This document shows, one piece after another, positions 1-64,000 of a stretch of 64,000 bases of DNA. The notes beneath the pieces are model-generated. The model saw only the letters and a program-made list of their open reading frames with translations, searched no databases and was not told the origin of the DNA. Positions within the stretch are counted from its first letter, which is position 1, and every line of letters begins with the position of its first letter. Source of the stretch: Desulfoscipio sp. XC116 (GTDB taxonomy: Bacteria > Bacillota > Desulfotomaculia > Desulfotomaculales > Desulfallaceae). Location of the stretch: positions 248,001 to 312,000 of the forward strand of contig NZ_CP156660.1 in the NCBI RefSeq assembly GCF_039851975.1, in the 5' to 3' direction. The position numbers and the translations under genes were made by a program.

Positions 1-1
1 G

Positions 2-418
2 AGCAGCTATTGGAACCGTCCGGATGAAACCGCCAATGTTCTGGAAAACGGCTGGCTCAAAACCGGTGATGTTGTCGAAGTCGATGAAGAAGGTTATGTT
101 TATATCGTCAGCAGAAAAAAGGATGTAATCATTGCCAGTGGATACAATATTTATCCGGTTGAAGTGGAAGATGTTTTATTTGCCCATCCCAAAGTTCAAG
201 AGGCGGTGGTGATCGGTATACCCGATGCATACCGGGGAGAATCAGTTAAAGCGGTTATCGTGCTAAAGGATGGGGAAAATGCTACGCCGGAAGAGGTTAT
301 TGCCTATTGCCGCACCAAGCTTGCCGCGTATAAAGTGCCGCGCCAGGTGGAATTTAGAGATGTATTGCCCAAATCGGCGGTAGGTAAAATATTGCGCCGT
401 GTTTTGCGGGAGGGATAA
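2..418 (+). CDS. Acyl-CoA synthetase (AMP-binding), C-terminal part
   Basis: The open frame runs in from the window edge and ends at TAA 416-418, so only the last 138 residues are present. The visible part holds the hinge motif GWLKTGDV, the lysine-rich segment after YIVSRKKD and the C-terminal catalytic lysine in the [11 protein letters not shown] stretch, which together are typical of FadD-like long-chain fatty acid or aromatic acid CoA ligases. Such enzymes activate a carboxylic acid through an acyl-adenylate to its CoA thioester. The facing acyl-CoA dehydrogenase gene fits a fatty or aromatic acid degradation locus. Substrate cannot be told from this fragment. Confidence 0.9.
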
Positions 419-647
419 TTAATAACTGCAAAAAAAATTAATTCATCGTCATATTTTTTACTAGGACATGTTTATCTATAGGAGTTCTTTGCAACAAGTC
501 CCGTGTTATTTCCGGGTAGCATTTGGCCACCGGAATTTATCGCTATGCTTGCAGCCTAAAGTTACGGTCTTGGTGCTCAATATTTTTTATTCCTCTTATG
601 CCTGGTTTGTATTGGATAAAAGAATGAATAGGCTAGACCCTTTACAA

Positions 648-684
648 GGGAATCCGGAAAACGGTCCATGTCTTCCGGATTCCC
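648..684. terminator. Bidirectional terminator-like hairpin
   Basis: A perfect 12-base stem, GGGAATCCGGAA at 648-659 with its complement at 673-684, encloses a 13-base loop. It lies between the rightward CoA ligase gene and the leftward acyl-CoA dehydrogenase gene, so it may end transcription from both sides. The T tract is weak. The rest of 419-701 shows no gene I can support. Confidence 0.6.
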
Positions 685-701
685 CAGGCACTTAACAACT
701 T

Positions 702-1772
702 TTATTCGTTTTCCTCAATCAGCGCTCTAGCCGCAGTCAGTGCCAGCACCTCGTTGGAACCATCCTCAATTAGTGCTGCCCGGGCGTCTCTCAGCAGTTT
801 TTCAATGTGATATTCCTTACTCACCCCGTAGCCACCAAACAACTGGACCGCTTCGTTGGCGACTTCAAAGGCTGCATTGGTGCAATATACTTTGGATAAT
901 ATAGAGTATCGGGTTACTGGCGGAAAGTTGGTGAAATTGTAATTCATCACCGCCCGAGAGACAGCGCGGGCTGTCTCTACCTTTTGGAACATATCAAAAA
1001 GCTTTTTTTGTACCAGTTGATGCTCACATAGAAGCTTGCCACCTTGCACCCTTACTTTGGAATAAGCTAACGCCTCTTCAAAGGCTGCCCTGGCTACGCC
1101 GGTAAACATGGCCCCCATGGTAGCGTTGGCAATGGCCAGTGTGGCGTCCAGCATAGTTTCGTAAGTATCGGGTTGGGACAGCATAAAATGCTTGGGCAAC
1201 CGCACATTATCAAAGTAAATCTCTCCCTGGGGCAGTTCCCGCTGGCCCATTTTGTCCAGGCATTTGCCTTTGGAAACGCCTGGTAAGTCCAAAGGTGCCA
1301 CGGCCACACCGCCGCCGGCCAGCCCCATAGATTTTTCAATATTTAAAAAGAGAAGGGCATGGGTGGCCTGCGGTCCGTTGGAAACCCAGGATGATTTTTG
1401 CCCGTTCAAAACCCAAACGTCCCCGTCCTGCCGGGCCGAAAGCTGACCGGTTATTTGGGGGTCCTTAAACCATGGCATGCCCACGGTGAGCTGGTCGGAG
1501 CCGTGGTTAGGCTCGGTGATGGCCCAGCAGCCGATGAAACTGTTGTCGGTTTTCTCTACAAAGGGTTTAATAACCTCATCGATTACCTTATCTTCATCAT
1601 CGGGAGCCATTGATGCGAAGAAGGCCGGAAAACAATCCACCCCAATGGATACAGCAAAACCGGCGCTTCCCCAGCCTATTTCCTCCCAAAATATATGAGC
1701 TTCCAGCGGGGAGAGCCCCAATCCGCCGTTGGAAACTAAAACTAGCTGTTCGGATACAAGTATTCCCGCCAC
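702..1772 (-). CDS. Acyl-CoA dehydrogenase, 5'-truncated
   Basis: The 356-residue product carries the middle and C-terminal domains of the FAD-dependent acyl-CoA dehydrogenase family: GGLGL, the AITEPNHGSD beta-domain segment, the C-terminal helix bundle and the FGGYG motif near the end. It would introduce an alpha,beta double bond into an acyl-CoA and pass electrons to ETF. The family normally has some 60 further residues before GGLGL. Here the frame upstream reaches only GTG 1770-1772 and a stop at 1821-1823 and does not resemble the family, so the N-terminal helices look lost at a rearrangement joint near 1770. At the usual catalytic Glu position (YEGT motif) this protein has Asp (EDGS). 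It is probably inactive. Confidence 0.75.
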   Translation of the reverse strand: MAGILVSEQLVLVSNGGLGLSPLEAHIFWEEIGWGSAGFAVSIGVDCFPAFFASMAPDDEDKVIDEVIKPFVEKTDNSFIGCWAITEPNHGSDQLTVGMPWFKDPQITGQLSARQDGDVWVLNGQKSSWVSNGPQATHALLFLNIEKSMGLAGGGVAVAPLDLPGVSKGKCLDKMGQRELPQGEIYFDNVRLPKHFMLSQPDTYETMLDATLAIANATMGAMFTGVARAAFEEALAYSKVRVQGGKLLCEHQLVQKKLFDMFQKVETARAVSRAVMNYNFTNFPPVTRYSILSKVYCTNAAFEVANEAVQLFGGYGVSKEYHIEKLLRDARAALIEDGSNEVLALTAARALIEENE

Positions 1773-1773
1773 C

Positions 1774-2200
1774 AGGAATACTCCCGAAGCCGATAAATTT
1801 CTGGTTCGCGGGCGACCGGATTACATCGGCGGATTAAGTGGGTTTTATGATCTAAATTGGCATGCCAACTTGAATACGACTGAGAGTATTCGATCGGGAA
1901 AACCAGAGGCCAAAATCAATTATCATACCTCGCCGGAAGAAGAATTATGGAGATTTTTACGAAGACAGGTCCACAGCAGCCTTGGGGGTGGAAAAGAGAT
2001 CGCGGAAAAACTGGATTTTTCAGAATTTGAAAGGCTTCTTGATGCCGGGAGGCCGGATTTTTATCTTCGGAAGCGTTTTAAAAAATTCCTGCTTGGCACC
2101 CCGGCATCATTGGCTTTTGGTCTAGCATCCTTGAATGTCTAAGATCATGAAAGAGCCTATAGGGAGAAAGAGTATCAAGAAATGCTCGTGAATGCCGATA
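1774..2200 (+). pseudogene. Unrecognised gene remnant
   Basis: The frame that ends at TAA 2140-2142 (about 120 residues upstream of it) has protein-like composition, with segments such as EELWRFLRRQV and FYLRKRFKKFLLG, and the same frame continues after the stop for about 20 more protein-like residues. It starts abruptly where the truncated acyl-CoA dehydrogenase gene ends. I read it as the remains of another gene joined here by a rearrangement. I do not recognise the family. Confidence 0.35.
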
Positions 2201-2256
2201 ACATCCCCGCCCCGTTTAGGTCTGAGGCCAAGGCTGCGAAGAACGGGTGGGGATGT
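2201..2256. terminator. Long-loop hairpin between converging genes
   Basis: ACATCCCCGCCC at 2201-2212 pairs with GGGTGGGGATGT at 2245-2256 (one G-T pair). It sits just past the 3' end of the leftward DUF3795 gene and can serve as its terminator; the loop of 32 bases is long for a classical terminator. Confidence 0.4.
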
Positions 2257-2260
2257 ATTA

Positions 2261-2608
2261 TTATTCGATCTCCCTTTTCAGTGCATCAAAGCAAGCCTTT
2301 GCATCTGGTGAGAACTTGTGGAAGCTGATAAGTTTTTCGCACGGCTGTTCATCACAAAGTGCGCAGTTTTCCAGACCCCTTTCGCTGCAGCACTGTCTGA
2401 TTCCGCAAGTCCGGCAAAAGTCGAGCAACCTTTCTCCTACAGTAAGACATCCGTCGCAGTTGATATCTTCGGGTTTCACATCTAACCCGAACTTCTCAGC
2501 CAACAAAGCCGAAGTCTTTTCCCTGGCGGCGTTATCATTGTTTTTGGTGGCCAAAAACGATGGGCAGTTAGAGCAGATAAGTCCGCAATAAGCGATCATT
2601 TTAGACAT
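2261..2608 (-). CDS. DUF3795 cysteine-rich protein
   Basis: A 115-residue cytoplasmic protein with the DUF3795 layout: an N-terminal YCGLICSNCPSF motif, an inner CDGC pair, a CRTCGIRQCC cluster and a CALCDEQPCEK cluster before the helical tail. The spaced cysteines suggest zinc or iron-sulfur binding, but the function of the family is unknown. The start ATG (complement of 2606-2608) follows an AAAGGAG ribosome site. It is a single gene transcribed away from the LysR remnant at 2782, and shows no sign of damage. Confidence 0.8.
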   Translation of the reverse strand: MSKMIAYCGLICSNCPSFLATKNNDNAAREKTSALLAEKFGLDVKPEDINCDGCLTVGERLLDFCRTCGIRQCCSERGLENCALCDEQPCEKLISFHKFSPDAKACFDALKREIE

Positions 2609-2781
2609 ATAGTGTTTCTCCTTTCCTGTGTGTTTTTCAAGTAAATATTAATTTGTTTCTAGGAAATGTTTTTATTACGTCAACTATTTGATTTATTGTA
2701 TCATTATGGTAAAGTTGTTGCGTATGAAGCTTCTGATAATATTAATCGCTTTTATTAATAGGATAGAAGAAGGTCAGGGAA

Positions 2782-3087
2782 ATGGAAATACGTCAGTTAA
2801 AAGCTTTTGTCGCGGTAGCAAAGCTGTACAGTTTTACCCGGGCGGCGGAATTGCTTGACTATGCCCAGTCCAGTATAACGGCCCAGGTTGGTTCTCTGGA
2901 AGATGAATTAAGCACAAAGCTGTTTGAAAGACTTGGCCGGCAGGTCGCACTAACCAAAGACGGGGAAAAGCTGTTGCCTTATGTCAAACAAATTCTCAAG
3001 CTGACCTCGGAAGCAAAGGAATTGGTTTCCGGTTCGGCAGTTCCAAGGAGAGCGTTATCGCATACGAATACCCGGCGTACTTCTTAG
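2782..3087 (+). pseudogene. LysR-family regulator, broken after the DNA-binding domain
   Basis: The 101-residue frame begins with a complete LysR winged helix-turn-helix (MEIRQLKAFVAVAKLYSFTR, then AAELLDYAQSSITAQVGSLE and GRQVALTKDGEKLLPY), followed by the linker helix. LysR proteins are normally about 290-300 residues with a periplasmic-binding-like effector domain; here the frame stops at 3085-3087. Another frame just after residue 90 gives a few residues (IRIPGVLLSFRALRQ) that look like the start of the effector domain, so a frameshift and a large deletion are likely. 3088-3213 is AT-rich and empty. Confidence 0.7.
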
Positions 3088-3213
3088 CTTTAGGGCGCTG
3101 AGGCAATCTTAAAATCATAGGTTTCAATTTCCCATGTCAATCCTAATACTATGATAATGCAATCCTTAGCCTTTTCCAACATATTTGTTCCAATCCCTTA
3201 AATGAGCAATGGA

Positions 3214-3927
3214 TTACTTATCTATAAAATGAATATCGTGTTCCGTGCTTTCGTCCGTATCAATCTGGAGGTCTTTCGGTATTCGCAGATAGAGAAGTGT
3301 GTCGTCGAGAAAAAAGTGGTCCGGTCCCGTGGTCGAAAACCCCATCCCGGTGAACTGAGCCATGGTGAAGTCATGATAAAACCGGACCGCTTCCAGATGA
3401 ATCCTTTCCGGCTGAATTATTTCTAACTGATTACCTTTCAGCCGAATATCCGGCGGATTAGCCAGCGTTAAACGGTCTGGTGATTTTGGCGCGTAGCTTA
3501 ATACCTCCAGTCTGCCGTCGCGGACATCTTTTCTCTCCACGGCAATGAAGGTAGAATACCGTTCATAATCCGGGGCCGTTATCTGCAGGCGTTCTTCCTG
3601 ATAATCGAAATTCCACCGGGCAATGATTTCAGCGCCTTTGTACTTGGTCAACCGGCCCTCATGGAGCGCATCGTAAAAGGCATTGAGCTGGGGGTCATGA
3701 TAAGAATACTGTCCCGGCCCAATCTCATCGACTTCAATCGGCTCCGGCGCACCGGGTTCTGCAATTGCATAAAACACAGGGACGGAGATAAATAAAAGAG
3801 CCATGTAGAAGCCCACCACCAAGCGGGTTTTGCCCAGTGAAAGGCGGACTTTGCTGAAGGCAACAAACGCAATGATAATTAGCAGCAGCAGGAACAGCAG
3901 GGTTATCAACGAAGCCATCATTGCCAT
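3214..3927 (-). CDS. Membrane-anchored accessory protein of YtrA-regulated ABC operon
   Basis: This 237-residue protein has two hydrophobic segments near the N terminus (about residues 5-24 and 36-55) followed by a soluble domain of about 180 residues, so most of it probably lies outside the membrane. I do not recognise a named domain. Its start overlaps the end of the upstream ABC permease gene by 10 bases, which indicates translational coupling and a shared job. In ytr-type operons one or more such extra membrane proteins accompany the permease. It is the last gene of the leftward operon. Confidence 0.6.
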   Translation of the reverse strand: MAMMASLITLLFLLLLIIIAFVAFSKVRLSLGKTRLVVGFYMALLFISVPVFYAIAEPGAPEPIEVDEIGPGQYSYHDPQLNAFYDALHEGRLTKYKGAEIIARWNFDYQEERLQITAPDYERYSTFIAVERKDVRDGRLEVLSYAPKSPDRLTLANPPDIRLKGNQLEIIQPERIHLEAVRFYHDFTMAQFTGMGFSTTGPDHFFLDDTLLYLRIPKDLQIDTDESTEHDIHFIDK

Positions 3928-4676
3928 TTCCTGACCTCCATTCTATTGAACAACAGAATTACACATCCAAAAATAATGACCGATATAAGGATAACCTTCA
4001 GGGCGAGGAGCGCGTGGGAATGCTCTGTGGAAAACCATTTAATAGCGCTGATCAATGTGTGGGCTTCGCCGGTGCTTCGGGCCTCCACAAACAATGTGCC
4101 AAAAAACAGGCCCGGCAGCAGCACGACAAAAGCAGGGTGCTGTTGCGCCAGCATGCCGGCGGAATAGCCGATGATGCTGAGAAGCGACGCATAGAGGGTG
4201 GCGGCGAAAATGCCGCTCAGCAAAGCCGACGGCGCAATCCAGAAGGCGGGTCCGGCATCCACGCCGCTATGGGAAAAGAACATGACCAAACGCAGCAGCA
4301 GGCCGCATAATGTGGCTGTAACCCCGCCGATGACGGCGGCGGTGATTAGAAAGGCCAGGCTGGAAAGGTGGCTGCTCAGTCGGTTTGTGACAAAGGTGAA
4401 ATCTGTCTTGAGTCCGTTATTGGCCATATTGATTCCGATACTGAAAGCCCAGATTAAAGTAAAGATAATGATCATATCGCCGGTGACATATTTTATGGTG
4501 TAAGATATGCCCTGACTGCTGCTTCCCGAGGAGCTGCCTATGCCATTAAGGGAGAGGAGAAACGCCAGCAGCTGCACCGCAATCAAGGTGAAGAACAGGC
4601 CCGCGTGGGCTTTTGTTTTGTAGCGATACTGCGTTTTCGCCACGGTCAGTGCGCTAGTTGCTGTCAAAGACATCAT
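3918..4676 (-). CDS. ABC-2 type transporter permease
   Basis: A 252-residue hydrophobic protein with about six predicted membrane spans, starting MMSLTATSALTVAK and ending in a basic tail. It has no close signature of its own; the assignment to the permease of an ABC-2 style exporter rests on its size, its topology and its 23-base overlap with the ATPase gene upstream. Operons of this type in Firmicutes answer to cell-envelope stress or peptide antibiotics. The substrate cannot be read from the sequence. Confidence 0.7.
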   Translation of the reverse strand: MMSLTATSALTVAKTQYRYKTKAHAGLFFTLIAVQLLAFLLSLNGIGSSSGSSSQGISYTIKYVTGDMIIIFTLIWAFSIGINMANNGLKTDFTFVTNRLSSHLSSLAFLITAAVIGGVTATLCGLLLRLVMFFSHSGVDAGPAFWIAPSALLSGIFAATLYASLLSIIGYSAGMLAQQHPAFVVLLPGLFFGTLFVEARSTGEAHTLISAIKWFSTEHSHALLALKVILISVIIFGCVILLFNRMEVRKWQ

Positions 4677-5556
4677 CGATTCCTCCTTTTTCCCGTGCCG
4701 TCAGGTACACACAGAGATCGTCGGTGCCCACCGGTGAAACTGCCACGCCCGCAAGGCGGGCCTTTTGCAGTTCTTCTTCCGCAAATTGGTTGCGTATGGC
4801 CAGATATATGCTGTCTTTTCCCAGCTTTTTACGGTGGAAGACTTCGGCCTTTTCGGCCATCTTGGCAATAGTTTCTTCTTTGCCCTGCAGTCCGACGGCG
4901 TATTCTTTCAACTCATCAATAGGCATATGCAGGCATTTTTCGCCGTCTTTGATCAGTAAAAGATCGTCTAAAATGTCCTTGATCTCATTTAATAAGTGAC
5001 TGGATAGAATGATGGTACGCGGGTGCTGCATGAAGTCTTTTAACAGTGCCCGGTAAAAATCTTTCCGCACCGCCGCGTCCATGCCGGTGGTTGGTTCATC
5101 AAAAATAGTCAGCGGACAACGGGCGGCGAGGCCGAGAATGGCATTAAACGTGCTGCGCATGCCTTTGGAAAGCTTGCTGTGGCGTTGTCCGGAATGCAGA
5201 TTGAAGTGTGCGGACAGTCCCAAAGCCAGTTTATGATCCCATTGAGCATAGAAGCGGCCCGCGGATTCCAGAATTTGGCCGAGATTCATCGACGCCGGCA
5301 AGACCATGCTTTCATCCACAAAAATCATGTTGGCGGAAATCTTGATATTGTTAAATGGGTTTTCCGAAAAAACCTGAATACTGCCCGCATCAGGGAGCAG
5401 GTATCCGGCAATCATCTTCAGCAGCGTTGTTTTTCCGGCGCCGTTTCGTCCGATGAGCCCTGTGATCGTATTGGGTCTCAGCGTAAAAGACAGGTTATTG
5501 ACCGCCGTGGTTCGCCTGAACGCTTTTGTCAGTCCGCTGCACTCAACGACATTCAT
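4654..5556 (-). CDS. ABC transporter ATP-binding protein
   Basis: The 300-residue protein has the Walker A motif GRNGAGKTT at residues 36-44, an atypical signature LSKGMR in place of LSGGQ, and Walker B plus D-loop TIFDEPTTGMD, followed by the H-loop in ILSSHLL. The last 100 residues form a C-terminal extension as found in the YtrB/BcrA-like exporters. It would power the membrane partner encoded by the overlapping next gene. It lies 17 bases downstream of the GntR-family regulator gene and is surely cotranscribed with it. Confidence 0.9.
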   Translation of the reverse strand: MNVVECSGLTKAFRRTTAVNNLSFTLRPNTITGLIGRNGAGKTTLLKMIAGYLLPDAGSIQVFSENPFNNIKISANMIFVDESMVLPASMNLGQILESAGRFYAQWDHKLALGLSAHFNLHSGQRHSKLSKGMRSTFNAILGLAARCPLTIFDEPTTGMDAAVRKDFYRALLKDFMQHPRTIILSSHLLNEIKDILDDLLLIKDGEKCLHMPIDELKEYAVGLQGKEETIAKMAEKAEVFHRKKLGKDSIYLAIRNQFAEEELQKARLAGVAVSPVGTDDLCVYLTAREKGGIDDVFDSN

Positions 5557-5573
5557 TTATGATCCCTCCTTCG

Positions 5574-5945
5574 TTATACCTGAAGGTCGGCCGTTCTTAT
5601 CATACTGATTAATTCATCTTCACCAACGTCCAGGCGTTTTGCTTCGGCGACTAACTCCAATACCAGCTGCTTTAGGTTGCGGTTTATTCGTTTGCTGCGA
5701 ATAGCCGTTCCGGCGTGGGAAGACACAAACATGCCCAGCCCCCTTTTTTTGTACAGGAGTTTTTCGTTGGCCAGAATGTTCAGCCCTTTGGCAGCGGTGG
5801 CCGGGTTGATGTTGAACATCTCCGCCAATTGGTACTGGGAATATATTTTTTCATCGCTTGCGATGTTGCCGTTTAGAATCTCCATTTCCAGCCATTCTGC
5901 AATCTGGACGTAAATCGGCTTCAAACTGTCTGTATCCAGCAACAA
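5574..5945 (-). CDS. GntR-family regulator, YtrA subfamily
   Basis: A 123-residue protein with a GntR winged helix-turn-helix (PIYVQIAEWLEMEILNG, then the recognition part YQLAEMFNINPATAAKGLN) and a short C-terminal dimerisation tail of about 45 residues, the hallmark of the YtrA subfamily. These proteins repress the ABC transporter operon that follows them. A perfect 17-base inverted repeat lies 26 bases upstream of its start and covers the promoter, so autorepression of the whole four-gene operon is likely. The inducing signal is unknown. Confidence 0.85.
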   Translation of the reverse strand: MLLDTDSLKPIYVQIAEWLEMEILNGNIASDEKIYSQYQLAEMFNINPATAAKGLNILANEKLLYKKRGLGMFVSSHAGTAIRSKRINRNLKQLVLELVAEAKRLDVGEDELISMIRTADLQV

Positions 5946-5970
5946 ACGATCACCTCCCCGTCACCTGTTG

Positions 5971-6008
5971 GTAGTATAGTGCATTACGCCTGTAATGCAC
6001 TATACTAC
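5971..6008 (-). promoter_or_regulatory. Palindromic operator of the YtrA-type operon
   Basis: GTAGTATAGTGCATTAC at 5971-5987 is repeated as its exact complement at 5992-6008 with only four bases between. YtrA-type regulators bind such long palindromes ahead of their own gene. It overlaps the likely -10 box of the promoter, which fits repression by steric exclusion. Confidence 0.8.
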
Positions 6009-6028
6009 GGTTCTTGCTTTGCTGTCAA
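5999..6028 (-). promoter_or_regulatory. Sigma-A-type promoter of the YtrA-type operon
   Basis: On the minus strand a perfect TTGACA (+ strand 6023-6028) is followed after 18 bases by TATAGT (+ strand 5999-6004), which falls inside the palindromic operator. Confidence 0.7.
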
Positions 6029-6181
6029 TAGAGAGCTGTTGATAAATCATTCTTCTTTCCCCCTGAAAGATCGTGGTTTGGCCGAGGGATTAAGGTAAAA
6101 CTGGTAAACAGGGAGAACAAGATCGAAAACTCCGCCGTCATCAGGGCAGGGACTGCCTCATCGGCAGCAAGCCGGTGGTGG

Positions 6182-6400
6182 TTGCTGGGCCGTGCGCCGT
6201 GGAAGAGGATAATTCAAACCTATCCAGACATAAAAATAAACCTTACCCATGTTTCCTCTGAACAAGATAAGGCTCTACAAGCAGTAGATGTTATAACAGG
6301 TTCCATCCGACGATATATAATTCGGGAGGATACGAAAAGTCTAAGTGTTTTTATACAAAAAAGCAATATGAGTTTAAAAATGATTAAAAAAATAAGATAA
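6182..6400 (+). pseudogene. DUF3800-like C-terminal remnant
   Basis: The frame holds a segment (about residues 25-60) of the type INLTHVSSEQDKALQAVD followed by a GSIRR sequence, similar to the C-terminal part of DUF3800 proteins, which have a conserved aspartate in an ...LQ-AD-..G...R... context. The upstream two thirds of that family are absent. The surrounding 6009-6683 shows no other gene. DUF3800 genes often sit in defence islands, which fits the hsd and dru genes downstream. The call rests on a short match by eye. Confidence 0.35.
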
Positions 6401-6683
6401 CGGCATCACGCACACCCTTTCATGTTCCACGTTTCCCCTTAATGGGTACTAAGGCATGTTTAGGACCGTATACACCGTCCAGGTTGCACGATTTAGCCGC
6501 AATTCTATTAAGTATAGTTTACCACGGTTTTAATTTCTTAAACAGTATTTTTATTTACGTATCTTGGTTATCATGGTAATACAATATTCTCCCTTAAATA
6601 AACAGGACTTATGACATAATTGCAGAAATATGTAAAAGCATCATGTGCCTAGCATTCCATAATAATAAAAGAAGGGAATACAC

Positions 6684-9600
6684 ATGAGCCCAAGTAATTT
6701 TACCTTTTTAGCATCCAGATGGCCAACTTTGGCCCAGTTGGGTGAGTTAGCTGAAAAAAACTTACATGCTGACCCCAATACATCTTTAATCAAATTAAGA
6801 ATGTTTGGGGAAATATTATCTAAAATTATTCTTTCCTACGAAAACCTTGAGGAACCTTATGACGGTAAACAAACCACCAGGCTTAGCTTGATTAAAAGCG
6901 ACGGTGCTTTGCCCGACCGGTTAATAGGTATGTTCCACTCCATACGCAAGGCCGGCAATAAAGCCACGCACGAAGCCTACGGCACGGTACAGGAAGCCAC
7001 CACCCAAATGACCTTTGCCTATCGCCTGGCCGTTTGGTTTGTGCAAACTTACGATAATTGGACCTTTAATCCGTCACCCTTTAAAGAGCCTGAAAAACTG
7101 CAGGATATTCACGAACTGCAAGACCTATTGCGCCGGAAGACCGAGAATTTTGAGGCCGAACTGGCCAGGTTGCAGGAAGAGCTGGCCCAACAAAAGGCCG
7201 CGGCTGTACTTACCGAAGAAGAAAAATCAAAACGTCATGACCGGGCGCAAAAAGCGGCCGCCAAAATTAAACTTTCCGAAGCTGAAACCCGCAAACTGAT
7301 TGACCAGCAGCTGCAGGCCGCCGGCTGGGAAGCCGATACCCAAAATTTGCGCTGGTCAAAAGGCACTCGCCCGGAGAAAAACCGCAATCTGGCTATTGCT
7401 GAGTGGCCCACTGAGGCGGGTCCGGCGGATTATGCCCTGTTTGCCGGTTTGGAAATTATCGGGCTGGTTGAAGCTAAAAAGAAAAGCAAAGACGTAGTTG
7501 CTGACATGGAGCAAGTTAAAAATTACGCTAAGCATATTACCCAACGGGCCGATGAAATTATACCGGGCACTTTGGGGTCGTATAAAGTACCCTTTCTGTT
7601 TACCACTAACAGCCGGCCATACTTGAAACAGTTAGAAACCAAGTCCGGCGTATGGCTATTGGATGCCCGCAAAAAGACCAACCACCCCCGGCCCCTGCAG
7701 GCTTGGTACACACCGCAGGGCTTAAAGGAACTATTAAAGCAAAATATTGACCTAGCCACCGAAAAACTGCATCGGGAGCCATATGACTATCTAAACTTAA
7801 GGGATTACCAGGTGGCTGCCATTAAAACAGTCGAAAAGGCTCTGTCCGAGGAACAGCTTAATATCCTTATTGCAATGGCCACCGGCACAGGTAAAACCCG
7901 TACCACTATCGGTTTAGTTTACCGATTGATTAAATTGGACCGGTTTAAGCGCATTCTCTTTCTGGTGGACCGCTCCGCACTGGGGGAACAGGCCGAGGAT
8001 GCCTTTAAAGAGGCCAGGCTGGAGGATTTTCATACCTTTACCCAAATCTTTGACCTAAAAGGCCTGGCTGATAAAACCCCCGAGACCACCACCAAAGTAC
8101 ATATCGCCACCGTTCAGGGCATGGTCCGGCGGATTATGTTCGGTGGCGACGATGCAGACACTCCCACAGTGGATAGATATGACTGCATTGTAGTAGACGA
8201 AGCCCACCGGGGCTACATCCTGGATAAAGAAATGGATGACGTGGAGCTGGAATTTCGCGACCAAAAAGACTATATCAGCAAATTTCGCATGGTACTGGAA
8301 TACTTCGACGCCGTTAAGATTGGCCTAACCGCAACGCCTGCGCCCCACACCATAGAGATATTCGGCAAGCCCGTATTTACCTATTCATACCGGGATGCGG
8401 TGATTGACGGCTGGCTGGTGGATCACGAACCGCCCCACCAAATCGGCACCAAATTAAAGGAAACCGGCATCAAGTGGAAAAAGGGCGAGAAAGTACCCAT
8501 ATACGACTCGGCAACCGGCCAGATAACCAACAGCGAAGAACTGCCGGATGAACTATCTTTGGATATAGATAAGTTTAACCGGGCTGTCATAACCGAGAAC
8601 TTTAATAAAACGGTAATCAAAGAACTGGCTAAGGAGCTTGACCACGAGGGGGAAGAGAAAACCCTGGTTTTTGCCGCCACCGATGATCACGCCGATATGG
8701 TGGTCAGGCTGATGAAGCAGGAATTTGAAGAGCAGTCCGGTACCATTGACGATGACGCTATTACTAAAATCACGGGATCTATAAAAGACCCCGTGGGGAT
8801 GATTCGCAGATATAAAAACGAGCGCTTGCCCAACATTGCCGTAACTGTGGACCTGTTGACCACCGGTATAGACGTGCCCGAAATATGCAATCTGGTTTTC
8901 CTGCGCCGGGTGCGTTCCCGGATCCTCTACGAGCAAATGCTGGGCCGGGCCACCCGCCTGTGTCCGAGAATCAATAAAACCCACTTTGTCATCTATGACC
9001 CGGTGGGCCTGTATGAGGCGCTGGCGCCGGTTACCAACATGAAGCCGGTGGTAGCCAACCCCAGGGTGGATTTCACTACTCTGGTAAAAGAATTGCAAGA
9101 ACTGGAAGACGAGGCACAGCAAAAGGTCCATGTGGAACAAATCGTGGCCAAGCTGCAGCGCAAAAAACGCCGGCTAAAAGGGCAGGACAAAGAGGACTTT
9201 ATCACCCTGGCAGGCGGTCGTTCACCCGAAGATTTTATAAACTGGCTGGGCAGCGCCCCGGTTGCTGAGATAAAAGAGGAACTGCAAAAGCGGACGAACC
9301 TATTTTCCTTTTTAGATGAAAACCGCTATCAGCCCCGGCAGCAGCTGATTTCTTTCCATGAAGATGAACTGGTCTACCATACCAGAGGCTACGGCAATGC
9401 AGAAAAGCCGGAGGATTACCTGGATGAGTTCACCAGATTTATTAAGGATAATATGAATATCATCCCGGCCCTGCAGATTGTCTGTCAGAGGCCGCGGGAA
9501 TTGACCAGACAGGCGCTGCGGGAACTTAAACTGGAACTGGACCGGCATGGTTACTCTGAGACCAGCCTGCGCACCGCCTGGCGGGAGATGACCAACCAGG

Positions 9601-9920
9601 ATATAGCTGCGGATATTATCGGTTTTATCCGCCAGCGGGCTCTGGGCGACCCGTTATTAAGCCACGAAGAGCGCATTAAAAACGCCATGCAGAAAGTATA
9701 CGCCCTGCAAAAGTGGACCAATGTGCAGCGCAAGTGGCTGGAGCGCATAGAGAAGCAGTTAATTAAAGAAACCGTAATCAACCCTGAGGACCTGGACAAA
9801 GAGCCCTTCAGGGAAACCGGGGGTTATAAGAAGATCAACAAAATTTTCAACGGCCAGATCGACCAAGTGCTTAATCAAATTAAAAAATCACTCTATCCCG
9901 ACGAAAGGAAGCAGGCATAA
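6684..9920 (+). CDS. hsdR: Type I restriction enzyme, R (motor/nuclease) subunit
   Basis: This 1078-residue protein opens with a DUF4145 domain (about residues 15-125) and a coiled stretch, then the HsdR_N nuclease domain with a D...EAKKK active-site pattern near residue 260. The superfamily 2 motor follows, with Walker A ATGTGKTRTT near 400, DEAH in VVDEAHRGY near 503, GLTATPAP, and motif VI as LGRATRLCP. It translocates DNA and cuts at a distance when the HsdMS complex meets unmethylated sites. The gene is 3 bases ahead of hsdM, so the order R-M-S forms one operon. The length is normal for the family and no damage is seen. Confidence 0.95.
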   Translation: MSPSNFTFLASRWPTLAQLGELAEKNLHADPNTSLIKLRMFGEILSKIILSYENLEEPYDGKQTTRLSLIKSDGALPDRLIGMFHSIRKAGNKATHEAYGTVQEATTQMTFAYRLAVWFVQTYDNWTFNPSPFKEPEKLQDIHELQDLLRRKTENFEAELARLQEELAQQKAAAVLTEEEKSKRHDRAQKAAAKIKLSEAETRKLIDQQLQAAGWEADTQNLRWSKGTRPEKNRNLAIAEWPTEAGPADYALFAGLEIIGLVEAKKKSKDVVADMEQVKNYAKHITQRADEIIPGTLGSYKVPFLFTTNSRPYLKQLETKSGVWLLDARKKTNHPRPLQAWYTPQGLKELLKQNIDLATEKLHREPYDYLNLRDYQVAAIKTVEKALSEEQLNILIAMATGTGKTRTTIGLVYRLIKLDRFKRILFLVDRSALGEQAEDAFKEARLEDFHTFTQIFDLKGLADKTPETTTKVHIATVQGMVRRIMFGGDDADTPTVDRYDCIVVDEAHRGYILDKEMDDVELEFRDQKDYISKFRMVLEYFDAVKIGLTATPAPHTIEIFGKPVFTYSYRDAVIDGWLVDHEPPHQIGTKLKETGIKWKKGEKVPIYDSATGQITNSEELPDELSLDIDKFNRAVITENFNKTVIKELAKELDHEGEEKTLVFAATDDHADMVVRLMKQEFEEQSGTIDDDAITKITGSIKDPVGMIRRYKNERLPNIAVTVDLLTTGIDVPEICNLVFLRRVRSRILYEQMLGRATRLCPRINKTHFVIYDPVGLYEALAPVTNMKPVVANPRVDFTTLVKELQELEDEAQQKVHVEQIVAKLQRKKRRLKGQDKEDFITLAGGRSPEDFINWLGSAPVAEIKEELQKRTNLFSFLDENRYQPRQQLISFHEDELVYHTRGYGNAEKPEDYLDEFTRFIKDNMNIIPALQIVCQRPRELTRQALRELKLELDRHGYSETSLRTAWREMTNQDIAADIIGFIRQRALGDPLLSHEERIKNAMQKVYALQKWTNVQRKWLERIEKQLIKETVINPEDLDKEPFRETGGYKKINKIFNGQIDQVLNQIKKSLYPDERKQA

Positions 9921-9923
9921 AGA

Positions 9924-11345
9924 ATGACGACACAGGAAATTGTCCAAAAGCTTTGGAATTTGTGCAATGTGCTGCGGGATGACGGCATTACTTACCACCA
10001 GTACGTCACCGAGTTAACCTATATTTTATTTCTGAAAATGATGAAAGAAACAGAGCAAGAAAGCCAGATCCCCGAGGGTTACCGGTGGGATGATTTGGTT
10101 GAAAAGAAAGGTACGGAATTAAAAAATTTCTACCGCAAACTATTAGTGGACCTGGGCCAAGAAGGCCGGGGCAGTGTGAAACTTATCTATGCTAACGCCT
10201 ATACCAATATTGAAGAACCTAAGAACTTAGAAAAAATCATCCGGTCCATAGACGGGCTGGACTGGTACAGCGCCAGGGAAGAGGGTTTGGGCGCTCTGTA
10301 CGAAGGCCTTTTGGAGAAGAACGCCAGTGAGAAGAAATCGGGGGCCGGACAATATTTCACCCCCAGGCCGTTAATTAATGTAATGGTGCGTTTAATTGAC
10401 CCTAAACCAGGTGAAAAATGCAATGACCCGGCTGCCGGCACCTTTGGCTTTATGATTGCTGCCGACCGGCATGTAAGGAAAAAAACTGATGACTATTTTG
10501 ACCTAAAACCGGTGGAAGCTAAGTTTCAGAGGAAACAGGCCTTTACGGGTTGTGAATTGGTGCAGGACGCCCACCGCCTGGCCTTAATGAACGCTATGCT
10601 GCATGGTATTGAAGGGGAAATTATTCTGGGTGACACCCTCTCTACCAAAGGCAAAGAATTACGGGATTATGATGTGGTTTTAACCAACCCGCCCTTCGGC
10701 ACCAAAAAAGGTGGGGAACGCCCCACCAGGGATGACTTAACTTTCCCGTCATCCAATAAACAGCTTAACTTTTTACAGCACATTTACCGTTCTCTCCATA
10801 ATAGAGGCGATGCCCGGGCCGCAGTGGTTTTGCCGGATAACGTGCTCTTCCAAGACGGTGATGGCCAGAAAGTACGGTCCGACCTGATGGACAAGTGCAA
10901 CCTGCACACCATCCTGCGTCTGCCCACCGGTATTTTCTATGCCCAGGGAGTTAAAACCAACGTGCTGTTCTTCACCCGGGGCACGACCGATAAGGGAAAT
11001 ACCAAGGAGGTCTGGTATTACGACCTGCGTACAAACATGCCCAGTTTGGGCAAGCGCAACCCGCTCACCGAGGAACACTTTTCCGGCTTTGAAAAAGCCT
11101 ACTTGGTTGAAGACCGCTCAAAGGTAGAAGACGAGCGCTGGTCCTGCCTGACCCGCGAGCAGATTCGGGCTAAAGGCGACAACCTGGACCAGGGCCTGAT
11201 TGCTGATGAAAAGTATTCCTCTTACGATAACCTGCCCGACCCCATTGAATCGGCAGAAGAAGCCATCGCCAAGCTGGAGCAGGCCACAGTCCTTCTTTAT
11301 GAAGTAGTTAAAGAACTTAAAGAAGCCGGGGAGGGTCAGGCGTGA
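9924..11345 (+). CDS. hsdM: Type I DNA methyltransferase, M subunit
   Basis: The 473-residue protein has the N-terminal helical HsdM domain and an N6-adenine methylase domain with the SAM-binding motif DPAAGTFGFM near residue 168 and the catalytic motif NPPFG near residue 254. It methylates adenines at the site chosen by HsdS and protects host DNA. GQYFTPRPL ahead of the SAM motif is usual for type I enzymes. The gene ends in a four-base overlap with hsdS. It appears intact. Confidence 0.95.
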   Translation: MTTQEIVQKLWNLCNVLRDDGITYHQYVTELTYILFLKMMKETEQESQIPEGYRWDDLVEKKGTELKNFYRKLLVDLGQEGRGSVKLIYANAYTNIEEPKNLEKIIRSIDGLDWYSAREEGLGALYEGLLEKNASEKKSGAGQYFTPRPLINVMVRLIDPKPGEKCNDPAAGTFGFMIAADRHVRKKTDDYFDLKPVEAKFQRKQAFTGCELVQDAHRLALMNAMLHGIEGEIILGDTLSTKGKELRDYDVVLTNPPFGTKKGGERPTRDDLTFPSSNKQLNFLQHIYRSLHNRGDARAAVVLPDNVLFQDGDGQKVRSDLMDKCNLHTILRLPTGIFYAQGVKTNVLFFTRGTTDKGNTKEVWYYDLRTNMPSLGKRNPLTEEHFSGFEKAYLVEDRSKVEDERWSCLTREQIRAKGDNLDQGLIADEKYSSYDNLPDPIESAEEAIAKLEQATVLLYEVVKELKEAGEGQA

Positions 11346-12835
11346 GCGTGAAGAAGAAAACACTGACTCCGGAGGCAATGCTGCGGGATGCACTGGTGCC
11401 GGAGGAGGAACAGCCTTATCAGGTGCCGGGGAATTGGGCTTGGACGAGATTAAATACAATTAATTCAAATAAGGCAAGAAATATTATTCCTAACAAACAT
11501 CCAGAAGAACTTTTTGAATTATACAGTGTTCCAAGTTTTTCTGAAGAAAAACCTGAAGTAATATTAGGTGCGGAAATTGGTTCAAATAAACAACTAGTTT
11601 CAAATAATGATGTGCTGTTATGCAAAATAAACCCCCGCATAAATAGAGTATGGATAGTTGGTCAAAATAATGGATATCGCCAGTTAGCATCAACTGAATG
11701 GATTGTAATAAAGCCACAAGAAGTCATGGAACCACAATTTTTATTGTACTGTTTAAGGTCAAGGTATTTTAGAAACCTTTTAACCTCAAATGTATCTGGT
11801 GTAGGTGGTTCTTTAACCAGATCACGGCCTAAGGAAGTTGAGCTTTATCCTGTACCAATACCACCATTAACTGAACAAAAACGTATTGTTACTCGAGTTG
11901 AATCTCTTCTGGATAAAATAAACCAGGCCAAGGAATTAATTGCCGAGGCCCGGGAAACCTTTGCAGACCGCCGGGCTGCCATTTTAGCTAAAGCTTTTCA
12001 CGGAGAATTAACCAAAAAATGGCGGGAACAAAACCCCGATAACGAATCGGCTGAAACACTACTGGAGCGGATTAAGGAAGAAAAGGCCAAGCTAAGTAAT
12101 GGCAAAGGTAGAAAACAAGCGGAACTTCCAACAATTGACCCGCCTTATGAATTGCCAAAAGGTTGGTGCTGGGTGAGAATGGGGGATATTGTTGATGTAA
12201 ACCCACCTAAAATTGGCATTTCCGATTTAAGCGATGAACAAATTTGTACTTTCATACCAATGTCGTCGATTTCAGCGGAGACTGGTTCGATTACTGCCCC
12301 AGAACAAAGAATTTTTAGTAAGGTTAAACAAGGATATACAAATTTCTTGAAAGGGGATATTTTATTTGCCAAAATAACTCCCTGTATGGAAAATGGTAAA
12401 TGTGCAATCGCTAACGAACTAATAAACGATTTCGGTTATGGGTCAACAGAGTTTTATGTTTTAAGACCAAAAGATGGCATAAATAATAGATATATTTATC
12501 ATTTAGTCCGTTCCGAGAAATTTAGGATTGATGCAAAATATGTGATGACCGGTGCGGTGGGTCAGCAGAGAGTGCCTAAAAGTTTCCTTGAAAATTATAT
12601 AATTGCGCTACCACCTGAGCTCGAGCAAAACGAAATTGTAAAAATCATAGACGATATAGTTGAAATAGAAGATAAAATTAATAGCATTATTAAGATGGAA
12701 GACACAATAGAGCTATTTATTAATTCTGTTTTAACGAAAGCCTTTCGCGGTCAACTAGGTACCAATGATCTTAGGGAAGAAAGTGCACTAAAAAACTCTA
12801 AAGGAAATTATTTTGGAGCGGCATGCAAACGCTAG
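11342..12835 (+). CDS. hsdS: Type I restriction enzyme specificity subunit
   Basis: A 497-residue protein with two variable target-recognition domains (about residues 20-180 and 275-425), each followed by a conserved helix: the central one around EQKRIVTRVESLLDKI with an AKAFHGELT end, and the C-terminal one around ELEQNEIVKIIDDIV with a matching TKAFRGQLG end. This two-fold pattern is diagnostic of HsdS. The GTG start overlaps the hsdM stop. The target-domain DNA is clearly more AT-rich than hsdR and hsdM, as expected for exchangeable recognition modules. Confidence 0.92.
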   Translation: MSVKKKTLTPEAMLRDALVPEEEQPYQVPGNWAWTRLNTINSNKARNIIPNKHPEELFELYSVPSFSEEKPEVILGAEIGSNKQLVSNNDVLLCKINPRINRVWIVGQNNGYRQLASTEWIVIKPQEVMEPQFLLYCLRSRYFRNLLTSNVSGVGGSLTRSRPKEVELYPVPIPPLTEQKRIVTRVESLLDKINQAKELIAEARETFADRRAAILAKAFHGELTKKWREQNPDNESAETLLERIKEEKAKLSNGKGRKQAELPTIDPPYELPKGWCWVRMGDIVDVNPPKIGISDLSDEQICTFIPMSSISAETGSITAPEQRIFSKVKQGYTNFLKGDILFAKITPCMENGKCAIANELINDFGYGSTEFYVLRPKDGINNRYIYHLVRSEKFRIDAKYVMTGAVGQQRVPKSFLENYIIALPPELEQNEIVKIIDDIVEIEDKINSIIKMEDTIELFINSVLTKAFRGQLGTNDLREESALKNSKGNYFGAACKR

Positions 12836-12949
12836 TAAATAAACTTAAAAAATGATGTAACTACTCAATCTTGCTAACTGTTCAATTAACCAACCACAAA
12901 TAAAAATAATACTGAGCTCAGCTCTGATTATCATATAGAATGAAATCAT

Positions 12950-13376
12950 GAAACAGAAGCTGAATTCCGGGTAACCGAGATAACCGAATATCACATTTAG
13001 ACAGTCAGGCAGTTGATCACTGACAACCCTTCATGGAGCCGCAGCAGACTGTCGAGGGAACTCTGTCGTTTATGGAACTGGCGTACTTTAGCAGATCAAT
13101 TGAAGGATATGGCCTGCCGGGACCTTTTACTTAAATTGGAGCACACGGGAAGATTGTATTGCTCCGCCGTAAGTCTGAAGCTTTTGTCCGGGGTACGGCC
13201 ACGGCCTGCTTCTTCTGGAAGCCTTCATAGAGATAGACAGATTCCGAGGCACCTGCTACAAGGCGGCTAATTGGCACTACATCGGCCTGACTAAAGGGCG
13301 TAGCCGTAATGAATCTGTAGATGTTTCAATTTCCACCGAAATCGGAATAAAAAACCTTAAACAAACGAGAACTTAA
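12950..13376 (+). pseudogene. druA: Decayed DUF4338 gene (druA remnant)
   Basis: Three separated pieces of a DUF4338 protein can be read: an N-terminal piece with an in-frame TAG at about 12997-12999, a middle piece containing ITDNPSWSRSRLSRELC and CRDLLLKLEHTG, and, in another frame from about 13190, LLLLEAFIEIDRFRGTCYKA followed by ANWHYIGLTKGRSRNE. The central part of the domain, more than 100 residues, is missing between them. In Druantia type I systems the DUF4338 protein DruA is the first gene of druABCDE, which is where this remnant lies. DUF4338 genes also occur elsewhere, so the assignment as druA rests on position. Confidence 0.7.
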
Positions 13377-13499
13377 AAAGTCTCTTACTTTGCGTTTAGC
13401 GCCATATCAGATTGATGCAGTTTAAAAAAACGCTGTTAAGAAAGGGCTTCCATATCAGATTACAGAGAGAATTAAAACTGAAGTATGAACAACAAGACT

Positions 13500-13523
13500 C
13501 CGGTATTATTTGCCGGTTTTTTT
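13500..13523 (+). terminator. Terminator-like hairpin after the DUF4338 remnant
   Basis: CCGGTA at 13500-13505 pairs with TGCCGG at 13511-13516 around a five-base loop, followed directly by seven T residues at 13517-13523. The stem is short (one G-T pair), but the T run is good. Confidence 0.5.
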
Positions 13524-13799
13524 ATAAAATATCGCTACCATTACTATATACTATAATTACCTTGTGGGTGATGACACTGCGCTGGCACTGCCCCGTCTAA
13601 CGGATAGCTTTGGTTAAGATAACCCTTGGCCCCAGTTTACTGCAGCAAGGCAGCCCACTGATTTACGGTTAAAACATCTGCCTGGCGGGGGAATACCTTT
13701 TAAACCAAAATGGGTTTTTAAAAATTTGTTTGTAATATTTCATATTACCCATATTAAGATTGCAGGAATTATGAACCTAATGTCGAAATTACACCGTAC

Positions 13800-13839
13800 A
13801 GCAACGTATGTATAATCATCATGGTTACGTTGCTTTTTT
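13800..13839 (+). terminator. Terminator ahead of druB
   Basis: AGCAACGTA at 13800-13808 pairs with TACGTTGCT at 13826-13834 and runs into six T residues. It insulates the dru genes downstream from upstream transcription, so druB needs its own promoter within 13840-13970; I could not identify one with confidence there. Confidence 0.6.
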
Positions 13840-13970
13840 CTATGATATATGTAGTTATGACTATCCTAAAAATAATGTCGAAAGAGCACTACAATTATGT
13901 AATAATTAGATATTGTGCGTTTTCGATATCTACAGTTTCTGGCCAGGTTTAATTGACCATATAGACCACC

Positions 13971-15614
13971 ATGCTGCCAGCGCAGCACTATCAGAGGATG
14001 AAATTACCTAATAGCGCTATTTTCAGGATAGAGAAAGTAAAACAGTGGCTAAAAGAGGTGAAAATTGTGCCGCTCGATAATGTCAGTGTATGGCGTAATG
14101 GACACGGATGGAGCCACACCACGCCGGATGAAGCGCTTGAGCTGTTCCCCAATGGATCATCATCAACAGATAAAATATTCCTTTGTGAAAGTTGTGGACA
14201 ATACGCTTCGTTTGTTGTGGGTGATTACCAGATTCATCACTTCAGACATCCAGCTGGAAGCAAGGATTGCAAAGATAAACAAGTAGCTTGGTCCTCTTAC
14301 TATCAAACCAACAAGCTTGGTTTCTCTTTGCCCATAAAAATAAAACTGGATGCAAATGACATCGAGATTACTATTGGCTTTTTGCCGCTTACGGTTCAAC
14401 AGTTAACAGAAGCAATGCAGAACAAGACGGTGGTAACCATATCTGCGGGCCTTCAAACCATCTCAACACTTCTGATTAGTCATGAGCGTTTTTCATCGGA
14501 GCATATTACATACGTTTCAATTGGAAATAAGGTAAGCGAAAGATATACAATCAATTACTCTAATGCAGATGCCTCATTGTCGACAATATGGCCTCGGATA
14601 ATCAATGGTTTTAATTTACTGGGAACATTGTTTGATGGTGCAACCGGAAAGCGCCTACCTGTTAATGCAGATGTCGAGATAAGCCGGGAGTATTATTTAA
14701 TTTCAAAAAGCTATTATTGGCATGGTCGTTCTGATATTAGTATTGAACGTATTCAAAATATATCTAATGGTTGGCAAGTATACAGAGTAAAAGCGTTGCG
14801 ATTAACCAAACAAGCAGCGGAGTTTTTCCTTGATTTTGGTGTGCGATTGACCGATGCGCCGGCATATATTACACTGCTTTGGCCACCAAGCGCTCAAGCG
14901 TCTCATATCGTTTCACATGAATCAGATCCTGTCATTTTCTATCATAAAGGCAGGGGATGTGTAGAAGTCTGGCCATATGCAAGGGTTCATCGGGATGTAG
15001 TGGCAGAAACAGAAGGTGATATCTACTCATTTTCCGGGAATTCAATTCAGCAGGTATTATCTGTAAGCCGCTTCTATCAGCGAACGTCGGTGCTGCGATA
15101 TATCGTTTTGGACAAAAAACAAATTGCTTTTGAAAGCAAAAAAATTCCGGAAGTTCTGATAAGTGATGACTTCGGAAAAGAAATTGCCCCAGGTGTGTAT
15201 CATGGATTACCACCGGACAAAACCATAACTATTACTGCACCATATGACGGGGTCGTTGAAGTTAAAAAGTTCAATAGATTAATAAAACGAGTTAACACGA
15301 AAGGTAGCGATTCTATTGTAATAACTGTGAATTGGGGTTATTCCGTTTCCGTCTATCAAGGAATGGATTTATCCGCAGAAGTTTTGTTTGAGCGAAAACA
15401 TAAAGGTACAAAGGATGATATTAAACTCCTTAAACGACTGAAATCATACAAAAACCAAATGATTCCGATTTCGCATGAGATCGGGAAGCTGGCTGTAAAA
15501 CTGGGTAAACTGCCTGAAACAAAGAGATGGCTGCTCTATCAAATCCGGCGTGGATATATTTCAGAAGATTCTTTAAAACGTATTGAAACTACAATAACCA
15601 ATCGATGTAAGTGA
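13971..15614 (+). CDS. druB: Druantia type I-like protein DruB
   Basis: This 547-residue protein (538 if the second ATG at 13998 is the start) has no enzymatic domain I recognise. Near residues 70-105 it has a CESC pair, a HHFRHP motif and a further Cys, a pattern like the N-terminal zinc-binding part of CoiA-type proteins. The rest is rich in beta-strand-like stretches. It is the first intact gene of a four-gene operon whose sizes and order (about 550, 630, 340 and 1750 residues, the last a DUF1998 helicase) match druB-druC-druD-druE of the Druantia type I anti-phage system as I recall it. No alignment could be run. Confidence 0.65.
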   Translation: MLPAQHYQRMKLPNSAIFRIEKVKQWLKEVKIVPLDNVSVWRNGHGWSHTTPDEALELFPNGSSSTDKIFLCESCGQYASFVVGDYQIHHFRHPAGSKDCKDKQVAWSSYYQTNKLGFSLPIKIKLDANDIEITIGFLPLTVQQLTEAMQNKTVVTISAGLQTISTLLISHERFSSEHITYVSIGNKVSERYTINYSNADASLSTIWPRIINGFNLLGTLFDGATGKRLPVNADVEISREYYLISKSYYWHGRSDISIERIQNISNGWQVYRVKALRLTKQAAEFFLDFGVRLTDAPAYITLLWPPSAQASHIVSHESDPVIFYHKGRGCVEVWPYARVHRDVVAETEGDIYSFSGNSIQQVLSVSRFYQRTSVLRYIVLDKKQIAFESKKIPEVLISDDFGKEIAPGVYHGLPPDKTITITAPYDGVVEVKKFNRLIKRVNTKGSDSIVITVNWGYSVSVYQGMDLSAEVLFERKHKGTKDDIKLLKRLKSYKNQMIPISHEIGKLAVKLGKLPETKRWLLYQIRRGYISEDSLKRIETTITNRCK

Positions 15615-15648
15615 TATAGGGTTAAGCGCATAAAGAATGGAGGAAACT

Positions 15649-17523
15649 ATGGACATATCATTGCATCATCTGACAAAAGATGAATTATATGAGCTGTTAG
15701 ATTCCTTTTCTGAATCTTTCTTATCTCAGCCACTTGCAAAAAATCCAGATCATTTCGCACAGGCCACAAAAGGCTTTAGAATTAACAAACTCCCAAAGAG
15801 CAGGCTCTTTCCAATTTACTATAATGAGATTTCTGGTTTTCCTGGTTGCCCACTGGAACTGTTTCTGGTTCCATATTTAGAAAAACTTTTTGGCGATTTG
15901 TCAATCCCAGACTTATTTACAGCTGATGATGTTGATGATTTTTCATTAGGGCTACTGATTGAGGCGGCCATACGCAAATCAAAAATATCAATTAACGGGA
16001 GTAAACAAATTCCAGAGATTCCGGCATATGCAGTATTGCAACTTTATAAACGCATTTCAGACGAAACTTTGAAAAGACATTTGAAACAAATTTCGGATAC
16101 AATTGAGAGTTGTATCGAACAAGCAATTCGCACCGGTGAGGAAAAGTGCGCTATATCGATAGATCGCGTAAGAGCTGAAGCAGCCAAATCCATCAGTGAA
16201 AAAGAAAATAAAATTGAAAAACTCATAAATCAAAACCATGTAATAACAAATCAGTTGCATACCCTACAGGCCCAAAACTTACAGCTGCAAGAAGAGACCC
16301 GTACAAGTAGACAACAGTTAGAAAAATCTGTAACTATAATCAAGAAATATGAAATTGATAATGAAAAAATTCGGTTGATGGAAACAGAAATTGAACGATT
16401 AACTGACGAAGAAACTGGTTTATCTGTGAGCGTTAAGCAACTTCAGGAGCAAATAAACAGTATAACATTAGAACTACAGAGTAGCTCTTCGCAATTACAG
16501 CAGCAAAAAAGAAGCCTGGGAAAAGCAATGCTTGAGTATAAGCAGATTAAAGAACAAACAGATGTGTTGTCTGATCAGTGGGAGCAGCGTGAAGAGATCG
16601 GACGAAACATTGATGACAAGATAAAACGCAGACTACAACACACAAAGGAGTGTATTTCAGAGTTCTTTATAGAGTATGCAATTTATGCAGGGACAAGTAT
16701 TACTGATACGGAAAACTCAACCGGTAAAAGTGTCGAGTACAATCTTGGGAAAATGGTTGATGAAGACCCATACGAAGTACAGAGCATGCGAGATCTTTTC
16801 GAATGTATGTCTGAAAATCTGGAAGTTGTGGGAGTTGCAAGTGAACATATTCCAGCATTGGCAGCTTATCTGATTGCGGCTTACGCAAACAAAGTACCTC
16901 TGATTCTTGCTGGTTATGGTGCGGTAGACATTGCTGATGCGATGTCTGTGACGATCAATAACAGGTTGTCCAACAAGGCGTATTGCTATGGAAAAACCGA
17001 TGTCACACCTCTATTGGGCAGTGCTTCAGCCTCCAATATAATCGCGGTACATGATGCCTTTCAAAGCAATTGCATGAACAAATTATTGCAAGCAGTTGCG
17101 ATTTCGCAGCACTACTATTACTTCATCTTGTCGACATCAGAGGAACTGTATATTGAGCCGAAGGGTATTTTTGACTATGCACTGCCCATATTTACTGAAT
17201 TCTTTGTGGATAAACGCGCGTCTCGTAATTGGGGCGGATCTGCGTGCAAAATTGAGTTGAAGTTCGATAATGTACCAAAAGTGCGTGTGGATTTACCTAA
17301 GCACACCGTTTCAAAACTCGCATTCACTCAGTGTAGTGAGTTACTTGCGTGCTATTCGGCTATTGCAAATGAAAACGCAATATTTTATGGTTTTCTTCTT
17401 CAGACGATGCCAATAATGCTAGCTCTTGGAAAACGCGAGAAACTGTTGGATATTATTGATAACGCAAAACTTTCCGACAAGGAAAAGGAAGAACTATTGA
17501 TGCTATGTGGTGAAGGTCAATGA
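15649..17523 (+). CDS. druC: Druantia type I-like protein DruC, coiled-coil
   Basis: I chose ATG 15649 rather than ATG 15637 because GGAGG at 15639-15643 sits five bases ahead of it; the product is 624 residues. The centre (about residues 170-335) is a long coiled coil rich in Glu, Gln, Lys and Leu. The C-terminal 290 residues form a separate globular part with no recognised motif; I see no intact Walker A. The gene is third from the decayed druA and overlaps the next gene by four bases (ATGA), so the proteins are probably made together. Function unknown beyond the presumed Druantia membership. Confidence 0.65.
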   Translation: MDISLHHLTKDELYELLDSFSESFLSQPLAKNPDHFAQATKGFRINKLPKSRLFPIYYNEISGFPGCPLELFLVPYLEKLFGDLSIPDLFTADDVDDFSLGLLIEAAIRKSKISINGSKQIPEIPAYAVLQLYKRISDETLKRHLKQISDTIESCIEQAIRTGEEKCAISIDRVRAEAAKSISEKENKIEKLINQNHVITNQLHTLQAQNLQLQEETRTSRQQLEKSVTIIKKYEIDNEKIRLMETEIERLTDEETGLSVSVKQLQEQINSITLELQSSSSQLQQQKRSLGKAMLEYKQIKEQTDVLSDQWEQREEIGRNIDDKIKRRLQHTKECISEFFIEYAIYAGTSITDTENSTGKSVEYNLGKMVDEDPYEVQSMRDLFECMSENLEVVGVASEHIPALAAYLIAAYANKVPLILAGYGAVDIADAMSVTINNRLSNKAYCYGKTDVTPLLGSASASNIIAVHDAFQSNCMNKLLQAVAISQHYYYFILSTSEELYIEPKGIFDYALPIFTEFFVDKRASRNWGGSACKIELKFDNVPKVRVDLPKHTVSKLAFTQCSELLACYSAIANENAIFYGFLLQTMPIMLALGKREKLLDIIDNAKLSDKEKEELLMLCGEGQ

Positions 17524-18542
17524 GGGCAATAACACATTCAAATTATGTCACATACTTAGCACAAAAACTACATATTTGCAAAGGTAAAAATGAATCAGAT
17601 AGCAGCTGGAATTTTCGCGTGTTATACAGCGCAATCTCCCTTAATATGTTGGCGTCGCTATACGATTATGATGAAGATAGCGGACAAAGTGTTGGCAATG
17701 AACAAATGGTATCCATGCAACACGTTCGCACTCGGGGGATCGAATTGATCGAATCATATCGTGATTTGTATCGAACTGCTATGACACAATTAAATTTATG
17801 TTCGGAGAAATTAGCAGAATCGATCAGAGATATTTATATGCAAACCGGCTATATACTTCACAAAGCAAATTACTTAACAGCTCCGACAGCTATATGTGCC
17901 AAGTACGAAGACATATATTTTTTGCGCGGAACATCTCCATGGAATGTGGAATACATGAGTGGGCTTGGATGCTACGCTTATACTGTAACAGATACCAGCG
18001 TTGAAGATGTTTGGCGTATGTTCCGAATTGAGAATACCGAAATCAGCGTTTGGTGGAAGCAGTTTTTACACAATTGCCAATGGCGAGAATTAAACGAATT
18101 GCCAACTGAGGTGGAATACATAAATTATTCAAGAAAAAGTGGCGAGCAGTATTGGCTTTCAAATGCACCCAAGTCCGGCCTCTCCATGTACCGCGACAAA
18201 AGCATTGGAGAGAAGAAATATGGACTGATTCAAGTGGCAGCGGGACAAATATTAACTAGCGTTTTACCTGTATGGCAAGTCGACAATAAAGAATATTTAC
18301 GAATTTCACTGGCACTGCAAAACGCGGCTGCAAAAAATCCCACTGTTCGCATTAAAAGCGCTTCCTCAATTTCTCACATTCAGTTGAGTTATCTGCTTCC
18401 GCCATGTGAGCAAAACTTCCTTGAGTTATTCAGTTGGCCAAGCGAAGGAATATCCCGCTGGAAACGAACCGTAGTAACTGAGTTACTCCCGATATTCAAA
18501 CAACTGTTTAAAAACCTTTGTTTTAACATTATGGAGGAATAG
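17520..18542 (+). CDS. druD: Druantia type I-like protein DruD
   Basis: A 340-residue protein without recognised domain or membrane segments. Its ATG overlaps the stop of the upstream gene and its own stop lies two bases before the ATG of the helicase gene, with GGAGG at the end of the frame serving that next start. The tight packing, size and place agree with druD of Druantia type I. The sequence is AT-rich like its neighbours and unlike the C1 genes of this window, which suggests that the operon was acquired. Confidence 0.6.
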   Translation: MRAITHSNYVTYLAQKLHICKGKNESDSSWNFRVLYSAISLNMLASLYDYDEDSGQSVGNEQMVSMQHVRTRGIELIESYRDLYRTAMTQLNLCSEKLAESIRDIYMQTGYILHKANYLTAPTAICAKYEDIYFLRGTSPWNVEYMSGLGCYAYTVTDTSVEDVWRMFRIENTEISVWWKQFLHNCQWRELNELPTEVEYINYSRKSGEQYWLSNAPKSGLSMYRDKSIGEKKYGLIQVAAGQILTSVLPVWQVDNKEYLRISLALQNAAAKNPTVRIKSASSISHIQLSYLLPPCEQNFLELFSWPSEGISRWKRTVVTELLPIFKQLFKNLCFNIMEE

Positions 18543-18544
18543 CG

Positions 18545-21500
18545 ATGTCAGCAAATGCACATATGATGCATAAAAAACTTAAAGACGAACTCGTTTTATA
18601 TATAAAATCCCAGTATCTTGGGAAAAATGCTCTGCTTCTGAATGCACTATCTGATAAGTTGGATGATGAAGGTGTTCTTTATCAAACGCCTTTTGTCGAA
18701 TCCACTCCTGCATATAAAGCGGTGGAAAATGGGATTGATGTATTGAATATCCCCTCTTGGCTGAAAGGCCTTTTTTATGAGCTCGCTGAAAAAGAACTTG
18801 GGGTCTATAAATCGCCGTTTCAACACCAGCTTGATGCTCTTCAGAACGCATACGACGGCAATGACCTATTCGTTTCTACGGGCACCGGTTCCGGTAAAAC
18901 AGAGTGTTTTATGTGGCCGCTGCTCGCTAAAATTTGCGTAGAGGCAAAAACAAAGCCTGATACATGGACAAACCGAGGAGTGCGTGCTATTGTAATGTAT
19001 CCTATGAACGCGCTTGTCTCCGATCAGATAAGCCGTCTTCGTAGACTTATAGGAGATCCCGAAGAAAAGTTTTTACATGCCTTTCGAAGCGCTGTCGGCA
19101 GTTCGGCTCGGCGCCCTCAATTTGGTATGTATACCGGGCGTACTCCGTACTCTGGTTCTGCTCCAACCCGTTCTGAAGATAAAAAACTTGCGGAATCGCT
19201 CTCACGAATGACTCGGTCGGATGATGAAGCAGTCACTGCATTCTATAAAGAATTGCTCAAGGATGGTAAGATCCCTGCTAAAAAAAACTTAAAACAGTTC
19301 ATACAAACACTTGAAAGCGGACGACATCTTACAAACGATGATGATGCCGAGCTGATTACCAGATTCGAAATGCAGCAGGTATGCCCTGATATTCTTATTA
19401 CTAATTACTCCATGCTTGAGTATATGCTGTTTCGTCCGCGTGAAGAAAAAATTTGGAGTGATACGAGTAGTTGGCTTAACAGCAATCCCGATAACAAACT
19501 TCTTTATGTTATTGATGAAGCGCATATGTACAGAGGTTCCTCTGGTGGAGAGATTGCGCTCCTGATACGAAGACTGTTTCATAAACTTGGCATTATGCGT
19601 GATAGGGTTCAGTTTATACTTACGACGGCCAGTATGCCGAATTCATCGCCGGATGATATGGCTGCCGTTCACGAATTCGCAAATAATCTTACTACGGCTG
19701 CTGATAACGGTTTTGTATACTTGACCGGAGCGCGGGAAAAAATGCCTTCTAGAAATACCGTTTCCATTCCGGTAGAAAAGTTTCTGCAATATCGTCCCGG
19801 AGATTCGGAAGAGGAAACATACGAGGAACTTATGAGCATTAACCGTTTCTGGAGTGGCTTGGGGAATAGTAAAGCACCTTTTGAAAATTGGTCGGATGCG
19901 CATTTTGAGATGTATCGAAATCTAATAAATTATGATCCTTTCTATAAATTATTTGAGGCGTGCCGTGGTTCGGCTTGCTCCATCGATGAACTGGCTGAAA
20001 AGATTTTTCCGGATTTAGGCCGAGATTTAGCTCAATACGCAGTTTATAATCTGCTTACAATTTCTTCTCTTGCGAGGGATGAAAAGAACGATGTTCTATT
20101 CCCTATTAGATTGCATATGCTCTTCCGTGGATTGCAGGGAATATATGCATGTGCAAATCCAAATTGCAAGCATTCGAACACATACGAGGGAATTACGCTC
20201 GGGCAACTCTTCATTACTAACGGTGTTTATACCTGTCCGGATTGTGGAAGTGTCGTTTATGAACTCGTTAACGACCGAAGATGTGGAGCATTGTTTTTCA
20301 AGGGTTATGTCACGCACACAATAGGCAAAGCGTTTTTGTGGAGATCTCCCGGTGCATTTTTCGACGAAAAAATGTATGAAATTCATTTGTTCATTCCGGA
20401 ATGCGATAAAACATATTCGGGTTCTTCGAAAAACCCGGTCAAGCTATGCTATCTAGATACGCAAAGCGGATTCTTGGATTTTCATGATGACGCACTTGCC
20501 GGAAAGTCAGGTATCATAAAACTTTACTTTAGCGAGTACAAAGATAAAGGGCGTCCTGATGTAAAAACTTTTTCTACCTGCCCACATTGCAGACACTTAT
20601 TGAGTAAAACGCAATTGACTTCATTTAGTACAAAAGGTAATCAATCGTTCTATAATTTGATCAAAGCCCAGTTTAATGCACAGCCTCCGGTAAATTCAAA
20701 AAAAAATAATCATGGGAAGTTTCCAAATCAGGGAAGAAAAGTTTTACTGTTTTCCGACAGCCGCCAACGTGCGGCAAAACTAGCCAGAGATATGTCACAA
20801 GCATCTGATGATCAGGCGGTTATGCAGTTATTTGTACTTGCAGCAAAAGCAATATCAAAATCCGGCAAGGATCTGTCGTTGAACAATATCTACGGCTATT
20901 TTGTCTTGGAAGCAACCAAAAGACATGTACAGTTGTTCCACAACGAAAGCAGAGATAAATTTTTGTCTGATTGCGCAGATACCAAAGCGACATATCAAAG
21001 AAAGCAAAAGCGCGGTAAAAAGTTTGAACCGGAGCTTACGTTTGATAATGCGCCACCGATGATGTTGGAGCATCTAATTCACTTGTTTTGCGGTGGCTAT
21101 AATACTCTGTATGATACTGCACTCGGATGGTTGGAACCACGCGAAAAGAATCTGGAGGATGCGTTGGAAATTCTGGAGGATCGTGACATTGATGTTTCGA
21201 ATGAAGAGTTTTTGGAAGTATTCAATGCATGGTTGTTAGATATCTGTAGCGATTATGGCGCTTTGGGGCATAAGATCCCCGACGAACGCAGAAAAGAAGT
21301 ATTATCATCCTACAAAGGACTCGGACTCCCTTCCGATTGGGATTTCTCAAAGGCCATGTATGGCAACATGGGTTGGGAAAAGAGCGATCCTATAGTGGTT
21401 GCATGGAAAAAGGCGCTTTCTATATTTCTTGACAGCAATGAAAGCCGCTATTACATTGAGCTTTCCCGTGTTGTGCCAAAGTTTGGTTTGGAACACGAAT

Positions 21501-23782
21501 GGCTAAGATGCAAGCAGTGTTCTGAATTGGCCGCATTCCCAATTCAAGGGAAATGTCCGAACTGTGGAAGCAACCAACTGGAGAAGGTAAGCGACCAGGG
21601 ATACAGCGCAATGGAGTTCTGGAGAAAACCTGTTTCCGATGCGTTGGCAGGTGAGGCAATTCGAGTTATTGATACTGAGGAACATACAGCTCAATTGTCA
21701 TATAAAGACCAGCGTGATGATATGTGGTCACGGACAGAGCAATATGAGATGCGCTTTCAAGATTTGCTGAAAAAAGATGAACCACCTGTTGATATTCTGA
21801 GCAGCACTACAACGATGGAAGTTGGTATTGATATCGGCTCCCTTGTTGCTGTGGGTTTGCGTAACATTCCCCCGATGCGCGAAAATTATCAGCAGCGTGC
21901 AGGTCGAGCTGGCCGGCGTGGCGCAAGCTTATCTACTATTGTCACATTTTGTGAAGACGGCCCCCATGATACCATGTACTTTACAAATCCAGCACCGATG
22001 TTTCGCGGAGATCCGCGCAGGCCGTGGATTGATATTAAAAGTGAAAAACTGCTATATCGTCACATGAATATGGTTGCAGTTCAGGCATTCTTGAAACCCA
22101 AAGGCCAAAGTCTTGACGGCATTGATACTATAGGCTTTTTCGAAAAATACTGGGACGACTTTACGCACTACCTGAACGGGTTTGATGTATCCTTTAATAC
22201 TGTGTTGTTGCAGTCATATTCAAAGGAATTAATCTTGCGGACTAGAAATCAACTTACGCAAGAAATGCAGAATCTTAACGAGAAGCGCATTGCGCATCCG
22301 GAACTGTATGACGGTAAAGGGGCATCAAAAAAGAAGACACTGTTAGATGCATTGTATGAAGAAGGCATTATCCCGACCTATTCGTTCCCCAAGAGTGTTG
22401 TTAGTACATTCATCAGCAACTCTAAAGGGCAGCTACAGTATCAAATAGAGCGCGGATTAGATGTCGCAATTAGTGAATATGCGCCCGGTCGGTCAATCGT
22501 CGTAGATAAAAACACTTACCAGCTTGGCGGTTTGTACTATTATGGCAGTGAACGCAAAAAAGGTAGATTTACAATTCCGGCGAAATCATTCATGGACGAT
22601 CCGAACTATGTAAAGACCGTATTTTCATGTGAGGCGTGTGGGTGGTTCGGCCCTGCAGACGATTTGAACAACGGTCACTGCCCATTTTGTGAAAAAAAGC
22701 ATATTGTGCGGATGTTACCAATGGTTCGGCCTTGGGGTTTTGCACCTGTGAATGGCAAGTCCATCGCTTCTGCCCAGTTGAATGAATCTTATTCCTACGC
22801 AGATGCTCCTTTGTATTCTACATTGCCGAATTCCGATGGATTGGCTCAAATTCAGGGTTTTTCCAATATTCACATGGCCAAACGATCTAACCAAAGGATT
22901 ATCATGGTAAACCGCGGTCCTGCTGAAAAAGGGTTCATGATTTGCTCCGACTGTGGCGGGGCAGTTCCCGGGGATAATGCTGCTGCATACAAGTCAGAGC
23001 GAACCAAGATAGGACGGCCGTATTATTCGCAGTTTGTTAGAACAGGATGTAATCATGCGAATGCAGTAAATGCTACGCTTGGATTTGATTTCATAACAGA
23101 TATGTTAGTTCTTGAAATTGAACTTGATAAAGTAAGGATTAATATTTCACGTAAAGAAAACCCTTGGGTCGACCGCGCCTCGCGTTCTTTGGCAGAGGCA
23201 GTGCGTCTTCAGACAAGCCAACTCCTTGATGTTGAATTTACCGAGCTTAACGCAGGATACCGTTTAAGAGAACACAAGGAGAAAGCATATATTGATATCT
23301 ATCTGTATGACAGCCTGTCAAGTGGTGCCGGGTATTCCTCGGGAATAGCATCTCAAATCAATACACTTTTAGAGAAAACAGAAACTTTTTTAAATGGCTG
23401 TGATTGTGATAACGCCTGCCAAAACTGTTTGAAGCACTATCGTAATCAAAACTATCACTCAGTGTTGGATAGATATGCTGCTATGGAACTGCTGGCATGG
23501 GCGAAAGAGCAAAAGCTTGCTGATGATATTCCTCCTCAAGACCAAATTAAAATGATGGAACCGCTCAGAAAGGTTCTCTCTACCTATGGAATTCGCTTGG
23601 AATATTCGCAGGAAGACGGACTTGCTGTGGAAAATGTAGGCAATGTTAAGCAGTTATATATTTACCCTGCAATGAGGGTAAAACCAGTATATCGCCCAAA
23701 TGCTGTATGGATCAGTAATTTTGAAGTCAAGTATGCTCGGCCATATGCAATCGACTCGATTCGCGGTGTGTTGAATCAATGA
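18545..23782 (+). CDS. druE: Druantia-like large helicase with DUF1998 (DruE)
   Basis: The 1745-residue protein is a superfamily 2 DExH helicase: FQHQLDAL, Walker A STGTGSGKTE near residue 115, DEAH in VIDEAHMYRG near 322, TTASMP, and motif VI QQRAGRAGRRG near 1116. The two halves of the motor are split by a long insertion holding zinc-ribbon cysteine pairs (CPDCG, CPHCR, CKQC with CPNCG). CEAC/CPFC pairs follow the motor, and the end is a DUF1998 domain with a CDCDNACQNC cluster near 1620, as in MrfA/Z1 and DrmB-type proteins. DruE is the one protein shared by all Druantia types. It is probably a DNA-dependent ATPase that acts on foreign DNA. All key motifs are intact. Confidence 0.85.
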   Translation: MSANAHMMHKKLKDELVLYIKSQYLGKNALLLNALSDKLDDEGVLYQTPFVESTPAYKAVENGIDVLNIPSWLKGLFYELAEKELGVYKSPFQHQLDALQNAYDGNDLFVSTGTGSGKTECFMWPLLAKICVEAKTKPDTWTNRGVRAIVMYPMNALVSDQISRLRRLIGDPEEKFLHAFRSAVGSSARRPQFGMYTGRTPYSGSAPTRSEDKKLAESLSRMTRSDDEAVTAFYKELLKDGKIPAKKNLKQFIQTLESGRHLTNDDDAELITRFEMQQVCPDILITNYSMLEYMLFRPREEKIWSDTSSWLNSNPDNKLLYVIDEAHMYRGSSGGEIALLIRRLFHKLGIMRDRVQFILTTASMPNSSPDDMAAVHEFANNLTTAADNGFVYLTGAREKMPSRNTVSIPVEKFLQYRPGDSEEETYEELMSINRFWSGLGNSKAPFENWSDAHFEMYRNLINYDPFYKLFEACRGSACSIDELAEKIFPDLGRDLAQYAVYNLLTISSLARDEKNDVLFPIRLHMLFRGLQGIYACANPNCKHSNTYEGITLGQLFITNGVYTCPDCGSVVYELVNDRRCGALFFKGYVTHTIGKAFLWRSPGAFFDEKMYEIHLFIPECDKTYSGSSKNPVKLCYLDTQSGFLDFHDDALAGKSGIIKLYFSEYKDKGRPDVKTFSTCPHCRHLLSKTQLTSFSTKGNQSFYNLIKAQFNAQPPVNSKKNNHGKFPNQGRKVLLFSDSRQRAAKLARDMSQASDDQAVMQLFVLAAKAISKSGKDLSLNNIYGYFVLEATKRHVQLFHNESRDKFLSDCADTKATYQRKQKRGKKFEPELTFDNAPPMMLEHLIHLFCGGYNTLYDTALGWLEPREKNLEDALEILEDRDIDVSNEEFLEVFNAWLLDICSDYGALGHKIPDERRKEVLSSYKGLGLPSDWDFSKAMYGNMGWEKSDPIVVAWKKALSIFLDSNESRYYIELSRVVPKFGLEHEWLRCKQCSELAAFPIQGKCPNCGSNQLEKVSDQGYSAMEFWRKPVSDALAGEAIRVIDTEEHTAQLSYKDQRDDMWSRTEQYEMRFQDLLKKDEPPVDILSSTTTMEVGIDIGSLVAVGLRNIPPMRENYQQRAGRAGRRGASLSTIVTFCEDGPHDTMYFTNPAPMFRGDPRRPWIDIKSEKLLYRHMNMVAVQAFLKPKGQSLDGIDTIGFFEKYWDDFTHYLNGFDVSFNTVLLQSYSKELILRTRNQLTQEMQNLNEKRIAHPELYDGKGASKKKTLLDALYEEGIIPTYSFPKSVVSTFISNSKGQLQYQIERGLDVAISEYAPGRSIVVDKNTYQLGGLYYYGSERKKGRFTIPAKSFMDDPNYVKTVFSCEACGWFGPADDLNNGHCPFCEKKHIVRMLPMVRPWGFAPVNGKSIASAQLNESYSYADAPLYSTLPNSDGLAQIQGFSNIHMAKRSNQRIIMVNRGPAEKGFMICSDCGGAVPGDNAAAYKSERTKIGRPYYSQFVRTGCNHANAVNATLGFDFITDMLVLEIELDKVRINISRKENPWVDRASRSLAEAVRLQTSQLLDVEFTELNAGYRLREHKEKAYIDIYLYDSLSSGAGYSSGIASQINTLLEKTETFLNGCDCDNACQNCLKHYRNQNYHSVLDRYAAMELLAWAKEQKLADDIPPQDQIKMMEPLRKVLSTYGIRLEYSQEDGLAVENVGNVKQLYIYPAMRVKPVYRPNAVWISNFEVKYARPYAIDSIRGVLNQ

Positions 23783-23918
23783 TATCCTTTTAATTGAATG
23801 GAGTACATACTTTACATTCATATTAAGGATGTGAGAACGGAAGGTAACCCTGTTTTTTAAGGCGGTAACCATCATTTCATTTTTAAAAACATCCACTGCG
23901 TGAAAAAGTTACATATTT

Positions 23919-24089
23919 ATGAAAAATAGGGTGAGAGAATATTGGATTGTAAATTTTAAGCAAAAAGATGTTATGGTTTATAAATTAATTGATAACGACT
24001 ATGGAGTACCCAAAACATACATGGACGGATATATTAACTCCGATATTATTGGCGGTTTAAAGTTGGAATTAAAGGCAGTTTCTAAGTAA
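23919..24089 (+). pseudogene. Uma2-family endonuclease C-terminal remnant
   Basis: A 56-residue frame encodes VREYWIVNFKQKDVMVYKL followed by a YG..P..Y pattern and GGLKLELKA, the last third of a Uma2/DUF820 nuclease-like protein. The N-terminal part with the catalytic residues is missing, and 23783-23918 holds no matching sequence in any frame. It is the tail of a gene cut off by the arrival of the dru block or by deletion. Confidence 0.55.
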
Positions 24090-24127
24090 ATGCAATAGAA
24101 GCTGATCGTAATAAGGACGGTGAAATA

Positions 24128-24952
24128 GTGGAAAAAATCTGGGATGCCCACGTACATCTTTTCCCACAGCGGTTGTTTAATGCCATATGGCATTGGTTCA
24201 ATAATATTGGCTGGCAGATACCATATGCCGGTTGGGAATTGGAAAGATATGTGGCTTGTCTGAAAGCAATGGGAGTGGAACGTGCGTTTTTGCTTACTTA
24301 TGCTCATAAGTCCGATATATCGCTGGAGTTGAATCGATGGGTTCGGGATGTGTGCCGCAAGCATGACTGTTTTATACCCTTTGCCTGTATCCACCCATTG
24401 GACCGCGATTTGGAACAAATAATCGCCACGGTGTTGGATGATTGGCAGTTTGCCGGTTTTAAGCTGCAGCTGGCGGTGCAGCAGTATGCCGCTGATGACC
24501 CTGTATGGGAGCCTGTTTACCGGGCGGCTGTGGAGCGTCAAAAACCTGTAATTATTCACGCCGGCACAGCGCCTTATTCGCAAAACGACCCCGTGCTGGG
24601 TCTTGATCATATGGAAAAGGTCATGGAGAGATGGCCGGAATTAAAAGTGATTATTCCCCACCTGGGACTTTATGAAATTGACAAAGCCTTTTCCCTGCTG
24701 GAAAGATACCCCCATTTTTATCTTGATACATCCTGGGCTCTGGGTGCGACCGGAGTTAACCTGCCGGTTGATCGTCTGGTGTATTTTATAGAGCGCTACC
24801 CGCAGAGGTTTTTGTACGGAAGCGACTTTCCAATTATTGAATATGAGTTGGCATCCGGACTAAAAATTCTGCGCCAACTAGGTCTGGCGGATCAGGTGCT
24901 GCGTCGGGTTGTTTATGATAATGCACGTAATTTAGTGGCAAATTGTTTATAA
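24128..24952 (+). CDS. Amidohydrolase-2 family metal-dependent hydrolase
   Basis: A 274-residue TIM-barrel protein starting at GTG 24128 behind AAGGACGGTGA. The metal-binding HxH is present near the start (DAHVHLFP), with a conserved His in PVIIHAG, another in IIPHLG, and the final Asp in LYGSDFP. The family includes decarboxylases and hydrolases of aromatic or cyclic acids, such as gamma-resorcylate decarboxylase and related lyases. The substrate cannot be deduced. It is followed 17 bases later by a broken HepT gene that is not obviously related. Confidence 0.8.
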   Translation: MEKIWDAHVHLFPQRLFNAIWHWFNNIGWQIPYAGWELERYVACLKAMGVERAFLLTYAHKSDISLELNRWVRDVCRKHDCFIPFACIHPLDRDLEQIIATVLDDWQFAGFKLQLAVQQYAADDPVWEPVYRAAVERQKPVIIHAGTAPYSQNDPVLGLDHMEKVMERWPELKVIIPHLGLYEIDKAFSLLERYPHFYLDTSWALGATGVNLPVDRLVYFIERYPQRFLYGSDFPIIEYELASGLKILRQLGLADQVLRRVVYDNARNLVANCL

Positions 24953-24969
24953 TTAGTTCGTTATAATCT

Positions 24970-25268
24970 GTGAAAGATGATTTAGTTTTTCTCCGGCATA
25001 TTATGGAAAGCCTTAACGCTACAGAAAGCTATATGCGTGGCATAACAATGGATACCTTTTTTGAATCCGTTTTGATCCAGGATGCTGTAATTAGAAGAAT
25101 TGAAATTATCGGGGAAGCAACTAAGAATCTTTCGGCAGAACTAAGGGGTAATATCCTCATATACCACGGCGTTCAATAGCCGGTATGAGGGATGTTTTGA
25201 TACACGATTACTTTGGGGTTGATTTTAAAAATTGTATAATCGCACCGGGAATAAATCGGCAAGCTTAG
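24970..25268 (+). pseudogene. HepT-like toxin gene, frameshifted
   Basis: The first frame (GTG 24970 to stop 25177-25179) reads KDDLVFLRHIMESL and AVIRRIEIIGEATKNLS, typical of HepT/DUF86 proteins. After about position 25150 the match moves to another frame: IAGMRDVLIHDYFGVDFKN, which contains the RxxxxH active-site motif of HepT, ending at TAG 25266-25268. One indel in the 25140-25160 region explains this. The partner nucleotidyltransferase MntA, which normally precedes HepT, is not present, so this is an orphan remnant. Confidence 0.7.
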
Positions 25269-25313
25269 ATAGTTGAATCTAAAATCTCCGTAGTTTCTTG
25301 CCTGAGATTTTTC

Positions 25314-25342
25314 TTGACAGGTACTGTTAATTACAGTATGCT
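25314..25342 (+). promoter_or_regulatory. Promoter with operator ahead of padR
   Basis: TTGACA at 25314-25319 and TATGCT at 25337-25342 are 17 bases apart. Between and over them lies the inverted repeat TACTGT-N5-ACAGTA (25322-25338), of the size and symmetry of PadR operators, so the PadR gene that follows probably represses itself. Confidence 0.7.
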
Positions 25343-25389
25343 GGTATTGACATTAAGGGTTTTTGGTGCAACCCGGAGGAAATTTATAT

Positions 25390-25749
25390 ATGTCTGTTAT
25401 GAAAAAGCGAAGCTACCGTCATTTAACTGCTTTTATACTTTTGGTTCTTGCCCGGCAGGATATGCATGGAGGAGCTATTCATACAACTTTGTGCCAAACT
25501 TTGCCCAATTTTAAAACCGATACCGGTGCTGTTTACCGCTGTCTGCAGGAACTTGAAAACAGCGGCGCCGTTAAGTCCGCATGGGATACCTCCGAATCGG
25601 GACCGGCCCGGAAAAAATATCACATTACTTCCCTGGGCTGGGATGAACTGGATGAATGGGAAAAGGATATCAAATACAGGCTGGATAATTTAAATTATTT
25701 CCTTATTACATATAAAGAAATAGCCAGGGAACGCAGAGACGGGGGTTAA
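25390..25749 (+). CDS. PadR-family transcriptional regulator
   Basis: A 119-residue protein with the PadR winged helix (YRHLTAFILLVLARQDMHGG, then TGAVYRCLQELENSGAV and KKYHITSLGWDEL) and a short C-terminal helix for dimerisation. I placed the start at ATG 25390, 11 bases after GGAGG, rather than at the in-frame ATG 25363. The palindrome in its promoter suggests autorepression. What else it controls is unclear; the Fur-box-bearing transporter operon downstream begins more than 300 bases away with its own signals. Confidence 0.85.
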   Translation: MSVMKKRSYRHLTAFILLVLARQDMHGGAIHTTLCQTLPNFKTDTGAVYRCLQELENSGAVKSAWDTSESGPARKKYHITSLGWDELDEWEKDIKYRLDNLNYFLITYKEIARERRDGG

Positions 25750-25888
25750 CCTTTTATTGCCGGGATCGCGGGCGGTGAAATCGTTTAGCTAGAGCTGAAC
25801 ATCGGGGCTTCAGATGGGGTTCTATAAAATAGCATTGTTGTTTTGGGGTATAAATTGGGTGGCCAAGGTATTTTTATGTCCCACAGGC

Positions 25889-25907
25889 GATAATGATAAT
25901 CAAAATC
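25889..25907 (+). promoter_or_regulatory. Fur-box-like site 1
   Basis: GATAATGATAATCAAAATC differs from the classical 19-base Fur box in two positions. It lies in the gene-free stretch 25750-26077 ahead of the methyltransferase and ABC importer genes. Confidence 0.6.
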
Positions 25908-26013
25908 ATTTGGTTTCGGACCGTGGGGGGCAGGAATAAATTTTATGCCTGGCCAAGCTGTTATGTAATATGCGTAGAATATTAAGAGGGAGGGATATTT
26001 GCGTCGGTTCAAT

Positions 26014-26032
26014 GATAATGATAATCAAAATC
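26014..26032 (+). promoter_or_regulatory. Fur-box-like site 2
   Basis: The same 19 bases as site 1 recur 125 bases further on, 45 bases before the methyltransferase start. Two identical copies make chance unlikely and point to metal-dependent repression, most likely by iron, of the operon 26078-32056. Confidence 0.65.
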
Positions 26033-26077
26033 AACTAATTGGTTAATTAAGAGCATATACAGAAAGAGGTTTTGCAT

Positions 26078-26896
26078 ATGGAAACGGCATACTTTGAGAA
26101 TCTTTTAGACAGTAAGAGAAAGAGAACGGTTGATGCGGAAGAATTTTGGAACGGCAGAGCGGAGCAGTTTAAAGCCAATCTGCGAAAAAACGGCGGCGAG
26201 CGGGTTGAACAACTGATTACGCTGTTGTCTGAGAAAAACCTTCTTAAAAGAGATGGGACAGTGCTGGATATAGGCTGCGGCATCGGCAGACATGCCGTGG
26301 AGTTTGCCGAAAAGGCCGGGAGTGTCGTAGGCGTGGATATCTCTGCTAATATGCTGCATTACGCCAGAGAGAACAGCTTGTCGTCGGGCGCGGACAATAT
26401 CGAATACGTCAAGCTGAATTGGGAAGCGGTTGACCTGTCCGAACGCTGCTGGGAGAAGTATTTTGATCTTGTTTTCGCGTCTATGTGTCCCGCCGTGAGA
26501 AGCAAGAGGGGATTGGAAAAAATGTCGCTGGCCTGCAAAGATTATTGTTTTATTAATCAGTATATTGAAAAAAAAGATAGCCTTGGTGAAGAGCTGGCGG
26601 AGCATTTGGGCCTGTGTGGAGATTTCGATCCCCATAACGATAGGGATGCTGCATATGCTATCTTTAATATTCTATGGCTGGAGGGCTATGATCCGGAGAT
26701 AACTTATTTGGATGACTGCCGGGAACTGATTTTTACGGTCGCTGAAGCGGTGGAGTACTATGACGGCAGGTTGGTGGAGAAACTGACAGACGCTCAGCGG
26801 GAAGCCGTAAAACCTTTTTTCCGGACCAAAGCTCAAGACAATATCGTACAAAGTGTTGTCCGTTCTAAAAATATGGGCATTTTTTGGAAAGCTTAA
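26078..26896 (+). CDS. Class I SAM-dependent methyltransferase
   Basis: The 272-residue protein has the Rossmann-fold SAM-binding motif VLDIGCGIGRHAVEFA near residue 65 and the acidic end of strand 2 in VVGVDIS. ATG 26078 follows AAAGAGG and is preferred over the TTG six bases upstream. It is the first gene behind two Fur-box-like sites and directly precedes a dipeptide/nickel-type importer. Related methyltransferases occur next to such importers in other Firmicutes; a role in modifying a metal chelator is possible but not shown by the sequence. Confidence 0.8.
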   Translation: METAYFENLLDSKRKRTVDAEEFWNGRAEQFKANLRKNGGERVEQLITLLSEKNLLKRDGTVLDIGCGIGRHAVEFAEKAGSVVGVDISANMLHYARENSLSSGADNIEYVKLNWEAVDLSERCWEKYFDLVFASMCPAVRSKRGLEKMSLACKDYCFINQYIEKKDSLGEELAEHLGLCGDFDPHNDRDAAYAIFNILWLEGYDPEITYLDDCRELIFTVAEAVEYYDGRLVEKLTDAQREAVKPFFRTKAQDNIVQSVVRSKNMGIFWKA

Positions 26897-26933
26897 ATTG
26901 TATTCCAAAGCATGGAAAAGGAGGGCGCCTTTG

Positions 26934-28535
26934 GTGAAAAGGTTCTGGAAAAGCGCCGCGGCGGCAGCAGTGCTTTGCTTCGGTTTATTGTTGGGCCCGG
27001 CTGGTTGCGGCGGCGATAAAGGGGACGATACCGAAAAAAAAGCCCCGGGGGATGAAACGTCCGGGCAGTCCGTGGTTATTCGTTTGCAGGGAGGGGATAC
27101 CGGTCTGCCCAATCCGTTTAAACATTACGTCAGAGGGCCCGGCCTTTCTAAAATGCAGCTTTTGTACGACTCACTTTTGGAAAAGGATGAGAACGGGGAT
27201 ATTTCCTGGCTCGCCGATAGTTGGAAAATCAGCGACGACGGCACGGAATATACCTTCAAGCTGAGGGATAATGTTGCATGGCATGACGGCCGGAGTTTAA
27301 CCGCCGAGGATGTGAAATTTACCTTTGAATACTATCGAGAGCATCCTCCTGTTTCCAACGATCTTATTGTTGACGGGAAATATATCGTTCAAGATATAGA
27401 GATTGTGGATCCGCAAACAGTTCGCCTGACAGTGGACGCTCCCAGCGCTTCGTATTTAAGCAAAATCGGCTACATGCGTATTTTGCCCCGTCATATATGG
27501 GGAAACGTGGAGGATCCCATGACCTTTACCGGGGCGGCGGCTACGGTGGGCAGCGGACCGTATGTTATGGAGGAATACGATGCTCAGCAAGGCATCTACC
27601 GATTCAAAGCTTTTGAAAAGTACTGGGGCCCCCGGCCCAGAGTTGATTTAATCGAATGGGTGCCGGTCAGCGATCCGATTCTGGCTTTTGAAAACGAGGA
27701 AATCGATTTGGTTAACGCCACGCCGGATGTTTTGTCCCGTTATGAAAACAATCCTGAATACAAGGTAGAGAAAAAGCATTCTTTTCATAATTACAGGTTG
27801 ATGATGAATATGGAAAAACGCCCCGAGCTAAAGGACGTCAATATCAGAAAAGCTATTGCCTGCGCTATTGACCGGAATGAGCTGATGGAAAAGGTGGAGA
27901 GGGGTTCGGCTGTTATCGGCAGTATGGGTTACGTGCCCGAGGGAAGCAAGTGGTATAACGGCAATACGGCGAAATATCCCTATGACTTGCAAAAGGCGCG
28001 GGAATTGTTGGTCGGGCGGCAACTATCCTTTAATGTGCTGGTGGGCAATACCGACAAAGAGGTTAAAATTGCCGAATTGATAAAATTAACCCTTGAACAG
28101 GCAGGTATAAAATTGACTATCGAAAGTGTGGACAGTAAAGTGCGGGATACCGCCGTTCAACAGGGTGAATATGAATTGTCGATAATCAATTCCGGCGGCA
28201 TGGGCGGCGATCCCGATTATTTAAGGAATTTGTATGCTTCCAACCCCAAGGCCAAAAGCAAGGGACTGGGTTCTGGGGCGGTGCCGGGATATTATAATGA
28301 ACGGGTGCGGACGCTGGCGCTGCGGCAGGCGAGGGAATTGGACCCGGAAAAAAGAAAGAAGACAATCTTCGAACTGCAGGAACTGATTGCGGAAGAGGTG
28401 CCGATGATCCTTCTATACGGCCAGGTGGACAACCATGTGTATCGGCCGGCTAAATACGACGGCTGGATGTTCCGGTACGATCATACCAAAACAGATCATT
28501 GCAAGCTGTCTTATCTGGAGCGAAACGGGGCATGA
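26934..28535 (+). CDS. ABC importer solute-binding lipoprotein, family 5
   Basis: The GTG start at 26934 follows AGGAGG at 26919-26924. The 533-residue product begins with a lipoprotein signal: basic start, hydrophobic stretch and a lipobox ending GPAGC, with Cys at about residue 25. The rest matches family 5 periplasmic-binding proteins (DppA/OppA/NikA), including WHDGRSLTAEDVKFTFEYYR and the AIACAIDRNEL segment. It would capture a peptide, nickel complex or metallophore outside the cell. Its stop overlaps the start of the first permease gene. The Fur sites favour a metal-linked ligand. Confidence 0.88.
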   Translation: MKRFWKSAAAAAVLCFGLLLGPAGCGGDKGDDTEKKAPGDETSGQSVVIRLQGGDTGLPNPFKHYVRGPGLSKMQLLYDSLLEKDENGDISWLADSWKISDDGTEYTFKLRDNVAWHDGRSLTAEDVKFTFEYYREHPPVSNDLIVDGKYIVQDIEIVDPQTVRLTVDAPSASYLSKIGYMRILPRHIWGNVEDPMTFTGAAATVGSGPYVMEEYDAQQGIYRFKAFEKYWGPRPRVDLIEWVPVSDPILAFENEEIDLVNATPDVLSRYENNPEYKVEKKHSFHNYRLMMNMEKRPELKDVNIRKAIACAIDRNELMEKVERGSAVIGSMGYVPEGSKWYNGNTAKYPYDLQKARELLVGRQLSFNVLVGNTDKEVKIAELIKLTLEQAGIKLTIESVDSKVRDTAVQQGEYELSIINSGGMGGDPDYLRNLYASNPKAKSKGLGSGAVPGYYNERVRTLALRQARELDPEKRKKTIFELQELIAEEVPMILLYGQVDNHVYRPAKYDGWMFRYDHTKTDHCKLSYLERNGA

Positions 28536-29488
28536 AAAGGTATTACCTGATGACTTTGCTGGTCATACTGGTTCTTAATTTCTCTTTGCCCAGATTGATG
28601 CCGGGAGATCCTTTTCTATACCTGTCGGTTGAGGACGGGCACACCGGCGTCACTTTCACCGAAGAGCAGATTGCCCAATATAAAGCTTATTACGGTCTGG
28701 ATAAGCCGGTTTATCTGCAGTTTTTTAGCTATATAGGCAATTTGCTCCGCGCTGATCTCGGCTATAGTATTTATTTCAACACCGGCGTGATGGAAATCAT
28801 ATCTACCCGGATTCTCTGGACAGTGTCCATAGTATTGTGCGCTATTGTCATCAGCTGCTTTTTAGGAACGCTAATGGGGGGCATATCGGCCTGGTATCGA
28901 GATGGTCCGGCGGATAAACTGCTTTATCCGGGCATGGTTATTTTTTCCGAGATACCCTCTTTTCTGATGGGAGTGTTTCTTTTATTCGTATTCGCCGCCA
29001 GGCTGGGCTGGTTCCCCATGGCCGGCGGCGTTACTCCCTTTGCCGAGTTTAATAGCGCGGCGGAGCAGGTACGGGATATTGTCCGGCATGGCGCGCTTCC
29101 GGTAATAACTCTGTCCCTGTCCAGACTGGGAGGATTTTATCTGCTGTCCAGAAACAGTATGCTGAATGTGCTTTCCCGGGATTATATGCGGACGGCCAGG
29201 GCCAAGGGCCTGAAAAGTCTGCGGATAATTTTCAAGCACGCCCTGAAAAACGCTTTGCTGCCTATAGTAACCAGGGTTTTTATGAGCTTGGGGACTGTTT
29301 TCGGGGCGGCGGTTTTGGTGGAGAACGTCTTCAGCTACCCCGGTGTGGGCCGGTTGATTGGAGAGGCGGTAATGGTGCGGGATTATGTTTTAATTCAGGG
29401 CGTTTTCTTTTTTATAACCATTACCGTGCTTACAATGAACTGGCTGGCTGATTTATTATACCGAAAATTAGACCCGAGGATAAGTTAA
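28532..29488 (+). CDS. ABC importer permease, DppB/NikB type
   Basis: ATG 28532 overlaps the stop of the binding-protein gene (ATGA). The 318-residue protein has about six membrane spans, an external loop after the first span (MPGDPF, then a YGLDKPVYLQF segment) and the cytoplasmic EAA loop near residues 215-235 (RDYMRTARAKGLKSLRIIFKHA), which couples to the ATPase. It is a typical DppB/OppB/NikB inner-membrane permease. It works with the next permease and the double ATPase of the same operon. Confidence 0.9.
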   Translation: MKRYYLMTLLVILVLNFSLPRLMPGDPFLYLSVEDGHTGVTFTEEQIAQYKAYYGLDKPVYLQFFSYIGNLLRADLGYSIYFNTGVMEIISTRILWTVSIVLCAIVISCFLGTLMGGISAWYRDGPADKLLYPGMVIFSEIPSFLMGVFLLFVFAARLGWFPMAGGVTPFAEFNSAAEQVRDIVRHGALPVITLSLSRLGGFYLLSRNSMLNVLSRDYMRTARAKGLKSLRIIFKHALKNALLPIVTRVFMSLGTVFGAAVLVENVFSYPGVGRLIGEAVMVRDYVLIQGVFFFITITVLTMNWLADLLYRKLDPRIS

Positions 29489-29489
29489 T

Positions 29490-30326
29490 ATGCGTTTTCT
29501 CCTTAAGACGTTGCGTGATATGAGCGGTTTTGGTAAATTTGGTTTGGTTGTCATTTTGTTGGTGCTGTTGTTGGGGATATTCGCCCCGTTGCTTTGCGAA
29601 TATCCCCATAAAATACCGTCCGGCGCTGCGCTGGAACCTCCGGGTTCCGAACATTGGCTGGGTACCGACGACCTGGGTATTGACCTATGGGCGCAAATTT
29701 GTCATGGAGCCGGAATAAGTATGTTGATTGGTTTCGGTACGGCGCTGTTGGCCGGATGCGGGGGCGGAGCGCTGGGTATTGCGGCCGGTTATTACGGCAA
29801 GAAAATCGATGGGCTGATCATGGGCGTTTGCAACATTATGATGGTGATTCCGCAACTGCCGCTGATGATCGTGTTGGGCGCTTTTTTCGGCCCCAGTCTG
29901 AAGAACATTATTATTGTCATAGCTGTTTTCGCTTGGACCGGTCCGGCCCGGACGGTGCGCTCGCAAATTTTAGCCATGTGCCGGGAAAAGTATATCATTG
30001 CGGCCCAAAGTTTCGGGGCAAGTTTCGTTCATTTGGCGGTCAAGCATTTTATTCCCGGTGTTTTGCCCGTGCTGATGGTCGGCATCATTCATATTGTCGG
30101 CAGGGCCATCGTAGCGGAAGCCGGGTTGGCCTTTCTGGGACTGGGGGACCCGACATCCAAAAGCTGGGGCCTGATACTGAACCGTTCCATCAATTTTCCG
30201 GGTATCTATTTCACGGATTATTGGCATTGGTGGGTGCTGGCCCCCTTGTCTTTCTTGACCCTGCTGGTGCTGTCCATTGCTTTTGTGGGCAGGGATTTGG
30301 AGAAAACGGCTAATTCCAAACTGTAA
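29490..30326 (+). CDS. ABC importer permease, DppC/NikC type
   Basis: A 278-residue protein with about six membrane spans, the HWLGTDDLGIDLWAQICHGA segment typical of the DppC/OppC/NikC N-terminal region, and an EAA loop (REKYIIAAQSFGASFVHLAVKHF). It begins one base after the stop of the other permease gene. Together the two permeases form the channel of the importer. Confidence 0.9.
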   Translation: MRFLLKTLRDMSGFGKFGLVVILLVLLLGIFAPLLCEYPHKIPSGAALEPPGSEHWLGTDDLGIDLWAQICHGAGISMLIGFGTALLAGCGGGALGIAAGYYGKKIDGLIMGVCNIMMVIPQLPLMIVLGAFFGPSLKNIIIVIAVFAWTGPARTVRSQILAMCREKYIIAAQSFGASFVHLAVKHFIPGVLPVLMVGIIHIVGRAIVAEAGLAFLGLGDPTSKSWGLILNRSINFPGIYFTDYWHWWVLAPLSFLTLLVLSIAFVGRDLEKTANSKL

Positions 30327-30337
30327 AGAGGTGATTT

Positions 30338-32056
30338 ATGATGCAACCGGTTTTACGGGTTAAAGATCTGTCGGTCCGTTATGGCCATACGGAAGGGGAA
30401 AGCATAATCGCGGTGCGCAGGATAAATTTTGCGCTGGAGCCGGGGACTGTTACCGGTGTTATCGGGGAGTCGGGTTGCGGAAAATCTTCCCTGGCTTTGG
30501 CGTTGATGGGGTTGTTGAAAAAACGGGCCCGGGTGCAAGGGGAAATTTTTTATGGGCCCACAGATTTGAACCGGCTGTCGGAACAAGAATGGAATCAGTA
30601 TCGCTGGAGCAAACTGGCCATTATCTTCCAAAACAGTTTGGATATCCTTAATCCCGTTATGACTATCGGTGAGCAAATAGGGGAAGCTATGCGGCGTCAT
30701 ACCTCGCTGACGGGGACGGAAATACGCGCCGGATTGGAAGAATTATTAAAGATGGTGGGGCTGGACCCGGTCTTCGCCAAAAGCTACCCGCATCAATTGT
30801 CGGGGGGGATGCGCCAAAAGGTACTGATAGCCATGGCCTTATCCTGCGAACCCGAAGTTTTGATTGTGGATGAGCCGACAACGGCTTTGGACGCCGTTGC
30901 CAAAGATGAGATTGTCGAACTCTTGCTTGGATTGCAGCGGAAAATGGCATTTCCCATGCTGGTCATATCCCATGAAATGCAGGTTATTATGCGGATGACC
31001 TCTCGCTTGATGGTCATGTACGCCGGGAATGTAGTGGAGGAGGGGCTGACCGGGGAAATCTTTAAAAATCCCATGCATCCTTACACGCGGGGTTTAATGT
31101 ATTCTTCTCCCGCGGTAAATCCATACCGGGATTTATGGGGCATCCCCGGCGAGGCGGGCCGGGAGAGTGAGGGGCAATGTCCATTTTGCCGCCGCTGCAA
31201 TCAGTGCGTTGAGCGGTGCGCCAAAGAACATCCGGAATTGTCACGATTGCCATGCGGCAGGAAAGTGTCCTGCCTTCGAGGCGGTATTGTTACTTTGCTG
31301 GAGGGTAGGAATTTGCATAAAAGCTATCATTGGCGGGGCGGTGAAATAAAGGCCTGCAGCTCTTGCGATATTTGTGTCAAATCAGGTGAGGCGGTGGTGC
31401 TTATCGGGGAGTCGGGTTCGGGTAAAACTACTCTTGCCGAGATTTTGGCCGGTATTATGAAAGCGGAACAGGGACAGGTGCTGTTTGAAGGGCAGATTGT
31501 CACGGGACATAGTCATACGGCCCGCAAAGGGGGTATGCAAATTGTTTTTCAGGATCCTCTGTCTGCTACCAGTGAGCGGCTCACCGTTGAAGATGTGGTC
31601 CGGGAACCGTTGGATATATTACATGCGGATAGCAAGGAGCAGCGCCGGGAGAGTGTCAGACAGGCGTTGAAGGATGTTCAACTGCCCCGGGACGCCGATT
31701 TCCTGTCCCGGAGGTGTTATATGCTGAGCGGGGGGCAACGGCAGCGTGTGGCCATCGCCCGTTGCTTGGTTATGGAGCCCAAGCTGTTGATTGCCGATGA
31801 GATCAGTTCCATGCTGGACCCCTCCACTCAAGCTAATATTTTAAGGTTGCTTAAAGGCCTGCAAAATTCCAAAGGCTTTGCTATGCTTTATATTACTCAT
31901 GATTTAACTATGGCGCAAAAGATAGCCGATCGGATATATGTAATGCGGCGGGCCGAAATTATTGAAAGGAAACCGGCCGGGGATTTTTTTTGCAACCCCG
32001 GGGAAAGACAAGCGCCAATGCTTTTGCAATGTGCGGGAATTAAGTGCGGGAATTAG
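30338..32056 (+). CDS. ABC importer double ATPase, DppD-DppF fusion
   Basis: Two complete nucleotide-binding domains lie in one 572-residue chain. The first has Walker A GESGCGKSS near residue 45, signature LSGGMRQK and Walker B VLIVDEPTTALD, followed by the oligopeptide-transporter C-terminal Cys cluster (CPFCRRCNQCVERC). The second has Walker A GESGSGKTT near residue 355, signature LSGGQRQR and Walker B LLIADEISSMLD. Most family 5 importers use two separate ATPase genes (D and F), so this is a fusion that secures a heterodimer. An RBS AGAGGTGA precedes the start. Confidence 0.9.
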   Translation: MMQPVLRVKDLSVRYGHTEGESIIAVRRINFALEPGTVTGVIGESGCGKSSLALALMGLLKKRARVQGEIFYGPTDLNRLSEQEWNQYRWSKLAIIFQNSLDILNPVMTIGEQIGEAMRRHTSLTGTEIRAGLEELLKMVGLDPVFAKSYPHQLSGGMRQKVLIAMALSCEPEVLIVDEPTTALDAVAKDEIVELLLGLQRKMAFPMLVISHEMQVIMRMTSRLMVMYAGNVVEEGLTGEIFKNPMHPYTRGLMYSSPAVNPYRDLWGIPGEAGRESEGQCPFCRRCNQCVERCAKEHPELSRLPCGRKVSCLRGGIVTLLEGRNLHKSYHWRGGEIKACSSCDICVKSGEAVVLIGESGSGKTTLAEILAGIMKAEQGQVLFEGQIVTGHSHTARKGGMQIVFQDPLSATSERLTVEDVVREPLDILHADSKEQRRESVRQALKDVQLPRDADFLSRRCYMLSGGQRQRVAIARCLVMEPKLLIADEISSMLDPSTQANILRLLKGLQNSKGFAMLYITHDLTMAQKIADRIYVMRRAEIIERKPAGDFFCNPGERQAPMLLQCAGIKCGN

Positions 32057-32105
32057 GGCGCGCCGAACAAATACCCAGGGAACGGAGACTTTTCGCGGCT
32101 GGGAC

Positions 32106-32179
32106 AATAATATCAAGGTGGCTATTATTCATCATGACACTCACGGCGGAAAGCGCTATATCCCATCATAGGCCATCAA
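32106..32179 (-). repeat. Short remnant of a MATE transporter gene
   Basis: This stretch resembles, with most positions identical by eye, the segment 61631-61705 inside the MATE exporter gene near the end of the window, including ATATCAAGGTGGCTAT and CACGGCGGAAAG. It is in the same orientation, so it is a fragment of a leftward MATE coding sequence. Nothing else of the gene is left nearby. Confidence 0.55.
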
Positions 32180-32212
32180 AATTTTAGCCGTACTTGATTC
32201 ATCGATTTATTC

Positions 32213-32250
32213 TTGACAATGGGTTCCACCTTGTGATTTAATTATCACAA
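32213..32250 (+). promoter_or_regulatory. Promoter with palindromic operator ahead of lar genes
   Basis: TTGACA at 32213-32218 is followed after 18 bases by TTTAAT at 32237-32242. The inverted repeat TTGTGAT-N6-ATCACAA (32231-32250) covers the -10 box. The half-site spacing differs from CRP boxes and the sequence differs from NikR sites, so the regulator is unknown. 32251-32568 holds no gene that I can support. Confidence 0.5.
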
Positions 32251-32568
32251 TAAAGTTTTTTATGATGAAAAAAAATTTTCACTGTCTTAAGTTGATGAAA
32301 TAAGAATGTTTTAAAATTGCAATGGATTACGTTGACTTATATAATGCTTGGTCTTTGTTCCGGATGTCCGACTCATTAAAATTGTTGATTCTCTATGGAA
32401 AGCCTTTATTCCAAATGTAGGGGTCACGTTAGTGTTTAGAGGATAAAACCCGGAGTCTAAAGAAGTAGATGTTTGCGCTACAGGCAGAAGTCAGAATCTT
32501 TTTTATAAAGGAGCAAGATTTAATCCGGGGTCCTATGTTTTTAGGGTATAAATAAATATTAAGACATC

Positions 32569-32647
32569 AATCGACCGTAGCGATACCGCTTTAAGAAAAT
32601 AAAGCAGTATCGCGGTATCTATACGATAGGTCGATTTTTATTTTTTT
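32569..32647 (+). terminator. Nested leader hairpin with T tract
   Basis: Outer arms AATCGACC (32569-32576) and GGTCGATT (32629-32636) enclose an inner hairpin whose arms, 32580-32593 and 32600-32613, pair over 14 bases with one mismatch. A T-rich stretch follows to 32647, and the RBS of the next gene comes directly after. This is either the terminator of an upstream transcript or an attenuator in the leader of the lar genes. Confidence 0.55.
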
Positions 32648-32665
32648 AAAGGGAGGGATATAGAA

Positions 32666-33178
32666 TTGCTCCTAATGACAAATGTAGACAACATCAATGC
32701 CGATCAGGTTCCCTATCTTATAGAACAGCTTATGGCCAAGGGGGTAAAGAATGTCCATGTTGTTAATGCTGTAACCAAGAAAGGGAGGCAGGAATATATT
32801 TTTTTTATTGATGTTCAGCAGGACAAGGTTTTTTCAATTAGCCGCTTTCTTGCCAGTGAAATAGGGACGCTGGGAGTAAGAATAATCAAGGCAGATCATA
32901 TCTCGTACGATTATTTCATGAAGAGTATGAAGCTAAGTTTACATGACAATAAAGAGAATCTCGTATGGAAAGGGGCGGTGCAGGTCAAGATTGTCCAAGA
33001 TGATTCGGGTTCTCCTTTGTCCGCCCGTGTTGAATATGAGGATTTGAAAGCATCTGTCAAGGCTATTAATACGGCGGGAGCGGATATATCTTTTTACGAG
33101 CTTAAGCAAATGATTGAAAATGAGGCGCTAAATAGATTAAGGAAAAGTAAATTTGCAATTCGGATTGAGGACGATTGA
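32666..33178 (+). CDS. larC2: LarC2-like domain protein (nickel-pincer cofactor)
   Basis: This 170-residue protein matches the C-terminal part of LarC: TNVDNINADQVPYLIEQLMA corresponds to the conserved T/E-x-NIDDM stretch, followed by the SEIGTLGVRII segment. LarC inserts nickel into the bis-thiocarboxylated pyridinium nucleotide in a CTP-dependent way; the LarC2 part holds the CTP-binding cyclometallase core. In many bacteria larC1 and larC2 are joined by a programmed frameshift or fused; here LarC2 is a separate gene upstream of larB, away from LarC1. Start TTG 32666 fits the GGGAGG spacing; ATG 32675 is possible. Confidence 0.65.
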   Translation: MLLMTNVDNINADQVPYLIEQLMAKGVKNVHVVNAVTKKGRQEYIFFIDVQQDKVFSISRFLASEIGTLGVRIIKADHISYDYFMKSMKLSLHDNKENLVWKGAVQVKIVQDDSGSPLSARVEYEDLKASVKAINTAGADISFYELKQMIENEALNRLRKSKFAIRIEDD

Positions 33179-33212
33179 ATAATGGATAAAATGCGTCAGG
33201 AAGGAGACTATT

Positions 33213-33965
33213 GTGGACAGAAAAGAATTGCACGCACTTTTGGAGTCTTTAGTCGCCGGCAGTACCACCGTAAATCAGGCTATAAAGAAATTGGAATTCT
33301 TGCAGTATGAAGACATAGGCTATGCTCGCCTGGACCACCACCGAGAACTTCGCACCGGTTTTCCTGAGGTTGTATTTTGTCAGGGCAAGACCCCGGAGCA
33401 AGTGGGAGGTATTATTTCTAGATTGGCGGCGAATGGCAGACCGATTTTGGGTACACGGGCCTCTGCTGAAGCTTACGTAATGGTCCGGAAGACTCTCCCC
33501 GAGGCTGTGTATTATGATATGGCCCGCTGTATTGTAGTGCCGGCAGGGGAAGAGAGAGAAGAAAAGGGAGAGATCGTGATTGTCAGCGCGGGGACGGCGG
33601 ATATGCCGGTAGCGGAGGAGGCGGCAGTGTCCGCAGAAACTATGGGGTTAAGGGTAACAAGGCTCTATGATGTGGGTGTCGCCGGAATTCACAGGTTATT
33701 GCAGCATGTCGAAAAATTACAAAAAACAAATGTCGTGATAGCTGTGGCCGGCATGGAAGGGGCTTTGGCAAGCGTTGTCGGCGGGCTTACCAGTCGTCCT
33801 GTAATCGCTGTACCTACGAGTATCGGATATGGAACCAATTTTGGGGGACTTTCAGCGCTTCTTTCAATGCTGAACAGTTGTGCCTCAGGGGTGGGAGTAG
33901 TTAATATTGATAATGGCTTCGGAGCGGCAGCTTTGGCGCGGGCCATAGTCCAATCAGGGAGGTAG
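33213..33965 (+). CDS. larB: LarB, pyridinium-3,5-biscarboxylic acid synthase
   Basis: The 250-residue protein has a PurE/AIR-carboxylase-like C-terminal half (VIVSAGTADMPVAEEAAVSA, then VVIAVAGMEGALASVVGGL and PVIAVPTSIGYG) after the LarB N-terminal region (YARLDHHRELRTGFPEVVFC). LarB carboxylates and hydrolyses nicotinic acid adenine dinucleotide as the first step of nickel-pincer nucleotide synthesis. GTG 33213 follows GGAAGGAG. It lies between the LarC2 and LarC1 genes with tight spacing, so the three form one operon. LarE, the sulfur donor, is not in the window. Confidence 0.92.
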   Translation: MDRKELHALLESLVAGSTTVNQAIKKLEFLQYEDIGYARLDHHRELRTGFPEVVFCQGKTPEQVGGIISRLAANGRPILGTRASAEAYVMVRKTLPEAVYYDMARCIVVPAGEEREEKGEIVIVSAGTADMPVAEEAAVSAETMGLRVTRLYDVGVAGIHRLLQHVEKLQKTNVVIAVAGMEGALASVVGGLTSRPVIAVPTSIGYGTNFGGLSALLSMLNSCASGVGVVNIDNGFGAAALARAIVQSGR

Positions 33966-33972
33966 AATACGG

Positions 33973-34836
33973 ATGAAAGTTATGTATTTGGATTGTAGTG
34001 CCGGAATCGCAGGCGATATGTTTTTGGGAGGGCTGTTTGACGCAGGGGTCGATCCGGATTTGGTTAGAAATGGTCTGGCCGGCCTGAATCTCAGCGGTTA
34101 CGAAATGCGTGTCGAGAAAGGAACAAGCCATGGAATAGCTGCCAATAGTGTTCAATTTAACGTAGTTGAGGAACAGCCTCATCGTTATCTTAAAGATATT
34201 ATGACCCTAATTGAGGCCGGCAATTTTTCGGAGAATGTTAAAAGTTCAGCCGGAAAAGTATTTTCCCTTCTTGCCCAAGCCGAGGCGAAGGTTCACGGGA
34301 CAACCCCGGATAAAGTGCACTTTCATGAAGTCGGAGCGATTGATTCGATTTGCGATATCATAGGAACTCTGCTTGCAGTCGAAAGTCTGGAAGTGGAAAG
34401 AATTATCTGCTCCCCGCTTTCTTTGGGGAGTGGACATGTACACTGTGCTCACGGCCGAATTCCAGTTCCCGCGCCGGCGACGCTTGAAATAATCAAAGGA
34501 GTTCCGGTGCGCAAAAACGATATTGAGGGTGAACTGGTGACACCTACGGGCGCCGCCTTGGCTGTGACGTTAAGTCAGGAATTTTCCTCTTTGCCTTCCA
34601 TGATTATTGATTCCGTAGGATATGGGATGGGCACCAGGGACTATGGATTTCCAAGTGTCTTGCGGGTTATTATCGGGCGGTCTTTGAAGAAAAACGGGTC
34701 AAAATATCACGCTGAACTGGAACGCAGTGCTAACCACCCCCATACCCATGACCACTTCCATGTTCATAAACATGCCCACGAGCATAAGCACGACCACGAC
34801 CATGAGCACGAGCGGTTAAGCCGGAAGAGAGGATAA
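33973..34836 (+). CDS. larC: LarC1, nickel-insertion protein with His-rich tail
   Basis: A 287-residue protein that starts MYLDCSAGIAGDMFLGGLFD, the signature of LarC (DUF111), and has the VHFHEVGAIDSICDI motif near residue 120. It ends with a histidine-rich tail of about 30 residues, alternating His with Asp, Glu and Lys, as seen in nickel chaperones. The C-terminal cyclometallase domain is not fused but is encoded by the LarC2 gene 0.8 kb upstream. It would act in the cytoplasm to place nickel in the pincer cofactor. Confidence 0.88.
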   Translation: MKVMYLDCSAGIAGDMFLGGLFDAGVDPDLVRNGLAGLNLSGYEMRVEKGTSHGIAANSVQFNVVEEQPHRYLKDIMTLIEAGNFSENVKSSAGKVFSLLAQAEAKVHGTTPDKVHFHEVGAIDSICDIIGTLLAVESLEVERIICSPLSLGSGHVHCAHGRIPVPAPATLEIIKGVPVRKNDIEGELVTPTGAALAVTLSQEFSSLPSMIIDSVGYGMGTRDYGFPSVLRVIIGRSLKKNGSKYHAELERSANHPHTHDHFHVHKHAHEHKHDHDHEHERLSRKRG

Positions 34837-35024
34837 AAATATTGAGGATGAATACCCCAAGAAGTGTTTCACCGTGAACGTTTTACTGTTTGGGAGATTA
34901 TCTGTACGGAAAAAATCTCAAAGGAGGTGTAGAAAGAGGAAAATATTATCTTGAAAGGATAGATGCCTTCTAAACGGATGTAAAGGGTTCACTTTAATAA
35001 AAAATATATGGGAGGTAAATATTG

Positions 35025-36806
35025 ATGGAGAAAGAGATTTTGGCGGTAATAGGTGCGGTTAACTCCAACGTGCAGAATTCGACGAGCGACCGGATCGAAG
35101 CGCTTACCAAAGGTCATGGTATGCTGAACCTTGCCGTAATGGCGGCTGCCAATGCAATGGCAACCCAAATACTGAACGGAAGAAGCATAAAGATATCGGA
35201 TGATAATTTCGTAGAATTGCCTTTGGACGGCGTTTTAAAGGCCGGAATTGATGCTGCCAAAGAAGCGGGGGCGGATAAAGCCAATGCCGCGCTTATTGGC
35301 GCAGTATTGCTTAATTTGGCCGGAACGGCGTCCAGGGCCGGGGTTCCTGCCGGAAACAGGAAGCTGGGCGCCATGGCCCGTATGATTGCCGGGGCCGATC
35401 GTGCGGGGGTGGCGTCAATTCCTACCTCCAAATTAACTTGCAAAGTGTCAGGGTTTGCGGCGGTGAAGGCTTTATACGACGCTATGGAAAAAGGCGAATT
35501 GGTTCGGGTAGACGGAGCGGATGTTCCGGCATTTGTATCCGGCGGCGCTCTTTATGGTCATAGTGTCTTGGGTGAGGATATGACTTATGTCGACCTGGCC
35601 TTAAACGGGACGAAAATTGCCGTGGAAGGTATGAAGAAGGCTTATCGCGGTGTAGGAATTAGTCCCAGCCCCATTATGTGCGCCATGCTGGCGGCGGCGG
35701 CGGTTTTGGAAATTATCAATCCCGATGGCATGATTGATGAACAATATGGCGAATTCTTCGTGAGAAACACAGGATATCTGGCGGGGAAAGGCGCGGCCGA
35801 GGCTGCCGGACTTCCGGAAAAAGTACATCTACGCGGAACCGGCAAAGAGTATGAGACCGCTACATTGATTGGGGATTTGGGGATGATCCTCAAGGATGTG
35901 GGCTCTCCTACAGTGGTTGGGATGATGACGATCAATGAAATGCTGGCCGCTTTCTCGGAAGCCCCAATGATTGGTTCAGGTTTCGGCGGTGGTCCCGTTA
36001 ATCCTCCTCTGGCGCACCTGGTATCGGACACAGTAGTTTCCATGAATGCCGTGCTTGATTGCAAAGGCGATATGGATGCCGCTGCCGATATCTTACACCG
36101 GATGAAAGCAACAGAATGGTTTGATCCGGAGGTTGCGGCTTTTTGCGCCAATACGGTTGCTCATAAAGGGGAGCAGGTGCGGAGAGGTCCGGTTACACGG
36201 GTTATTATCAAGGCTACCGAAGGAGTTCGTATGAACGCGCTCTATACCCGTGCACAAAGAACTTATAATGATTTAAAAGCAGGCAAGAAATTGGATGATA
36301 TTTGTCGGGCGCTGGACCTTGAAAGACAGGCCAGAGTTGAGGAAAATGCCGGAAAAATATTTACGGCCATGTTCGGACAGGAGATACAAATCCATTTTAC
36401 CAAGCTGGCAGGCGGTGCCCATCGCAGTCATCCCTTTGCGCGTAAATATTGGGGATTTGACGCCGATATTGATGCAGAGGTTACTATCGGCGGCCAGAAA
36501 ACAGTCCTGACAGGAGTATCTCATAAAGTAGTCCCTGATGCTGTTTTAAACAAGAAGGCCGAGCTTTCCACGCCTATCACCGTTGCTGCGGCAGTCGCGC
36601 AGGAGCTGATGTACATCGGAGTTTGCACTATTAACGTGGTTGTTCCGGCCGCAATGGCAGCCGCTATGGGTGTGGAAACTTGGGAAGACGCCGGAAAAAT
36701 TGCCGAGAAAGGCGGCTACATCACGGCTGCTATCCCCGGCGCCAAAGACAGTGCCCGCGAAGTGGCGAAAGCGGCAATAAGGATGATGCAGGATCTTAAC
36801 TTCTAA
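35025..36806 (+). CDS. Unrecognised 593-residue protein
   Basis: ATG 35025 follows GGGAGGT. The protein is soluble in composition, rich in Ala and Gly, with no membrane span, no signal and no motif I can name. Conserved-looking spots include [19 protein letters not shown] near residue 325, an [17 protein letters not shown] stretch near 465 with several His, and [19 protein letters not shown] near the end. A decayed copy of its C-terminal part lies at 56030-56500, so it belongs to a family with at least two copies here. Its place behind larC2-larB-larC1 makes it a candidate client of the nickel-pincer cofactor; this is inference, and it is not LarA. Confidence 0.75.
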
Positions 36807-36849
36807 TTGATCTCGTTAACCGCCGCTAAGGCTTCCGCAAAAGCGGAAA

Positions 36850-36910
36850 GGGGACACTCCTCAGCTAATAGGTCAAGCTTTGGGGTCGAGGAATGTTCCC
36901 AACTAATGGA
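36850..36910. repeat. Intergenic repeat unit, copy A
   Basis: A 61-base unit starting GGGGACAC and ending CAACTAATGGA, about 80% identical by eye to copy B at 36960-37020. The ends (GGGGACACTCCT and AGGAATGTTCCC) can fold on each other. It lies after a small hairpin TTCCGC-AAAA-GCGGAA at 36833-36848. Confidence 0.7.
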
Positions 36911-36959
36911 GTTAAGCGGCGATGAACTCGAAATAAGTGCGACTAAGGTTTAGCGGTCG

Positions 36960-37020
36960 GGGGACACATCTCTACTTATGGGTCAAACTTTGGGGTCGAG
37001 GTATATCCCCAACATATGGA
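36960..37020. repeat. Intergenic repeat unit, copy B
   Basis: Second 61-base unit, sharing TTTGGGGTCGAGG and the GGGGACA start with copy A, from which it is separated by 49 bases. Related GGGGACA/TGTCCCC ends recur at 40683-40803. These look like REP-type elements that fold into hairpins rather than genes. Confidence 0.7.
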
Positions 37021-37077
37021 TCACGTGTACCCGGAGGGCGAAACTCCATCTGAACCAAGTCTTCTTTATTATAAGTT

Positions 37078-37105
37078 GTGAAGCGTCGGAGCTCCGGCGC
37101 TTCAC
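37078..37105. terminator. Strong hairpin ahead of the C1 gene cluster
   Basis: GTGAAGCGTCGGAG and CTCCGGCGCTTCAC pair over 14 bases with one T-G pair and almost no loop. No T run follows, so it may be a transcript-stabilising or cruciform structure rather than a classical terminator. It separates 36806 from the cofactor genes that start at 37170. Confidence 0.5.
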
Positions 37106-37169
37106 AGTTCCCCATGCGAAAGAACTATCCGCGGAAAACCAAGTTTAAACAAGGGAAGGGGTGATTTGG

Positions 37170-38138
37170 TTGAGTCTTTGGGTGAAAGTGGGAGCCCGTT
37201 TGCACCTCGGTCAACTCGACCTTAACGGTTCCTTAGGGCGTTTATACGGAGGACTTGGTTTAGCTATTGATCAACCTTGCTTGGAGATTACTGCGGAGAA
37301 AAAAAATGATTTGGTTATTCTTGGCCCGGAAAAGGAGAAAAAAAGACTGCAGCGGCTGGTCCGTAAATATCTGGACTTTTATGGGCTTCCCGGAGTCAGG
37401 CTCGAACTGTTGGAATCTTTGCCGATGCACAGCGGGTTAGGCTCAGGAACTCAGCTTGCTTTGGCTGTAGGTTTTGCGATAACAAGAGTCTACGGATTAG
37501 CCCCGGCGGTAACGGAGTTAGCGGTCATAACGGACCGGGAAGGCAGCCGCTCCGGGATTGGCGTAGCGGCATTTGAACAAGGGGGCTTTTTTATCGATGG
37601 AGGTATGTGCACCAACATAATAAGACAAACAGGTCTTTTTGAAGTTCCGCCGATTCTTGCTCGAACGCCATTCCCCGAAGAATGGGCAATTATTCTGGCT
37701 TTACCTCACAAGGAAGAGGAGATGTTCGGTCAGGAAGAAGTAAAGGCCTTCGCTTCCTTGCCGCCGATGGCGGAAGAGATATCCGGGATGATCTGCCGGC
37801 TCTTGCTGATGAAACTGCTTCCCAGTCTGATGGAGAAAGATCTGGTGAGTTTCGGACAAGCTGTGACAGAGATTCAGAAACGAATTGGCAGCCATTTCAC
37901 ACCTGTTCAGGGAGGCATCTATGCTTCAAAAGCAGGAGCCGATGTTGCGGCGTATCTACTTAGGCAAGGTGCTGCCGGAGTTGGCCAAAGTTCCTGGGGA
38001 CCGACGATTTACGCTTTTACCAGTCGGGACAAAAAAACGGACTTATTGGAAAAGACCCGGAATTTTTTAGGGAAAAGAGGGCTAGTTTGGACAGCCTCAG
38101 GCAGGAATCAAGGAGTGAGCTGGGGGTGGAAGGAGTAA
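37170..38138 (+). CDS. Beta-ribofuranosylaminobenzene 5'-phosphate synthase
   Basis: This 322-residue GHMP-superfamily protein matches beta-RFAP synthase: N-terminal ARLHLGQLDLNGSLGR, the glycine-rich phosphate loop LPMHSGLGSGTQLALAVG near residue 95, GSRSGIGVAAFEQGGFF, and GVGQSSWGPTIYAF near the end. It joins 4-hydroxybenzoate-derived or 4-aminobenzoate units to PRPP with loss of CO2, the first committed step of H4MPT synthesis. I prefer TTG 37170 to GTG 37161 because AAGGGGTGA lies at the correct distance. It opens the C1/cofactor cluster. Confidence 0.88.
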   Translation: MSLWVKVGARLHLGQLDLNGSLGRLYGGLGLAIDQPCLEITAEKKNDLVILGPEKEKKRLQRLVRKYLDFYGLPGVRLELLESLPMHSGLGSGTQLALAVGFAITRVYGLAPAVTELAVITDREGSRSGIGVAAFEQGGFFIDGGMCTNIIRQTGLFEVPPILARTPFPEEWAIILALPHKEEEMFGQEEVKAFASLPPMAEEISGMICRLLLMKLLPSLMEKDLVSFGQAVTEIQKRIGSHFTPVQGGIYASKAGADVAAYLLRQGAAGVGQSSWGPTIYAFTSRDKKTDLLEKTRNFLGKRGLVWTASGRNQGVSWGWKE

Positions 38139-38142
38139 CAAA

Positions 38143-38697
38143 ATGACAGATCAGAACCTACACCCTAAAGTTGCTTGGGGAATTACAGGAGCGGGACATT
38201 ACCTGTCGGATTGTATTGAATTGCTGACTGGGCTGAAGTCGGCCGATATCTTTCTTTCGGATGCCGGGAAAGAAGTGTTGAATTACTACGGCTGGTATGA
38301 ACGATTAATAAGTTCCGGTCATTCTTTGATTCGGAAAACTGGAGCCAGTTGTTTACCCGTTACCCGACTGTACACGGGAAAATACGATCTGGTCATTATT
38401 GCCCCGGTTACTTCTAATACGATCGCCAAAATGGCCTGCGGTATAGCGGATAATCTTATCACTAACCTATTTGCGCATGCCGGCAAATGTCGGATTCCGA
38501 CGATCCTTTTACCTTGTGATTCCATGGCTGAAATGAAGTCCCTGACGCCGCAAGGCAAACAGGTTTTGATCCATACCAGAGAAATAGACCGGGAAAACAT
38601 TGTCCGGCTGTCTAATTGGCGTATGGTCACTCTGGTAGATGATCCTCAGCAGCTGAAGAATCTGATCACACGGTATGATGCGGAAAGACAGGGGTGA
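38143..38697 (+). CDS. Flavoprotein of H4MPT cluster (dihydromethanopterin reductase-like)
   Basis: A 184-residue protein of the flavin-dependent Cys-decarboxylase/archaeoflavoprotein fold, with GITGAGHYLSD at the N terminus, VIIAPVTSNTIAKMACGIAD in the middle and a Cys-containing PTILLPCDSMAEM segment. In H4MPT clusters such proteins are thought to reduce dihydromethanopterin to H4MPT (DmrB-like). It is 4 bases downstream of the beta-RFAP synthase gene and overlaps the start of the next frame, so they are cotranscribed. The exact reaction is inferred from context. Confidence 0.75.
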   Translation: MTDQNLHPKVAWGITGAGHYLSDCIELLTGLKSADIFLSDAGKEVLNYYGWYERLISSGHSLIRKTGASCLPVTRLYTGKYDLVIIAPVTSNTIAKMACGIADNLITNLFAHAGKCRIPTILLPCDSMAEMKSLTPQGKQVLIHTREIDRENIVRLSNWRMVTLVDDPQQLKNLITRYDAERQG

Positions 38698-38702
38698 TCC
38701 GT

Positions 38703-40106
38703 ATGGAAAAATATGTGTTCGTTACGGGGCAAATTGCTCATAAAGCTCTTCTCCAGGTAAGCGGGAAAATAAATTCGATTCAACCGGAAATCAAGTGCCT
38801 GCGCTGCACAGTGGCGGCACTTATGTCCACAAAGTTTATCGCCAGGGAACTGGCCCGCGAAGGAGGATTTAGCGGACAGGAAATTATCGTTATTCCGGGT
38901 CTGTGCCAGGGATCGCTGCAGCCGATTCGGGAAGCCACAGGCCGTAAAGTGCTCAGGGGTCCCAAGGATTTGATTGATTTGCCCGCCTTTTTTCAAAAAG
39001 GGCAGAGCAATGCTTCCGAAAACGCGATTGCTGATACTGTTTCGCCGATCCGGATCTTGGCGGAGATCGTCAATGCACCGCGGATGACGGAAAAGGAGAT
39101 TCTGGAAAAAGCGATTTACTATCGGAACAGCGGTGCGGATTTCATTGACCTCGGAGGGGATGTAGACCAGCCATTCCCACGCTTGCAGCGAGTTATTCAT
39201 ATGCTGAAAAGCGAAGGCTTTAAGGTAAGTGTCGACAGCCATCAAAAGGAAGATATTTTGGCCGCTAGTCAGGCCGGAGCCGACTTGATTTTAAGCCTTA
39301 CTTCAGAAAATCTGGAACTGGCCAAGGTTTTGAATTGTCCGGCCGTCATCATACCGGATGATGGGGAAAACCTGGATTCTCTGTATGGAAGCATGCAGAA
39401 ATTGGACCAATGGAAGATTCCCTATCTTGTCGATCCTATCCTTCCCCCTTTGACCATGGGGTTGGCTGAAGGGATCGGGCGTTATCTCAAGGTGCGCAAA
39501 GAATTTCCTGATTGTGAGATGCTGATGGGATTGGGAAATGTGACCGAGCTTACGGATGCGGACAGCACGGGCCTCAATGCCCTTCTGATTGGTATTGCCG
39601 GTGAACTGAGAGTTCACCATATCCTGACCACGGAAGTCAGCCACAGAGCACGGGGAGCCGTACGGGAAATCAGCTTGGCGCGCCGCTTGATTCATCAGGC
39701 TCTCAGCGAGCGGAGAGTGCCGAAATACATGGATGAAAGCTTGCTGACCATCAAAGACCCGGGCGGGAACTCCTTTAATAAAGCCCAGCTTTGGGAAATG
39801 CATCAGGTGATCCGGGACAGAAATTACCGTATTTTTGTGGATGATCAGATCTATGTGTTTAATGCTCATTGCTTTATTCAGGGGAGCACGGCTCAGGAGG
39901 TGTTTGCCAAGCTGGACATTCGCGATTCAAGCCATGCGTTTTACCTGGGAAAAGAGCTGGGCAAAGCGGAACTCGCTTTGCAGTTAGGCAAAAAGTATAC
40001 ACAGGATAATCCGCTGAACTGGGGTTATCTAAATGCGGAGAGCAGCAGGAATATTCAAAATGACGAAAATAACAAGAGCAATAGGGAAAAGAGGGTCTCC
40101 TTATGA
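38703..40106 (+). CDS. Dihydropteroate synthase-related protein
   Basis: The 467-residue protein has an N-terminal DUF6513-like domain (YVFVTGQIAHKALLQ) and a C-terminal TIM-barrel related to dihydropteroate synthase, with DFIDLGGDVDQPFPR and KVSVDSHQKEDILAA near residues 150-190. In methanogens and H4MPT-using bacteria this protein is linked to the coupling of the pterin with beta-RFA-P. ATG 38703 is preceded by AGGGGTGAT; the GTG at 38694 overlaps the previous stop and is less likely. Its stop overlaps the next start (ATGA). Confidence 0.85.
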   Translation: MEKYVFVTGQIAHKALLQVSGKINSIQPEIKCLRCTVAALMSTKFIARELAREGGFSGQEIIVIPGLCQGSLQPIREATGRKVLRGPKDLIDLPAFFQKGQSNASENAIADTVSPIRILAEIVNAPRMTEKEILEKAIYYRNSGADFIDLGGDVDQPFPRLQRVIHMLKSEGFKVSVDSHQKEDILAASQAGADLILSLTSENLELAKVLNCPAVIIPDDGENLDSLYGSMQKLDQWKIPYLVDPILPPLTMGLAEGIGRYLKVRKEFPDCEMLMGLGNVTELTDADSTGLNALLIGIAGELRVHHILTTEVSHRARGAVREISLARRLIHQALSERRVPKYMDESLLTIKDPGGNSFNKAQLWEMHQVIRDRNYRIFVDDQIYVFNAHCFIQGSTAQEVFAKLDIRDSSHAFYLGKELGKAELALQLGKKYTQDNPLNWGYLNAESSRNIQNDENNKSNREKRVSL

Positions 40107-40735
40107 TCATCGAAACGATCTTGTCTTCGCTCAACGAGGACGGCGAGGTGAATTTTGCACCAATCGGGGTTCATGTTTCCGATCATACCGAGTGGCTTTC
40201 AGAAGTGGAAGAAATAGAGATCTTCCTTTATTCCGGCTCAAAGACCTTCTCCAATCTCCGGGCCAGACCGGAGGGAGTGATCAATTTGACCGATGACCTA
40301 TTGAGCTTTGTCGATACGGCGCTTTACTCCGGGATTCTGCCGACACATCCCTCCGATCAGGTTCGACCGCCCCGCATGGCTGGAGCGAAGCTCATTTGGG
40401 AATTCGCGGTGACCTCTTTTGACGATTCCAGAGAGCCTGCCAAAGTGACCGGAAAGATCTTGCTTTTTAGAGAACTGAGCAGTTTTACCGGGCTTTGCCG
40501 GGCTCACGGGGCTATTCTCGAGGCGGCGATCACCGCCACTCGTCTGACCTGGATTCCAGCGAGCAAAGTAACTGATTCCTGGCCACTTTGGCAGCAAGTC
40601 GTGGAAAAGACCGGGGGCGGAAAAGAAAAAGAAGCCTTTGCGAAAATCACCGATTATTTTTGCCAACAGGGTATTAAGGTCAGGGGACACACCTCCTTTC
40701 TAAGGTCAGGGGATACACCTCCTCATTGGGAATAA
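40103..40735 (+). CDS. DUF447 family protein, repeat-extended C terminus
   Basis: A 210-residue protein of the DUF447 family (IIETILSSLNEDGEVNFAPI at the start, RPPRMAGAKLIWEFAV in the middle), which binds FMN in archaeal relatives and accompanies H4MPT genes in methylotrophs. Its role is unknown. The last 18 or so residues (from GHTSFLRSGD) are encoded by GGGGACA-type repeat units and do not look like the family, so the original stop appears to have been replaced by a repeat insertion. The start overlaps the previous gene by four bases. Confidence 0.8.
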   Translation: MIIETILSSLNEDGEVNFAPIGVHVSDHTEWLSEVEEIEIFLYSGSKTFSNLRARPEGVINLTDDLLSFVDTALYSGILPTHPSDQVRPPRMAGAKLIWEFAVTSFDDSREPAKVTGKILLFRELSSFTGLCRAHGAILEAAITATRLTWIPASKVTDSWPLWQQVVEKTGGGKEKEAFAKITDYFCQQGIKVRGHTSFLRSGDTPPHWE

Positions 40736-40803
40736 TTATAAGCTGCTTGGAGGAATGTCCCCGTTAAAGAAAAATTATAAGTGGCTCGAAGGAATGTCCC
40801 CAT
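40683..40803. repeat. GGGGACA/TGTCCCC repeat cluster
   Basis: Two rightward ends (GGGGACACACCTCC at 40684 and GGGGATACACCTCC at 40708) face two complementary ends (GGAGGAATGTCCCC and GAAGGAATGTCCCC) near 40750-40803, so nested hairpins can form. They resemble the ends of the repeats at 36850-37020. The left part lies inside the DUF447 coding frame; the right part precedes the mtdB RBS. Confidence 0.65.
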
Positions 40804-40827
40804 TAATTGAACGAGGAGGATTTACGA

Positions 40828-41691
40828 ATGAAAAAGATTTTGCTTCACTTGGAAGCGGATTCCCAAGCCAGTGTTTTCGACCAAATCACCGCTTATGACG
40901 CCGGGGCCGATCAGGTGCTGGCATACGGGGGAGTGCGCTTGGAGGAAGTGACCAATCTTGTCTATGGCGCCATGTTTACCAGGGGGGGAGAAGGATTACG
41001 CAATACGGCCATCTTCATCGGCGGTACCCATGTTCCGACTGCCGAGGCACTTCTGAAAAAAGTACGGGAAACTTTTTTTGGCGATGTCCGGGTTTCCGTG
41101 ATGTTCGATGCCAACGGATCCAACACAACGGCAGCAGCCCTGGTTCATAAAATTGCTTATGGCCGGAACCTTAAGGGGAAAAAGGCTCTGATTCTTGCCG
41201 GTACCGGCCCGGTTGGCATCCGGGCCGCAATCCTTCTGGCCAAGGAAGGCTGTGAGGTTTATCTTTCTTCCCGGCAATTGGAGCGGGCCCGGGAAGTCGG
41301 AAAACATATTCTGAAGAACAACGGGGTGGAGATTATCCCGCTTGAGATCGGGGAAGCGAAAGATGTTTCAGCGGTACTGAAGCGGGGAATTAACATTGTG
41401 GCTTGTTGTGGGGCCCCCGCTGTGCAAATGTTGGATTTAGCGAGCTGGTCCACCGCAACCGGCCTGGAAATCATTGCGGATATCAACGCCGTCAATCCGC
41501 TGGGAGCGGAAGGGATTAAGGTGACGGACGATGGCAGGGAAAGGGAAGGGAAGATTATCTACGGCGCTATTGCTATCGGCAATCTAAAGATGAAGGTGCA
41601 TCGAGCCGCCGTTCGGACTTTATTTGAAAGTAACCGGCATGTCCTGGATTTCGACTCGATATATGAGATCGCCAAGAAGATGGAGGCTTAA
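40828..41691 (+). CDS. mtdB: Methylene-H4MPT dehydrogenase, NAD(P)-dependent
   Basis: ATG 40828 follows GAGGAGG at 40813-40819; the product is 287 residues. The N-terminal half (LLHLEADSQASVFDQITAYD) and the Rossmann motif GTGPVGIRAAILLA near residue 125 match the MtdA/MtdB family, and the VMFDANGSNTTAAA and AVNPLGAEGI segments are typical. It interconverts methylene-H4MPT and methenyl-H4MPT with NAD or NADP, the entry step of the pathway that continues with Mch, Ftr and Fwd encoded downstream. Cofactor preference cannot be decided from the sequence alone. Confidence 0.9.
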   Translation: MKKILLHLEADSQASVFDQITAYDAGADQVLAYGGVRLEEVTNLVYGAMFTRGGEGLRNTAIFIGGTHVPTAEALLKKVRETFFGDVRVSVMFDANGSNTTAAALVHKIAYGRNLKGKKALILAGTGPVGIRAAILLAKEGCEVYLSSRQLERAREVGKHILKNNGVEIIPLEIGEAKDVSAVLKRGINIVACCGAPAVQMLDLASWSTATGLEIIADINAVNPLGAEGIKVTDDGREREGKIIYGAIAIGNLKMKVHRAAVRTLFESNRHVLDFDSIYEIAKKMEA

Positions 41692-41692
41692 A

Positions 41693-42895
41693 TTGATTCT
41701 GGTGGTTGGGGCAAGCGTAAGAGCACTAATGGAATCCGCGGCGGAATCAGGAAAAGCTGTGATCGGGCTCGACTTTTTTGGAGATGTGGATGCCAATTGG
41801 CAAGGAAAAGCGATGAGCCTGACCGGTGACTATGGTTTGCAGCCAACTGTGCTCAACTTGCTGGAAACTGCCAGAAGTATTTCATGTGAGGCATTGGTCT
41901 ACGCTTCGGGTCCGGAGAACACCCCGGAGGGACTGGCGTATTGGGAGAACCCGGGGCGACTTCGGGGCAACAGTGTATCGGCGCTGATGAGGGTGCGCAA
42001 TCCCTGGGAACTCAGAACAAGTCTGGGGAAGATCGGAGCACGGATGCCACCGTTCTTTTCCCTTGAAGAGTGGACTTGGCTTCCGGGCAAAAAGATCTGG
42101 CTGTTAAAGCCGTTGAATAGAGGCGGTGGGTATGGAATTCAGGTGTTGCCCCAAAATAAGGAAGCGGCTGAAGTGCTGCTTTCCGGCTTGAAGCAACCGG
42201 CCCATTTCAGGATCGAAGAATATAAAACCGGAATTCCGGGGTCAATTACGTTCCTGGCCAACGGCTATAGGGCAGTGGTCTTGGACAGCAGCCGCCAGCT
42301 TTCCGGGGAAGGAAGCTGTCACAGGACATTTCGTTATCAAGGCAATATCGTTCCATTGGATCTTTCAGGAATTATCCCTTTAGATTATTTTGAGGATCAA
42401 ATTGCGCAGGCAGTCCAACAGCTTACGGAAAGCTTTGCCTTGAGAGGAGTCAATACCCTGGATTTTATCGTCAGCGAGGAGGGAATCTGGTTTTTGGAAC
42501 TGAATCCCCGCTGGTCCGCCTCTGTGGAACTGATTGAGAAGTCTCGGGGCCGGCGTTTTTTCGCCTGGCATCTGGCTGCTTGTGAAGGAGCGGATTTAAC
42601 AGCGTTCAGGGAATCCCTGGAATTAAAGACGTTGGGATTAAAGCGTTCCGCCCGGCCCCAAATTTTTTGGGGCAAACGCATTGTTTATGCTCGGACTCCC
42701 GGTATTATCGGCAGATACGACGATAAATCGCTGCGCTTTTTATACCGGCAGGGGGTGCGTGACATTCCCCGGGAAGGGACAAGGCTTGAGAAGGGACAAC
42801 CTATTTGTACGGTGCTGGCGGAAGGCAGCTCCGACCAGGAGTGTGATCTGAAATTGCGGGCCAAGGCCATATGGATTGGGCAATATTTTGGATAG
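41693..42895 (+). CDS. ATP-grasp protein of H4MPT/methanofuran cluster
   Basis: A 400-residue protein starting at TTG 41693, six bases after GGAGG. The N-terminal Rossmann-like part (ILVVGASVRALMESA) is followed by an ATP-grasp fold with the Mg-binding end NTLDFIVSEEGIWFLELNPR near residue 265, and a C-terminal domain of about 80 residues. ATP-grasp enzymes join a carboxylate to an amine or thiol through an acylphosphate. Homologues are found in H4MPT gene clusters of methylotrophs, where the step is not settled. Candidate roles are a late ligation in H4MPT or methanofuran synthesis. Confidence 0.75.
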   Translation: MILVVGASVRALMESAAESGKAVIGLDFFGDVDANWQGKAMSLTGDYGLQPTVLNLLETARSISCEALVYASGPENTPEGLAYWENPGRLRGNSVSALMRVRNPWELRTSLGKIGARMPPFFSLEEWTWLPGKKIWLLKPLNRGGGYGIQVLPQNKEAAEVLLSGLKQPAHFRIEEYKTGIPGSITFLANGYRAVVLDSSRQLSGEGSCHRTFRYQGNIVPLDLSGIIPLDYFEDQIAQAVQQLTESFALRGVNTLDFIVSEEGIWFLELNPRWSASVELIEKSRGRRFFAWHLAACEGADLTAFRESLELKTLGLKRSARPQIFWGKRIVYARTPGIIGRYDDKSLRFLYRQGVRDIPREGTRLEKGQPICTVLAEGSSDQECDLKLRAKAIWIGQYFG

Positions 42896-42952
42896 ACGAG
42901 CGATGTTCATTCGTTAAGATCGGAAAAGTGCATGGATGAAGGAGGGAGGCCA

Positions 42953-43315
42953 ATGGGCAGCATTTCTGGATTATTGATTACGGTTCGTACCAGTCGACAA
43001 GGGGCGGCGATGGAAAAAGGTAAATTTTGTGATGAGTATATACGAGAAATATCCACTCTGGCTGTAAGTCCTGAAGACTTTGCGCTGCTTCATTTAGAGC
43101 AGGGCAATAAGGCTTTGCTGAAAAGCGCAGCCGGAGAGATCACGGTAACCTGTCGCCCTAAAGAAGGACCGCAAGGGCTTTTCTTTCTTCCTTTGGGACC
43201 TCTGGCTAACCGGCTGATAAGTGGAGAGACCTATGGTACAGGAGTTCCTGATTTTAAAGGGATTTCCGTAGTGCTCTCATCTCTGAAGCCGGATGGGCGG
43301 AAATTAGATGAATAA
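42953..43315 (+). CDS. fwdD: Formylmethanofuran dehydrogenase subunit D
   Basis: The 120-residue protein starts at ATG 42953 behind GGAGGGAGG. It matches the molybdopterin-dinucleotide-binding FwdD/FmdD subunit: TVRTSRQGAAMEKGKFCDEY at the start, LFFLPLGPLANRL in the middle and GTGVPDFKGI near the end. In methanogens this subunit completes the Mo/W-bis-pterin site together with FwdB. The hydrolytic Fhc complex of methylotrophs has no separate FwdD, so its presence here supports a redox-active enzyme. The assignment rests on motif agreement in a short protein. Confidence 0.8.
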   Translation: MGSISGLLITVRTSRQGAAMEKGKFCDEYIREISTLAVSPEDFALLHLEQGNKALLKSAAGEITVTCRPKEGPQGLFFLPLGPLANRLISGETYGTGVPDFKGISVVLSSLKPDGRKLDE

Positions 43316-43397
43316 GCAAGGAAGGATACAAAGGCATTGAAATTTAAAATTTAAAATTTAATTCGAAACAGTTTTACCGGATTAAGGGGGGAGAGAA

Positions 43398-44711
43398 ATG
43401 GCGCTGACTGTTCATGAAGATGTCGTTTGTACGTTTTGCGGCTGTCTTTGTGATGATCTTAAAGTGGAGGTCGCGGATAATCAGATTGCCAAGGTTAGCA
43501 ATGCCTGTGCAATAGGCCGGAACAAGCTGATGCACGCGCAAACGGATTTGGCCTCGTTTCGGGTAAATGGCAGGGAGGCCACCTGGGAAGAGGTGATCTC
43601 TGAAGCGACTAATATTCTAAACCGAGCCAAGGCTCCACTGGTTTATGGCTTAAGCAGTACGACAACTGAGGCCGTCAGAGAAGCAGTAGCCTTAACGGAG
43701 AAGATCAAAGGGACGATTGATAACCCAGCGTCATATTGACACGGGCCGGGCGTTCTCGCCCGCCAGCAAGTTGGGCTGGCTTCATGTACCTTAGGGGAAG
43801 TAAAAAACAGAGCCGATCTTTTGATTTATTGGGGCGCCAATCCCGTGGAATCCCATATGCGTCATTTAAGCCGATATTCTGCTCTGGCTAAGGGACTTTA
43901 TGTTCCGGAAGGGCGCAAAGGGAGGAAGGTCGTAGTCATTGATATCAGGCCGACCCCAACAGCGAAGAATGCAGACCTCTTTATTCAAGTCACTCCGGGT
44001 CAGACTTTTGAAATCGCCCATGTTTTGCGTTGCCTGGTCAAGGGCATTCGTTTGGAAGGGTTGACGGAGACTAGTCTGGTCGGCGGCGTTCCTTTATCCC
44101 AATGGCGCGAATTGGCGGAAATGATGAAACAATGTCGTTATGGAGTGCTCATGTTCGGCATTGGAGTGACGCAAAGCCGGGGTAGAGAGCTGAATATTGA
44201 AGAAATCAATACGTTGGTCAATGAAATGAACCGCTATACCCGTTTTTATGCCATTGCTATGCGGGGGCACGGCAACGTGAACGGGAGTAACCATGTTTTG
44301 GCGTGGCAGACCGGCTATCCTCTGGCGGTAAACTTTTATCGTGGTTACCCTCGTTATAGTCCGGGCGAATTCAGTGTCGTGGATATGCTGATGCGTCAAG
44401 ATGTGGATGCAGCTCTGATTGTAGCCACGGACCCGGGTGCTCATTTGCCGGAGCAAGCTGTCCGGTATCTGAAGAGCATCCCGACCATTGTGCTTGAGCC
44501 GCACGAAAGCTTAACCACGACCTGGGCTAATGTAGTCATCCCTGTCGCTCCGGCCGGAGTGGGTGTCGAAGGGACGTTCTACCGAATGGATAATGTTGCC
44601 CTTCGTTTAAAAAAATTGGTTGATTTCCCATATCCCTCCGATTTGGAAGTTCTGCGGGAGCTAAAGGAGAGAGTAAGTTATGTTGAAAATTGTGAACGGT
44701 CGGATTTATGA
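43398..44711 (+). CDS. fwdB: Formylmethanofuran dehydrogenase subunit B, selenoprotein
   Basis: A single frame from ATG 43398 to the stop at 44709-44711 is interrupted only by TGA 43737-43739 (codon 114). Around it the product reads NPASY-U-HGPGVLARQQ, which aligns with the FwdB site where Cys or Sec binds Mo or W. The rest of the chain continues without frame change (GEVKNRADLLIYWGANPVE). N-terminal CTFCGCLC plus NACAIG supply the four [4Fe-4S] cysteines. The 437-residue length is normal. It reduces CO2 to formate or the reverse, which FwdA joins to or removes from methanofuran. The gene overlaps fwdA by 32 bases. Confidence 0.9.
43737..43739 (+). other. In-frame TGA, probable selenocysteine codon
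   Basis: TGA occurs at codon 114 of fwdB with open frame of high similarity to the family on both sides. Methanogen FwdB proteins of some species (Methanopyrus, Methanocaldococcus) have Sec at this metal-binding position, and others have Cys. Confidence 0.85.
43740..43785 (+). promoter_or_regulatory. Candidate bacterial SECIS element
   Basis: Directly after the TGA two perfect six-base stems can form: CGGGCG-UUCU-CGCCCG (43747-43762) and GCCAGC-AAGUUGG-GCUGGC (43762-43780). The loop of the second begins 28 bases after the TGA, within the distance known for bacterial SECIS hairpins; an alternative fold GCCC/GGGC (43758-43776) puts a G first in the loop. The stems share base 43762 and exclude one another in part. 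Confidence 0.65.
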
Positions 44712-46320
44712 TCCTATTAATGGGGTAAAAGGAGAAGTCCGGGATATCTATGTCGAGAACGGCAAAATCACAGAATACTTGCCTGACAAGGAGATTAGTC
44801 AGATCATTGATGCCTCAGGCTGTGCGGTTATGCCGGGGGGAATTGAGATCCACAGCCATATTGCCGGAGCTAAGGTTAACAGTGCCCGTATCATGTGTCC
44901 GGAAGATCATTACGATCATTTCAAATTAAGCACTGTCGGGACACGTTCCGGGACAGGCTATACCGTTCCCAGCACCTTTCTGACAGGGTACGCTTATTCC
45001 GCGCTTGGCTATACCACAGCTTTTGAAGCTGCGGTCCCGGCCCTCGAGGCTCGGCATGCTCATGAAGAGTTGGAAGATATCCCAATGCTGGATTCGGGGA
45101 TCTATACTCTGATGGCCAATGACCATTTGATTATGAAGGTCTTAAGCCGGAAGGACAAGTGCGGAAGCAAAGAGCAGTTGCGGGATCTGGTAAGCTGGTT
45201 TTTAACCAGCAGCAAAGGATATGCGGTCAAAGCGGTCAATCCCGGGGGAGTGGAAAGCTGGAAATGGAGCCGGGGAGCTGTGGACTTGGATACGCCTGTA
45301 CCTCCATTTGGCATCACGCCCAGAAAGCTGCTTCTTAGCTTGGTGGAGGCAATCCGGGAATTGAAACTTCCGCATGGTCTTCATCTTCATGCCAATCATC
45401 TGGGCGAAGCAGGGAACTTTAAGACAACTTTGGAAACGATGCGTACCCTTGAAGGGTACCCTGTGCATTTTACGCACCTCCAATTTCATTCCTATGGTAT
45501 AACCGGCAAAGGAGCAATGCAATCGGCGGCTAGGGAGATTGCCGAATACTTGAATGCGCATCCTGAGTTCACCTGTGATGTAGGACAGATTGTTTTTGGG
45601 CCGGTGACCACCATGACTGCGGATTCTCCCATGCAATTCCGACTGCATGAGATGACCGGGAACAAGTGGAGCAATGCCGATATCGAGATGGAAACCGGAT
45701 CGGGAATTGTTCCTATGCTCTATAAGCCAACGGTGCTTTTTAATGCGATTCAGTGGTGTATTGGTCTGGAATTGCTTCTGCTCATTAAAAACCCTTGGCA
45801 GATTATCTTGACGACCGACCATCCCAATGCCGGGCCGTTTACCTCTTATCCCCACATTATTCGGCTGCTGATGGATGCGGATTTTCGGAATTCCGTCCTG
45901 GAGCGGCTTCATCCCAAGACGGGTGCTTTTACCTATCTTAAGGAATTAAAGAGAGAGTATTCTTTGGAGGAAATCTGCATTGTGACCCGTTCCGCCCCGG
46001 CCAAGGCTTTAGGTTTGTCTCAAAAAGGGCATTTGGGCAGCGGAACGCAGGCTGATGTGGCAATTTATCGGCTGCAGGATGATAAAGAGAAAATGTTTGC
46101 CAAACCGGCTTACGTTTTTAAGAATGGTAAGGTTGTCGTTCGGGACGGAGAAGTGCTCCAAAGCATCAGTGGAAAAAGGCTGATTGTCGAACCGGACGGT
46201 GCGAGAAAGCTGTCTCCCGATTTGGCCCGGGATTTTGCCAATTACTATTCTATTGCTTTAAGTAATTTTGCAGTTCAGGATGAGTATCTGGCACAGCCGG
46301 AGGTGATACCATGCATTTAA
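44680..46320 (+). CDS. fwdA: Formylmethanofuran dehydrogenase subunit A
   Basis: The 546-residue amidohydrolase-superfamily protein has the dinuclear metal HxH in GGIEIHSHIAGAKVN near residue 60, further His in LHLHANHLGE and THLQFHSYG, and the catalytic Asp region ILTTDHPNAGPF near residue 380. FwdA condenses formate with methanofuran, or hydrolyses formylmethanofuran in the reverse direction. It begins within the end of fwdB behind AGGAGAG and ends inside the start of ftr (10-base overlap). All visible metal ligands are in place. Confidence 0.93.
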   Translation: MLKIVNGRIYDPINGVKGEVRDIYVENGKITEYLPDKEISQIIDASGCAVMPGGIEIHSHIAGAKVNSARIMCPEDHYDHFKLSTVGTRSGTGYTVPSTFLTGYAYSALGYTTAFEAAVPALEARHAHEELEDIPMLDSGIYTLMANDHLIMKVLSRKDKCGSKEQLRDLVSWFLTSSKGYAVKAVNPGGVESWKWSRGAVDLDTPVPPFGITPRKLLLSLVEAIRELKLPHGLHLHANHLGEAGNFKTTLETMRTLEGYPVHFTHLQFHSYGITGKGAMQSAAREIAEYLNAHPEFTCDVGQIVFGPVTTMTADSPMQFRLHEMTGNKWSNADIEMETGSGIVPMLYKPTVLFNAIQWCIGLELLLLIKNPWQIILTTDHPNAGPFTSYPHIIRLLMDADFRNSVLERLHPKTGAFTYLKELKREYSLEEICIVTRSAPAKALGLSQKGHLGSGTQADVAIYRLQDDKEKMFAKPAYVFKNGKVVVRDGEVLQSISGKRLIVEPDGARKLSPDLARDFANYYSIALSNFAVQDEYLAQPEVIPCI

Positions 46321-47240
46321 ACGGAGTAGAAATTGAAGATACGTTTGCCGAAGCCTTTACCATGCGGGCTGCTCGGCTGACAGTTACGGCCATCAATGAG
46401 CAATGGGCGCGGCATGCTGCCTCGGCCGCGACCGGTTTTGCAACCTCGGTAATCGGCTGCGGGGTGGAAGCAGGTATTGAAGGAACTTCCGCACTTACTC
46501 CTGATGGCAGAGCAGGGGTAGATTGTCTTTTCTTTGCCTCTTCCAAGGACGAATTGGAAGCGAATCTGATCAAACGCGTGGGGCAGGCCATCATGACCTC
46601 CCCTACCTCTGCTTGTTATGATGGAGGATTAACGGAACTTCCGGCCAATTTTGATGGATTCAGCAAATTTAATATAGGTGGCAAGCTGCGCTTCTTCGGG
46701 GACGGTTATCAAGCCAGCAAAATAATCGGAAACAAGCGATACTGGCGGATTCCGGTGATGGAAGGTGAGTTTCTGATTGAAGAAGAATTTACCATGGCTA
46801 AGGCGGTCGGGGGAGGCAATTTCTTGATTTTGGCGGACAGTATTGAGTCGGCCCTGAAGGCCTCTGAGGTTGCGGTCCGCAAGATGCAGGAAATCCGGGG
46901 AATAATTCTGCCTTTCCCCGGTGGCGTGGTGCGCAGCGGCAGTCAGGTCGGATCAAAATATAAGTTCCTGTCGGCTTCCACGAATACTGCTTACTGCCCC
47001 ACTATTCGAGGCAGAGTGGAAGCAAGCGCACTTCAGGACGGTATCAATGCCGTCCTGGAAATTGTTATTGATGGGCTCACAGATCGCTTGGTCGGTCAGG
47101 CAATGGCCGACGGAATTCGAGAAGCTGTGCAGGTTCCCGGAGTCCGGCGCATCTCAGCCGGCAACTATGGCGGACGCTTAGGAAAGTACCACTTCCACTT
47201 GCAGCAGCTTTTAAGTCTGTCGGGGGGGGAGCAGGGATGA
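46311..47240 (+). CDS. ftr: Formylmethanofuran:H4MPT formyltransferase
   Basis: A 309-residue protein with the Ftr/FhcD pattern: MHLNGVEIEDTFAEAFTMRA at the start, ATGFATSVIGCGVEAGIE, and ARKIIGN-like GYQASKIIGNKRYWRIPVMEG in the first half. It moves the formyl group between methanofuran and N5 of H4MPT. GGAGGTGAT precedes the ATG that overlaps the fwdA stop. Methylotroph clusters place the same gene between the A and C subunits (FhcA, D, C), so the order here is the same. Confidence 0.95.
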   Translation: MHLNGVEIEDTFAEAFTMRAARLTVTAINEQWARHAASAATGFATSVIGCGVEAGIEGTSALTPDGRAGVDCLFFASSKDELEANLIKRVGQAIMTSPTSACYDGGLTELPANFDGFSKFNIGGKLRFFGDGYQASKIIGNKRYWRIPVMEGEFLIEEEFTMAKAVGGGNFLILADSIESALKASEVAVRKMQEIRGIILPFPGGVVRSGSQVGSKYKFLSASTNTAYCPTIRGRVEASALQDGINAVLEIVIDGLTDRLVGQAMADGIREAVQVPGVRRISAGNYGGRLGKYHFHLQQLLSLSGGEQG

Positions 47241-48094
47241 GTAGCCGGATCACATTGAGACTAAAAGAAGAGTCTTCACTCCCGGTGGAGGCGGAAAGCA
47301 TCAACCCGGAGAATCTATGTGGAAAAACTTTGGAGGAAATCCGGCGGCTGCCGCTTTGGAGCGGTAACCGCAGCTATCGGCTTGAGAATTTTTTTGAAGT
47401 AGAGAGCAGCGAGTCGGTAAGAGAAGCGGGCGCTTTGCAACGGGAGGATAAGCCTCTAAAGGTCATTCTGCGGGGTGATTTGTCACGCTTTAAACGGTTA
47501 GGGCAGGGCATGAGCGCAGGAGAGATGGAGATCCAGGGTTCCGTGGGGTTCCATGCCGGGGCGGAAATGCGCGGAGGTATTCTCCGTATAAAAGGTGATG
47601 CAGGGGATTGGCTTGGTGCGCATATGGAGGGCGGCCAGATTCTGGTGGAAGGCTCGGCCGGGCATTTCACGGGTGCCGCTTATCGGGGAAAAACCCAGGG
47701 AATGAGGGGCGGAAGTATCCTGATTCGGGGAAATGCCGGGCAGATGGCCGGTTCCAGGATGAGACGGGGACTGCTGGCCATCGGCGGAGACTGTGGAGAT
47801 GCACCGGGCTTTAAGATGCAGGCCGGAACGCTACTCGTTGCCGGCAATTCCGGCACTCTGGCAGGGAGCAATATGCTCAGAGGAACTATTATCTTTCTGC
47901 GGCCCGTCAGGCTGTTGCCGACTTTCTATTATAATTGCTGCTATCGCCCCATCTTCTGGGGGTTATTGGTTCAGGAACTGCGTAACAACGGCTTTGATCT
48001 ATCTGAGTCGGCAAACGAGGCATTTTTCCGGCGTTTCAGCGGGGATGCCAATGAGGGCGGTAAGGGGGAAATTCTTTTATGCCAATCCAATTAG
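47237..48094 (+). CDS. fwdC: Formylmethanofuran dehydrogenase subunit C
   Basis: The 285-residue protein carries the glycine-rich beta-helix repeats of FwdC/FhcC (also seen in the GltS alpha-subunit end), for instance GEMEIQGSVGFHAGAEMRGG, ILRIKGDAGDWLGAHMEGG and ILVEGSAGHFTGAAYRG, about seven turns in residues 80-220. It is a structural subunit that binds FwdA and FwdB. Its start overlaps ftr and its end overlaps mch by 16 bases. Confidence 0.93.
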   Translation: MSSRITLRLKEESSLPVEAESINPENLCGKTLEEIRRLPLWSGNRSYRLENFFEVESSESVREAGALQREDKPLKVILRGDLSRFKRLGQGMSAGEMEIQGSVGFHAGAEMRGGILRIKGDAGDWLGAHMEGGQILVEGSAGHFTGAAYRGKTQGMRGGSILIRGNAGQMAGSRMRRGLLAIGGDCGDAPGFKMQAGTLLVAGNSGTLAGSNMLRGTIIFLRPVRLLPTFYYNCCYRPIFWGLLVQELRNNGFDLSESANEAFFRRFSGDANEGGKGEILLCQSN

Positions 48095-49053
48095 CAGATG
48101 TTGGGCAGTTAAGTCCCAATCGTCAGGCTTTTCCATTCGTCAGGCAACTGCTGGAGCATTCGAAACAATTGAAGGTAGGGATTCAAAAAATCGGTCAGTC
48201 TACAGTGATCGACTGCGGGGTCGATGTACCGGGAAGCTGGCAGGCGGGTGTTCTGTTTGCTAAAATTTGTCTGGGCGGTTTGGCGGAAGTGACGCTGAAT
48301 TGGTCTGATTTCGATGGATTGCGCTGGCCGACAGTTGAGGTGGTCACCGACCACCCGGTTCGGGCTTGTATGGCATCCCAGTATGCGGGGTGGTTTATCA
48401 AAAAAAACAAGTATTCGGCCATGGGCTCAGGACCGGCTCGTGCTGTCGTCCAGGCAGAAGAACTATTTGAAAAACTGGGGTATAAGGATTCGGGAGATTT
48501 GGCAATTCTCTGCCTGGAAGGGAGCAAGCTTCCGACGGAAGAAGCCGTGAGCTGGATCGTGGAAAAGTGTCGATGTCCTGCTGAAAATATCTATATTCTT
48601 ATCGCCCCCACGGCATCTACCGTAGGTTCGGTACAGATTGCGGCGCGCTCTGTGGAGACCGGACTGCATAAGCTGATGGAGCTGGGCTATGACATAGGGC
48701 TGATTGAGAGCGGTTGGGGCATGGCGCCTGTCCCACCGGTGGCTGAAAATGATCTCAAGGCTTTGGGGCGAACCAATGACGCCATTCTTTATGGGACGAC
48801 GGTTTATTATACGTTGGATGACGAAGATGAGCGAATTGAGTCCCTAATCGGTGAGGTTCCTTCCTCCAGTTCCCGTGACTATGGAGTGCTCTTTCAGGAA
48901 TTATTCGAGCGTTACGGTAATTTCTATGATATTGACCCTTTGCTGTTCAGTCCGGCGCAAGTTTGGCTGAGCAATAAGCGCAGCGGGCGTTCTTTTCAGG
49001 CTGGGGAGATCCGCCTTGATCTCCTGCGCCAATCCTTTAAGCTTAAAGGATGA
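48079..49053 (+). CDS. mch: Methenyl-H4MPT cyclohydrolase
   Basis: The 324-residue protein matches Mch through DCGVDVPGSWQAGVLFAKIC near residue 45, MGSGPARAVV near residue 117, and AENDLKALGRTNDAILYG near residue 230. It interconverts methenyl-H4MPT and 5-formyl-H4MPT, linking MtdB to Ftr. The gene lies inside the fwdC-mch overlap, so the two proteins are translationally coupled. Length and motifs are normal for the family. Confidence 0.95.
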   Translation: MPIQLADVGQLSPNRQAFPFVRQLLEHSKQLKVGIQKIGQSTVIDCGVDVPGSWQAGVLFAKICLGGLAEVTLNWSDFDGLRWPTVEVVTDHPVRACMASQYAGWFIKKNKYSAMGSGPARAVVQAEELFEKLGYKDSGDLAILCLEGSKLPTEEAVSWIVEKCRCPAENIYILIAPTASTVGSVQIAARSVETGLHKLMELGYDIGLIESGWGMAPVPPVAENDLKALGRTNDAILYGTTVYYTLDDEDERIESLIGEVPSSSSRDYGVLFQELFERYGNFYDIDPLLFSPAQVWLSNKRSGRSFQAGEIRLDLLRQSFKLKG

Positions 49054-49062
49054 GAGGCTGAG

Positions 49063-49974
49063 ATGAAAAAGAAGATGCATTGCCGTAAGAAGCGCATTGG
49101 AATTCTGGGTGTGGCTAAAGGACCCCAGGTTCAAATTATGTCCGAGGTATTGAAAAAGTTGGGAACTGAGGTCATTTTAATCGATCCTAAAAGACTGACC
49201 TCTTTTTTGCCTCAGAGTTGTACGCTTTACACGGAAAACGATGCTTCCGTATTGCAGCTTGAGGAACTGGATGCTTTGCTGGTGCGCTCACTGCCGGGCG
49301 GATCCCTGGAACAGGTAATTTACCGGGTCAATGTCCTGCATCGTTTGGAAATGCTCGGTTTAAAAGTTATCAACAGTGCTTCGCTGATCGAAAAAACGGT
49401 AGACAAGTTTTTTACCTCAGCCATTTTGGCTGCCGCAGGGTTGCCGGTTCCCAGAACCATTGTTACAGAACGCTTTGACCAGGCGATAGAAGCGGTGGGA
49501 GAGTTGGGGTCGGTTGTTGTCAAGCCGGTTTTTGGTTCCTTAGGGAAAGGCATTGTCCTGGTTGAAGACCTGGATATTGCCCATCGAGTCTTTCGGGCCT
49601 TGGAAATGGGACGCTATATATATTATTTGCAGGAGTTTCTGCCTAACGGCAATGAGGATCTGCGGATTTTTGTGATCGGCGGAAAAGTGGTCGGGGCAAT
49701 GCGGCGCCGCGGCTCAGGTTGGAAAACCAACATTGCCTGCGGGTCGAGAGCAGAAGTTTATCAGCCTGAAAAGGAAATAGCCCGGATGGCGGTTCAGACG
49801 GCCAAGCTCCTGAAAGCGGATTATTTGGGAGTCGATATTCTTATCAGCAATGACACGCCCTATGTCATTGAAGCCAATGGGATACCGGGTTGGACCGGGT
49901 TGCAGTCCGTCTCCGAAACAGACATCGCAGCCGCTCTGGCGGAGTACACTCTTGAGGAGATCAAAAAGCACTAA
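49063..49974 (+). CDS. RimK-type ATP-grasp ligase (H4MPT cluster)
   Basis: A 303-residue ATP-grasp protein with the RimK arrangement: N-terminal KKRIGILGVAKGPQVQIMSE, the nucleotide-binding VVVKPVFGSLGKGIVLVED segment near residue 150, and the Mg site GVDILISNDTPYVIEANGIP near residue 265. RimK relatives such as MptN and CofF add glutamate to H4MPT or F420. A glutamyl ligase acting on the pterin or on methanofuran is likely; the exact substrate is not visible. Confidence 0.8.
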   Translation: MKKKMHCRKKRIGILGVAKGPQVQIMSEVLKKLGTEVILIDPKRLTSFLPQSCTLYTENDASVLQLEELDALLVRSLPGGSLEQVIYRVNVLHRLEMLGLKVINSASLIEKTVDKFFTSAILAAAGLPVPRTIVTERFDQAIEAVGELGSVVVKPVFGSLGKGIVLVEDLDIAHRVFRALEMGRYIYYLQEFLPNGNEDLRIFVIGGKVVGAMRRRGSGWKTNIACGSRAEVYQPEKEIARMAVQTAKLLKADYLGVDILISNDTPYVIEANGIPGWTGLQSVSETDIAAALAEYTLEEIKKH

Positions 49975-49990
49975 TAAAGAAGAGGTAAAG

Positions 49991-50935
49991 ATGGGATATA
50001 ACTGGAAAATCGCCTTAATGGCTCAAACAGCTTGTTTTTTGGAAGTGGATGCTCCTAAAGTCGGGAACGTCAACCGTTTCCATGATTTTGAGGACGCTTC
50101 TTTGGAAGACTTTCATCTCAGTGCCCTGGCGATTGGGCGTCCTTTCGGTTACCTAGAACAGCAAGGGGTAGGGAAAACGATTGCCGCAGCGTTAAAAGCC
50201 ACCCGTGAAGTTGTGGCGACCAACACCAATCTGGGAATCATTTTATTGCTTGCACCGCTGGGCATGGCCTGGTGCCGCGGAGTATCCGAAAATGTTTTTT
50301 CTTCTGGGAATCAAGAGCAATCCTTTGTCCATGCTTTACAGCGGGAAATAAAAGATGTGCTGAAAGGACTTTCAGCGGAGGACACCTATTACGTTTATCA
50401 GGCTATTCGTCTGGCCTCTCCCAAGGGGATCGGGGAGGTGCGGCAATATGATGTCTTGCGGGAAGACATTCCTCAGATTCCCTTGCTTGAAGCTATGAGG
50501 CCGGCAGCAGACCGGGATTTGATTGCCCGGCAATACAGTAATGATTTTGCGCTGGTTCTCGGTGCTGGATATGAAGCCCTGAGTTGGGTCTTGGAGAAAG
50601 GGTTGGTCTTACCTCAAGCGATTGCTCATACTCACCTGATTTTATTAAGCATGGAGCAGGATTCTCTGATCAAACGCAAGCTGGGAGAGAATTGGAGCAA
50701 AGAAGTACAAAAACGGGCGCTCTTTGTGCGGGAACAAGGAGGCTGGCTTACTCAGAAAGGCCGGAAAGAAGTTCAGAAGTTTGACCTCTGGCTAAGGCAA
50801 GAAGGACATGGGCTCAATCCCGGAACGACTGCGGACCTGATGGCGGCGATTATTTTTGTGCATTTGCTGGAAAAGGATTTGAAAATGAAAGGGGTTGGTA
50901 GCAGCGACTACAGCTTTGATGATCAGCGTTTTTGA
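49991..50935 (+). CDS. CitG-like (triphosphoribosyl-dephospho-CoA synthase family) protein
   Basis: The 314-residue protein starts at ATG 49991 behind GAGGTAAAG. EVDAPKVGNVNRFHDFEDAS and GVGKTIAAALKATREVVATNTNLGI are the hallmark segments of the CitG/MdcB family, which condenses ATP with dephospho-CoA. In H4MPT gene clusters of methylotrophs a CitG-like gene is regularly present without citrate lyase and its role there is unknown; a ribosyl or phosphoribosyl transfer in cofactor synthesis is a reasonable guess. It overlaps the start of mfnB. Confidence 0.82.
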   Translation: MGYNWKIALMAQTACFLEVDAPKVGNVNRFHDFEDASLEDFHLSALAIGRPFGYLEQQGVGKTIAAALKATREVVATNTNLGIILLLAPLGMAWCRGVSENVFSSGNQEQSFVHALQREIKDVLKGLSAEDTYYVYQAIRLASPKGIGEVRQYDVLREDIPQIPLLEAMRPAADRDLIARQYSNDFALVLGAGYEALSWVLEKGLVLPQAIAHTHLILLSMEQDSLIKRKLGENWSKEVQKRALFVREQGGWLTQKGRKEVQKFDLWLRQEGHGLNPGTTADLMAAIIFVHLLEKDLKMKGVGSSDYSFDDQRF

Positions 50936-51701
50936 AGGAAAAGAAATCACTGCTGCGCTGGATGGCGGCGCCGACATTATTGATGTCAAGAACCCTGCGG
51001 AAGGACCCTTGGGAGCGCCATCACCTGAAGCCATTAGTGATGTTTGCAACCGGCTCAAGGGAAATAAGCCTTTCAGTATTGCCTTGGGAGAATTTCCAAA
51101 CAAACCGAATGCTGCGGCGCTAGCTGCCTTGGGCGGAGCACATTTCCTGCCGGATTTTATTAAAGTTGCGTTTGTCTCGCACACTGTGTCTGAAGAAATT
51201 TTCGAGACATTGCGTGCGATCAAGAAAAGTCTGCGCTTTTTCCGGCAAAAGAAAATCGCCCTGGTATCCGTAGCCTATGCCGATACGCTGGGGTCCGCTT
51301 CCTGGAATCTCAGCGACTTTGCAACGGTTTCCAAAGCGGGGGGAGCGGATGGCTGTCTTGTGGATACATCGCAGAAGAATGGTAAATCCTTACCGGATTA
51401 TTTATCCCGGAACAATATTGAACGATTTATTGCTGACTGTCGCAAAGAACAGCTTTTTTGCGGATTGGCCGGGTCCCTGCGCATTGACAATGTGACTGAC
51501 TTATGCAGATTGGAACCGGATATTATTGGTGTCCGTTCAGCGGTCTGTGGGGGAGATCGCCTGCGGGGTACGGTATCCGCGCAAAGTGTTCGGGAGCTTA
51601 GAGCTGCGCTTGGGCCCAGCGGCTTCCGGGGGGCAGAAAGACTCCGCGGGTCTGGCCGGTTTCCAGAAGAACGCGCAGCCTTTCCGGATCTGAACCGTTG
51701 A
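50919..51701 (+). CDS. mfnB: (5-Formylfuran-3-yl)methyl phosphate synthase
   Basis: A TIM-barrel protein of the MfnB (DUF556) family: GGADIIDVKNPAEGPLGA at the start, DFIKVAFVSH and a DTSQKNGKSL segment with the lysines of the Schiff-base site, and DIIGVRSAVCGG near the end. It condenses two glyceraldehyde-3-phosphate molecules into the furan of methanofuran. ATG 50919 is chosen by family length; TTG 50895 is an alternative. The last 30 residues (after RAALGPSG) do not look like the family and overlap the opposite-strand mfnE gene by 104 bases, so the ancestral stop was probably lost. Confidence 0.88.
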   Translation: MISVFEGKEITAALDGGADIIDVKNPAEGPLGAPSPEAISDVCNRLKGNKPFSIALGEFPNKPNAAALAALGGAHFLPDFIKVAFVSHTVSEEIFETLRAIKKSLRFFRQKKIALVSVAYADTLGSASWNLSDFATVSKAGGADGCLVDTSQKNGKSLPDYLSRNNIERFIADCRKEQLFCGLAGSLRIDNVTDLCRLEPDIIGVRSAVCGGDRLRGTVSAQSVRELRAALGPSGFRGAERLRGSGRFPEERAAFPDLNR

Positions 51702-52251
51702 GAAACCAGGCCGGCATGGCAAGGGGAAGGAGTTGACGGAAAAAAAGATCAACGTCCGGCTCTTGAAGCGTTGGCTCAATATCCTTGCTTTTAACCAGAA
51801 CGAGCATAGAACAGTTCAACCGCCTAGCTAAATAAGCGGCAATGGAATCCGAAGTGGTATTCCAGGAGCGGGCTAGATCGCTTGCGGGTACCTGTCCAAG
51901 GCAGTGAGAGCATATCAGGATTTGGGAGCCGGCGGAGATGCCCCGAACAGCTGGCCGGGAATATCTTGCAGCGGGCAGGACGGTCACTTTGCTTCCGGGA
52001 ATCCGTTCCTGAAGAATGAACGCATATTGATCCATAGCACCTAAGGCCATAAAATGGCAGGTTTCTTCACTAAGGTCCAGTTGTTTTCCGTATTCACGGA
52101 CCAGGTCGGCAAAAGGACCTCCTCCGGGGACGATTAGAACAGGATGTCTTTGCCCATAGCGGGAGATGATATTTCCCAATTGCCGCAGCACTTCGCCGCT
52201 TTCCTGTTGAATCAGGCTGCCGCCAAGTTTTATCAGGATGGGTCTGGGCAT
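51598..52251 (-). CDS. mfnE: MfnE-like amino acid kinase family protein
   Basis: A 217-residue kinase of the aspartokinase/UMP-kinase fold: PILIKLGGSLI at the start, VLIVPGGGPFADLVREYG, and the nucleotide-binding WNTTSDSIAAYLA near residue 140. MfnE phosphorylates 5-(aminomethyl)-3-furanmethanol phosphate to the diphosphate used by MfnF. It is the only gene on the minus strand in the 18-kb cluster. ATG at the complement of 52249-52251 is preferred to the GTG 12 bases upstream because AAGGAG would be too close to the latter. Its 3' end overlaps mfnB. Confidence 0.82.
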   Translation of the reverse strand: MPRPILIKLGGSLIQQESGEVLRQLGNIISRYGQRHPVLIVPGGGPFADLVREYGKQLDLSEETCHFMALGAMDQYAFILQERIPGSKVTVLPAARYSRPAVRGISAGSQILICSHCLGQVPASDLARSWNTTSDSIAAYLARRLNCSMLVLVKSKDIEPTLQEPDVDLFFRQLLPLAMPAWFLNGSDPERLRVLLETGQTRGVFLPPGSRWAQAQL

Positions 52252-52351
52252 AACGTGAACCACTCCTTTTGAAAGTCCAATAAAGTGAAAACTCTATGGA
52301 GTTATAGCCTTATTATATATCAAAGTTATTTCCCAAAGGGGGGGGTGTCCG

Positions 52352-53380
52352 ATGAAGCTTCTTATTTATGAGTATTTTTCATCCGGGGCGAGGGAAAATC
52401 AGGACTTGAAACAAGCCGGTTTTGCCATGTTGGACGCTATTTTAAAAGATTTTGTTGAAATTCCTGAACTGCACCTCATGACTGTGCTCGATGTTTCCCT
52501 CCGGGAGGCTTTTGTCCGGGCCTCATACAGCCAAAAAGTTGATGTTTGCTGGAGTAGTGGGAGTAAAGACGGGACTCGGCAGTATGAAAAGACTTTAATG
52601 GCTTGCCGGGCTGTGTTGATCATCGCCCCGGAAATTGCGGGGATACTTGCGGAATTAACCGCTATTGCCGAGCGTTGGGGGAAAATCGTACTCGGATCAA
52701 ATTCCCATGCGCTGAAAATTGTTTGCCATAAAAGTGATATGCTGGACCTAATGAAGAAGAAAGGCTTGCCCGTTCCGAAATCTCAAACGTATTCGAAGCC
52801 TTTTCCCCAAAACATGCAGGCCGAAATTTTAGACTGTCTTTCTTTTCCGTTTGTAATTAAGCCGGTATACGGTGCCGGGGGAGAAGGCGTCCGGCTGATT
52901 GAGACGGGCGACCGGCTGGACAAGGCAATCGAACAGCTTTCGCGAATGGAAGAAGAAATTTTTCTTTTCCAGGAATATATCCCCGGACAAGCGGTAAGCG
53001 TCAGCTGCTTTGTTCTTGGCGGCAAGGCGCTTCCGCTTAGTCTCAACAGGCAAAACATCAAGATTCAGGGTGAATTTGTTTTTCAAGGTATTACTATTCC
53101 TTTTGTTCACGCCGAGGCTGGGGAGATCATGAAAACAGCGGTGAAGGCATGTGAAGTGGTGCAGGGACTTAAGGGGTTTGTCGGGGTTGACCTGGTGGTG
53201 AATACCCGGGGCCCTGTATTGATGGAAATCAATGCCCGTCCCACCATGGCTTATGTGGCCCTGAGAGAAGTCGTTTCCCGCAACCTGGTCGGGGATCTCC
53301 TGGCGCTTGGCCTGGAGAACAGTCTGCCGGAAAAACCGGAGGTCAGAGGAACATATACCTATAGTCTCCAGCTTGCCTGA
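52352..53380 (+). CDS. mfnD: Tyramine--glutamate ligase-like ATP-grasp protein
   Basis: The 342-residue protein begins MKLLIYEYFSSGAREN, the start of MfnD proteins, and has ATP-grasp nucleotide (FVIKPVYGAGGEGVRLIE) and Mg-binding (GVDLVVNTRGPVLMEINARPT) segments near residues 165-300. MfnD joins glutamate to tyramine in methanofuran synthesis. GGGGGG-rich purine stretch 52337-52346 serves as RBS. It diverges from mfnE, with an 88-base gap (52264-52351 counted from the GTG) for two promoters. MfnA, which makes tyramine, is not in the window. Confidence 0.8.
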   Translation: MKLLIYEYFSSGARENQDLKQAGFAMLDAILKDFVEIPELHLMTVLDVSLREAFVRASYSQKVDVCWSSGSKDGTRQYEKTLMACRAVLIIAPEIAGILAELTAIAERWGKIVLGSNSHALKIVCHKSDMLDLMKKKGLPVPKSQTYSKPFPQNMQAEILDCLSFPFVIKPVYGAGGEGVRLIETGDRLDKAIEQLSRMEEEIFLFQEYIPGQAVSVSCFVLGGKALPLSLNRQNIKIQGEFVFQGITIPFVHAEAGEIMKTAVKACEVVQGLKGFVGVDLVVNTRGPVLMEINARPTMAYVALREVVSRNLVGDLLALGLENSLPEKPEVRGTYTYSLQLA

Positions 53381-53400
53381 TTTTTGCTGCGAGGAGTGGA

Positions 53401-54471
53401 TTGAAGTTGAGTTCGATTTTAGGACTGGATATCGGCGGGGCCAATACCAAGGGATGTTATTTGGAAAGCGACGGAGAAAGGATTCTCAAAGTAAAAGGGC
53501 GTTCCATTTATCATGAAGTGTGGAGAGATCCGGACGGGCTGTGTGATGTTCTATCGGGCTTCAGGCTTTTCGGCGGGCAGCGGACGGGAAAAAGTCCTGA
53601 CGGAATTGCCTTATCCATGACGGCTGAACTTTGCGATTGTTTTGAATCGAAAGCGGAAGGGGTATTGCTCATTCTCAGTACAGTAGAAAGGGCTTTCCCG
53701 GAGGTTCCCATCCGCATTTGGACTACCGGGCAGGTTTTCGTCGGGCCGTCCGCTATAAGAAGTGACCCCTTGCAGGCTGCTGCCGCCAATTGGCTGGCCA
53801 GTGCCACTGCCTTGGTTCGCAGCCCTCATTTGCGGGATTCCGCTATTTTCGCGGACATGGGAAGCACCACCACGGATATCCTTCCGATAATCCCGGGTAA
53901 AGTCTTGGCCAGAGGCAGGACGGATACCGAGCGCTTGCTGTGGGGAGAACTGTTGTACACAGGCTTGCTTCGAACATCGGTCCATTCCCTGATTGATGAA
54001 GTTTACATAGACGGTTCCCGCTGCCGGGTAGCTCACGAATATTTTGCTATCACGGCCGATGTCTACCGTTTATTGGGGCTGATCCCGGAGGCGGCCTATA
54101 ATGTTGCGACTCCCGACGGGAAAAGCAGGGATACGGAGGCTTGCGCTAAACGCTTGGCCCGTGTGGTTGGGGCGGAACCGGAGGAATTGGGAAGTAAAAA
54201 TATTTATTGGCTGGCCCGTATGGTTATGGAAAAGCAGACGGAACAAATTATGTACAATATCTTGCAAATTGTGTCGGCAAAGGATGTACCGCCGCCCAAA
54301 CAGTTGATCTTGACCGGGTCGGGGAGCTTTATTCTGAGGGAAGCGGCAAGACGTTTGGGATTGATGGCAATACCTTGGCGGAAAATGATACCAGGGGCAA
54401 AAGCCTATCCGGCCATGACCTGTTATGCGGTAGCTTGGCTGCTGTCTCAACAAGAGCAGAGAAGGATGTGA
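53401..54471 (+). CDS. mfnF: MfnF-like H4MPT-linked C1 transfer pathway protein
   Basis: A 356-residue protein of the hydantoinase/oxoprolinase-related ASKHA fold with the phosphate-1 motif ILGLDIGGANTKGCYLES at the start, SAIFADMGSTTTDILPI near residue 155 and a LILTGSGSFILREAARRLG segment near the end. MfnF couples the furan diphosphate to the gamma-glutamyltyramine, giving the methanofuran core. TTG 53401 follows GAGGAGTGGA. It is packed between mfnD and the HisA-like gene. Confidence 0.85.
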   Translation: MKLSSILGLDIGGANTKGCYLESDGERILKVKGRSIYHEVWRDPDGLCDVLSGFRLFGGQRTGKSPDGIALSMTAELCDCFESKAEGVLLILSTVERAFPEVPIRIWTTGQVFVGPSAIRSDPLQAAAANWLASATALVRSPHLRDSAIFADMGSTTTDILPIIPGKVLARGRTDTERLLWGELLYTGLLRTSVHSLIDEVYIDGSRCRVAHEYFAITADVYRLLGLIPEAAYNVATPDGKSRDTEACAKRLARVVGAEPEELGSKNIYWLARMVMEKQTEQIMYNILQIVSAKDVPPPKQLILTGSGSFILREAARRLGLMAIPWRKMIPGAKAYPAMTCYAVAWLLSQQEQRRM

Positions 54472-54477
54472 TCTGGG

Positions 54478-55260
54478 GTGAAAAGACAGTTCAAAGTGAT
54501 TCCGGTCCTTGATCTTAAAGATGGTCTTGTGGTACGCGGAATCCGAGGTGAGCGGGATAAATATCTGCCGGTTCAAAGCGCGCTTACAACATCGGCCGAG
54601 TATACAGATGTCTTGGAAGCCTTTTATCAAGGTTTTGGATTTACGGAATTTTATATTGCCGATCTGGATGCCCTGATTTCCGGTGGGAGAAGAAATCATC
54701 TCGGCTTGATAGGCCAGCGTAAAAAAATAAAAATCCCGGGGCTTTCCTTCATGGCAGATGCCGGAGTTCATGATGCGGCAAGTGTGATGGGAGTTTGTCA
54801 AACAGGTGTGGAAAAAGTGATTGTCGGAACGGAAACTTTGCCTTCCTTTAAAGATCTGAGGGAAATCATCCAGGCTGTGGGTGAGTCCCGGCGCCTGGTC
54901 GTCAGCATTGATACCAAGGACCGGAAAGTGATAGGCTGTTCAGCGGAAATCGCCGGCCTGTCACCGTTTGATGTGATCCGAGAAATCAGAAAAACCGGCA
55001 TCCGGGATTTTATCCTGCTTCAGCTTGCCCGGGTCGGGACGAAAGAGGGGTTGGACAAACCGTTTATTCAAGATTGTCTTCGTGTTTTGACGGATATTGA
55101 TCTCGATTGCACTTCACTTCTTGTCGGAGGAGGTATTTCCGGCTACGAAGATTTGAGATGGTTAGCCGATAACGGTCTGGACGGTGCTTTGGTAGCTTCC
55201 GCTTTGCATGATAGACGGCTTACCCCCGGCGCTGTCCGGAAGCTGCATCAAAATGCTTGA
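54478..55260 (+). CDS. HisA-like TIM-barrel protein of H4MPT/methanofuran cluster
   Basis: The 260-residue protein has the HisA/HisF half-barrel pattern: [20 protein letters not shown] at the start, with the conserved Asp, a second Asp in [13 protein letters not shown] near residue 140, and [13 protein letters not shown] near the end. HisA isomerises ProFAR in histidine synthesis, but no other his gene is present, and such HisA-like proteins recur in H4MPT clusters of methylotrophs with unknown role. The GTG start lies six bases after mfnF, behind AAGGATGTGATC. A ribosyl-chain isomerisation is a possible role. Confidence 0.8.
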
Positions 55261-55372
55261 GAAAAGAAATTTGATAAGGCAATCGAAGGGGCGCGCTGCT
55301 GAGCCTGGAGATGCGGAGAAGTTTTCAGTTATACAATTAATTTATATTAAAGGAAAAAATGAGGTGACTGAA

Positions 55373-55942
55373 GTGGCCACGCGTATGGAGTTAATAGAAA
55401 ACGCCGTAAGGACGATTCTGGAAGCGGTGGGGGAGGATCCGGACAGAGAAGGATTAAGGGACACGCCCAAAAGGGTTGCGAGATTTTATCAAGAGGCCTT
55501 TGCGGGACTGCGCGATGATCCAAATCAATATCTTGCGGTCCAATTTTCCGAAAATCACAAAGAGATGGTCATTGTCAAGGATATTCCGATCTATTCGATG
55601 TGCGAACATCATCTGCTTCCTTTTGTGGGGCAAGCGCATATCGCCTATATTCCCTGTAACGGTAAGATTACCGGTTTATCCAAGCTGGCGCGGGTTGCCG
55701 AAGCCTATGCCCGCAGACCCCAACTCCAGGAACGATTGACCAGCCAAATTGCCGATACGATTGAGAGTATTCTGCAAACCAAGGGGGTACTTGTGGTAAT
55801 CGAAGCGGAACATATGTGCATGACGATAAGAGGGATAAAAAAACCGGGTTCCAAAACGGTGACATCGTCAGTAAGAGGTATTTTTCAAAAGAACCCGGCT
55901 ACCAGAGCCGAAGCTTTTTCGCTTATCATGAACAGGCAGTAG
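55373..55942 (+). CDS. folE: GTP cyclohydrolase I
   Basis: A 189-residue GTP cyclohydrolase [22 protein letters not shown] carries the zinc-binding Cys and His and the catalytic His, [15 protein letters not shown]-type and [20 protein letters not shown] segments are complete. It opens GTP to 7,8-dihydroneopterin triphosphate, the start of folate and H4MPT synthesis. Placed at the end of the H4MPT cluster it probably takes the role of archaeal MptA. I set the start at GTG 55373 behind GAGGTGA, not at the longer upstream frame. Confidence 0.93.
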
Positions 55943-56029
55943 AATTTTGTCTCACCTCATGAGGGTAATACTTGAACAGGCTCCGGAACCGGCGGCTGGG
56001 CTCTATACTCAGAGGGAACGGGTCTTTTA

Positions 56030-56500
56030 ATGACACAGCCTGTTATAAAGGACACTGAAGGAAGTCCGTATCAACTTGTTATATACCTGCCGCCAGGAGA
56101 AATTACGATGACCTGAAGTCGGTGCTTATTGTGACTGTGCCCCCACGCCAAGAAGTACTGGAGTAACCATTGACGGCCGGAAGGTGGTTCCTTAAGGGGC
56201 CTTCCCACAAAGTGGTTCCGATGCCGTTTTCAACATAAAGACTGATCTTTTCGTTCCCATTACCATTGCTTTGGCAGTGGTGCGGGAGCTAACGTACATA
56301 GGCTGCTGCACTATCAACGTGGTTGTTCCAGCGGCGGTAGCGGCCGCGATGGGAGTTGGCAACTGGGAAGACGCCGGAAAGCTTGCTGAAAGAGCTGGAT
56401 TAACATCAGCCATATCGGGGGTAGAGGATTCGGGCCGCGAGGTTGTAAAGACAGTGTTGCGTATTGCGTATAATGAAAGATTCGGGGTTTTAAGACTTAG
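56030..56500 (+). pseudogene. Decayed second copy of the 593-residue unknown gene
   Basis: Reading across several frames gives, in order, [57 protein letters not shown] and [20 protein letters not shown], which follow the C-terminal third of the protein encoded at 35025-36806. At least three frame changes, a stop at about 56198 and a small deletion separate the pieces. It flanks the far side of the C1 cluster. The remaining stretch 55943-56029 is not clearly assigned. Confidence 0.8.
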
Positions 56501-56686
56501 CTTTACCGAAGAGAAAGGGAAGCGTTGGTTAACCTGCGCTTCCTAATCTATAAATTGGTAACGGATTGGTCTATATGCTTTACCGGTCGATCCGCTAAAA
56601 AAACGGAGGGGGTGAGATCTAGTCAGCGGCTTGCCTGTCTTTAGTAATGTTAGCGTAGTATAAGAGCCTTACCTGACTGGAGAACT

Positions 56687-58264
56687 ATGAGTTTTAATTT
56701 TAAGCAAATAATAATAGGGATAACGGTTATAGCATTCGTATTGTTCGCAGGTTTATGCGGTTTTGGCTATAATGAACTGAAAAAAGTGAACGATGTTTAC
56801 GGCGAAATATTGATCAGAGAAGAAAAAGCTTTAAAGATAGAGCGCTTGACAGGGGATATACGGGAAGCAGAGACTTGTATCTACGGCTACCTGGTTACAG
56901 GTGACCCGCAGATGTTAAACGAATACCGTTCCAAGGAGCCTGGTGTCAATTTATTGTTGAAGGAAATATTGGAAGGAGTAAAAAGTGATGAAGAAAGGGC
57001 GTCTCTCAAAAGCATTGAGAAGGCGGTAGGTGATTTGGACGTTTTGGCACGTCAGGCGCAGGGTGTAGCGCAGATGTCCCTGCCGGGGAAAATGGCGGAG
57101 CATCAGGCGGAAATTTCAGAAATGGTGACGGACTATAAGGCTGTCAACGTGGCATTAACAACACGTGAGGCTGTGGAATATCAAAAGCAAATAGCGTCAA
57201 GCCTTATCGCCGGTGTCAACAGGGAAATGCGTGAAATTATTTTGGTCCTGCTTCCTATAGTCATGGTGATGCTATTTCTGTCTATGGCTATAGTGGTATA
57301 TTTCAAGAAGAAGGTTTTGTTGGCGTTGGAATGGCTTCAGTATGAGGTAAATCTTATCGCCGGAGGGGATCTGTCATCGGACAGTATTAAGCAGGTTGAG
57401 GTAAAAACCGAGGTGGATGCTCTGGGCAACACTATAGAAATAATGTTGGGGAATTTACGGGAAATAGTAACGGGCATCAGACAAAAATCAGATGAACTGT
57501 CCATGATGTCCGAGCAACTGGCGTCTCATACCCGGCAGGCCTCAGCGGGGCTGAACGAATCGGCCGCAACGGTGAGCGAAATTTCGACAACCATGGAAAG
57601 TGTGGACGATAACATCCAGCACGTTTTCGGTGAATTTGAAAGGGTATCGGAACGGACGGTGGAGTGCGAACGCAGCGTAGATAATCTATCAAGTCAGATA
57701 AAGGAGATAACATCTACGGCTGAGGACGTTGGAAAAGTGATAAATCGGCTTAATTCAAAGGCGGAAAAAGTTACGCATATAGTGGAGATGATTACCGGTT
57801 TCGCGGAGCAGACCAATCTTCTCTCACTCAACGCTGCTATCGAATCCGCCAGGGCCGGAGAACACGGCAAGGGGTTTGCAGTGGTGGCCGAAGAGGTGCG
57901 AAAGCTGGCCGAACAGTCCGCCGGGGCCGCCGGTGAGATTAACTCCATAATCGGTGAAATTCAGTGGGAGAGTGAAAACGCGGTTCAGGTTACCGGGCGG
58001 GAGATGGAGTCGATTAAATCAGGCGCCGAGGTGATGCGCGGGATTGGCATAATAATACATGAAGTAATGAACTCAATCAATGAACTGGAAGAACTTTATA
58101 AGGATGTTGCCAAATCCAGCCGGGAGATTTCGTTCGGGGTTCAGAACGTGGCGGCTTCGGTGGAGGAGCAGAACGCTGTCATGGAGACGGTTAGCGCAGC
58201 CGCCGAAAACTTGAACAGTCTCTCTAGTGAACTTGAAAAAGTGGAGAAAAAATTCAAAATGTAA
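56687..58264 (+). CDS. Methyl-accepting chemotaxis protein, CHASE3-like sensor
   Basis: The 525-residue protein has an N-terminal membrane span (about residues 6-26), an outside four-helix region of about 150 residues with the [17 protein letters not shown] motif of CHASE3 domains, a second span near residues 182-205, a HAMP-like stretch and a long coiled-coil signalling domain with the conserved hairpin tip [20 protein letters not shown]. It passes a signal from outside or from the membrane to CheA and CheW. No che genes are near. A GGAG site precedes the ATG. 56501-56686 holds nothing I can name. Confidence 0.9.
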
Positions 58265-58465
58265 AAACGGGACGCAGTGGTGGTAGTATGCCTTTTTGCT
58301 CTGCCCGGAGGGGCGGACGGCATAGAGTAGCCCGGGAAGCGTTGGGGAATAGGCGGTAGGGGCTAGAGCGAGCACACAATAAAATACATTCCCTGCAATT
58401 TTTTTGATCTGTCCAGTGATATTGGGGGATATGTAGATTTCTGTAATAAAATAATTTACATGCTG

Positions 58466-58493
58466 AACCCCTCGCTAAGCTTAGCGGGGGGTT
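58466..58493. terminator. Palindromic hairpin after the chemotaxis receptor gene
   Basis: AACCCCTCGCTAAG and CTTAGCGGGGGGTT pair over 14 bases with one T-G pair, centred on AAGCTT. It stands between the receptor gene and the converging small gene at 58502-58702 and can act in both directions, though the T tract is short. Confidence 0.55.
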
Positions 58494-58501
58494 AGTGCTG
58501 A

Positions 58502-58702
58502 TTAAGTTAAAATCCTACAGGACAAATAAAGAAAAAACATTATTCCGATAAGTATAACTGTAGTAATAATCCTGGTAAGACAGCCTCCTCTTGTTAACTC
58601 CCTTGGTTCACCTATCATTGAACGGTTTATTGAATCTACAAAATTAATTATGGGATGTTTCTTGTATTCTTCTATTTCTCGTTTATCTTCTTTATCCCGC
58701 AT
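58502..58702 (-). CDS. Small membrane protein, DUF6366-like
   Basis: A 66-residue protein with a charged N terminus (RDKEDKREIEEYKKHP), a middle part with SINRSM and RELTRGGC, and one C-terminal hydrophobic segment of about 20 residues. The layout resembles small DUF6366-type membrane proteins of Firmicutes. AAAGGATGG lies at a suitable distance before the ATG, which supports that it is a real gene. Function unknown. Confidence 0.5.
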   Translation of the reverse strand: MRDKEDKREIEEYKKHPIINFVDSINRSMIGEPRELTRGGCLTRIITTVILIGIMFFLYLSCRILT

Positions 58703-58792
58703 ATCTTATAGCCATCCTTTCGCTTAAAACATGCCGGAGAAGGTTTTGTTTCCGCTATTGATAATATCGGTAATTTGTATTTTATCACATTG

Positions 58793-60985
58793 TCATACTT
58801 TCTTCAATTTAGCAAGCGCTTCCGCCAGGGCGGGGTTGGTCAGTCCCTCATCGGAGTTCTTTTGCTGCCGGAGGTATTTCTGCACATCTCTTTTGGACAC
58901 ATTTTCTTTTTCGTTTTTCCTTCTTGCGTTAAAGGCGGTGAGCTTTTCCCGGTAGCCGCACGGGCAGATAAATATTTGCCCTTCCCCTTCGCCGTGCAGG
59001 GTCAGCTTTTTGTGGCAGTTGGGGCACCGGGCATTGGTTATCTTGCTGACTCCTTTTCTGTAGCCGCACTCCCTGTCCTGGCAAACCAGCATTTTACCCT
59101 TTTTGCCGTTAACCTCCAGCAGACGTTTGCCGCAATTGGGACATTTCTCGCCGGATAAATTGTCGTGTTTAAATTTGCCGGCGCTGTTTTTGATGTTATT
59201 AACAACTATATTGGCATACCGCTTCATTTCCCCGGTGAAATCATTTTTATTAAGCTTTCCCCGGGCAATGGCCTCCAGTTTCTGCTCCCACTCGGCGGTC
59301 AATGCCGGTGTCTTCAGATCACCGGGCACCAAATCAAGCAGCTGCCTGCCCTTGGATGTGATAAATATACTTTTGCCCTTTTTCTCAATCAGGAAATTAT
59401 TAAACAGCTTTTCGATAATATCAGCCCTGGTGGCCACGGTGCCCAGCCCGCCGGTTTTGCCGATAACTTGAATCAAATCCTTATTTTCCCCGGCCATATA
59501 CTTGGCCGGGTTCTCCATGGCGGAAAGCAGGGTTGCCTCATTAAACGGGTCGGGTGGCCTGGTCTCTCCCTGGGTCTGGGATACAGACGATATTTTTAAA
59601 ACATCGCTTTTATTTAGAGCGGGCAATACTTGCTCCGCAATATCGTCCACGGTTTCCTCTTCCTCATCAAAATGGTTATTGTACACCTCTTTCCAGCCCT
59701 GGGCGATCACGACCTTGCCCCTGGCGATGAAAAGCTCATTGCCGATATTGGCTCTGACAGTGGTTTGTTCGTATTCAAAGGGAGGGTGCAAAACAGCTAA
59801 AAATCTTTTTACTGCCAGGTCATATATGCGTCTTTCCGTATCGCTTAAATTATTAAGAAGAACCGGCTGTTCTGTCGGTATAATGGCGTGGTGATCAGTT
59901 ACCTTGCTGTTATCCACAAAGGACTTATTGGCTTTGATGGGGCCGCGCAGTATTTTGGCCGCTGATTTGGCGTACGGCGGCACACCGCAGGCATCAACCC
60001 TTTCCTTCAAGGTGCCGACGATATCCGTGGTAATAAACCGGGAGTCGGTTCTGGGATAAGTCAGCACTTTATGGTGCTCGTACAGCCGCTGCATAATAGA
60101 CAGTGTTTCCTTGGCCGAATAACCGAACAGCTTGTTGGCATCCCTTTGCAGTTCCGTTAAGTCATACAGCCGGGGGGCCAAACTCTTTTTATAGGTTTTA
60201 TCAACCGCTGAAATAATAGCGTTTTTATTCTGCAGGGACGCTAATATTTTGGCGCATCTATCCCGGTCAAAAATTCTGGTATCTTTAGTTTGGCTGTCCT
60301 GCCAGGTCAAATTTAATTTACCGGCTTTGGCTGCAATGCCGTAAAACGAGCGGGGCTTGAAATTCTGAATTTCCTCACCTCGTTTGGCAATGATAGCCAG
60401 GGTCGGCGTTTGAACTCTGCCGCAGGAAAGCTGGGCGTTGTGTTTGCATGTCAATGCCCGGGTGGCATTGATGCCCACCAGCCAGTCGGCCTCGGCCCGG
60501 GCAACAGCCGAGGCATAAAGATTTTCATAATCCTTGCCGTTTCTTAAGTTATTTACTCCGTCTTTAATAGCCTTATCTGTAACGGAGGAAATCCATAGCC
60601 GTCTAATGGGTTTCTTTATTTGAGCCTTTTCTATAATCCACCTGCCTACAAGTTCGCCCTCACGTCCTGCGTCGGTGGCAATCACAATCTCCCGGACATC
60701 TTTTCTCTTCATCTGTGCGGTAACGGCGTTAAACTGCCTGCCGCTTTGCTTAATTACCACCAGTTTTAAATAAGGGGGTAAAATGGGCAGGTCCTCAAGC
60801 CGCCAGGAGTTGAACTTTTGGTCATAGGCCTCGGGGTCGGCCAGTGTTACCAGGTGTCCCAGTGCCCAGGTAACGATATGTTTATCGCCTTCCAAATAAC
60901 CGTTTCCTTTTTTATGGCAGTTTAAAACCCGGGCCAGGTCTCTTCCCACCGAGGGCTTTTCCGCTAAAAGCAACATTTTATCCAT
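58793..60985 (-). CDS. topB: DNA topoisomerase III
   Basis: The 730-residue type IA topoisomerase begins MDKMLLLAEKPSVGRDLARV (Toprim), has the acidic Toprim motif TDAGREGELVGRW near residue 105, the catalytic Tyr in LTYPRTDSRFI near residue 310, and two C-terminal zinc-ribbon units (CPNCGKRLL with CQDRECGYRK, and CPNCHKKL with CPCGYREK). It decatenates or relaxes single-strand regions of DNA. I place the start at ATG (complement of 60983-60985) with GGAGAGG upstream, not at earlier ATGs. It ends in a short lysine-rich tail. Confidence 0.93.
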   Translation of the reverse strand: MDKMLLLAEKPSVGRDLARVLNCHKKGNGYLEGDKHIVTWALGHLVTLADPEAYDQKFNSWRLEDLPILPPYLKLVVIKQSGRQFNAVTAQMKRKDVREIVIATDAGREGELVGRWIIEKAQIKKPIRRLWISSVTDKAIKDGVNNLRNGKDYENLYASAVARAEADWLVGINATRALTCKHNAQLSCGRVQTPTLAIIAKRGEEIQNFKPRSFYGIAAKAGKLNLTWQDSQTKDTRIFDRDRCAKILASLQNKNAIISAVDKTYKKSLAPRLYDLTELQRDANKLFGYSAKETLSIMQRLYEHHKVLTYPRTDSRFITTDIVGTLKERVDACGVPPYAKSAAKILRGPIKANKSFVDNSKVTDHHAIIPTEQPVLLNNLSDTERRIYDLAVKRFLAVLHPPFEYEQTTVRANIGNELFIARGKVVIAQGWKEVYNNHFDEEEETVDDIAEQVLPALNKSDVLKISSVSQTQGETRPPDPFNEATLLSAMENPAKYMAGENKDLIQVIGKTGGLGTVATRADIIEKLFNNFLIEKKGKSIFITSKGRQLLDLVPGDLKTPALTAEWEQKLEAIARGKLNKNDFTGEMKRYANIVVNNIKNSAGKFKHDNLSGEKCPNCGKRLLEVNGKKGKMLVCQDRECGYRKGVSKITNARCPNCHKKLTLHGEGEGQIFICPCGYREKLTAFNARRKNEKENVSKRDVQKYLRQQKNSDEGLTNPALAEALAKLKKV

Positions 60986-61113
60986 ATGAACAATCCTCTC
61001 CATGTGCATTGAAAACATGTGCATTAAAAACATCGAAATGGTATCAATACCGGTGTATCGAATAAAGCATATCGAATAAACCGTCTCTTTCTATCACGGC
61101 AAGGCAGCCCGTA

Positions 61114-62490
61114 CTATACATTGCCGGTCGATCCTGCCGGATTACTCAGGGGCAGGGATTTCGGCAGGTTTTTCATTTCTATATATATTATGCCGGCTGT
61201 TAAGAGTACGGATAAACCATCGGCTATAGGCGCTGTTCTCCATACTCCGTCAATACCCCAAAAGCGGGGCAGAATCAGCAGTAGAGGGATGAACAGCAAT
61301 ACCTGCCTTGATAAGCTTAATATGGTGGATTGCACGGGTTTACCCACCGACTGAAAATATTGCGAGCATATAATCTGAAAAGCGATAACCGGAAGCAAAG
61401 CAAAAAATACCAACATGGCCGGGGCAGTCATTTGGGTAAGTCCCGTGTCTTTGCTGAAGAGCCCCACAATTTGGTAAGGCCAGGTATGAATAGCCAGATA
61501 TAGGACCAGAGCAATGCAGGTACCGGCAAATACTGCTTTGCGCACCGTTTCCTTGACCCGGTCATACTGCCGGGCTCCGTAATTATAGCCGATAAGGGGC
61601 TGCGCCCCTTGGCTGATCCCCAGTATGGGCATAAATATCAAGGTGGCTATACTCATCATGATGCCCACGGCGGAAAGGGCTATGTCCCCACCATAGGCCA
61701 TCAGGGTCTTATTAAGTATCAAGTTTTGAATGCTGTTGGCAATTTGCATGGCAAAGGGCGCAAAGCCGATGGATATAATGCTGATAATTAAAGTTTTCTG
61801 CGGTATAAGGTTCTTTAACCTTATTTTTATCAAGCTGCGGCCGGATGCGTAATAGTACATTACCCAGAGCGCCGAAACAAATTGACCCGATATGGTTGCC
61901 AGAGCCGAGCCCTTTATGCCCATGCCTATGATAAATATGAAAAAATAGTTTAAGACTATATTAATTAACCCGCCGATAATTTGGGTGAGCATGGCTACTC
62001 TGGGGTTGCCTTCGGCCCGGATAAAATTATTCATACCCATGCTTATGGAGAAAATAGCCGACCCCAGCATAATAATATGGGTAAAGTCCCGGGCGTAGGG
62101 CAAAACTTCCCGGCTTGCTCCAAAGATGATTAAGATTTGTTCGGAAAATAACATATAAATAATCGTTAAAATTAACGGCAATATAACTAACATGGTAGCG
62201 CCATTGCCGGCTACCTTTTCCGCTTCCTCCATATTTTGTTGTCCCATGCGTATAGAAATCAACGCCGTAGCGCCGACACCAATCAAAATGGAAACACCCA
62301 TTAGAATAATCATTATCGGAAAGGCCACCGTTGTGGCCGCTATAGCTATGGCGCCGACCCCTTGCCCTACAAAGATTCTATCAATAACGTTATAAAGGGC
62401 ATTAATCAGCATGCCCACTATGGCCGGCAAGGAAAATTTCCAAAGTAAGCTGCCGATCTTTTCTTCCCCCATAATTGTGCTTTTTGCCAT
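61114..62490 (-). CDS. MATE-family multidrug exporter
   Basis: A 458-residue integral membrane protein with twelve hydrophobic segments in two related halves, starting MAKSTIMGEEKIGSLLWKFS, with the usual PAIVGMLINALYNVIDRIFVG near the N terminus and a QGAQPLIGYNYGAR motif in the second half. MATE proteins export cationic drugs in exchange for Na+ or H+. AAGGGG precedes the start. A fragment closely similar to part of this gene lies at 32106-32179. Confidence 0.9.
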   Translation of the reverse strand: MAKSTIMGEEKIGSLLWKFSLPAIVGMLINALYNVIDRIFVGQGVGAIAIAATTVAFPIMIILMGVSILIGVGATALISIRMGQQNMEEAEKVAGNGATMLVILPLILTIIYMLFSEQILIIFGASREVLPYARDFTHIIMLGSAIFSISMGMNNFIRAEGNPRVAMLTQIIGGLINIVLNYFFIFIIGMGIKGSALATISGQFVSALWVMYYYASGRSLIKIRLKNLIPQKTLIISIISIGFAPFAMQIANSIQNLILNKTLMAYGGDIALSAVGIMMSIATLIFMPILGISQGAQPLIGYNYGARQYDRVKETVRKAVFAGTCIALVLYLAIHTWPYQIVGLFSKDTGLTQMTAPAMLVFFALLPVIAFQIICSQYFQSVGKPVQSTILSLSRQVLLFIPLLLILPRFWGIDGVWRTAPIADGLSVLLTAGIIYIEMKNLPKSLPLSNPAGSTGNV

Positions 62491-62890
62491 GTTAAGACCC
62501 CTTTATATTTTTATGTGTAGCAGCCCAAAATCCATAACAACACATTCTATCGCGTAGAATTTTTTGCGTCAACATGTAAAAGTACGGGATTGTCTTCTTG
62601 GTTTCGTGCTCTGCTCACATCTTCTGTCTTCTTCTGTAAAAATTATTTTAATAAAGCAGGATTTTAAATCGGGTTGTCTAACTTTAATATTACATTACAA
62701 CATAATAATATGCTCCGAGTTTTCCTGCCTAAAGCAGTTTGGCCATGGCAGTTTAAACTGTTGGGTAGAATCGGAAACGAGTTCGCCTTCCGTGGTTGGA
62801 AAGGAGCTTGATCTTAAGACTAAAATATTTGGCAGTTCATATTTGGCAACTTGTTTTTTATTATGTAATCTTGAGATCACAATAAAGGTT

Positions 62891-62918
62891 CTCCAGCCAT
62901 GGCTGGAGATTTTTATTT
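62891..62918 (+). terminator. Rho-independent terminator in the leader region of fdhA
   Basis: The 18-base palindrome CTCCAGCCATGGCTGGAG at 62891-62908 is followed by ATTTTTATTT. It lies 106 bases before the formate dehydrogenase-like gene. There is no gene upstream on this strand, so it may belong to a regulated leader or a small RNA. The rest of 62491-63013 contains no gene I can support. Confidence 0.65.
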
Positions 62919-63013
62919 ACCCCGGGGCATTTTGCACTCATCAAGCCGGCCGCTAAACCGGCTGCTTAATAAGACAGTAAAGGAAAATTAATAATGATAG
63001 GAGTGGTAGTGTT

Positions 63014-64000
63014 GTGGAAATGGTCAACTTAGTTATTAACGGCCAAGAAATTGAAGTTCCGGCGGGCACTACGGTCTTAAACGCCGCCGAACAAATGGGC
63101 GTCCACATCCCCAGGCTTTGCTACGAATCGGACCTGAGCCCGTTTGGGGCGTGTCGTTTATGCGTGGTGGAGATTGAGGGGATGCGTAACCTGCCGGCTT
63201 CCTGTGTGACTGCCGTAACTCCCGGTATGGTGGTGCAAACGCACTCGCCGGCGGTAATTGAGGCCAGGCGTACCATTCTTGAACTACTGATTGCCAATCA
63301 CCCCTTGGATTGTCTTACCTGTGAAAAAATGGGTGATTGCAAGCTGGCTCAATACTGTTATGAATATGGCGTTAAGACAAGTCCCTTTATCGGTGAGAAA
63401 CACGATTATCCGCTGGAAGACAGCAACCCCTTTATCGTACGTGACCCCAACAAGTGTATCTTATGCGGCAAATGTATACGGGCTTGCGCGGAAATAACCG
63501 GTAAAAATAATTTGGACTTTGCTTACCGTGGCTTTGATACCAAGGCTACCACTTTCTTTGATGTTCCTTTTGTGGAATCCGACTGCGTCTTCTGCGGGGC
63601 CTGTGTTTCCGTATGTCCCACGGGAGCGTTGATGGAAAAGCAGATCCAGGGCAAAGCCAGGCACTGGGAATTGCAGAAAGTTGCAACTACCTGCCCGTTC
63701 TGCGGCACCGGCTGCAGTTTTGACTTGTGTGTCCATGACGGCCGGGTTGTAGGGGTCAAATCAGGCCCGGACGGTGTGGTGAACGGTCGCGCCCTTTGCA
63801 TTAAGGGGAGGTTTGGCTGGGACTTTATTTATAGCGATCGGCGCTTGACTACTCCCCTGATTAAACGCGACGGAGAATTTACACCGGCATCTTGGGATGA
63901 GGCGTTTGATGTAATTGCGGAACGGCTGGGCGAAATAAAAGCGAAATATGGCGGCGATGCTTTTGCCGCTCTGAGTTCGGCCAGGTGTACCAATGAGGAA
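63014..64000 (+). CDS. fdhA: Formate dehydrogenase-like alpha subunit, N-terminal part
   Basis: The gene runs off the window after 329 codons. GTG 63014 is preceded by AGGAG at 62999-63003 (ATG 63020 is also possible). The N-terminal [2Fe-2S] domain (RLCYESDLSPFGACRLC), the His-Cys cluster HPLDCLTCEKMGDCKLAQYC, and two [4Fe-4S] sets (CILCGKCIRAC, CVFCGACVSVCP) resemble HydA/NuoG; then the molybdopterin oxidoreductase domain begins with CPFCGTGCSFDLC and ALCIKG. This layout is that of cytoplasmic NAD- or ferredoxin-linked formate dehydrogenases. The Cys/Sec metal ligand would lie after the end of the window. Confidence 0.88.
   Translation, partial: MEMVNLVINGQEIEVPAGTTVLNAAEQMGVHIPRLCYESDLSPFGACRLCVVEIEGMRNLPASCVTAVTPGMVVQTHSPAVIEARRTILELLIANHPLDCLTCEKMGDCKLAQYCYEYGVKTSPFIGEKHDYPLEDSNPFIVRDPNKCILCGKCIRACAEITGKNNLDFAYRGFDTKATTFFDVPFVESDCVFCGACVSVCPTGALMEKQIQGKARHWELQKVATTCPFCGTGCSFDLCVHDGRVVGVKSGPDGVVNGRALCIKGRFGWDFIYSDRRLTTPLIKRDGEFTPASWDEAFDVIAERLGEIKAKYGGDAFAALSSARCTNEE

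What the first reader, a model, noticed from the sequence alone, without database searches (positions are those of the whole stretch)
12950..23782. Druantia type I-like operon with decayed druA and intact druB-druE
Seen: a broken DUF4338 gene, then four tightly coupled genes ending in a 1745-residue DExH/DUF1998 helicase with full motifs. Known: Druantia type I is druABCDE with DruA = DUF4338 and DruE = DUF1998 helicase. Inference: the system has lost DruA yet keeps long open frames in the other four genes, so it may work without DruA, be rescued in trans, or be a distinct DruA-less variant.
Basis: partly seen in the sequence, partly recalled or inferred. Interest (0 to 1): 0.75.

Follow-up and report, generated by a model that had tools for sequence, protein, structure and literature searches.

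The report
Druantia-like defence operon without DruA
This is a complete-looking four-gene relative of a known anti-phage defence system that lacks its textbook first gene, and the broken gene beside it, taken for that first gene, is a leftover of a jumping gene.

Summary
The four coupled genes are real and are homologues of DruB, DruC, DruD and DruE of Druantia type I. The 'decayed druA' is not a druA. The remnant (12977-13358) is a fragment of a transposon-borne DUF4338 gene: it is 55% identical to copies that overlap an ISL3-type transposase gene in the same genus, and it does not match the DruA of Druantia. DruA was not recently lost here. The window sits in a large lineage, mostly Clostridia, in which no locus I held carries a DruA (0 of 83). 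Of 50 genomes of that lineage searched whole, 48 have no DUF4338 gene at all and 2 have only transposon-type copies. All 81 such DruE rows lie on one side of a single fully supported branch; DruA-bearing systems lie on the other. No other gene takes DruA's place: the commonest neighbour family is in 11 of 68 loci. DruE is under purifying selection (dN/dS 0.13-0.19). Models suggest that DruB is a zinc-knuckle plus beta-sandwich protein and that DruC ends in a AAA+ domain whose ATP-binding lysine is gone in 33 of 33. I read it as a self-sufficient, DruA-less variant of Druantia type I. Defence activity is inferred, not shown.

The parts
14067..15614 (+). druB homologue, 515 aa from GTG 14067 (ORF opens at 13971)
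   Evidence: profile comparison with E. coli DruB 93% probability, E 2.8e-7; PADLOC DruB1 E 3.9e-7; Cys/His zinc knuckle invariant in 44 sequences
15637..17523 (+). druC homologue, 628 aa: coiled coil plus C-terminal AAA+-like domain without the Walker A lysine
   Evidence: profile comparison with E. coli DruC 90%, E 1.7e-6 over 79 columns; PADLOC DruC1 only 19.9 bits; C-terminal model matches AAA+ at Z 12
17520..18542 (+). druD homologue, 340 aa
   Evidence: PADLOC DruD1 56 bits, E 6.8e-16, residues 10-338; profile comparison with E. coli DruD 77%, E 2.1e-5
18545..23782 (+). druE, YprA/DUF1998-family helicase, 1745 aa
   Evidence: PADLOC DruE1 1730 bits; Pfam DEAD, Helicase_C, MZB; dN/dS 0.13-0.19 against L010
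12977..13358 (+). remnant of a transposon-borne DUF4338 gene (pieces at 12977-13156 and 13194-13358); not part of the system
   Evidence: blastx to L117/L118 at 55% identity, E 4e-15 and 7e-11; no meaningful hit to DruA of E. coli, P. putida, N. watsonii, M. taiwanensis or G431; profile test
13960..14035 (.). dispersed intergenic repeat that contains the apparent ATG of the druB ORF
   Evidence: 13 other places in the genome at E <= 0.001; also in genomes of the genus and family
13500..13516 (+). terminator-like hairpin with T run between the remnant and druB
   Evidence: 1 found against 1.4 expected by chance, so weak
6684..12835 (+). type I restriction-modification genes hsdR, hsdM, hsdS directly upstream (defence context)
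   Evidence: PADLOC REase_I, MTase_I, Specificity_I

Best explanation
The locus is an intact four-gene operon, druB-druC-druD-druE, of a DruA-less lineage of Druantia type I. It probably works as an anti-phage module without DruA. DruE is the DNA helicase motor. DruB (zinc knuckle plus beta-sandwiches), DruC (coiled coil plus a AAA+ domain that has lost the ATP-binding lysine) and DruD probably form the sensing and scaffolding part that lets DruE engage foreign or replicating DNA. Shown here: homology, gene order, absence of DruA across the lineage, purifying selection on DruE, predicted folds. Inferred: that it defends, that B, C and D act as a complex with DruE, and that the target is phage DNA intermediates (by analogy with Druantia III). 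The adjacent DUF4338 remnant is a dead transposon passenger gene with no part in it.
For: DruE1 1730 bits and DruD1 56 bits. Profile matches of window-type B, C and D to E. coli DruB, DruC and DruD at 93, 90 and 77% probability, against 0.3% for a mismatched control. 68 of 83 related loci carry all of B, C and D by profile. A DruA profile hits 0 of these 83 loci. PF14236 in whole genomes: of 51 searched, 50 are of the DruA-less lineage; 48 of the 50 have no match and 2 only transposon-type copies. DruE tree: 81 DruA-less against 9 DUF4338-bearing rows, one change, 0 of 500 shuffles as low, branch support 100; the same with a mixture model on 31 rows. Contrast sets: all 8 plasmid records found by DruE alone also hold a DruA-like gene; in E. 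coli, 63 genomes hold full-length druE and 64 hold druA. No conserved extra gene: the largest neighbour family is in 11 of 68 loci. dN/dS of DruE 0.19 and 0.13 in two parts.
Against: No activity is shown. DruC similarity to E. coli DruC is limited to 79 columns. 15 of 83 loci lack one or more of B, C and D by profile; most are cut by contig ends, but L079, L082 and L084 are not and only their C is missed. Some 'DruA-less' tree rows come from truncated loci. Loci were chosen by likeness to this DruE and only 50 of 80 were sent to the whole-genome search (49 searched), many of them MAGs. dN/dS rests on one pair and on DruE only, and that partner (L010) has its druE frame broken by a one-base gap. 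The rooting that nests the DruA-less lineage inside DruA-bearing ones is weak.
Confidence: 0.78

Rival explanations
1. One reading: a canonical DruABCDE operon whose druA has decayed here, leaving the rest to work alone or to fade.
For: A DUF4338-family remnant does lie directly upstream of druB, where druA sits in E. coli.
Against: The remnant matches transposon-borne DUF4338 genes at up to 55% identity and not DruA. Intact members of the remnant's family overlap ISL3 or IS66 transposase genes. Close and distant relatives of this operon have no DruA either.
Confidence: 0.04
2. DruA acts in trans: the 662-residue DUF4338 protein elsewhere in the genome serves this operon.
For: It scores 439.6 bits with PADLOC DruA1 model PDLC00001 and its frame is open.
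Against: It is the first gene of an SspFGH-like operon with its own partners. It belongs to a branch of about 660-residue proteins only 30-35% alike to DruA over about 180-240 residues. 48 of 50 genomes of the lineage have no DUF4338 gene to act in trans.
Confidence: 0.06
3. A different helicase system that merely shares a DUF1998 helicase with Druantia.
For: PADLOC matches for B and C are weak, and DruA, a defining part, is absent.
Against: B, C and D all match their E. coli counterparts in the right order, and E matches DruE1 far above DruE2 to DruE4 (1730 against at most 616 bits).
Confidence: 0.06
4. The operon is a degrading leftover in this genome, open only by chance.
For: A transposon remnant and dispersed repeats lie upstream; druE is broken by one base in the nearest relative, a MAG.
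Against: About 4.9 kb of DruE compared shows dN/dS 0.13-0.19, and four long frames stay open with coupled junctions.
Confidence: 0.06

Closest known systems
Druantia type I (DruABCDE), E. coli type (L107)
   Same: Gene order B-C-D-E, gene sizes (515/628/340/1745 against 548/627/347/1836 aa), DruE1-type helicase, DruB zinc knuckle
   Different: No DruA; B, C and D only remotely similar in sequence; separate, strongly supported DruE lineage, mostly in Clostridia
Druantia types II, III and IV (DruMFGE, DruH-DruE, DruE-DruF-DruL)
   Same: A DUF1998/YprA-family DruE helicase
   Different: Other partner genes; DruE here scores 1730 bits with DruE1 and at most 616 with other DruE models
Transposon-borne DUF4338 genes (copies overlapping ISL3 or IS66 transposase genes)
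   Same: The upstream remnant belongs here by sequence and motifs
   Different: A mobile-element passenger, not a part of Druantia
DUF4338 with SspFGH/DndFGH-like operons (L097, L103)
   Same: Share the Pfam DruA/DUF4338 domain
   Different: Proteins of about 660-705 aa with their own ATPase partners; not adjacent to druBCDE in this genome

Membership tests
Druantia type I | DruA (DUF4338) encoded in the operon | tested here: not met
   The only DUF4338 sequence nearby is a transposon-type remnant
Druantia type I | DruB homologue | tested here: met
   hhalign 93%, E 2.8e-7; PADLOC DruB1 27.4 bits with the corrected start
Druantia type I | DruC homologue | tested here: met
   hhalign 90%, E 1.7e-6 over 79 columns; PADLOC only 19.9 bits; the weakest of the four
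Druantia type I | DruD homologue | tested here: met
   PADLOC DruD1 56.2 bits over residues 10-338; hhalign 77%, E 2.1e-5
Druantia type I | DruE of the type I clade (DruE1) | tested here: met
   1730 bits
Druantia type I | gene order B-C-D-E on one strand, coupled | tested here: met
Druantia type I | protection against phages | not testable with these tools
   needs a plaque assay
Transposon-borne DUF4338 family (the remnant) | sequence closer to these genes than to DruA | tested here: met
   blastx E 4e-15 to L118; no meaningful hit to DruA proteins
Transposon-borne DUF4338 family (the remnant) | intact copies next to or overlapping a transposase gene | tested here: met
   ISL3 (L117) and IS66 (L113) transposases by Pfam; other copies judged by eye only
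Transposon-borne DUF4338 family (the remnant) | terminal inverted repeats of the element around the remnant | tested here: inconclusive
   none found in 12800-14100; the element is largely gone

The most novel reading that the evidence does not exclude
DruA is not part of the core Druantia I machine. DruBCDE with a dead AAA+ DruC is the working unit, and a large DruA-less subtype in gut and other anaerobic Clostridia defends on its own. In some branches it is wired to a DNA methylation or restriction module (a C5 methyltransferase with an Eco47II- or EcoO109I-like endonuclease upstream, or an adenine methyltransferase downstream) that could take over telling self from foreign DNA.
Probability: 0.35. 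Interest if true: 0.65.

Novelty: new variant of a known kind. Interest (0 to 1): 0.5.

Why it matters
Druantia type I is defined in print by five genes with DruA first. If a whole lineage does without DruA, detection rules that demand it will under-call the system. It also turns 'what does DruA do' into a clean comparison: the same B-C-D-E machine with and without it. The dead AAA+ domain predicted in DruC recalls the inactivated GTPase reported for the type II system and gives a first structural handle on the type I partners. The case also warns that a DUF4338 match next to a helicase is not proof of DruA, because transposons carry the same domain.

Tried and rejected
Rejected: decayed druA (remnant is transposon-type); DruA in trans; a sequencing error restoring druA (two pieces in different frames plus a roughly 150-residue deletion); the ~400-aa genes upstream in the more distant relatives as DruA (they are C5 methyltransferases); DruD as a probe for plasmid records (no match).

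Little gained: PADLOC and NCBIfam for B and C give mostly coiled-coil noise. The promoter scan is no better than chance. No repeats were found around the remnant. The DruB fold search gives only generic Ig-like beta-sandwich matches (Z at most 7.7). An outgroup-rooted DruE tree had a split outgroup and very long branches, so I do not lean on its root. G914, found by DruE alone, has a DruE1-type gene with neither DruA nor recognisable B, C or D; it was left out of the trees, as were L111 and L112, which hold DruA-like genes but no DruE by BLAST. Rows under 1400 residues were left out. In the 31-row trees 24 of 81 and 11 of 81 DruA-less rows were used. No dN/dS was possible for B, C and D because the close relative's contig starts inside druE.

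Full report
What is in the window. Four same-strand genes follow a type I restriction-modification operon (hsdR, hsdM, hsdS, 6684-12835). Their junctions are +22, -4 and +2 bp. The last gene encodes a 1745-residue helicase with Pfam DEAD, Helicase_C and MZB domains and 1730 bits to PADLOC DruE1, far above DruE2 to DruE4. The third gene matches DruD1 (56 bits) over nearly its full length. PADLOC matches the second only weakly as DruC1. It matches the first only when its start is moved to GTG 14067. That start is right on other grounds: the ATG at 13971 lies in a dispersed repeat found at 13 other places in the genome, and homologues begin near 14067.

The remnant upstream is not druA. Two pieces, 12977-13156 and 13194-13358, resemble residues 11-70 and 224-263 of a 293-residue DUF4338 protein at 55% identity each. 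That protein (L117, L118) comes from genomes of the same genus, and its gene overlaps a gene with Pfam ISL3 transposase domains. Another copy (L113) overlaps an IS66 transposase gene. Against DruA of E. coli, Pseudomonas putida, Nitrosococcus, Meiothermus and the unnamed Bacillota genome G431 the remnant gives no meaningful hit. A profile of two transposon-type copies hits it (48 and 41 bits), and a profile of those five DruA proteins does not at E 0.01.

The window's B, C and D are DruB, DruC and DruD. I aligned 44 B, 33 C and 34 D proteins from the window and related loci and compared each profile with the E. coli protein: 93% (E 2.8e-7), 90% (E 1.7e-6, 79 columns only) and 77% (E 2.1e-5) probability. 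A mismatched pair gave 0.3%.

DruA is missing from the whole lineage. A scan with a DruE alignment returned the best 80 of 561 related stretches, from Pelotomaculum (92% identical) to 37-55% relatives in many Clostridia and a few other phyla. With the window, L006 and L091 that makes 83 loci. In 68 of them all of B, C and D are found by profile; of these, 56 have at least 2 kb before druB. The DruA profile hits none of the 83. The ~400-residue genes upstream in the more distant branch are C5 methyltransferases. I then searched whole genomes with Pfam DruA for 53 handles (3 genomes and 50 of the 80 loci; one locus was not held, two shared a genome): 51 genomes. One, G431, belongs to the DruA-bearing side and has DruA downstream of druE on the other strand. 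Of the other 50, 48 have no match. G033 and G496 have only transposon-type copies.

The tree. Of 90 DruE rows, 81 are DruA-less by locus and 9 have a DUF4338 gene near. The two sets lie on opposite sides of one branch with full support, and 0 of 500 shuffles do as well. A mixture-model tree of 31 rows agrees. Caveats: DruA-less labels rest on the DNA held, some of it truncated; most DruA-bearing rows were first found by DruA; the 9 include 4 (L102, L103, L108, L109) that are not clean DruABCDE operons. Sets chosen without looking at DruA point the same way. All 8 plasmid records found by DruE also appear in the DruA list. E. coli has 63 genomes with full-length druE and 64 with druA, of 5426. 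Of 16 viral-contig loci found by DruE, the 2 with window-type B, C and D have no DruA, while 4 others do have a DUF4338 gene. One exception to neat pairing is G914, a DruE1 gene with neither DruA nor recognisable B, C or D. An outgroup-rooted tree nests the DruA-less lineage among DruA-bearing ones, suggesting one ancient loss, but its root is unsafe.

No substitute and no decay. Clustering of 415 flanking ORFs from 68 loci shows no common fifth gene; the largest family is the C5 methyltransferase in 11 of 68. It comes with an Eco47II-like or EcoO109I-like endonuclease in 10 of these 11 loci. L006 and L091 instead have a D12 adenine methyltransferase after druE. DruE of the window against its nearest relative has dN/dS 0.19 and 0.13 in two parts. 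In that relative, a MAG, the frame is broken by a one-base gap, real or an error.

How it may work. The DruB model (mean pLDDT 89) shows an N-terminal Cys/His knuckle, also hinted at by CoiA_N in E. coli DruB, followed by beta-sandwich domains of a generic Ig-like kind. The C-terminal part of DruC (mean pLDDT 88) has a AAA+ fold, best with MoxR- and RavA-like ATPases (Z 12, 220 residues, rmsd 4.4; the MoxR label is mine). The Walker A lysine position holds I, V, L or M in 33 of 33 sequences, so this domain probably cannot use ATP. In print, DruE of type I is described as having an inactivated nuclease domain at its end (PMC12458937, abstract, passages and one section read), and in Druantia III DruE engages ssDNA-containing replication intermediates with DruH as the likely sensor (PMC13192584, start of abstract in the search listing, and passages). 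I infer that B, C and D sense and scaffold while DruE moves on DNA; this is untested.

The other DUF4338 gene in the genome. A 662-residue ORF at G000 C1 near 1,022,000 scores 439.6 bits as 'DruA1', but it opens an operon with SspF-, SspG- and SspH-like genes. DUF4338 has been described as a GNAT-like domain fused to DndF (PMC10853773, passages).

What is known. Type I is described as DruABCDE (PMC13316683 and PMC7251935, passages; Doron 2018 not held, recalled only). PADLOC's paper reports a type IV but, in the passages seen, no DruA-less type I (PMC8565338). Searches of the held library gave no listing that describes one; the single paper returned matched 'absence of DruA' by word start, and I did not open that passage. 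PADLOC's DruB1 and DruD1 models match the DruA-less loci L006 and L091 at 568-829 bits, so such loci were probably among its seeds (inference).

Verdict. An intact DruA-less variant of Druantia type I, part of a widespread lineage; ordinary in being a homologue, new in showing that the lineage does without DruA.

Noticed in passing
window 13960-14035: A dispersed intergenic repeat of about 75 bp with 13 other places in the genome and copies in related genomes; it creates a false start codon for druB.
   Followed up: yes
L097:9140-18785 (G000 C1 near 1,022,000): A 662-aa DUF4338 protein heads an SspFGH-like operon; its F-like gene looks split into two ORFs (299 and 173 aa).
   Followed up: partly
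L055, L057, L058, L060, L061, L062, L064, L065, L070, L072, L075: A C5 cytosine methyltransferase lies just upstream of druB, with an Eco47II- or EcoO109I-like endonuclease in 10 of the 11: a recurrent restriction-module link in one branch.
   Followed up: partly
L006:14184-15038, L091:15090-15929: A D12 adenine methyltransferase gene overlaps or directly follows druE.
   Followed up: partly
L117/L118 (1492-2373 minus), L113 (1498-2379 minus): DUF4338 genes overlap an ISL3 or IS66 transposase gene by a few bases: a transposon accessory gene of unknown role that shares its Pfam name with DruA.
   Followed up: partly
L083:650-16535, L043:4071-22045: A second set of druB-druC (and druD in L043) follows the first druBCDE in tandem.
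   Followed up: no
L101:14096-16963, L110:9447-12311: One ~955-residue gene stands where druB and druC would be, between druA and druD, as if the two were fused.
   Followed up: no
L112:9694-15412, L111: DruA-like genes lie in other operons; in L112 the neighbours look by eye like TniQ, TniB and TniA of a Tn7-like element (not tested).
   Followed up: no
L145:1984-9008: A DruE1-type helicase gene with no recognisable druA, B, C or D, next to a gene with hydrophobic segments.
   Followed up: no
L010:2-5073: druE of the nearest relative (Pelotomaculum MAG, 91.5% DNA identity) is split by a one-base gap; real or an assembly error.
   Followed up: no

Follow-up and report, generated by a model that had tools for sequence, protein, structure and literature searches.

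A conserved bacterial protein family linked to lar genes: a putative nickel-pincer nucleotide enzyme unrelated in sequence to LarA

Introduction

Every enzyme of the nickel-pincer nucleotide (NPN) for which we found a description is a member of the LarA superfamily (PF09861), which comprises lactate racemase and other 2-hydroxy-acid racemases and epimerases and is encoded together with larB, larC, larE and nickel transporters. LarA has a pair of catalytic histidines, a covalent lysine and a histidine that ligates the nickel. During its reaction the NPN transiently takes the hydride of the substrate (PMC7583248). In a 2024 study, about 15% of the genomes analysed had larB, larE and larC without a larA homologue, which implies that there are NPN-binding proteins other than LarA (PMC11796402). 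Our literature search of papers from 2024 on, with subscription journals mostly outside it, found no description of a non-LarA NPN enzyme. The H4MPT/methanofuran module (Fwd/Fhc, Ftr, Mch, MtdB), the second system to be compared here, is already known in Firmicutes, Synergistetes, Deltaproteobacteria and Chloroflexi (PMC5020050). Both systems meet around X593, a protein encoded in the window (the whole stretch of 64,000 nucleotides of Desulfoscipio sp. XC116 that was analysed).

Results

The X593 gene and its family

X593 is judged to be a real gene, because its ORF is uninterrupted and has full-length homologues that are 40–82% identical. The sequence-only reading of this DNA had described an intact frame with a good ribosome-binding site and no recognisable family, lying after larC2-larB-larC1 and before an H4MPT cluster, and all of these points were borne out (Table 1). 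The 593 codons begin with ATG and are preceded by GGGAGG. Searches of X593 against Pfam and NCBIfam, and with phmmer against the PDB, gave no meaningful match; the profile matches in the PDB, to 7udk (a designed repeat) and 4h7l at E 2e-4 to 9e-4, are short or compositional.

Table 1. Features of the window around the X593 gene (nucleotide positions in the window; residue numbers for the protein motifs)
Feature	Position	Strand	Remarks
NikA/Opp-type ABC importer	26853..32056	+	Substrate-binding protein, two permeases, fused ATPases
Stand-alone LarC2 paralogue (C-terminal half of nickel insertase)	32666..33178	+	PF01969 247-368
larB (pyridinium-3,5-biscarboxylic acid mononucleotide synthase)	33213..33965	+	252 bits to solved LarB 8soq/7mj0
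larC1 (N-terminal half of LarC)	33973..34836	+	PF01969 1-235, 305 bits; His-rich tail
X593	35025..36806	+	593 aa, member of a new family, putative NPN-dependent enzyme
Invariant motifs of X593	Residues 106-115, 133-136, 178-185, 290-291, 319/323/331		GxPAxNRKxG, PTxK, GHxxxGED, KD, G319/G323/H331
Two 69-nt repeats	36842-36910, 36952-37020	+	Between X593 and H4MPT genes
Terminator-like hairpin	37077-37106	+	Between X593 and H4MPT genes
H4MPT/methanofuran biosynthesis and C1 oxidation genes	37161..49974	+	Part compared with family models
FwdB-type gene	43398-44711		In-frame TGA (43737-43739), codon 114
Second-copy remnant of X593	56160..56490	+	C-terminal part only, with stop, degenerate
Molybdenum/tungsten cofactor riboswitch RF01055	62701-62822	+	63.6 bits

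Relatives of X593 were found in Bacillota, Negativicutes, Desulfobacterota, Synergistota and Chloroflexi and on Rhizobiaceae plasmids, and together they form a conserved, previously undescribed protein family. The closest ones (63–82% identity) come from Gracilibacter, a Chloroflexi MAG, Desulfobacteraceae, Dethiosulfatarculus, Synergistota and Sporomusa. Two Synergistota copies are lower, at 55–58%, and those of Desulfofundulus, Desulfovirgula, the Rhizobium and Ciceribacter plasmids and two further Synergistota share about 40–45%. The distribution is patchy: two of 60 genomes in the first search, the window's own included, 4 of 113 genomes of the window's class, 2 of 395 Desulfobacterota and 14 of 185 Synergistota (two of these 14 fragmentary); the viral contigs searched contained no relative. 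Horizontal transfer is suggested, because the family tree departs from taxonomy, the window gene grouping with Sporomusa and the Chloroflexi gene with Desulfobacterota.

Second copies occur as well. The decayed copy in the window stands at the end of a run of methanofuran and pterin genes. In Sporomusa acidovorans a partial larC2-X593 pair lies upstream of the intact one (L061 11390-12380, L009 5-244), with MFS and enolase-superfamily genes between the two pairs.

Linkage of X593 to lar genes

The window neighbours of X593 are, by PF01969, the two halves of a split LarC nickel insertase, and the NSCASG motif is kept in the LarB between them. The upstream importer, whose best NCBIfam model is TIGR02294 (nikA) below its cut-off, is a candidate nickel importer; its cassette is also found beside X593 in Synergistota (L010/L092).

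We then counted same-strand linkage at 28 X593 loci, using several tblastn queries for each gene; near-duplicates among the 28 are L010/L092, L082-L084 and five plasmids. A stand-alone larC2 is the most constant partner, within 1.9 kb of X593 and on its strand at 25 of the 28 loci, and the three loci lacking it are cut by a contig end that leaves at most 231 bases on one side. larB lies within 4 kb at 18/28 loci and larE within about 6 kb at 10/28, and tblastn found larA near X593 at none of the 28. The linkage is seen again and again, in Bacillota, Negativicutes, Desulfobacterota, Synergistota and Alphaproteobacteria, and persists across branches of the X593 tree; in some Synergistota larC2 alone adjoins X593 and the full LarC is elsewhere in the genome.

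The arrangement is most compact on the Rhizobium and Ciceribacter plasmids, where X593, larC2, larC, larE, larB and a nickel permease follow each other with gaps of a few bases. This run is a lar operon with X593 in the place of larA, a place that it holds in complete lar sets. The annotation of Rhizobium sp. CCGE532 lists, in this order, a hypothetical protein (X593), LarC2, LarC, “adenine nucleotide alpha hydrolase” in the LarE position, LarB and a HoxN/NixA nickel transporter. The larE frame is single in CCGE532 and Ciceribacter and is split by a stop into two ORFs in R. tropici CIAT 899 and CCGE531 (L004 15607-16413, L108 13544-14350).

Nickel importers adjoin X593 in two unrelated forms, the NixA/HoxN type and the NikA/Opp type (below the nikA cut-off). 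Their presence would suit a protein that binds nickel or another metal by ligands of its own and shares the lar genes for nickel handling only, but LarB and LarE, which act on the nicotinate-derived ligand rather than on nickel, are linked too, and we regard this explanation as scarcely credible.

The sequence-only reading had proposed either a new pincer-nucleotide enzyme or a C1-linked enzyme. Because the lar linkage spans phyla, including branches without the H4MPT pathway, the pincer-nucleotide reading is well supported and is now the primary one, and the homologues are found mostly in genomes that do carry lar genes.

The NPN pathway in X593 genomes

LarE scored above the curated cut-off in all 14 X593 genomes or records searched, and LarC was found in 13/14 and 10/11 genomes, the search giving no match in G633 and in the draft G114, either of which may be incomplete; LarB was counted at the loci. 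X593 therefore fills no missing step, and the pathway is predicted to be complete without it. A replacement of LarE by X593 was rejected on the same LarE count, X593 moreover having no PP-loop Pfam match. Genome-level co-occurrence of X593 and LarC in Synergistota is uninformative, since LarC is near-universal there (157/185), and adjacency alone counts.

Many X593 genomes have a separate full-length LarC besides the LarC pieces linked to X593. The linked LarC2 is a separate gene and is without the TTTLG(V/I)R-type motif that full LarC carries in its LarC2 part. These pieces look like a maturation set dedicated to X593.

LarA homologues are present in most X593 genomes, on other contigs or far from X593. 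Together with the constancy of the LarC2 paralogue, this could also mean that X593 serves in maturation or delivery and, with LarC2, modifies, stores or inserts NPN for those homologues. We consider such a role unlikely. LarB, LarC and LarE suffice for NPN synthesis (PMC11796402), and LarE was present in every X593 genome tested. X593 is rare where Lar is common, as the Synergistota counts show. Whole-record searches of the R. tropici and Ciceribacter plasmids found a lar set with X593 and no LarA. Finally, the substrate transporters and PLP enzymes beside X593 give its loci a catabolic look.

Conserved residues and predicted structure

Residues that do not vary among 21 diverse members include P108, A109, N111, R112, K113, G115, K136, H179, E184, D185, E229, D234, K290, D291 and H331, and H268 and K140 are nearly invariant. 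The histidines kept across the family are H179, H331 and, nearly, H268. The His-rich stretch singled out in the sequence-only reading is no family feature, the Rhizobium protein having KGARRSSKMA in place of its histidines, and it was rejected as a metal site because the motif is not conserved.

The AlphaFold2 model of X593, built from 11 sequences (pLDDT 78.5, pTM 0.83), is mostly helical, and three strands form a small element close to its C terminus. Stretches below pLDDT 50 (108-111, 136-141, 161-184 and 316-329) coincide with conserved loops; such loops may fit a site that closes on a missing ligand, and a shallow alignment could also cause them. Neither the whole protein nor its C-terminal part had a Foldseek match at E<=0.001, and the best Z values of a second structure aligner (7.0 and 4.9, respectively) are background. 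The profile search and structure prediction proposed at the outset have thus been run, and no known family or fold was matched. CinA, an NMN deamidase, handles a pyridine mononucleotide; part of X593 resembled it at Foldseek probability 0.2-0.33 and E ~1, and this likeness was rejected because the C-terminal domain folded alone gave no stronger match.

X593 and LarA both have conserved histidines and lysines, invariant in X593. In contrast, the two show no sequence similarity, differ in length (593 against about 425 amino acids), and only X593 comes with its own stand-alone LarC2 paralogue; its mostly helical model matches no solved structure. Homology by sequence or profile was rejected: PF09861 matched none of 14 members at E<=10, and hhalign gave a probability of 0.1%. 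It is still conceivable that X593 is a LarA homologue too distant for sequence comparison or Foldseek and performs ordinary 2-hydroxy-acid racemisation, as the gene context is the same, the cofactor is probably the same and the conserved residue types parallel the catalytic histidines and lysine of LarA. The failed profile comparisons and the mainly helical model make that highly improbable. LarA was not among the Foldseek and second-aligner matches listed for this model, whose weak loops leave room for a shared fold.

The C1 module beside X593

The genes downstream of X593 in the window encode a DHPS-like protein (TIGR00284), an MtdB-like protein, an FwdB-type protein with a TGA codon, an FhcA-type protein, FhcD/Ftr, FwdC and Mch. 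H4MPT/methanofuran genes also adjoin X593 in Gracilibacter, Desulfobacteraceae, Dethiosulfatarculus and several Synergistota (conserved in L006, L008 and L010-L013), and X593 lies beside mtdB on a Chloroflexi contig. FhcD, which marks the module, occurs in 15 of 25 X593 genomes or records and is clustered on the X593 tree (2 changes against 6.5 in shuffles). It was not found in Sporomusa, Desulfofundulus, Desulfovirgula, G037, G610, G633, G199, G114 and two plasmids.

Thus the proposed C1 link holds for one part of the family only. The C1 link is lineage-specific, because these other branches lack the module and lie beside amino-acid transporters and MalY/PatB lyases.

Fae, the formaldehyde-activating enzyme through which formaldehyde usually enters, was not found in 13 of the 14 X593 genomes searched, so the C1 unit enters by another route in most of the H4MPT lineages, and X593 could supply it in those that are Fae-free. 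X593 is none of the known enzymes of the module, and neither it nor 13 relatives matched PF08714 (Fae). The Fae count and the position of X593 within the H4MPT/methanofuran cluster of Bacillota, Desulfobacterota and Synergistota, as well as next to mtdB in Chloroflexi, might be explained by a C1-pathway enzyme, for example a Fae replacement, to which the lar linkage is incidental. However, the FhcD-free records (Rhizobium plasmids, Sporomusa, Desulfofundulus and Desulfovirgula) keep the lar linkage, and the sole Chloroflexi X593 genome does have Fae, which makes this very unlikely.

Two further observations concern the module genes. The in-frame TGA of the FwdB-type gene, at which the ORF listing splits the gene in two, recurs at codon 114 of the Gracilibacter gene (L006 13538-14848) and aligns exactly with a Cys of the Desulfobacteraceae homologue (SVCHGP); this codon probably specifies an active-site selenocysteine in a bacterial FwdB, the formylmethanofuran dehydrogenase B-type protein. 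A DUF2193 protein, a family described as archaeal, is encoded near X593 between larB and Fwd-type genes in one Synergistota genome (L085 4319-5854); a relationship of X593 to DUF2193 was rejected (hhalign probability 0.4%).

Transporters, PLP enzymes and RNA elements

In Rhizobium X593 adjoins an amino-acid ABC importer, a MalY/PatB lyase and RidA, and in Sporomusa an amino-acid permease and a MalY-type enzyme. MalY-type frames lie beside it in G633, TRAP-transporter-like genes and DUF169 in G610, and a sodium:solute symporter in the H4MPT-bearing G519. Because X593 adjoins transporters and MalY-type lyases, this context suggests that small acids, including amino acids, are imported and catabolised. 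For the Rhizobium protein, the MalY-type lyase raises the speculative possibility that the substrate comes from mimosine degradation.

The two repeats between X593 and the H4MPT genes are 78% identical, are spaced 110 nt apart and fold into hairpins. An Rfam search of the repeat region through the terminator-like hairpin (36842-37106) gave no match; the repeats are a possible tandem regulatory RNA.

Discussion

From its lar linkage, we infer that X593 is probably NPN-dependent, and it is likely to be the apoprotein that performs catalysis in a second class of NPN enzymes, a class unrelated in sequence to LarA. LarB, LarE and LarC would make the NPN, and the dedicated LarC2 paralogue would probably help to insert nickel or to deliver the cofactor to X593. 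Lysines K113, K136 and K290 are candidates for holding the cofactor, and H179, H331 and the nearly invariant H268 may be acid/base residues or nickel ligands. By analogy with LarA, the bound NPN would act as hydride acceptor and donor for a small imported acid, perhaps a hydroxy- or amino acid.

In the subfamily of the window, the product would join one-carbon metabolism at the level of formaldehyde or methylene-H4MPT; a C1-yielding reaction there is a tentative proposal. The full picture, a non-LarA pincer class of new fold with its own LarC2 escort and a hydride-driven C1 release to H4MPT or folate, in place of racemisation, in anaerobes that are nearly all Fae-free, appears somewhat unlikely as a whole.

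Several observations count against an NPN-dependent X593. First, it has no homology or fold match to LarA. Second, the LarA homologues elsewhere in most X593 genomes provide another user of NPN. Third, two of the genomes, G633 and the draft G114, gave no LarC match. Fourth, larC2 is the sole lar neighbour of X593 in some Synergistota, a phylum in which the near-universal LarC deprives plain co-occurrence of meaning.

X593 is a concrete and widespread candidate for an NPN enzyme outside the LarA superfamily. Its operons are compact in culturable hosts, namely on the plasmids of Rhizobium tropici CIAT 899 and CCGE532 and in Sporomusa acidovorans, and an E. coli co-expression system for NPN loading already exists.

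Follow-up and report, generated by a model that had tools for sequence, protein, structure and literature searches.

Formylmethanofuran dehydrogenase is a CO2-converting enzyme that is best known from methane-making archaea. In the tungsten enzyme of Methanothermobacter wolfei (Fwd; PDB 5t5i), the subunit FwdB carries a [4Fe-4S] cysteine set, a metal ligand (Cys118) and a His/Arg site, and is accompanied by FwdA, FwdC and a separate FwdD. FwdB and FwdD constitute the CO2-reducing module (PMC11656701), and the fourth domain of formate dehydrogenases has its counterpart in FwdD (PMC7331816). A selenoprotein form of FwdB, with selenocysteine (Sec), is known from methanogenic archaea (PMC13188914); an example is Methanopyrus kandleri (cited in PMC13188914), which has UHxP at the metal-ligand position.

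The Fhc complex of methylotrophs lacks FwdD, and its FhcB subunit has no metal ligand. A Fwd-like complex encoded in the order fwdDBA-ftr-fwdC, with no fwdE, fwdF or fwdG, was published from the Hakuba Actinobacteria together with the same comparison to Fhc, and its FwdB retains the Fe-S domain and the catalytic residue (PMC7325909). A survey reported 149 bacterial FwdB proteins and inferred their transfer from archaea (PMC10100899). In other words, bacterial FwdDBA-Ftr-FwdC operons and their contrast with Fhc are already known, and what is new here is a cultured, selenium-type case. A search of literature lying mostly outside subscription journals returned no paper on a bacterial Sec-FwdB.

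The host is a cultured sulfate-reducing Desulfoscipio isolate whose genome of 4,261,206 bases is made up of a 4,259,676-bp chromosome and a 1,530-bp plasmid, and the genome announcement makes no mention of methanofuran or tetrahydromethanopterin (H4MPT) (PMC12896167). The stretch analyzed, called the window, is 64,000 nucleotides long, and coordinates below are window positions, with the genes of the operon and the cofactor genes that flank it on the + strand unless stated otherwise. The sequence and fold comparisons described below suggest, with a probability of about 0.8, that the FwdD of this bacterium belongs to a formylmethanofuran dehydrogenase core (FwdABCD) of the archaeal, redox-active type, with net oxidation as the likelier direction.

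The genes are ordered fwdD-fwdB-fwdA-ftr-fwdC-mch, with mtdB upstream and mptN downstream. Downstream of fwdB are fwdA for the amidohydrolase subunit (44680..46320; TIGR03121, 1.1e-216), ftr (fhcD) for formylmethanofuran-H4MPT formyltransferase (46311..47240; TIGR03119, 9e-118), fwdC for the beta-helical subunit (47237..48094; TIGR03122, 9e-80), mch for methenyl-H4MPT cyclohydrolase (48079..49053; TIGR03120, 5e-113) and an mptN-like gene for H4MPT:glutamate ligase (49063..49974; NF040720, 8e-70). The mtdB-like methylene-H4MPT dehydrogenase gene is at 40807..41691 (PF09176, 4.5e-31). Genes for H4MPT and methanofuran synthesis flank the operon on both sides. They include a beta-RFAP synthase gene for H4MPT synthesis (37161..38138; NF040726, 2e-71), mfnB-like (50895..51701; NF002575, 1e-54) and mfnE-like kinase (51598..52263, - strand; NF040622, 4e-19) genes for methanofuran synthesis, an mfnD-like ATP-grasp ligase gene (52352..53380; NF040722, 1e-32) and an mfnF-like gene, also matched as one_C_unchar_1 (53401..54471; TIGR03123, 1e-91).

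Further upstream, nickel-pincer cofactor genes occupy 32666-34836, where LarC is split into larC2 and larC1 around larB, and a 594-residue frame with no Pfam or NCBIfam match (35022-36806) separates the lar genes from the H4MPT cluster. A gene for a methyltransferase weakly similar to CpaM, followed by an ABC transporter operon of the nickel/peptide type, spans 26072-32056. At the right end of the window, a formate dehydrogenase gene (63014-64000) continues in L053 (3014-5701); it contains an in-frame TGA at the Sec site (CARTUHAPT), and molybdopterin-related genes adjoin it.

How does this locus compare with the described systems? It shares a separate FwdD, FwdA, FwdC and the FwdB site residues with the M. 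wolfei enzyme, from which it differs in being bacterial, in having Sec in place of Cys118, in being encoded with ftr and mch, and in that FwdF, FwdG and FwdE were not found in the cluster. The Hakuba locus has the same fwdDBA-ftr-fwdC arrangement without fwdE, fwdF or fwdG, but there FwdB has Cys and genes for H4MPT synthesis are missing from the genome, whereas the host has Sec, has synthesis genes around the operon and is a cultured isolate. Fhc of methylotrophs has the B-A-ftr-C order and genes for H4MPT and methylofuran-type synthesis in common with the host, but not FwdD or the metal ligand. Methanogen Sec-FwdB resembles the host FwdB in the UHxP motif, and the host differs in being a bacterium with bacterial Sec machinery.

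The gene fwdD encodes the double-psi-barrel pterin-dinucleotide-binding subunit, an assignment based on profile, PDB, alignment and fold. Its frame (42953..43315) is open, freestanding, 120 residues long and ends in TAA, and fwdB is the next gene. The stop-to-stop frame is 139 residues. The ATG at 42953, with a strong probable ribosome-binding site read from the sequence (AAGGAGGGAGG, 42938..42949), is favored as the start; a longer form starting at 42932 is weaker and less likely. The best NCBIfam match of the protein is NF042908 FwdD (4e-17). Its 62.5 bits fall below the 175-bit cut-off of that model, which is uninformative here because the FwdD of a Methanomicrobiales archaeon reaches just 83 bits. 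Pfam Molydop_binding matched at 26.0 bits, narrowly under its cut-off of 26.8. FwdD chains rank first in a sequence search of the PDB (2ki8, 4.2e-18; 8rja_D, 4.5e-15; 5t5i_D, 3.9e-12), and 9sfi_S is also among the top matches. The original prediction had read this frame as FwdD from the motifs RQG, PLGPLANRL and GVPDFKG and had named a FwdD/FmdD profile search as its check. All three motifs are in the frame, the first as TSRQG, the profile match is significant, and the profile, the PDB chains and the predicted fold agree on FwdD. In an alignment of 15 FwdD rows, T17, R19, Q23, G24, K31, P80, G89, N93, G104, P106 and K109 (127-residue numbering) are invariant or nearly so. T17, R19, Q23, G24 and N93 are candidate residues for binding the bis-pterin guanine dinucleotide together with FwdB.

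Further evidence comes from the predicted fold. An AlphaFold2 model built from the 15-row alignment had a mean pLDDT of 83.9, and its best PDB matches in Foldseek were the FwdD chains of 8rja and 5t5i (E 2e-11 to 6e-11). Structural alignment of the model with crystal and cryo-EM FwdD chains by VIA-align gave Z scores of 16-18 with an rmsd of 1.6-1.7 over 111 residues (17.7 for 8rja_J, about 17 for 8rja_D, and 16.8 for 5t5i_D over 111 residues at 1.7 A). Below the FwdD chains came the final domains of formate dehydrogenases and nitrate reductases, along with designed double-psi barrels (Z about 10.5). The double-psi beta-barrel, whose absence had been named as grounds for discarding the assignment, is thus present in predicted FwdD. 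By sequence and model, FwdB appears as the first three domains of a catalytic unit like that of formate dehydrogenase, and FwdD as the fourth, split off as a separate protein.

The catalytic subunit FwdB (43398..44711; TIGR03129, 5.3e-158) has 437 residues when its in-frame TGA is read as Sec. This TGA (43737..43739) is read as Sec114; the alignments pair it with Cys118, the catalytic cysteine of M. wolfei FwdB (5t5i_B), and with the non-standard residue that 9sfi_Q has there. Read through the TGA, FwdB matched 8rja_B, a redox-active archaeal FwdB, at 5.6e-122, but FhcB of Fhc (6s6y_B) only at 1.6e-13. The protein carries the [4Fe-4S] cysteines at 11, 14, 18 and 37, the Sec ligand and the R-x-H pair (Arg289, His291), which is the residue set of a redox-active Fwd/Fmd. 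The host genome also contains a tRNA-Sec gene (67.1 bits) to go with the in-frame TGA at this known Sec/Cys position. In a search for a SECIS 3' of the TGA, hairpins fold, but none better than shuffled sequence (z -0.70). The corresponding region is similar in L059 and L062 (52-57 of 60 bases alike), a likeness that may mirror the coding sequence alone. Among the FwdBs aligned, Sec was present only in the host and in genomes G342 and G410.

The original prediction held that a separate FwdD distinguishes this enzyme from Fhc and that FwdD and Sec-FwdB form a complete Mo/W site. Both statements fit a comparison of loci in which the archaeal references were PDB alignments and one locus, L004. The Cys/Sec-His and R-x-H residues were kept in all 12 complete Firmicute FwdBs encoded beside fwdD and in archaeal L004, whereas both were lost in 5/5 Fhc-type FhcBs from plasmids (Azoarcus, Thiodictyon, Azospirillum, Aquabacterium and Paraburkholderia). 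The FwdD profile found no match in these five Fhc-type loci or in a Cupriavidus locus, even at E 10. A locus of Firmicute G187 (L069) with the order ftr-ATPgrasp-fwdB-fwdA also belongs on the side without the site: its FwdB (L069:12259-13434) lacks the metal ligand, and a freestanding FwdD was found neither in the locus nor anywhere in the G187 genome. A tree of 23 FwdB/FhcB rows placed the Fhc rows in one group (100/100) and the host FwdB with archaeal FwdB. FwdB of L069 fell on the Fwd side on a long branch that leaves its placement unsure, and L069 is possibly an independent turn of Fwd into an Fhc-like complex. Twelve Firmicute loci thus have both FwdD and the Cys/Sec site, and six other loci have neither; it therefore seems that the two were lost jointly, possibly on more than one occasion. 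Since the redox-site residues track the presence of FwdD, a complete Mo/W site in the host FwdB-FwdD appears well supported by the sequences, with Sec placed at the metal-ligand position and the Fhc-type loci having neither element.

These observations bear on two other readings of the cluster. The complex could be Fhc-like and non-redox, with FwdB as a mere scaffold and formate hydrolyzed off and released as in Methylorubrum. The B-A-ftr-C order, which is the same as in fhc, and the failure to find an electron-transfer subunit in the cluster would fit such a complex, but it is highly improbable because Fhc has no D subunit and its FhcB lacks the metal ligand, whereas Sec114, with its His and R-x-H, and FwdD are present here, and FwdB groups with archaeal FwdB rather than FhcB. 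Furthermore, Fae, which is adjacent to fhc in L052 and L083, is absent from the host. Even more improbable is that the 120-residue protein supplies a pterin-binding domain to another molybdoenzyme, such as the formate dehydrogenase that starts at the right end of the window, and not to FwdB. The last domain of formate dehydrogenases does have the same fold, but the right-end enzyme carries its own C-terminal domain, fwdD adjoins fwdB in all FwdD-bearing Firmicute loci examined, and the top sequence matches are FwdD.

How would a FwdABCD core work, and in which direction? FwdD would close over the bis-pterin guanine dinucleotide held by FwdB, and the pair would interconvert CO2 and formate at Mo or W. 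Formate would move inside the complex to FwdA and be exchanged there with methanofuran, Ftr, Mch and MtdB would connect the formyl group to methylene-H4MPT, and electrons would exit through the FwdB cluster to a soluble ferredoxin. The host complex may either oxidize formylmethanofuran or reduce CO2, as the original prediction proposed, and according to structural work the direction is set by the electron partner and not by the active site (PMC11493965). Net flow from H4MPT-bound C1 units to CO2 is judged likelier because Mer was not found in the 11 genomes searched, CdhC was not found in nine of the 14 Ftr-positive genomes examined, and the potential of formylmethanofuran is low (-0.53 V; PMC11656701). 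The same redox complex running mainly in reverse, placing CO2 onto methanofuran with low-potential ferredoxin and supplying H4MPT-bound C1, is less probable, though it draws on the reversible active site and on two CdhC genes in the host, with which CO2 fixation to acetyl-CoA would be possible. Against it, there is no Mer for reaching methyl-H4MPT, most Ftr-positive genomes lack CdhC, and a formyltetrahydrofolate synthetase (FTHFS) gene in the host indicates that a folate methyl branch is probably there already. The FTHFS gene and the two CdhC genes therefore suggest that, beside the H4MPT cluster, the host probably operates a Wood-Ljungdahl route based on folate.

Some results, that of the SECIS search among them, count against the redox FwdABCD explanation. 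No FwdF/FwdG-like electron-transfer gene was found in the host cluster or in 16 regions of related genomes, and no gene with the CxxCxxCxxxC ferredoxin motif was found in any FwdD-bearing cluster examined; in the window, this motif matched only an ABC-transporter-type frame and the right-end formate dehydrogenase. Fae, a possible source of methylene-H4MPT, was not found in 14 genomes.

Where did the cluster come from? Relatives were located through a whole-genome search for Ftr, which was present in one of 113 genomes of the host's class, that of the host itself. In the phylum, 18 of 398 genomes had Ftr matches, 14 of them above the family cut-off, and 13 of these 14, including the host, encode a freestanding FwdD, G187 being the exception. 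Four genomes (G158, G242, G261 and G389) have divergent Ftr-like proteins (about 25-31% identity) that probably belong to another family and were left aside; freestanding FwdD was not found in these genomes. The FwdD-profile matches in relatives of the host's order fell in the final domain of frames resembling formate dehydrogenase, mostly of ~540 residues, and not in freestanding FwdD. A FwdD scan of the contig collection returned a single archaeal locus. The FwdBs nearest to that of the host are those of G342 and G410, which belong to the same phylum but to another family (f31), outside the class searched for Ftr. The absence of Ftr from class-mates and the position of the nearest FwdB kin elsewhere suggest lateral gain of the host fwd cluster.

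Related Firmicutes have in common a cluster of mtdB, an ATP-grasp gene, fwdD, fwdB, fwdA, ftr, fwdC, mch, mptN, citG and mfn genes. The order is not constant: in several of these Firmicutes, for instance, ftr precedes fwdD. In three Firmicute H4MPT clusters, a DUF2193 gene (PF09959, archaea-conserved; 5e-251 in L055) immediately precedes mtdB (L055:771-2252, L057:15515-16999 and L060:16176-17660) and may belong to the pathway. A sigma-54-dependent activator is encoded near the H4MPT cluster in L055, L056, L057, L063, L065, L066 and L067 and is a candidate regulator; that of L056 has the architecture GAF-PAS-AAA-HTH.

Taken as a whole pathway, the host may have a complete methanofuran/H4MPT route for C1 units, leading either to CO2 or away from it, that uses a Sec-dependent, FwdF/FwdG-free Fwd core and operates beside the folate Wood-Ljungdahl route and without Fae, a tentative proposal whose odds are slightly short of even. 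Joint presence or absence of FwdD and the metal-ligand residue across bacterial loci offers a simple way to distinguish, in genomes, redox Fwd from non-redox Fhc, two complexes that are often annotated alike. The host being an isolate, the question of whether bacterial Fwd complexes are true CO2/formylmethanofuran redox enzymes can be taken to the bench, and a Fwd core without FwdF and FwdG would be a simpler CO2-capturing enzyme of biotechnological interest. If the proposal is true, the complex would be a minimal redox Fwd, and bacteria would be using H4MPT in a third physiological way, distinct both from formaldehyde oxidation and from a methanogen-like use.

Follow-up and report, generated by a model that had tools for sequence, protein, structure and literature searches.

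Evidence for a selenocysteine-containing formylmethanofuran dehydrogenase subunit in Desulfoscipio sp. XC116 and a Firmicutes-centred lineage

Introduction

Can a gene for formylmethanofuran dehydrogenase subunit B (FwdB) that carries an in-frame TGA still encode a single protein, with selenocysteine (Sec) at the interrupted codon? This question is raised by a locus of Desulfoscipio sp. XC116, which lies in a window of 64,000 nucleotides, the whole stretch of DNA analysed here; coordinates are those of the window unless a locus handle (L-number) is given. Proof of Sec-FwdB exists for Methanopyrus kandleri (Vorholt et al. 1997, as cited in PMC13188914), and a 2026 review lists the Sec-FwdB family for bacteria and archaea, with methanogenic archaea mentioned in its text (PMC13188914). 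A planctomycete Sec-FmdB was predicted in 2016 from Rhodopirellula P2 and a Lake Washington fosmid (PMC4807772). The novelty that the initial annotation implied for a bacterial Sec-FwdB was too high, as these two sources already contain it, for planctomycetes and for both domains, respectively. Furthermore, 149 bacterial FwdB homologues have been counted, and annotation programs are described as truncating the Sec forms (PMC10100899). The literature we searched yielded no report of Sec-FwdB in Firmicutes, which is not proof of absence.

Results

A single FwdB reading frame with one internal TGA

43398..44711, + strand: fwdB, formylmethanofuran dehydrogenase subunit B, 437 residues with predicted Sec at 114 (frame translation, TIGR03129, 5T5I alignment)
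43737..43739, + strand: single internal in-frame TGA of fwdB, codon 114, predicted to be read as Sec (aligns with W-ligand Cys118 of Methanothermobacter wolfei FwdB, 5T5I)

With the internal TGA translated as U, the fwdB frame consists of 438 codons, extending from the ATG at 43398 to the terminal TGA at 44709-44711. A ribosome-site-like GGGGGGAG is located upstream of the ATG, and the residues HGPGVLARQ follow directly after the internal TGA with the frame unchanged. The product matches the FwdB model TIGR03129 at 525.9 bits (curated cut-off, 327.8 bits), with residues 8-426 covering model positions 1-421 of 421. The N-terminal [4Fe-4S] cluster cysteines C11, C14, C18 and C37 are kept in all 95 FwdB homologues (95/95), and His115, next to codon 114, is present in 94/95. 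The gene thus combines a full-length TIGR03129 match, four cluster cysteines and the ligand codon with fwdA, fwdC and fwdD nearby. The genome has no second FwdB beside the gene at 43398-44711, and therefore no Cys isoenzyme that could serve as a substitute.

Standard translation table 11 divides fwdB into two ORFs of 113 and 296 residues, the very split by gene callers that the initial annotation had anticipated. Its description of one FwdB frame with a single TGA is correct in every checkable detail, the retained cluster cysteines included. The second ORF, with its start at TTG 43821, could be taken to mean that the ribosome stops at the TGA and then starts anew, so that an Fe-S part of 113 residues and the pterin-binding part become separate polypeptides. 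However, TTG 43821 lacks an upstream ribosome site, and 22 of the 27 residues in codons 115-141, between the TGA and this TTG, are invariant among nine Sec homologues. Codons 130-141 are conserved as protein (10/12 residues) while their synonymous sites vary, and a restart at the TTG would lose the conserved UHGP motif. We therefore reject such a split gene as highly improbable, on the missing ribosome site and the conservation of codons 115-141, and retain the single frame.

The TGA occupies the metal-ligand codon and is shared by relatives

In a phmmer alignment, residue 114 pairs with residue 118 of 5T5I chain B. This M. wolfei FwdB is a full-length homologue with the cluster cysteines, and has Cys118, named as its catalytic cysteine (PMC7325909), where the window protein has the predicted Sec 114. 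The alignment agrees with the earlier assignment of the TGA to the metal-ligand position. The ligand codon encodes Cys in 84/95 FwdB homologues. Among the best 80 homologues across 84,980 species genomes, TGA is found in a Peptococcaceae MAG, Candidatus Formimonas warabiya, Gracilibacter BRH_c7a, Desulfosporosinus lacus, a MAG labelled Solidesulfovibrio and an Actinomycetota MAG; the remaining codons are TGC or TGT, except for AGA in Desulfosporosinus SbF1. Surveying 399 genomes from the phylum of the window yielded two more TGA genes, both in one additional genus. TGA at codon 114 is thus present in nine distinct genomes, the window's and eight others. Because the identical codon recurs in eight further genomes, this sharing is, judged from the sequences, far beyond chance. 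For Ca. Formimonas warabiya, the literature searched leaves methanofuran and H4MPT unmentioned.

An in-gene TGA is formally a nonsense codon, and a decaying FwdB pseudogene would carry one as a true mutation. Yet the TGA is common to all nine genomes, and these genes contain no other stop ahead of the 3' end (the second stops of L041, L048 and L135 fall within codons 427-433). Constraint is equally strong on both sides of the TGA, with Ka/Ks versus the nearest relative of 0.06 after and 0.09 before the codon region. The low downstream value argues that the 3' part of fwdB is translated and functional, and the surrounding cluster is intact and conserved. The relatives, in which the frame 3' of the TGA had been named as the point to check, thus keep it open and conserved, pointing away from a pseudogene. 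Given the shared TGA and the purifying selection after it, we reject nonsense mutation as exceedingly unlikely and take fwdB to be an intact gene.

In the Desulfosporosinus SbF1 MAG, AGA (Arg) replaces the Sec codon (L044, 597-599) and the hairpin sequence described below is intact; this AGA may be a recent loss or a sequence error.

The genome encodes a complete selenocysteine machinery

The search for selA, selB, selC and selD proposed in the initial annotation returned a complete set. selA and selB lie next to each other on contig 1 of the window genome, and a tRNA-Sec with anticodon UCA is located about 14 kb from them. An IS1634-family transposase (L133, 9501-11279) lies between the tRNA-Sec and selAB. 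Two different selD genes (L128, L129) each have an in-frame TGA in the canonical motif (GUAAK and GUACK), and by this sequence feature both products are selenoproteins themselves. Relatives with the TGA also carry selA, except one 2.4 Mb MAG. Among the FwdB-bearing relatives, selA presence fails to distinguish Sec from Cys carriers, since most of the latter are selA-positive as well.

A candidate SECIS element follows the TGA

43740..43784, + strand: candidate SECIS region, codons 115-129 (among the highest synonymous conservation of the gene in Sec homologues, not in Cys homologues)
43748..43761, + strand: hairpin 1, GGGCG-UUCU-CGCCC (RNA folding)
43762..43780, + strand: hairpin 2, GCCAGC-AAGUUGG-GCUGGC, likely the SECIS upper stem-loop (folding, invariant GU)

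Two adjacent hairpins fold just downstream of the TGA, an arrangement that the window shares with most of the Sec set. The nine Sec genes share an invariant GU, located at 43770-43771 in the window and 30 nt past the UGA. Their synonymous identity reaches 0.79 in codons 115-129 versus 0.40 elsewhere in the gene; the higher value is attained in 0/20000 draws of random 15-codon sets. Over the same codons, two sets of Cys homologues give 0.37 (average 0.38) and 0.45 (average 0.40). A second conserved synonymous stretch near codon 422, just before and at the fwdA start, is probably explained by the overlap with that start.

The fold beats nearly all synonymous recodings in seven of the nine Sec genes (fraction 0.001-0.033), not in L045 and L048. 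Dinucleotide shuffling of the window hairpin alone gives a weak result (z -1.11), and more weight is given here to the synonymous comparison across species. The published bacterial SECIS model specifies a stem of 4-16 bp, a loop of 3-9 nt located 16-37 nt from the UGA, a G at loop position 1 or 2 and an MFE of at most -7.5. Hairpin 2 of the window has a 6 bp stem, a 7 nt loop starting 28 nt from the UGA and an MFE within this limit; its loop, AAGUUGG, would fit the G rule provided that two A.G mismatches stack, and not otherwise. The corresponding positions are paired in L042 and L043, where the stem reaches 8 bp with a GUU loop, in agreement with the published model. The candidate SECIS signal after the TGA is supported by synonymous conservation and folding and not by covariation, which was sought and is uninformative, as the base pairs hardly vary. 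The hairpin-2 sequence persists in L046 (Cys) and L044 (Arg), as expected following Sec loss.

The Arg codon of L044, in a gene otherwise intact, would also suit a UGA at which a near-cognate tRNA inserts Trp, Cys or Arg, yielding a non-seleno FwdB. Against such readthrough stand the complete Sec machinery of the genome, the Cys in nearly all homologues, which is the usual Sec/Cys exchange, and the downstream constraint that is missing in Cys genes. We consider it very unlikely, and decoding as Sec the preferred reading.

fwdB belongs to a conserved methanofuran and H4MPT gene cluster

37161..38138, + strand: beta-RFAP synthase, H4MPT biosynthesis (TIGR00144, 206.1 bits)
38143..40735, + strand: three H4MPT-linked genes, flavoprotein (AfpA/DmrX type), DHPS-like and DUF447 (profile matches)
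40807..41691, + strand: mtdB-like methylene-H4MPT dehydrogenase (PF09176, 107.2 bits)
41702..42895, + strand: ATP-grasp protein (PF02655; synteny)
42932..43315, + strand: fwdD, dinucleotide-binding subunit (NF042908, 62.3 bits, E 4.8e-17, under the curated cut-off of 175; position conserved in relatives)
44680..46320, + strand: fwdA, amidohydrolase subunit, overlapping the fwdB end (TIGR03121, 720.4 bits; matches 5T5I_A and 8RJA_A)
46311..47240, + strand: ftr, formylmethanofuran:H4MPT formyltransferase (TIGR03119, 392.9 bits)
47237..48094, + strand: fwdC (TIGR03122, 267.6 bits)
48079..49053, + strand: mch, methenyl-H4MPT cyclohydrolase (TIGR03120, 377.4 bits)
49063..49974, + strand: MptN-like H4MPT:glutamate ligase (NF040720, 235.1 bits, under the cut-off of 350; rimK_fam above cut-off)
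50895-51701, + strand: MfnB, methanofuran biosynthesis (profile match)
51598-52263, - strand: MfnE-like, methanofuran biosynthesis (profile match)
52352-53380, + strand: MfnD-like, methanofuran biosynthesis (profile match)
53401-54471, + strand: MfnF-like, methanofuran biosynthesis (profile match)

The cluster runs from beta-RFAP synthase through the flavoprotein, DHPS-like, DUF447, mtdB and ATP-grasp genes to fwdD, fwdB, fwdA, ftr, fwdC, mch, the MptN-like gene and the methanofuran genes (50895..54471), most of which score under the archaeal equivalog cut-offs. Four other Bacillota have the identical gene order over the extent of the compared DNA. The FwdF and FwdG electron subunits that stand alongside a methanogen-type Fwd holoenzyme are not found among the cluster genes; as fwdEFG are likewise absent from other bacterial Fwd clusters (PMC7325909), the membership of the protein in FwdB is unaffected. 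The genome also encodes formyl-H4F synthetase and acetyl-CoA synthase. Because these accompany the H4MPT cluster, the organism seems, from gene content, to combine a folate branch with a second branch based on methanofuran/H4MPT. Neither Fae, looked for in the genome as a formaldehyde route, nor MtrH was found there.

Several further features were noted in the window and the genome. A Mo/W cofactor riboswitch (RF01055, 63.6 bits, 62701-62822, + strand) fits an organism dependent on Mo/W enzymes. LarC is seemingly split and rearranged, with a C-terminal PF01969 half at 32666-33178, a larB-like AIR carboxylase at 33213-33965 and an N-terminal half at 33973-34836. A 594-residue ORF (35022-36806, + strand) without a Pfam or NCBIfam match lies immediately upstream of the H4MPT cluster. 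Two acetyl-CoA synthase (CdhC) genes (L149, L150) have equal scores at distant genome positions, which suggests a recent duplication.

Comparison with known Fwd systems

The methanogen Sec-FwdB and the window protein have in common the subunit, the UHxP motif and Sec as the W/Mo ligand, predicted for the window. Archaeal SECIS elements are mostly found in the 3' UTR (PMC13188914), whereas the window candidate is intragenic and directly follows the UGA, in bacterial style. The 5T5I enzyme also contains FwdF and FwdG, unlike the window cluster. The Fhc complex of aerobic methylotrophs (6S6Y) resembles the window in its D-B-A-ftr-C order and its H4MPT pathway. FhcB, however, is without a metal cofactor (PMC10100899), while the window FwdB retains its ligand codon and all four cluster cysteines; an Fhc-type hydrolase scaffold is rejected on these grounds. 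In phmmer, the window FwdB scores 53 bits versus 6S6Y and 385 bits versus 5T5I. The Hakuba Actinobacteria have a Cys FwdB encoded in fwdDBA-ftr-fwdC without fwdEFG (PMC7325909), an arrangement like that of the window; the window genome contains H4MPT biosynthesis genes, in contrast to the Hakuba genomes.

A further parallel is the planctomycete Sec-FmdB: it is bacterial, has the fmdD-B-A-C order, carries UGA at the same codon and is followed by a hairpin with GU in the loop. Nevertheless, it is 45-47% identical to the window FwdB, with well-supported Cys branches between them. Its hairpin, GCCGCCC-AGUU-GGGCGGC, sits in a codon frame different from that of the Firmicutes-centred clade, with the loop GU four bases closer to the UGA than in the window.

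Two bacterial Sec clades among Cys-bearing groups

In both trees, which were built without archaeal Sec-FwdB sequences, the nine Sec genes fall into one clade (100/99), which also includes two Cys genes and one Arg gene. This Firmicutes-centred clade is nested in Cys-bearing groups and its nearest outgroup is Cys; within it, the simplest reading of the sequences is one Sec gain followed by losses. Nine planctomycete Sec genes group apart from these (100/100), and the closest relatives of this second clade carry Cys. The window FwdB and the planctomycete Sec-FmdB do not group as one clade, and the starred branches impose at least five Sec-label changes. Since Cys lineages intervene and the SECIS-like hairpins occupy different codon frames, the two Sec forms probably arose separately; less likely is one ancient origin of Sec that was followed by many losses. 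Some planctomycete FwdB (L169, L171-L175) have Gly or Ser at the ligand position and make up a clade that is largely their own; Gly at this position was noted in 2016 (PMC4807772).

Discussion

The locus unites a single frame, a TGA at a defined codon position, the Sec machinery in the genome, conservation among relatives and an operon. With TGA at the ligand codon in nine genomes, Cys there in most homologues and the machinery complete, the sequences support the reading as Sec put forward in the initial annotation. From them we infer recoding of the UGA in the cell, and with it the selenium content, metal and catalysis of the enzyme. The internal TGA is almost certainly read through, which would place selenium on the active-site metal. 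We are highly confident that fwdB encodes a Sec-containing FwdB, its UGA 114 presumably decoded via SelB and a stem-loop, in a predicted formylmethanofuran dehydrogenase with FwdD, FwdA and FwdC.

We postulate that SelB and Sec-tRNA(Sec) decode UGA 114 as Sec, insertion being directed by the stem-loop just downstream in the coding sequence. Selenium would replace the Cys sulfur as protein ligand of the W/Mo-bisPGD, adjoining the N-terminal [4Fe-4S] cluster. FwdB, FwdD, FwdA and FwdC would together interconvert CO2 and formylmethanofuran, with FwdBD acting on CO2/formate and the formate passing to FwdA, and Ftr, Mch and MtdB would connect this enzyme to H4MPT. As MtrH-type methyl transfer from H4MPT was not found, we mildly prefer a net direction of formylmethanofuran oxidation to CO2, at little better than even chances.

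The bacterial FwdB tree bears on the proposal that the family started out with Sec as its metal ligand (PMC7331816). Because the bacterial Sec forms sit within Cys-bearing groups, the tree suggests later Cys to Sec gains in bacterial FwdB. As a whole, we regard the following scenario as reasonably likely: Sec was gained independently from Cys at least twice, in Planctomycetes and in the Firmicutes-centred clade. On both occasions a SECIS would have arisen anew within the coding region, and some members would later have exchanged Sec for Cys or Arg. Anaerobic Firmicutes that possess acetyl-CoA synthase and formyl-H4F synthetase would then run a second, selenium-dependent, archaeal-type methanofuran/H4MPT C1 branch without Fae.

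As far as could be found, the new element is a Firmicutes-centred Sec-FwdB lineage separate from the planctomycete one. The named strain Desulfosporosinus lacus DSM 15449 carries a TGA fwdB, which makes the claim directly testable. The interest lies mainly in a second bacterial Sec-FwdB lineage and in a hidden selenium dependence: where gene callers cut fwdB in two, the predicted dependence of the methanofuran branch on selenium in anaerobic Firmicutes is concealed in the annotation.
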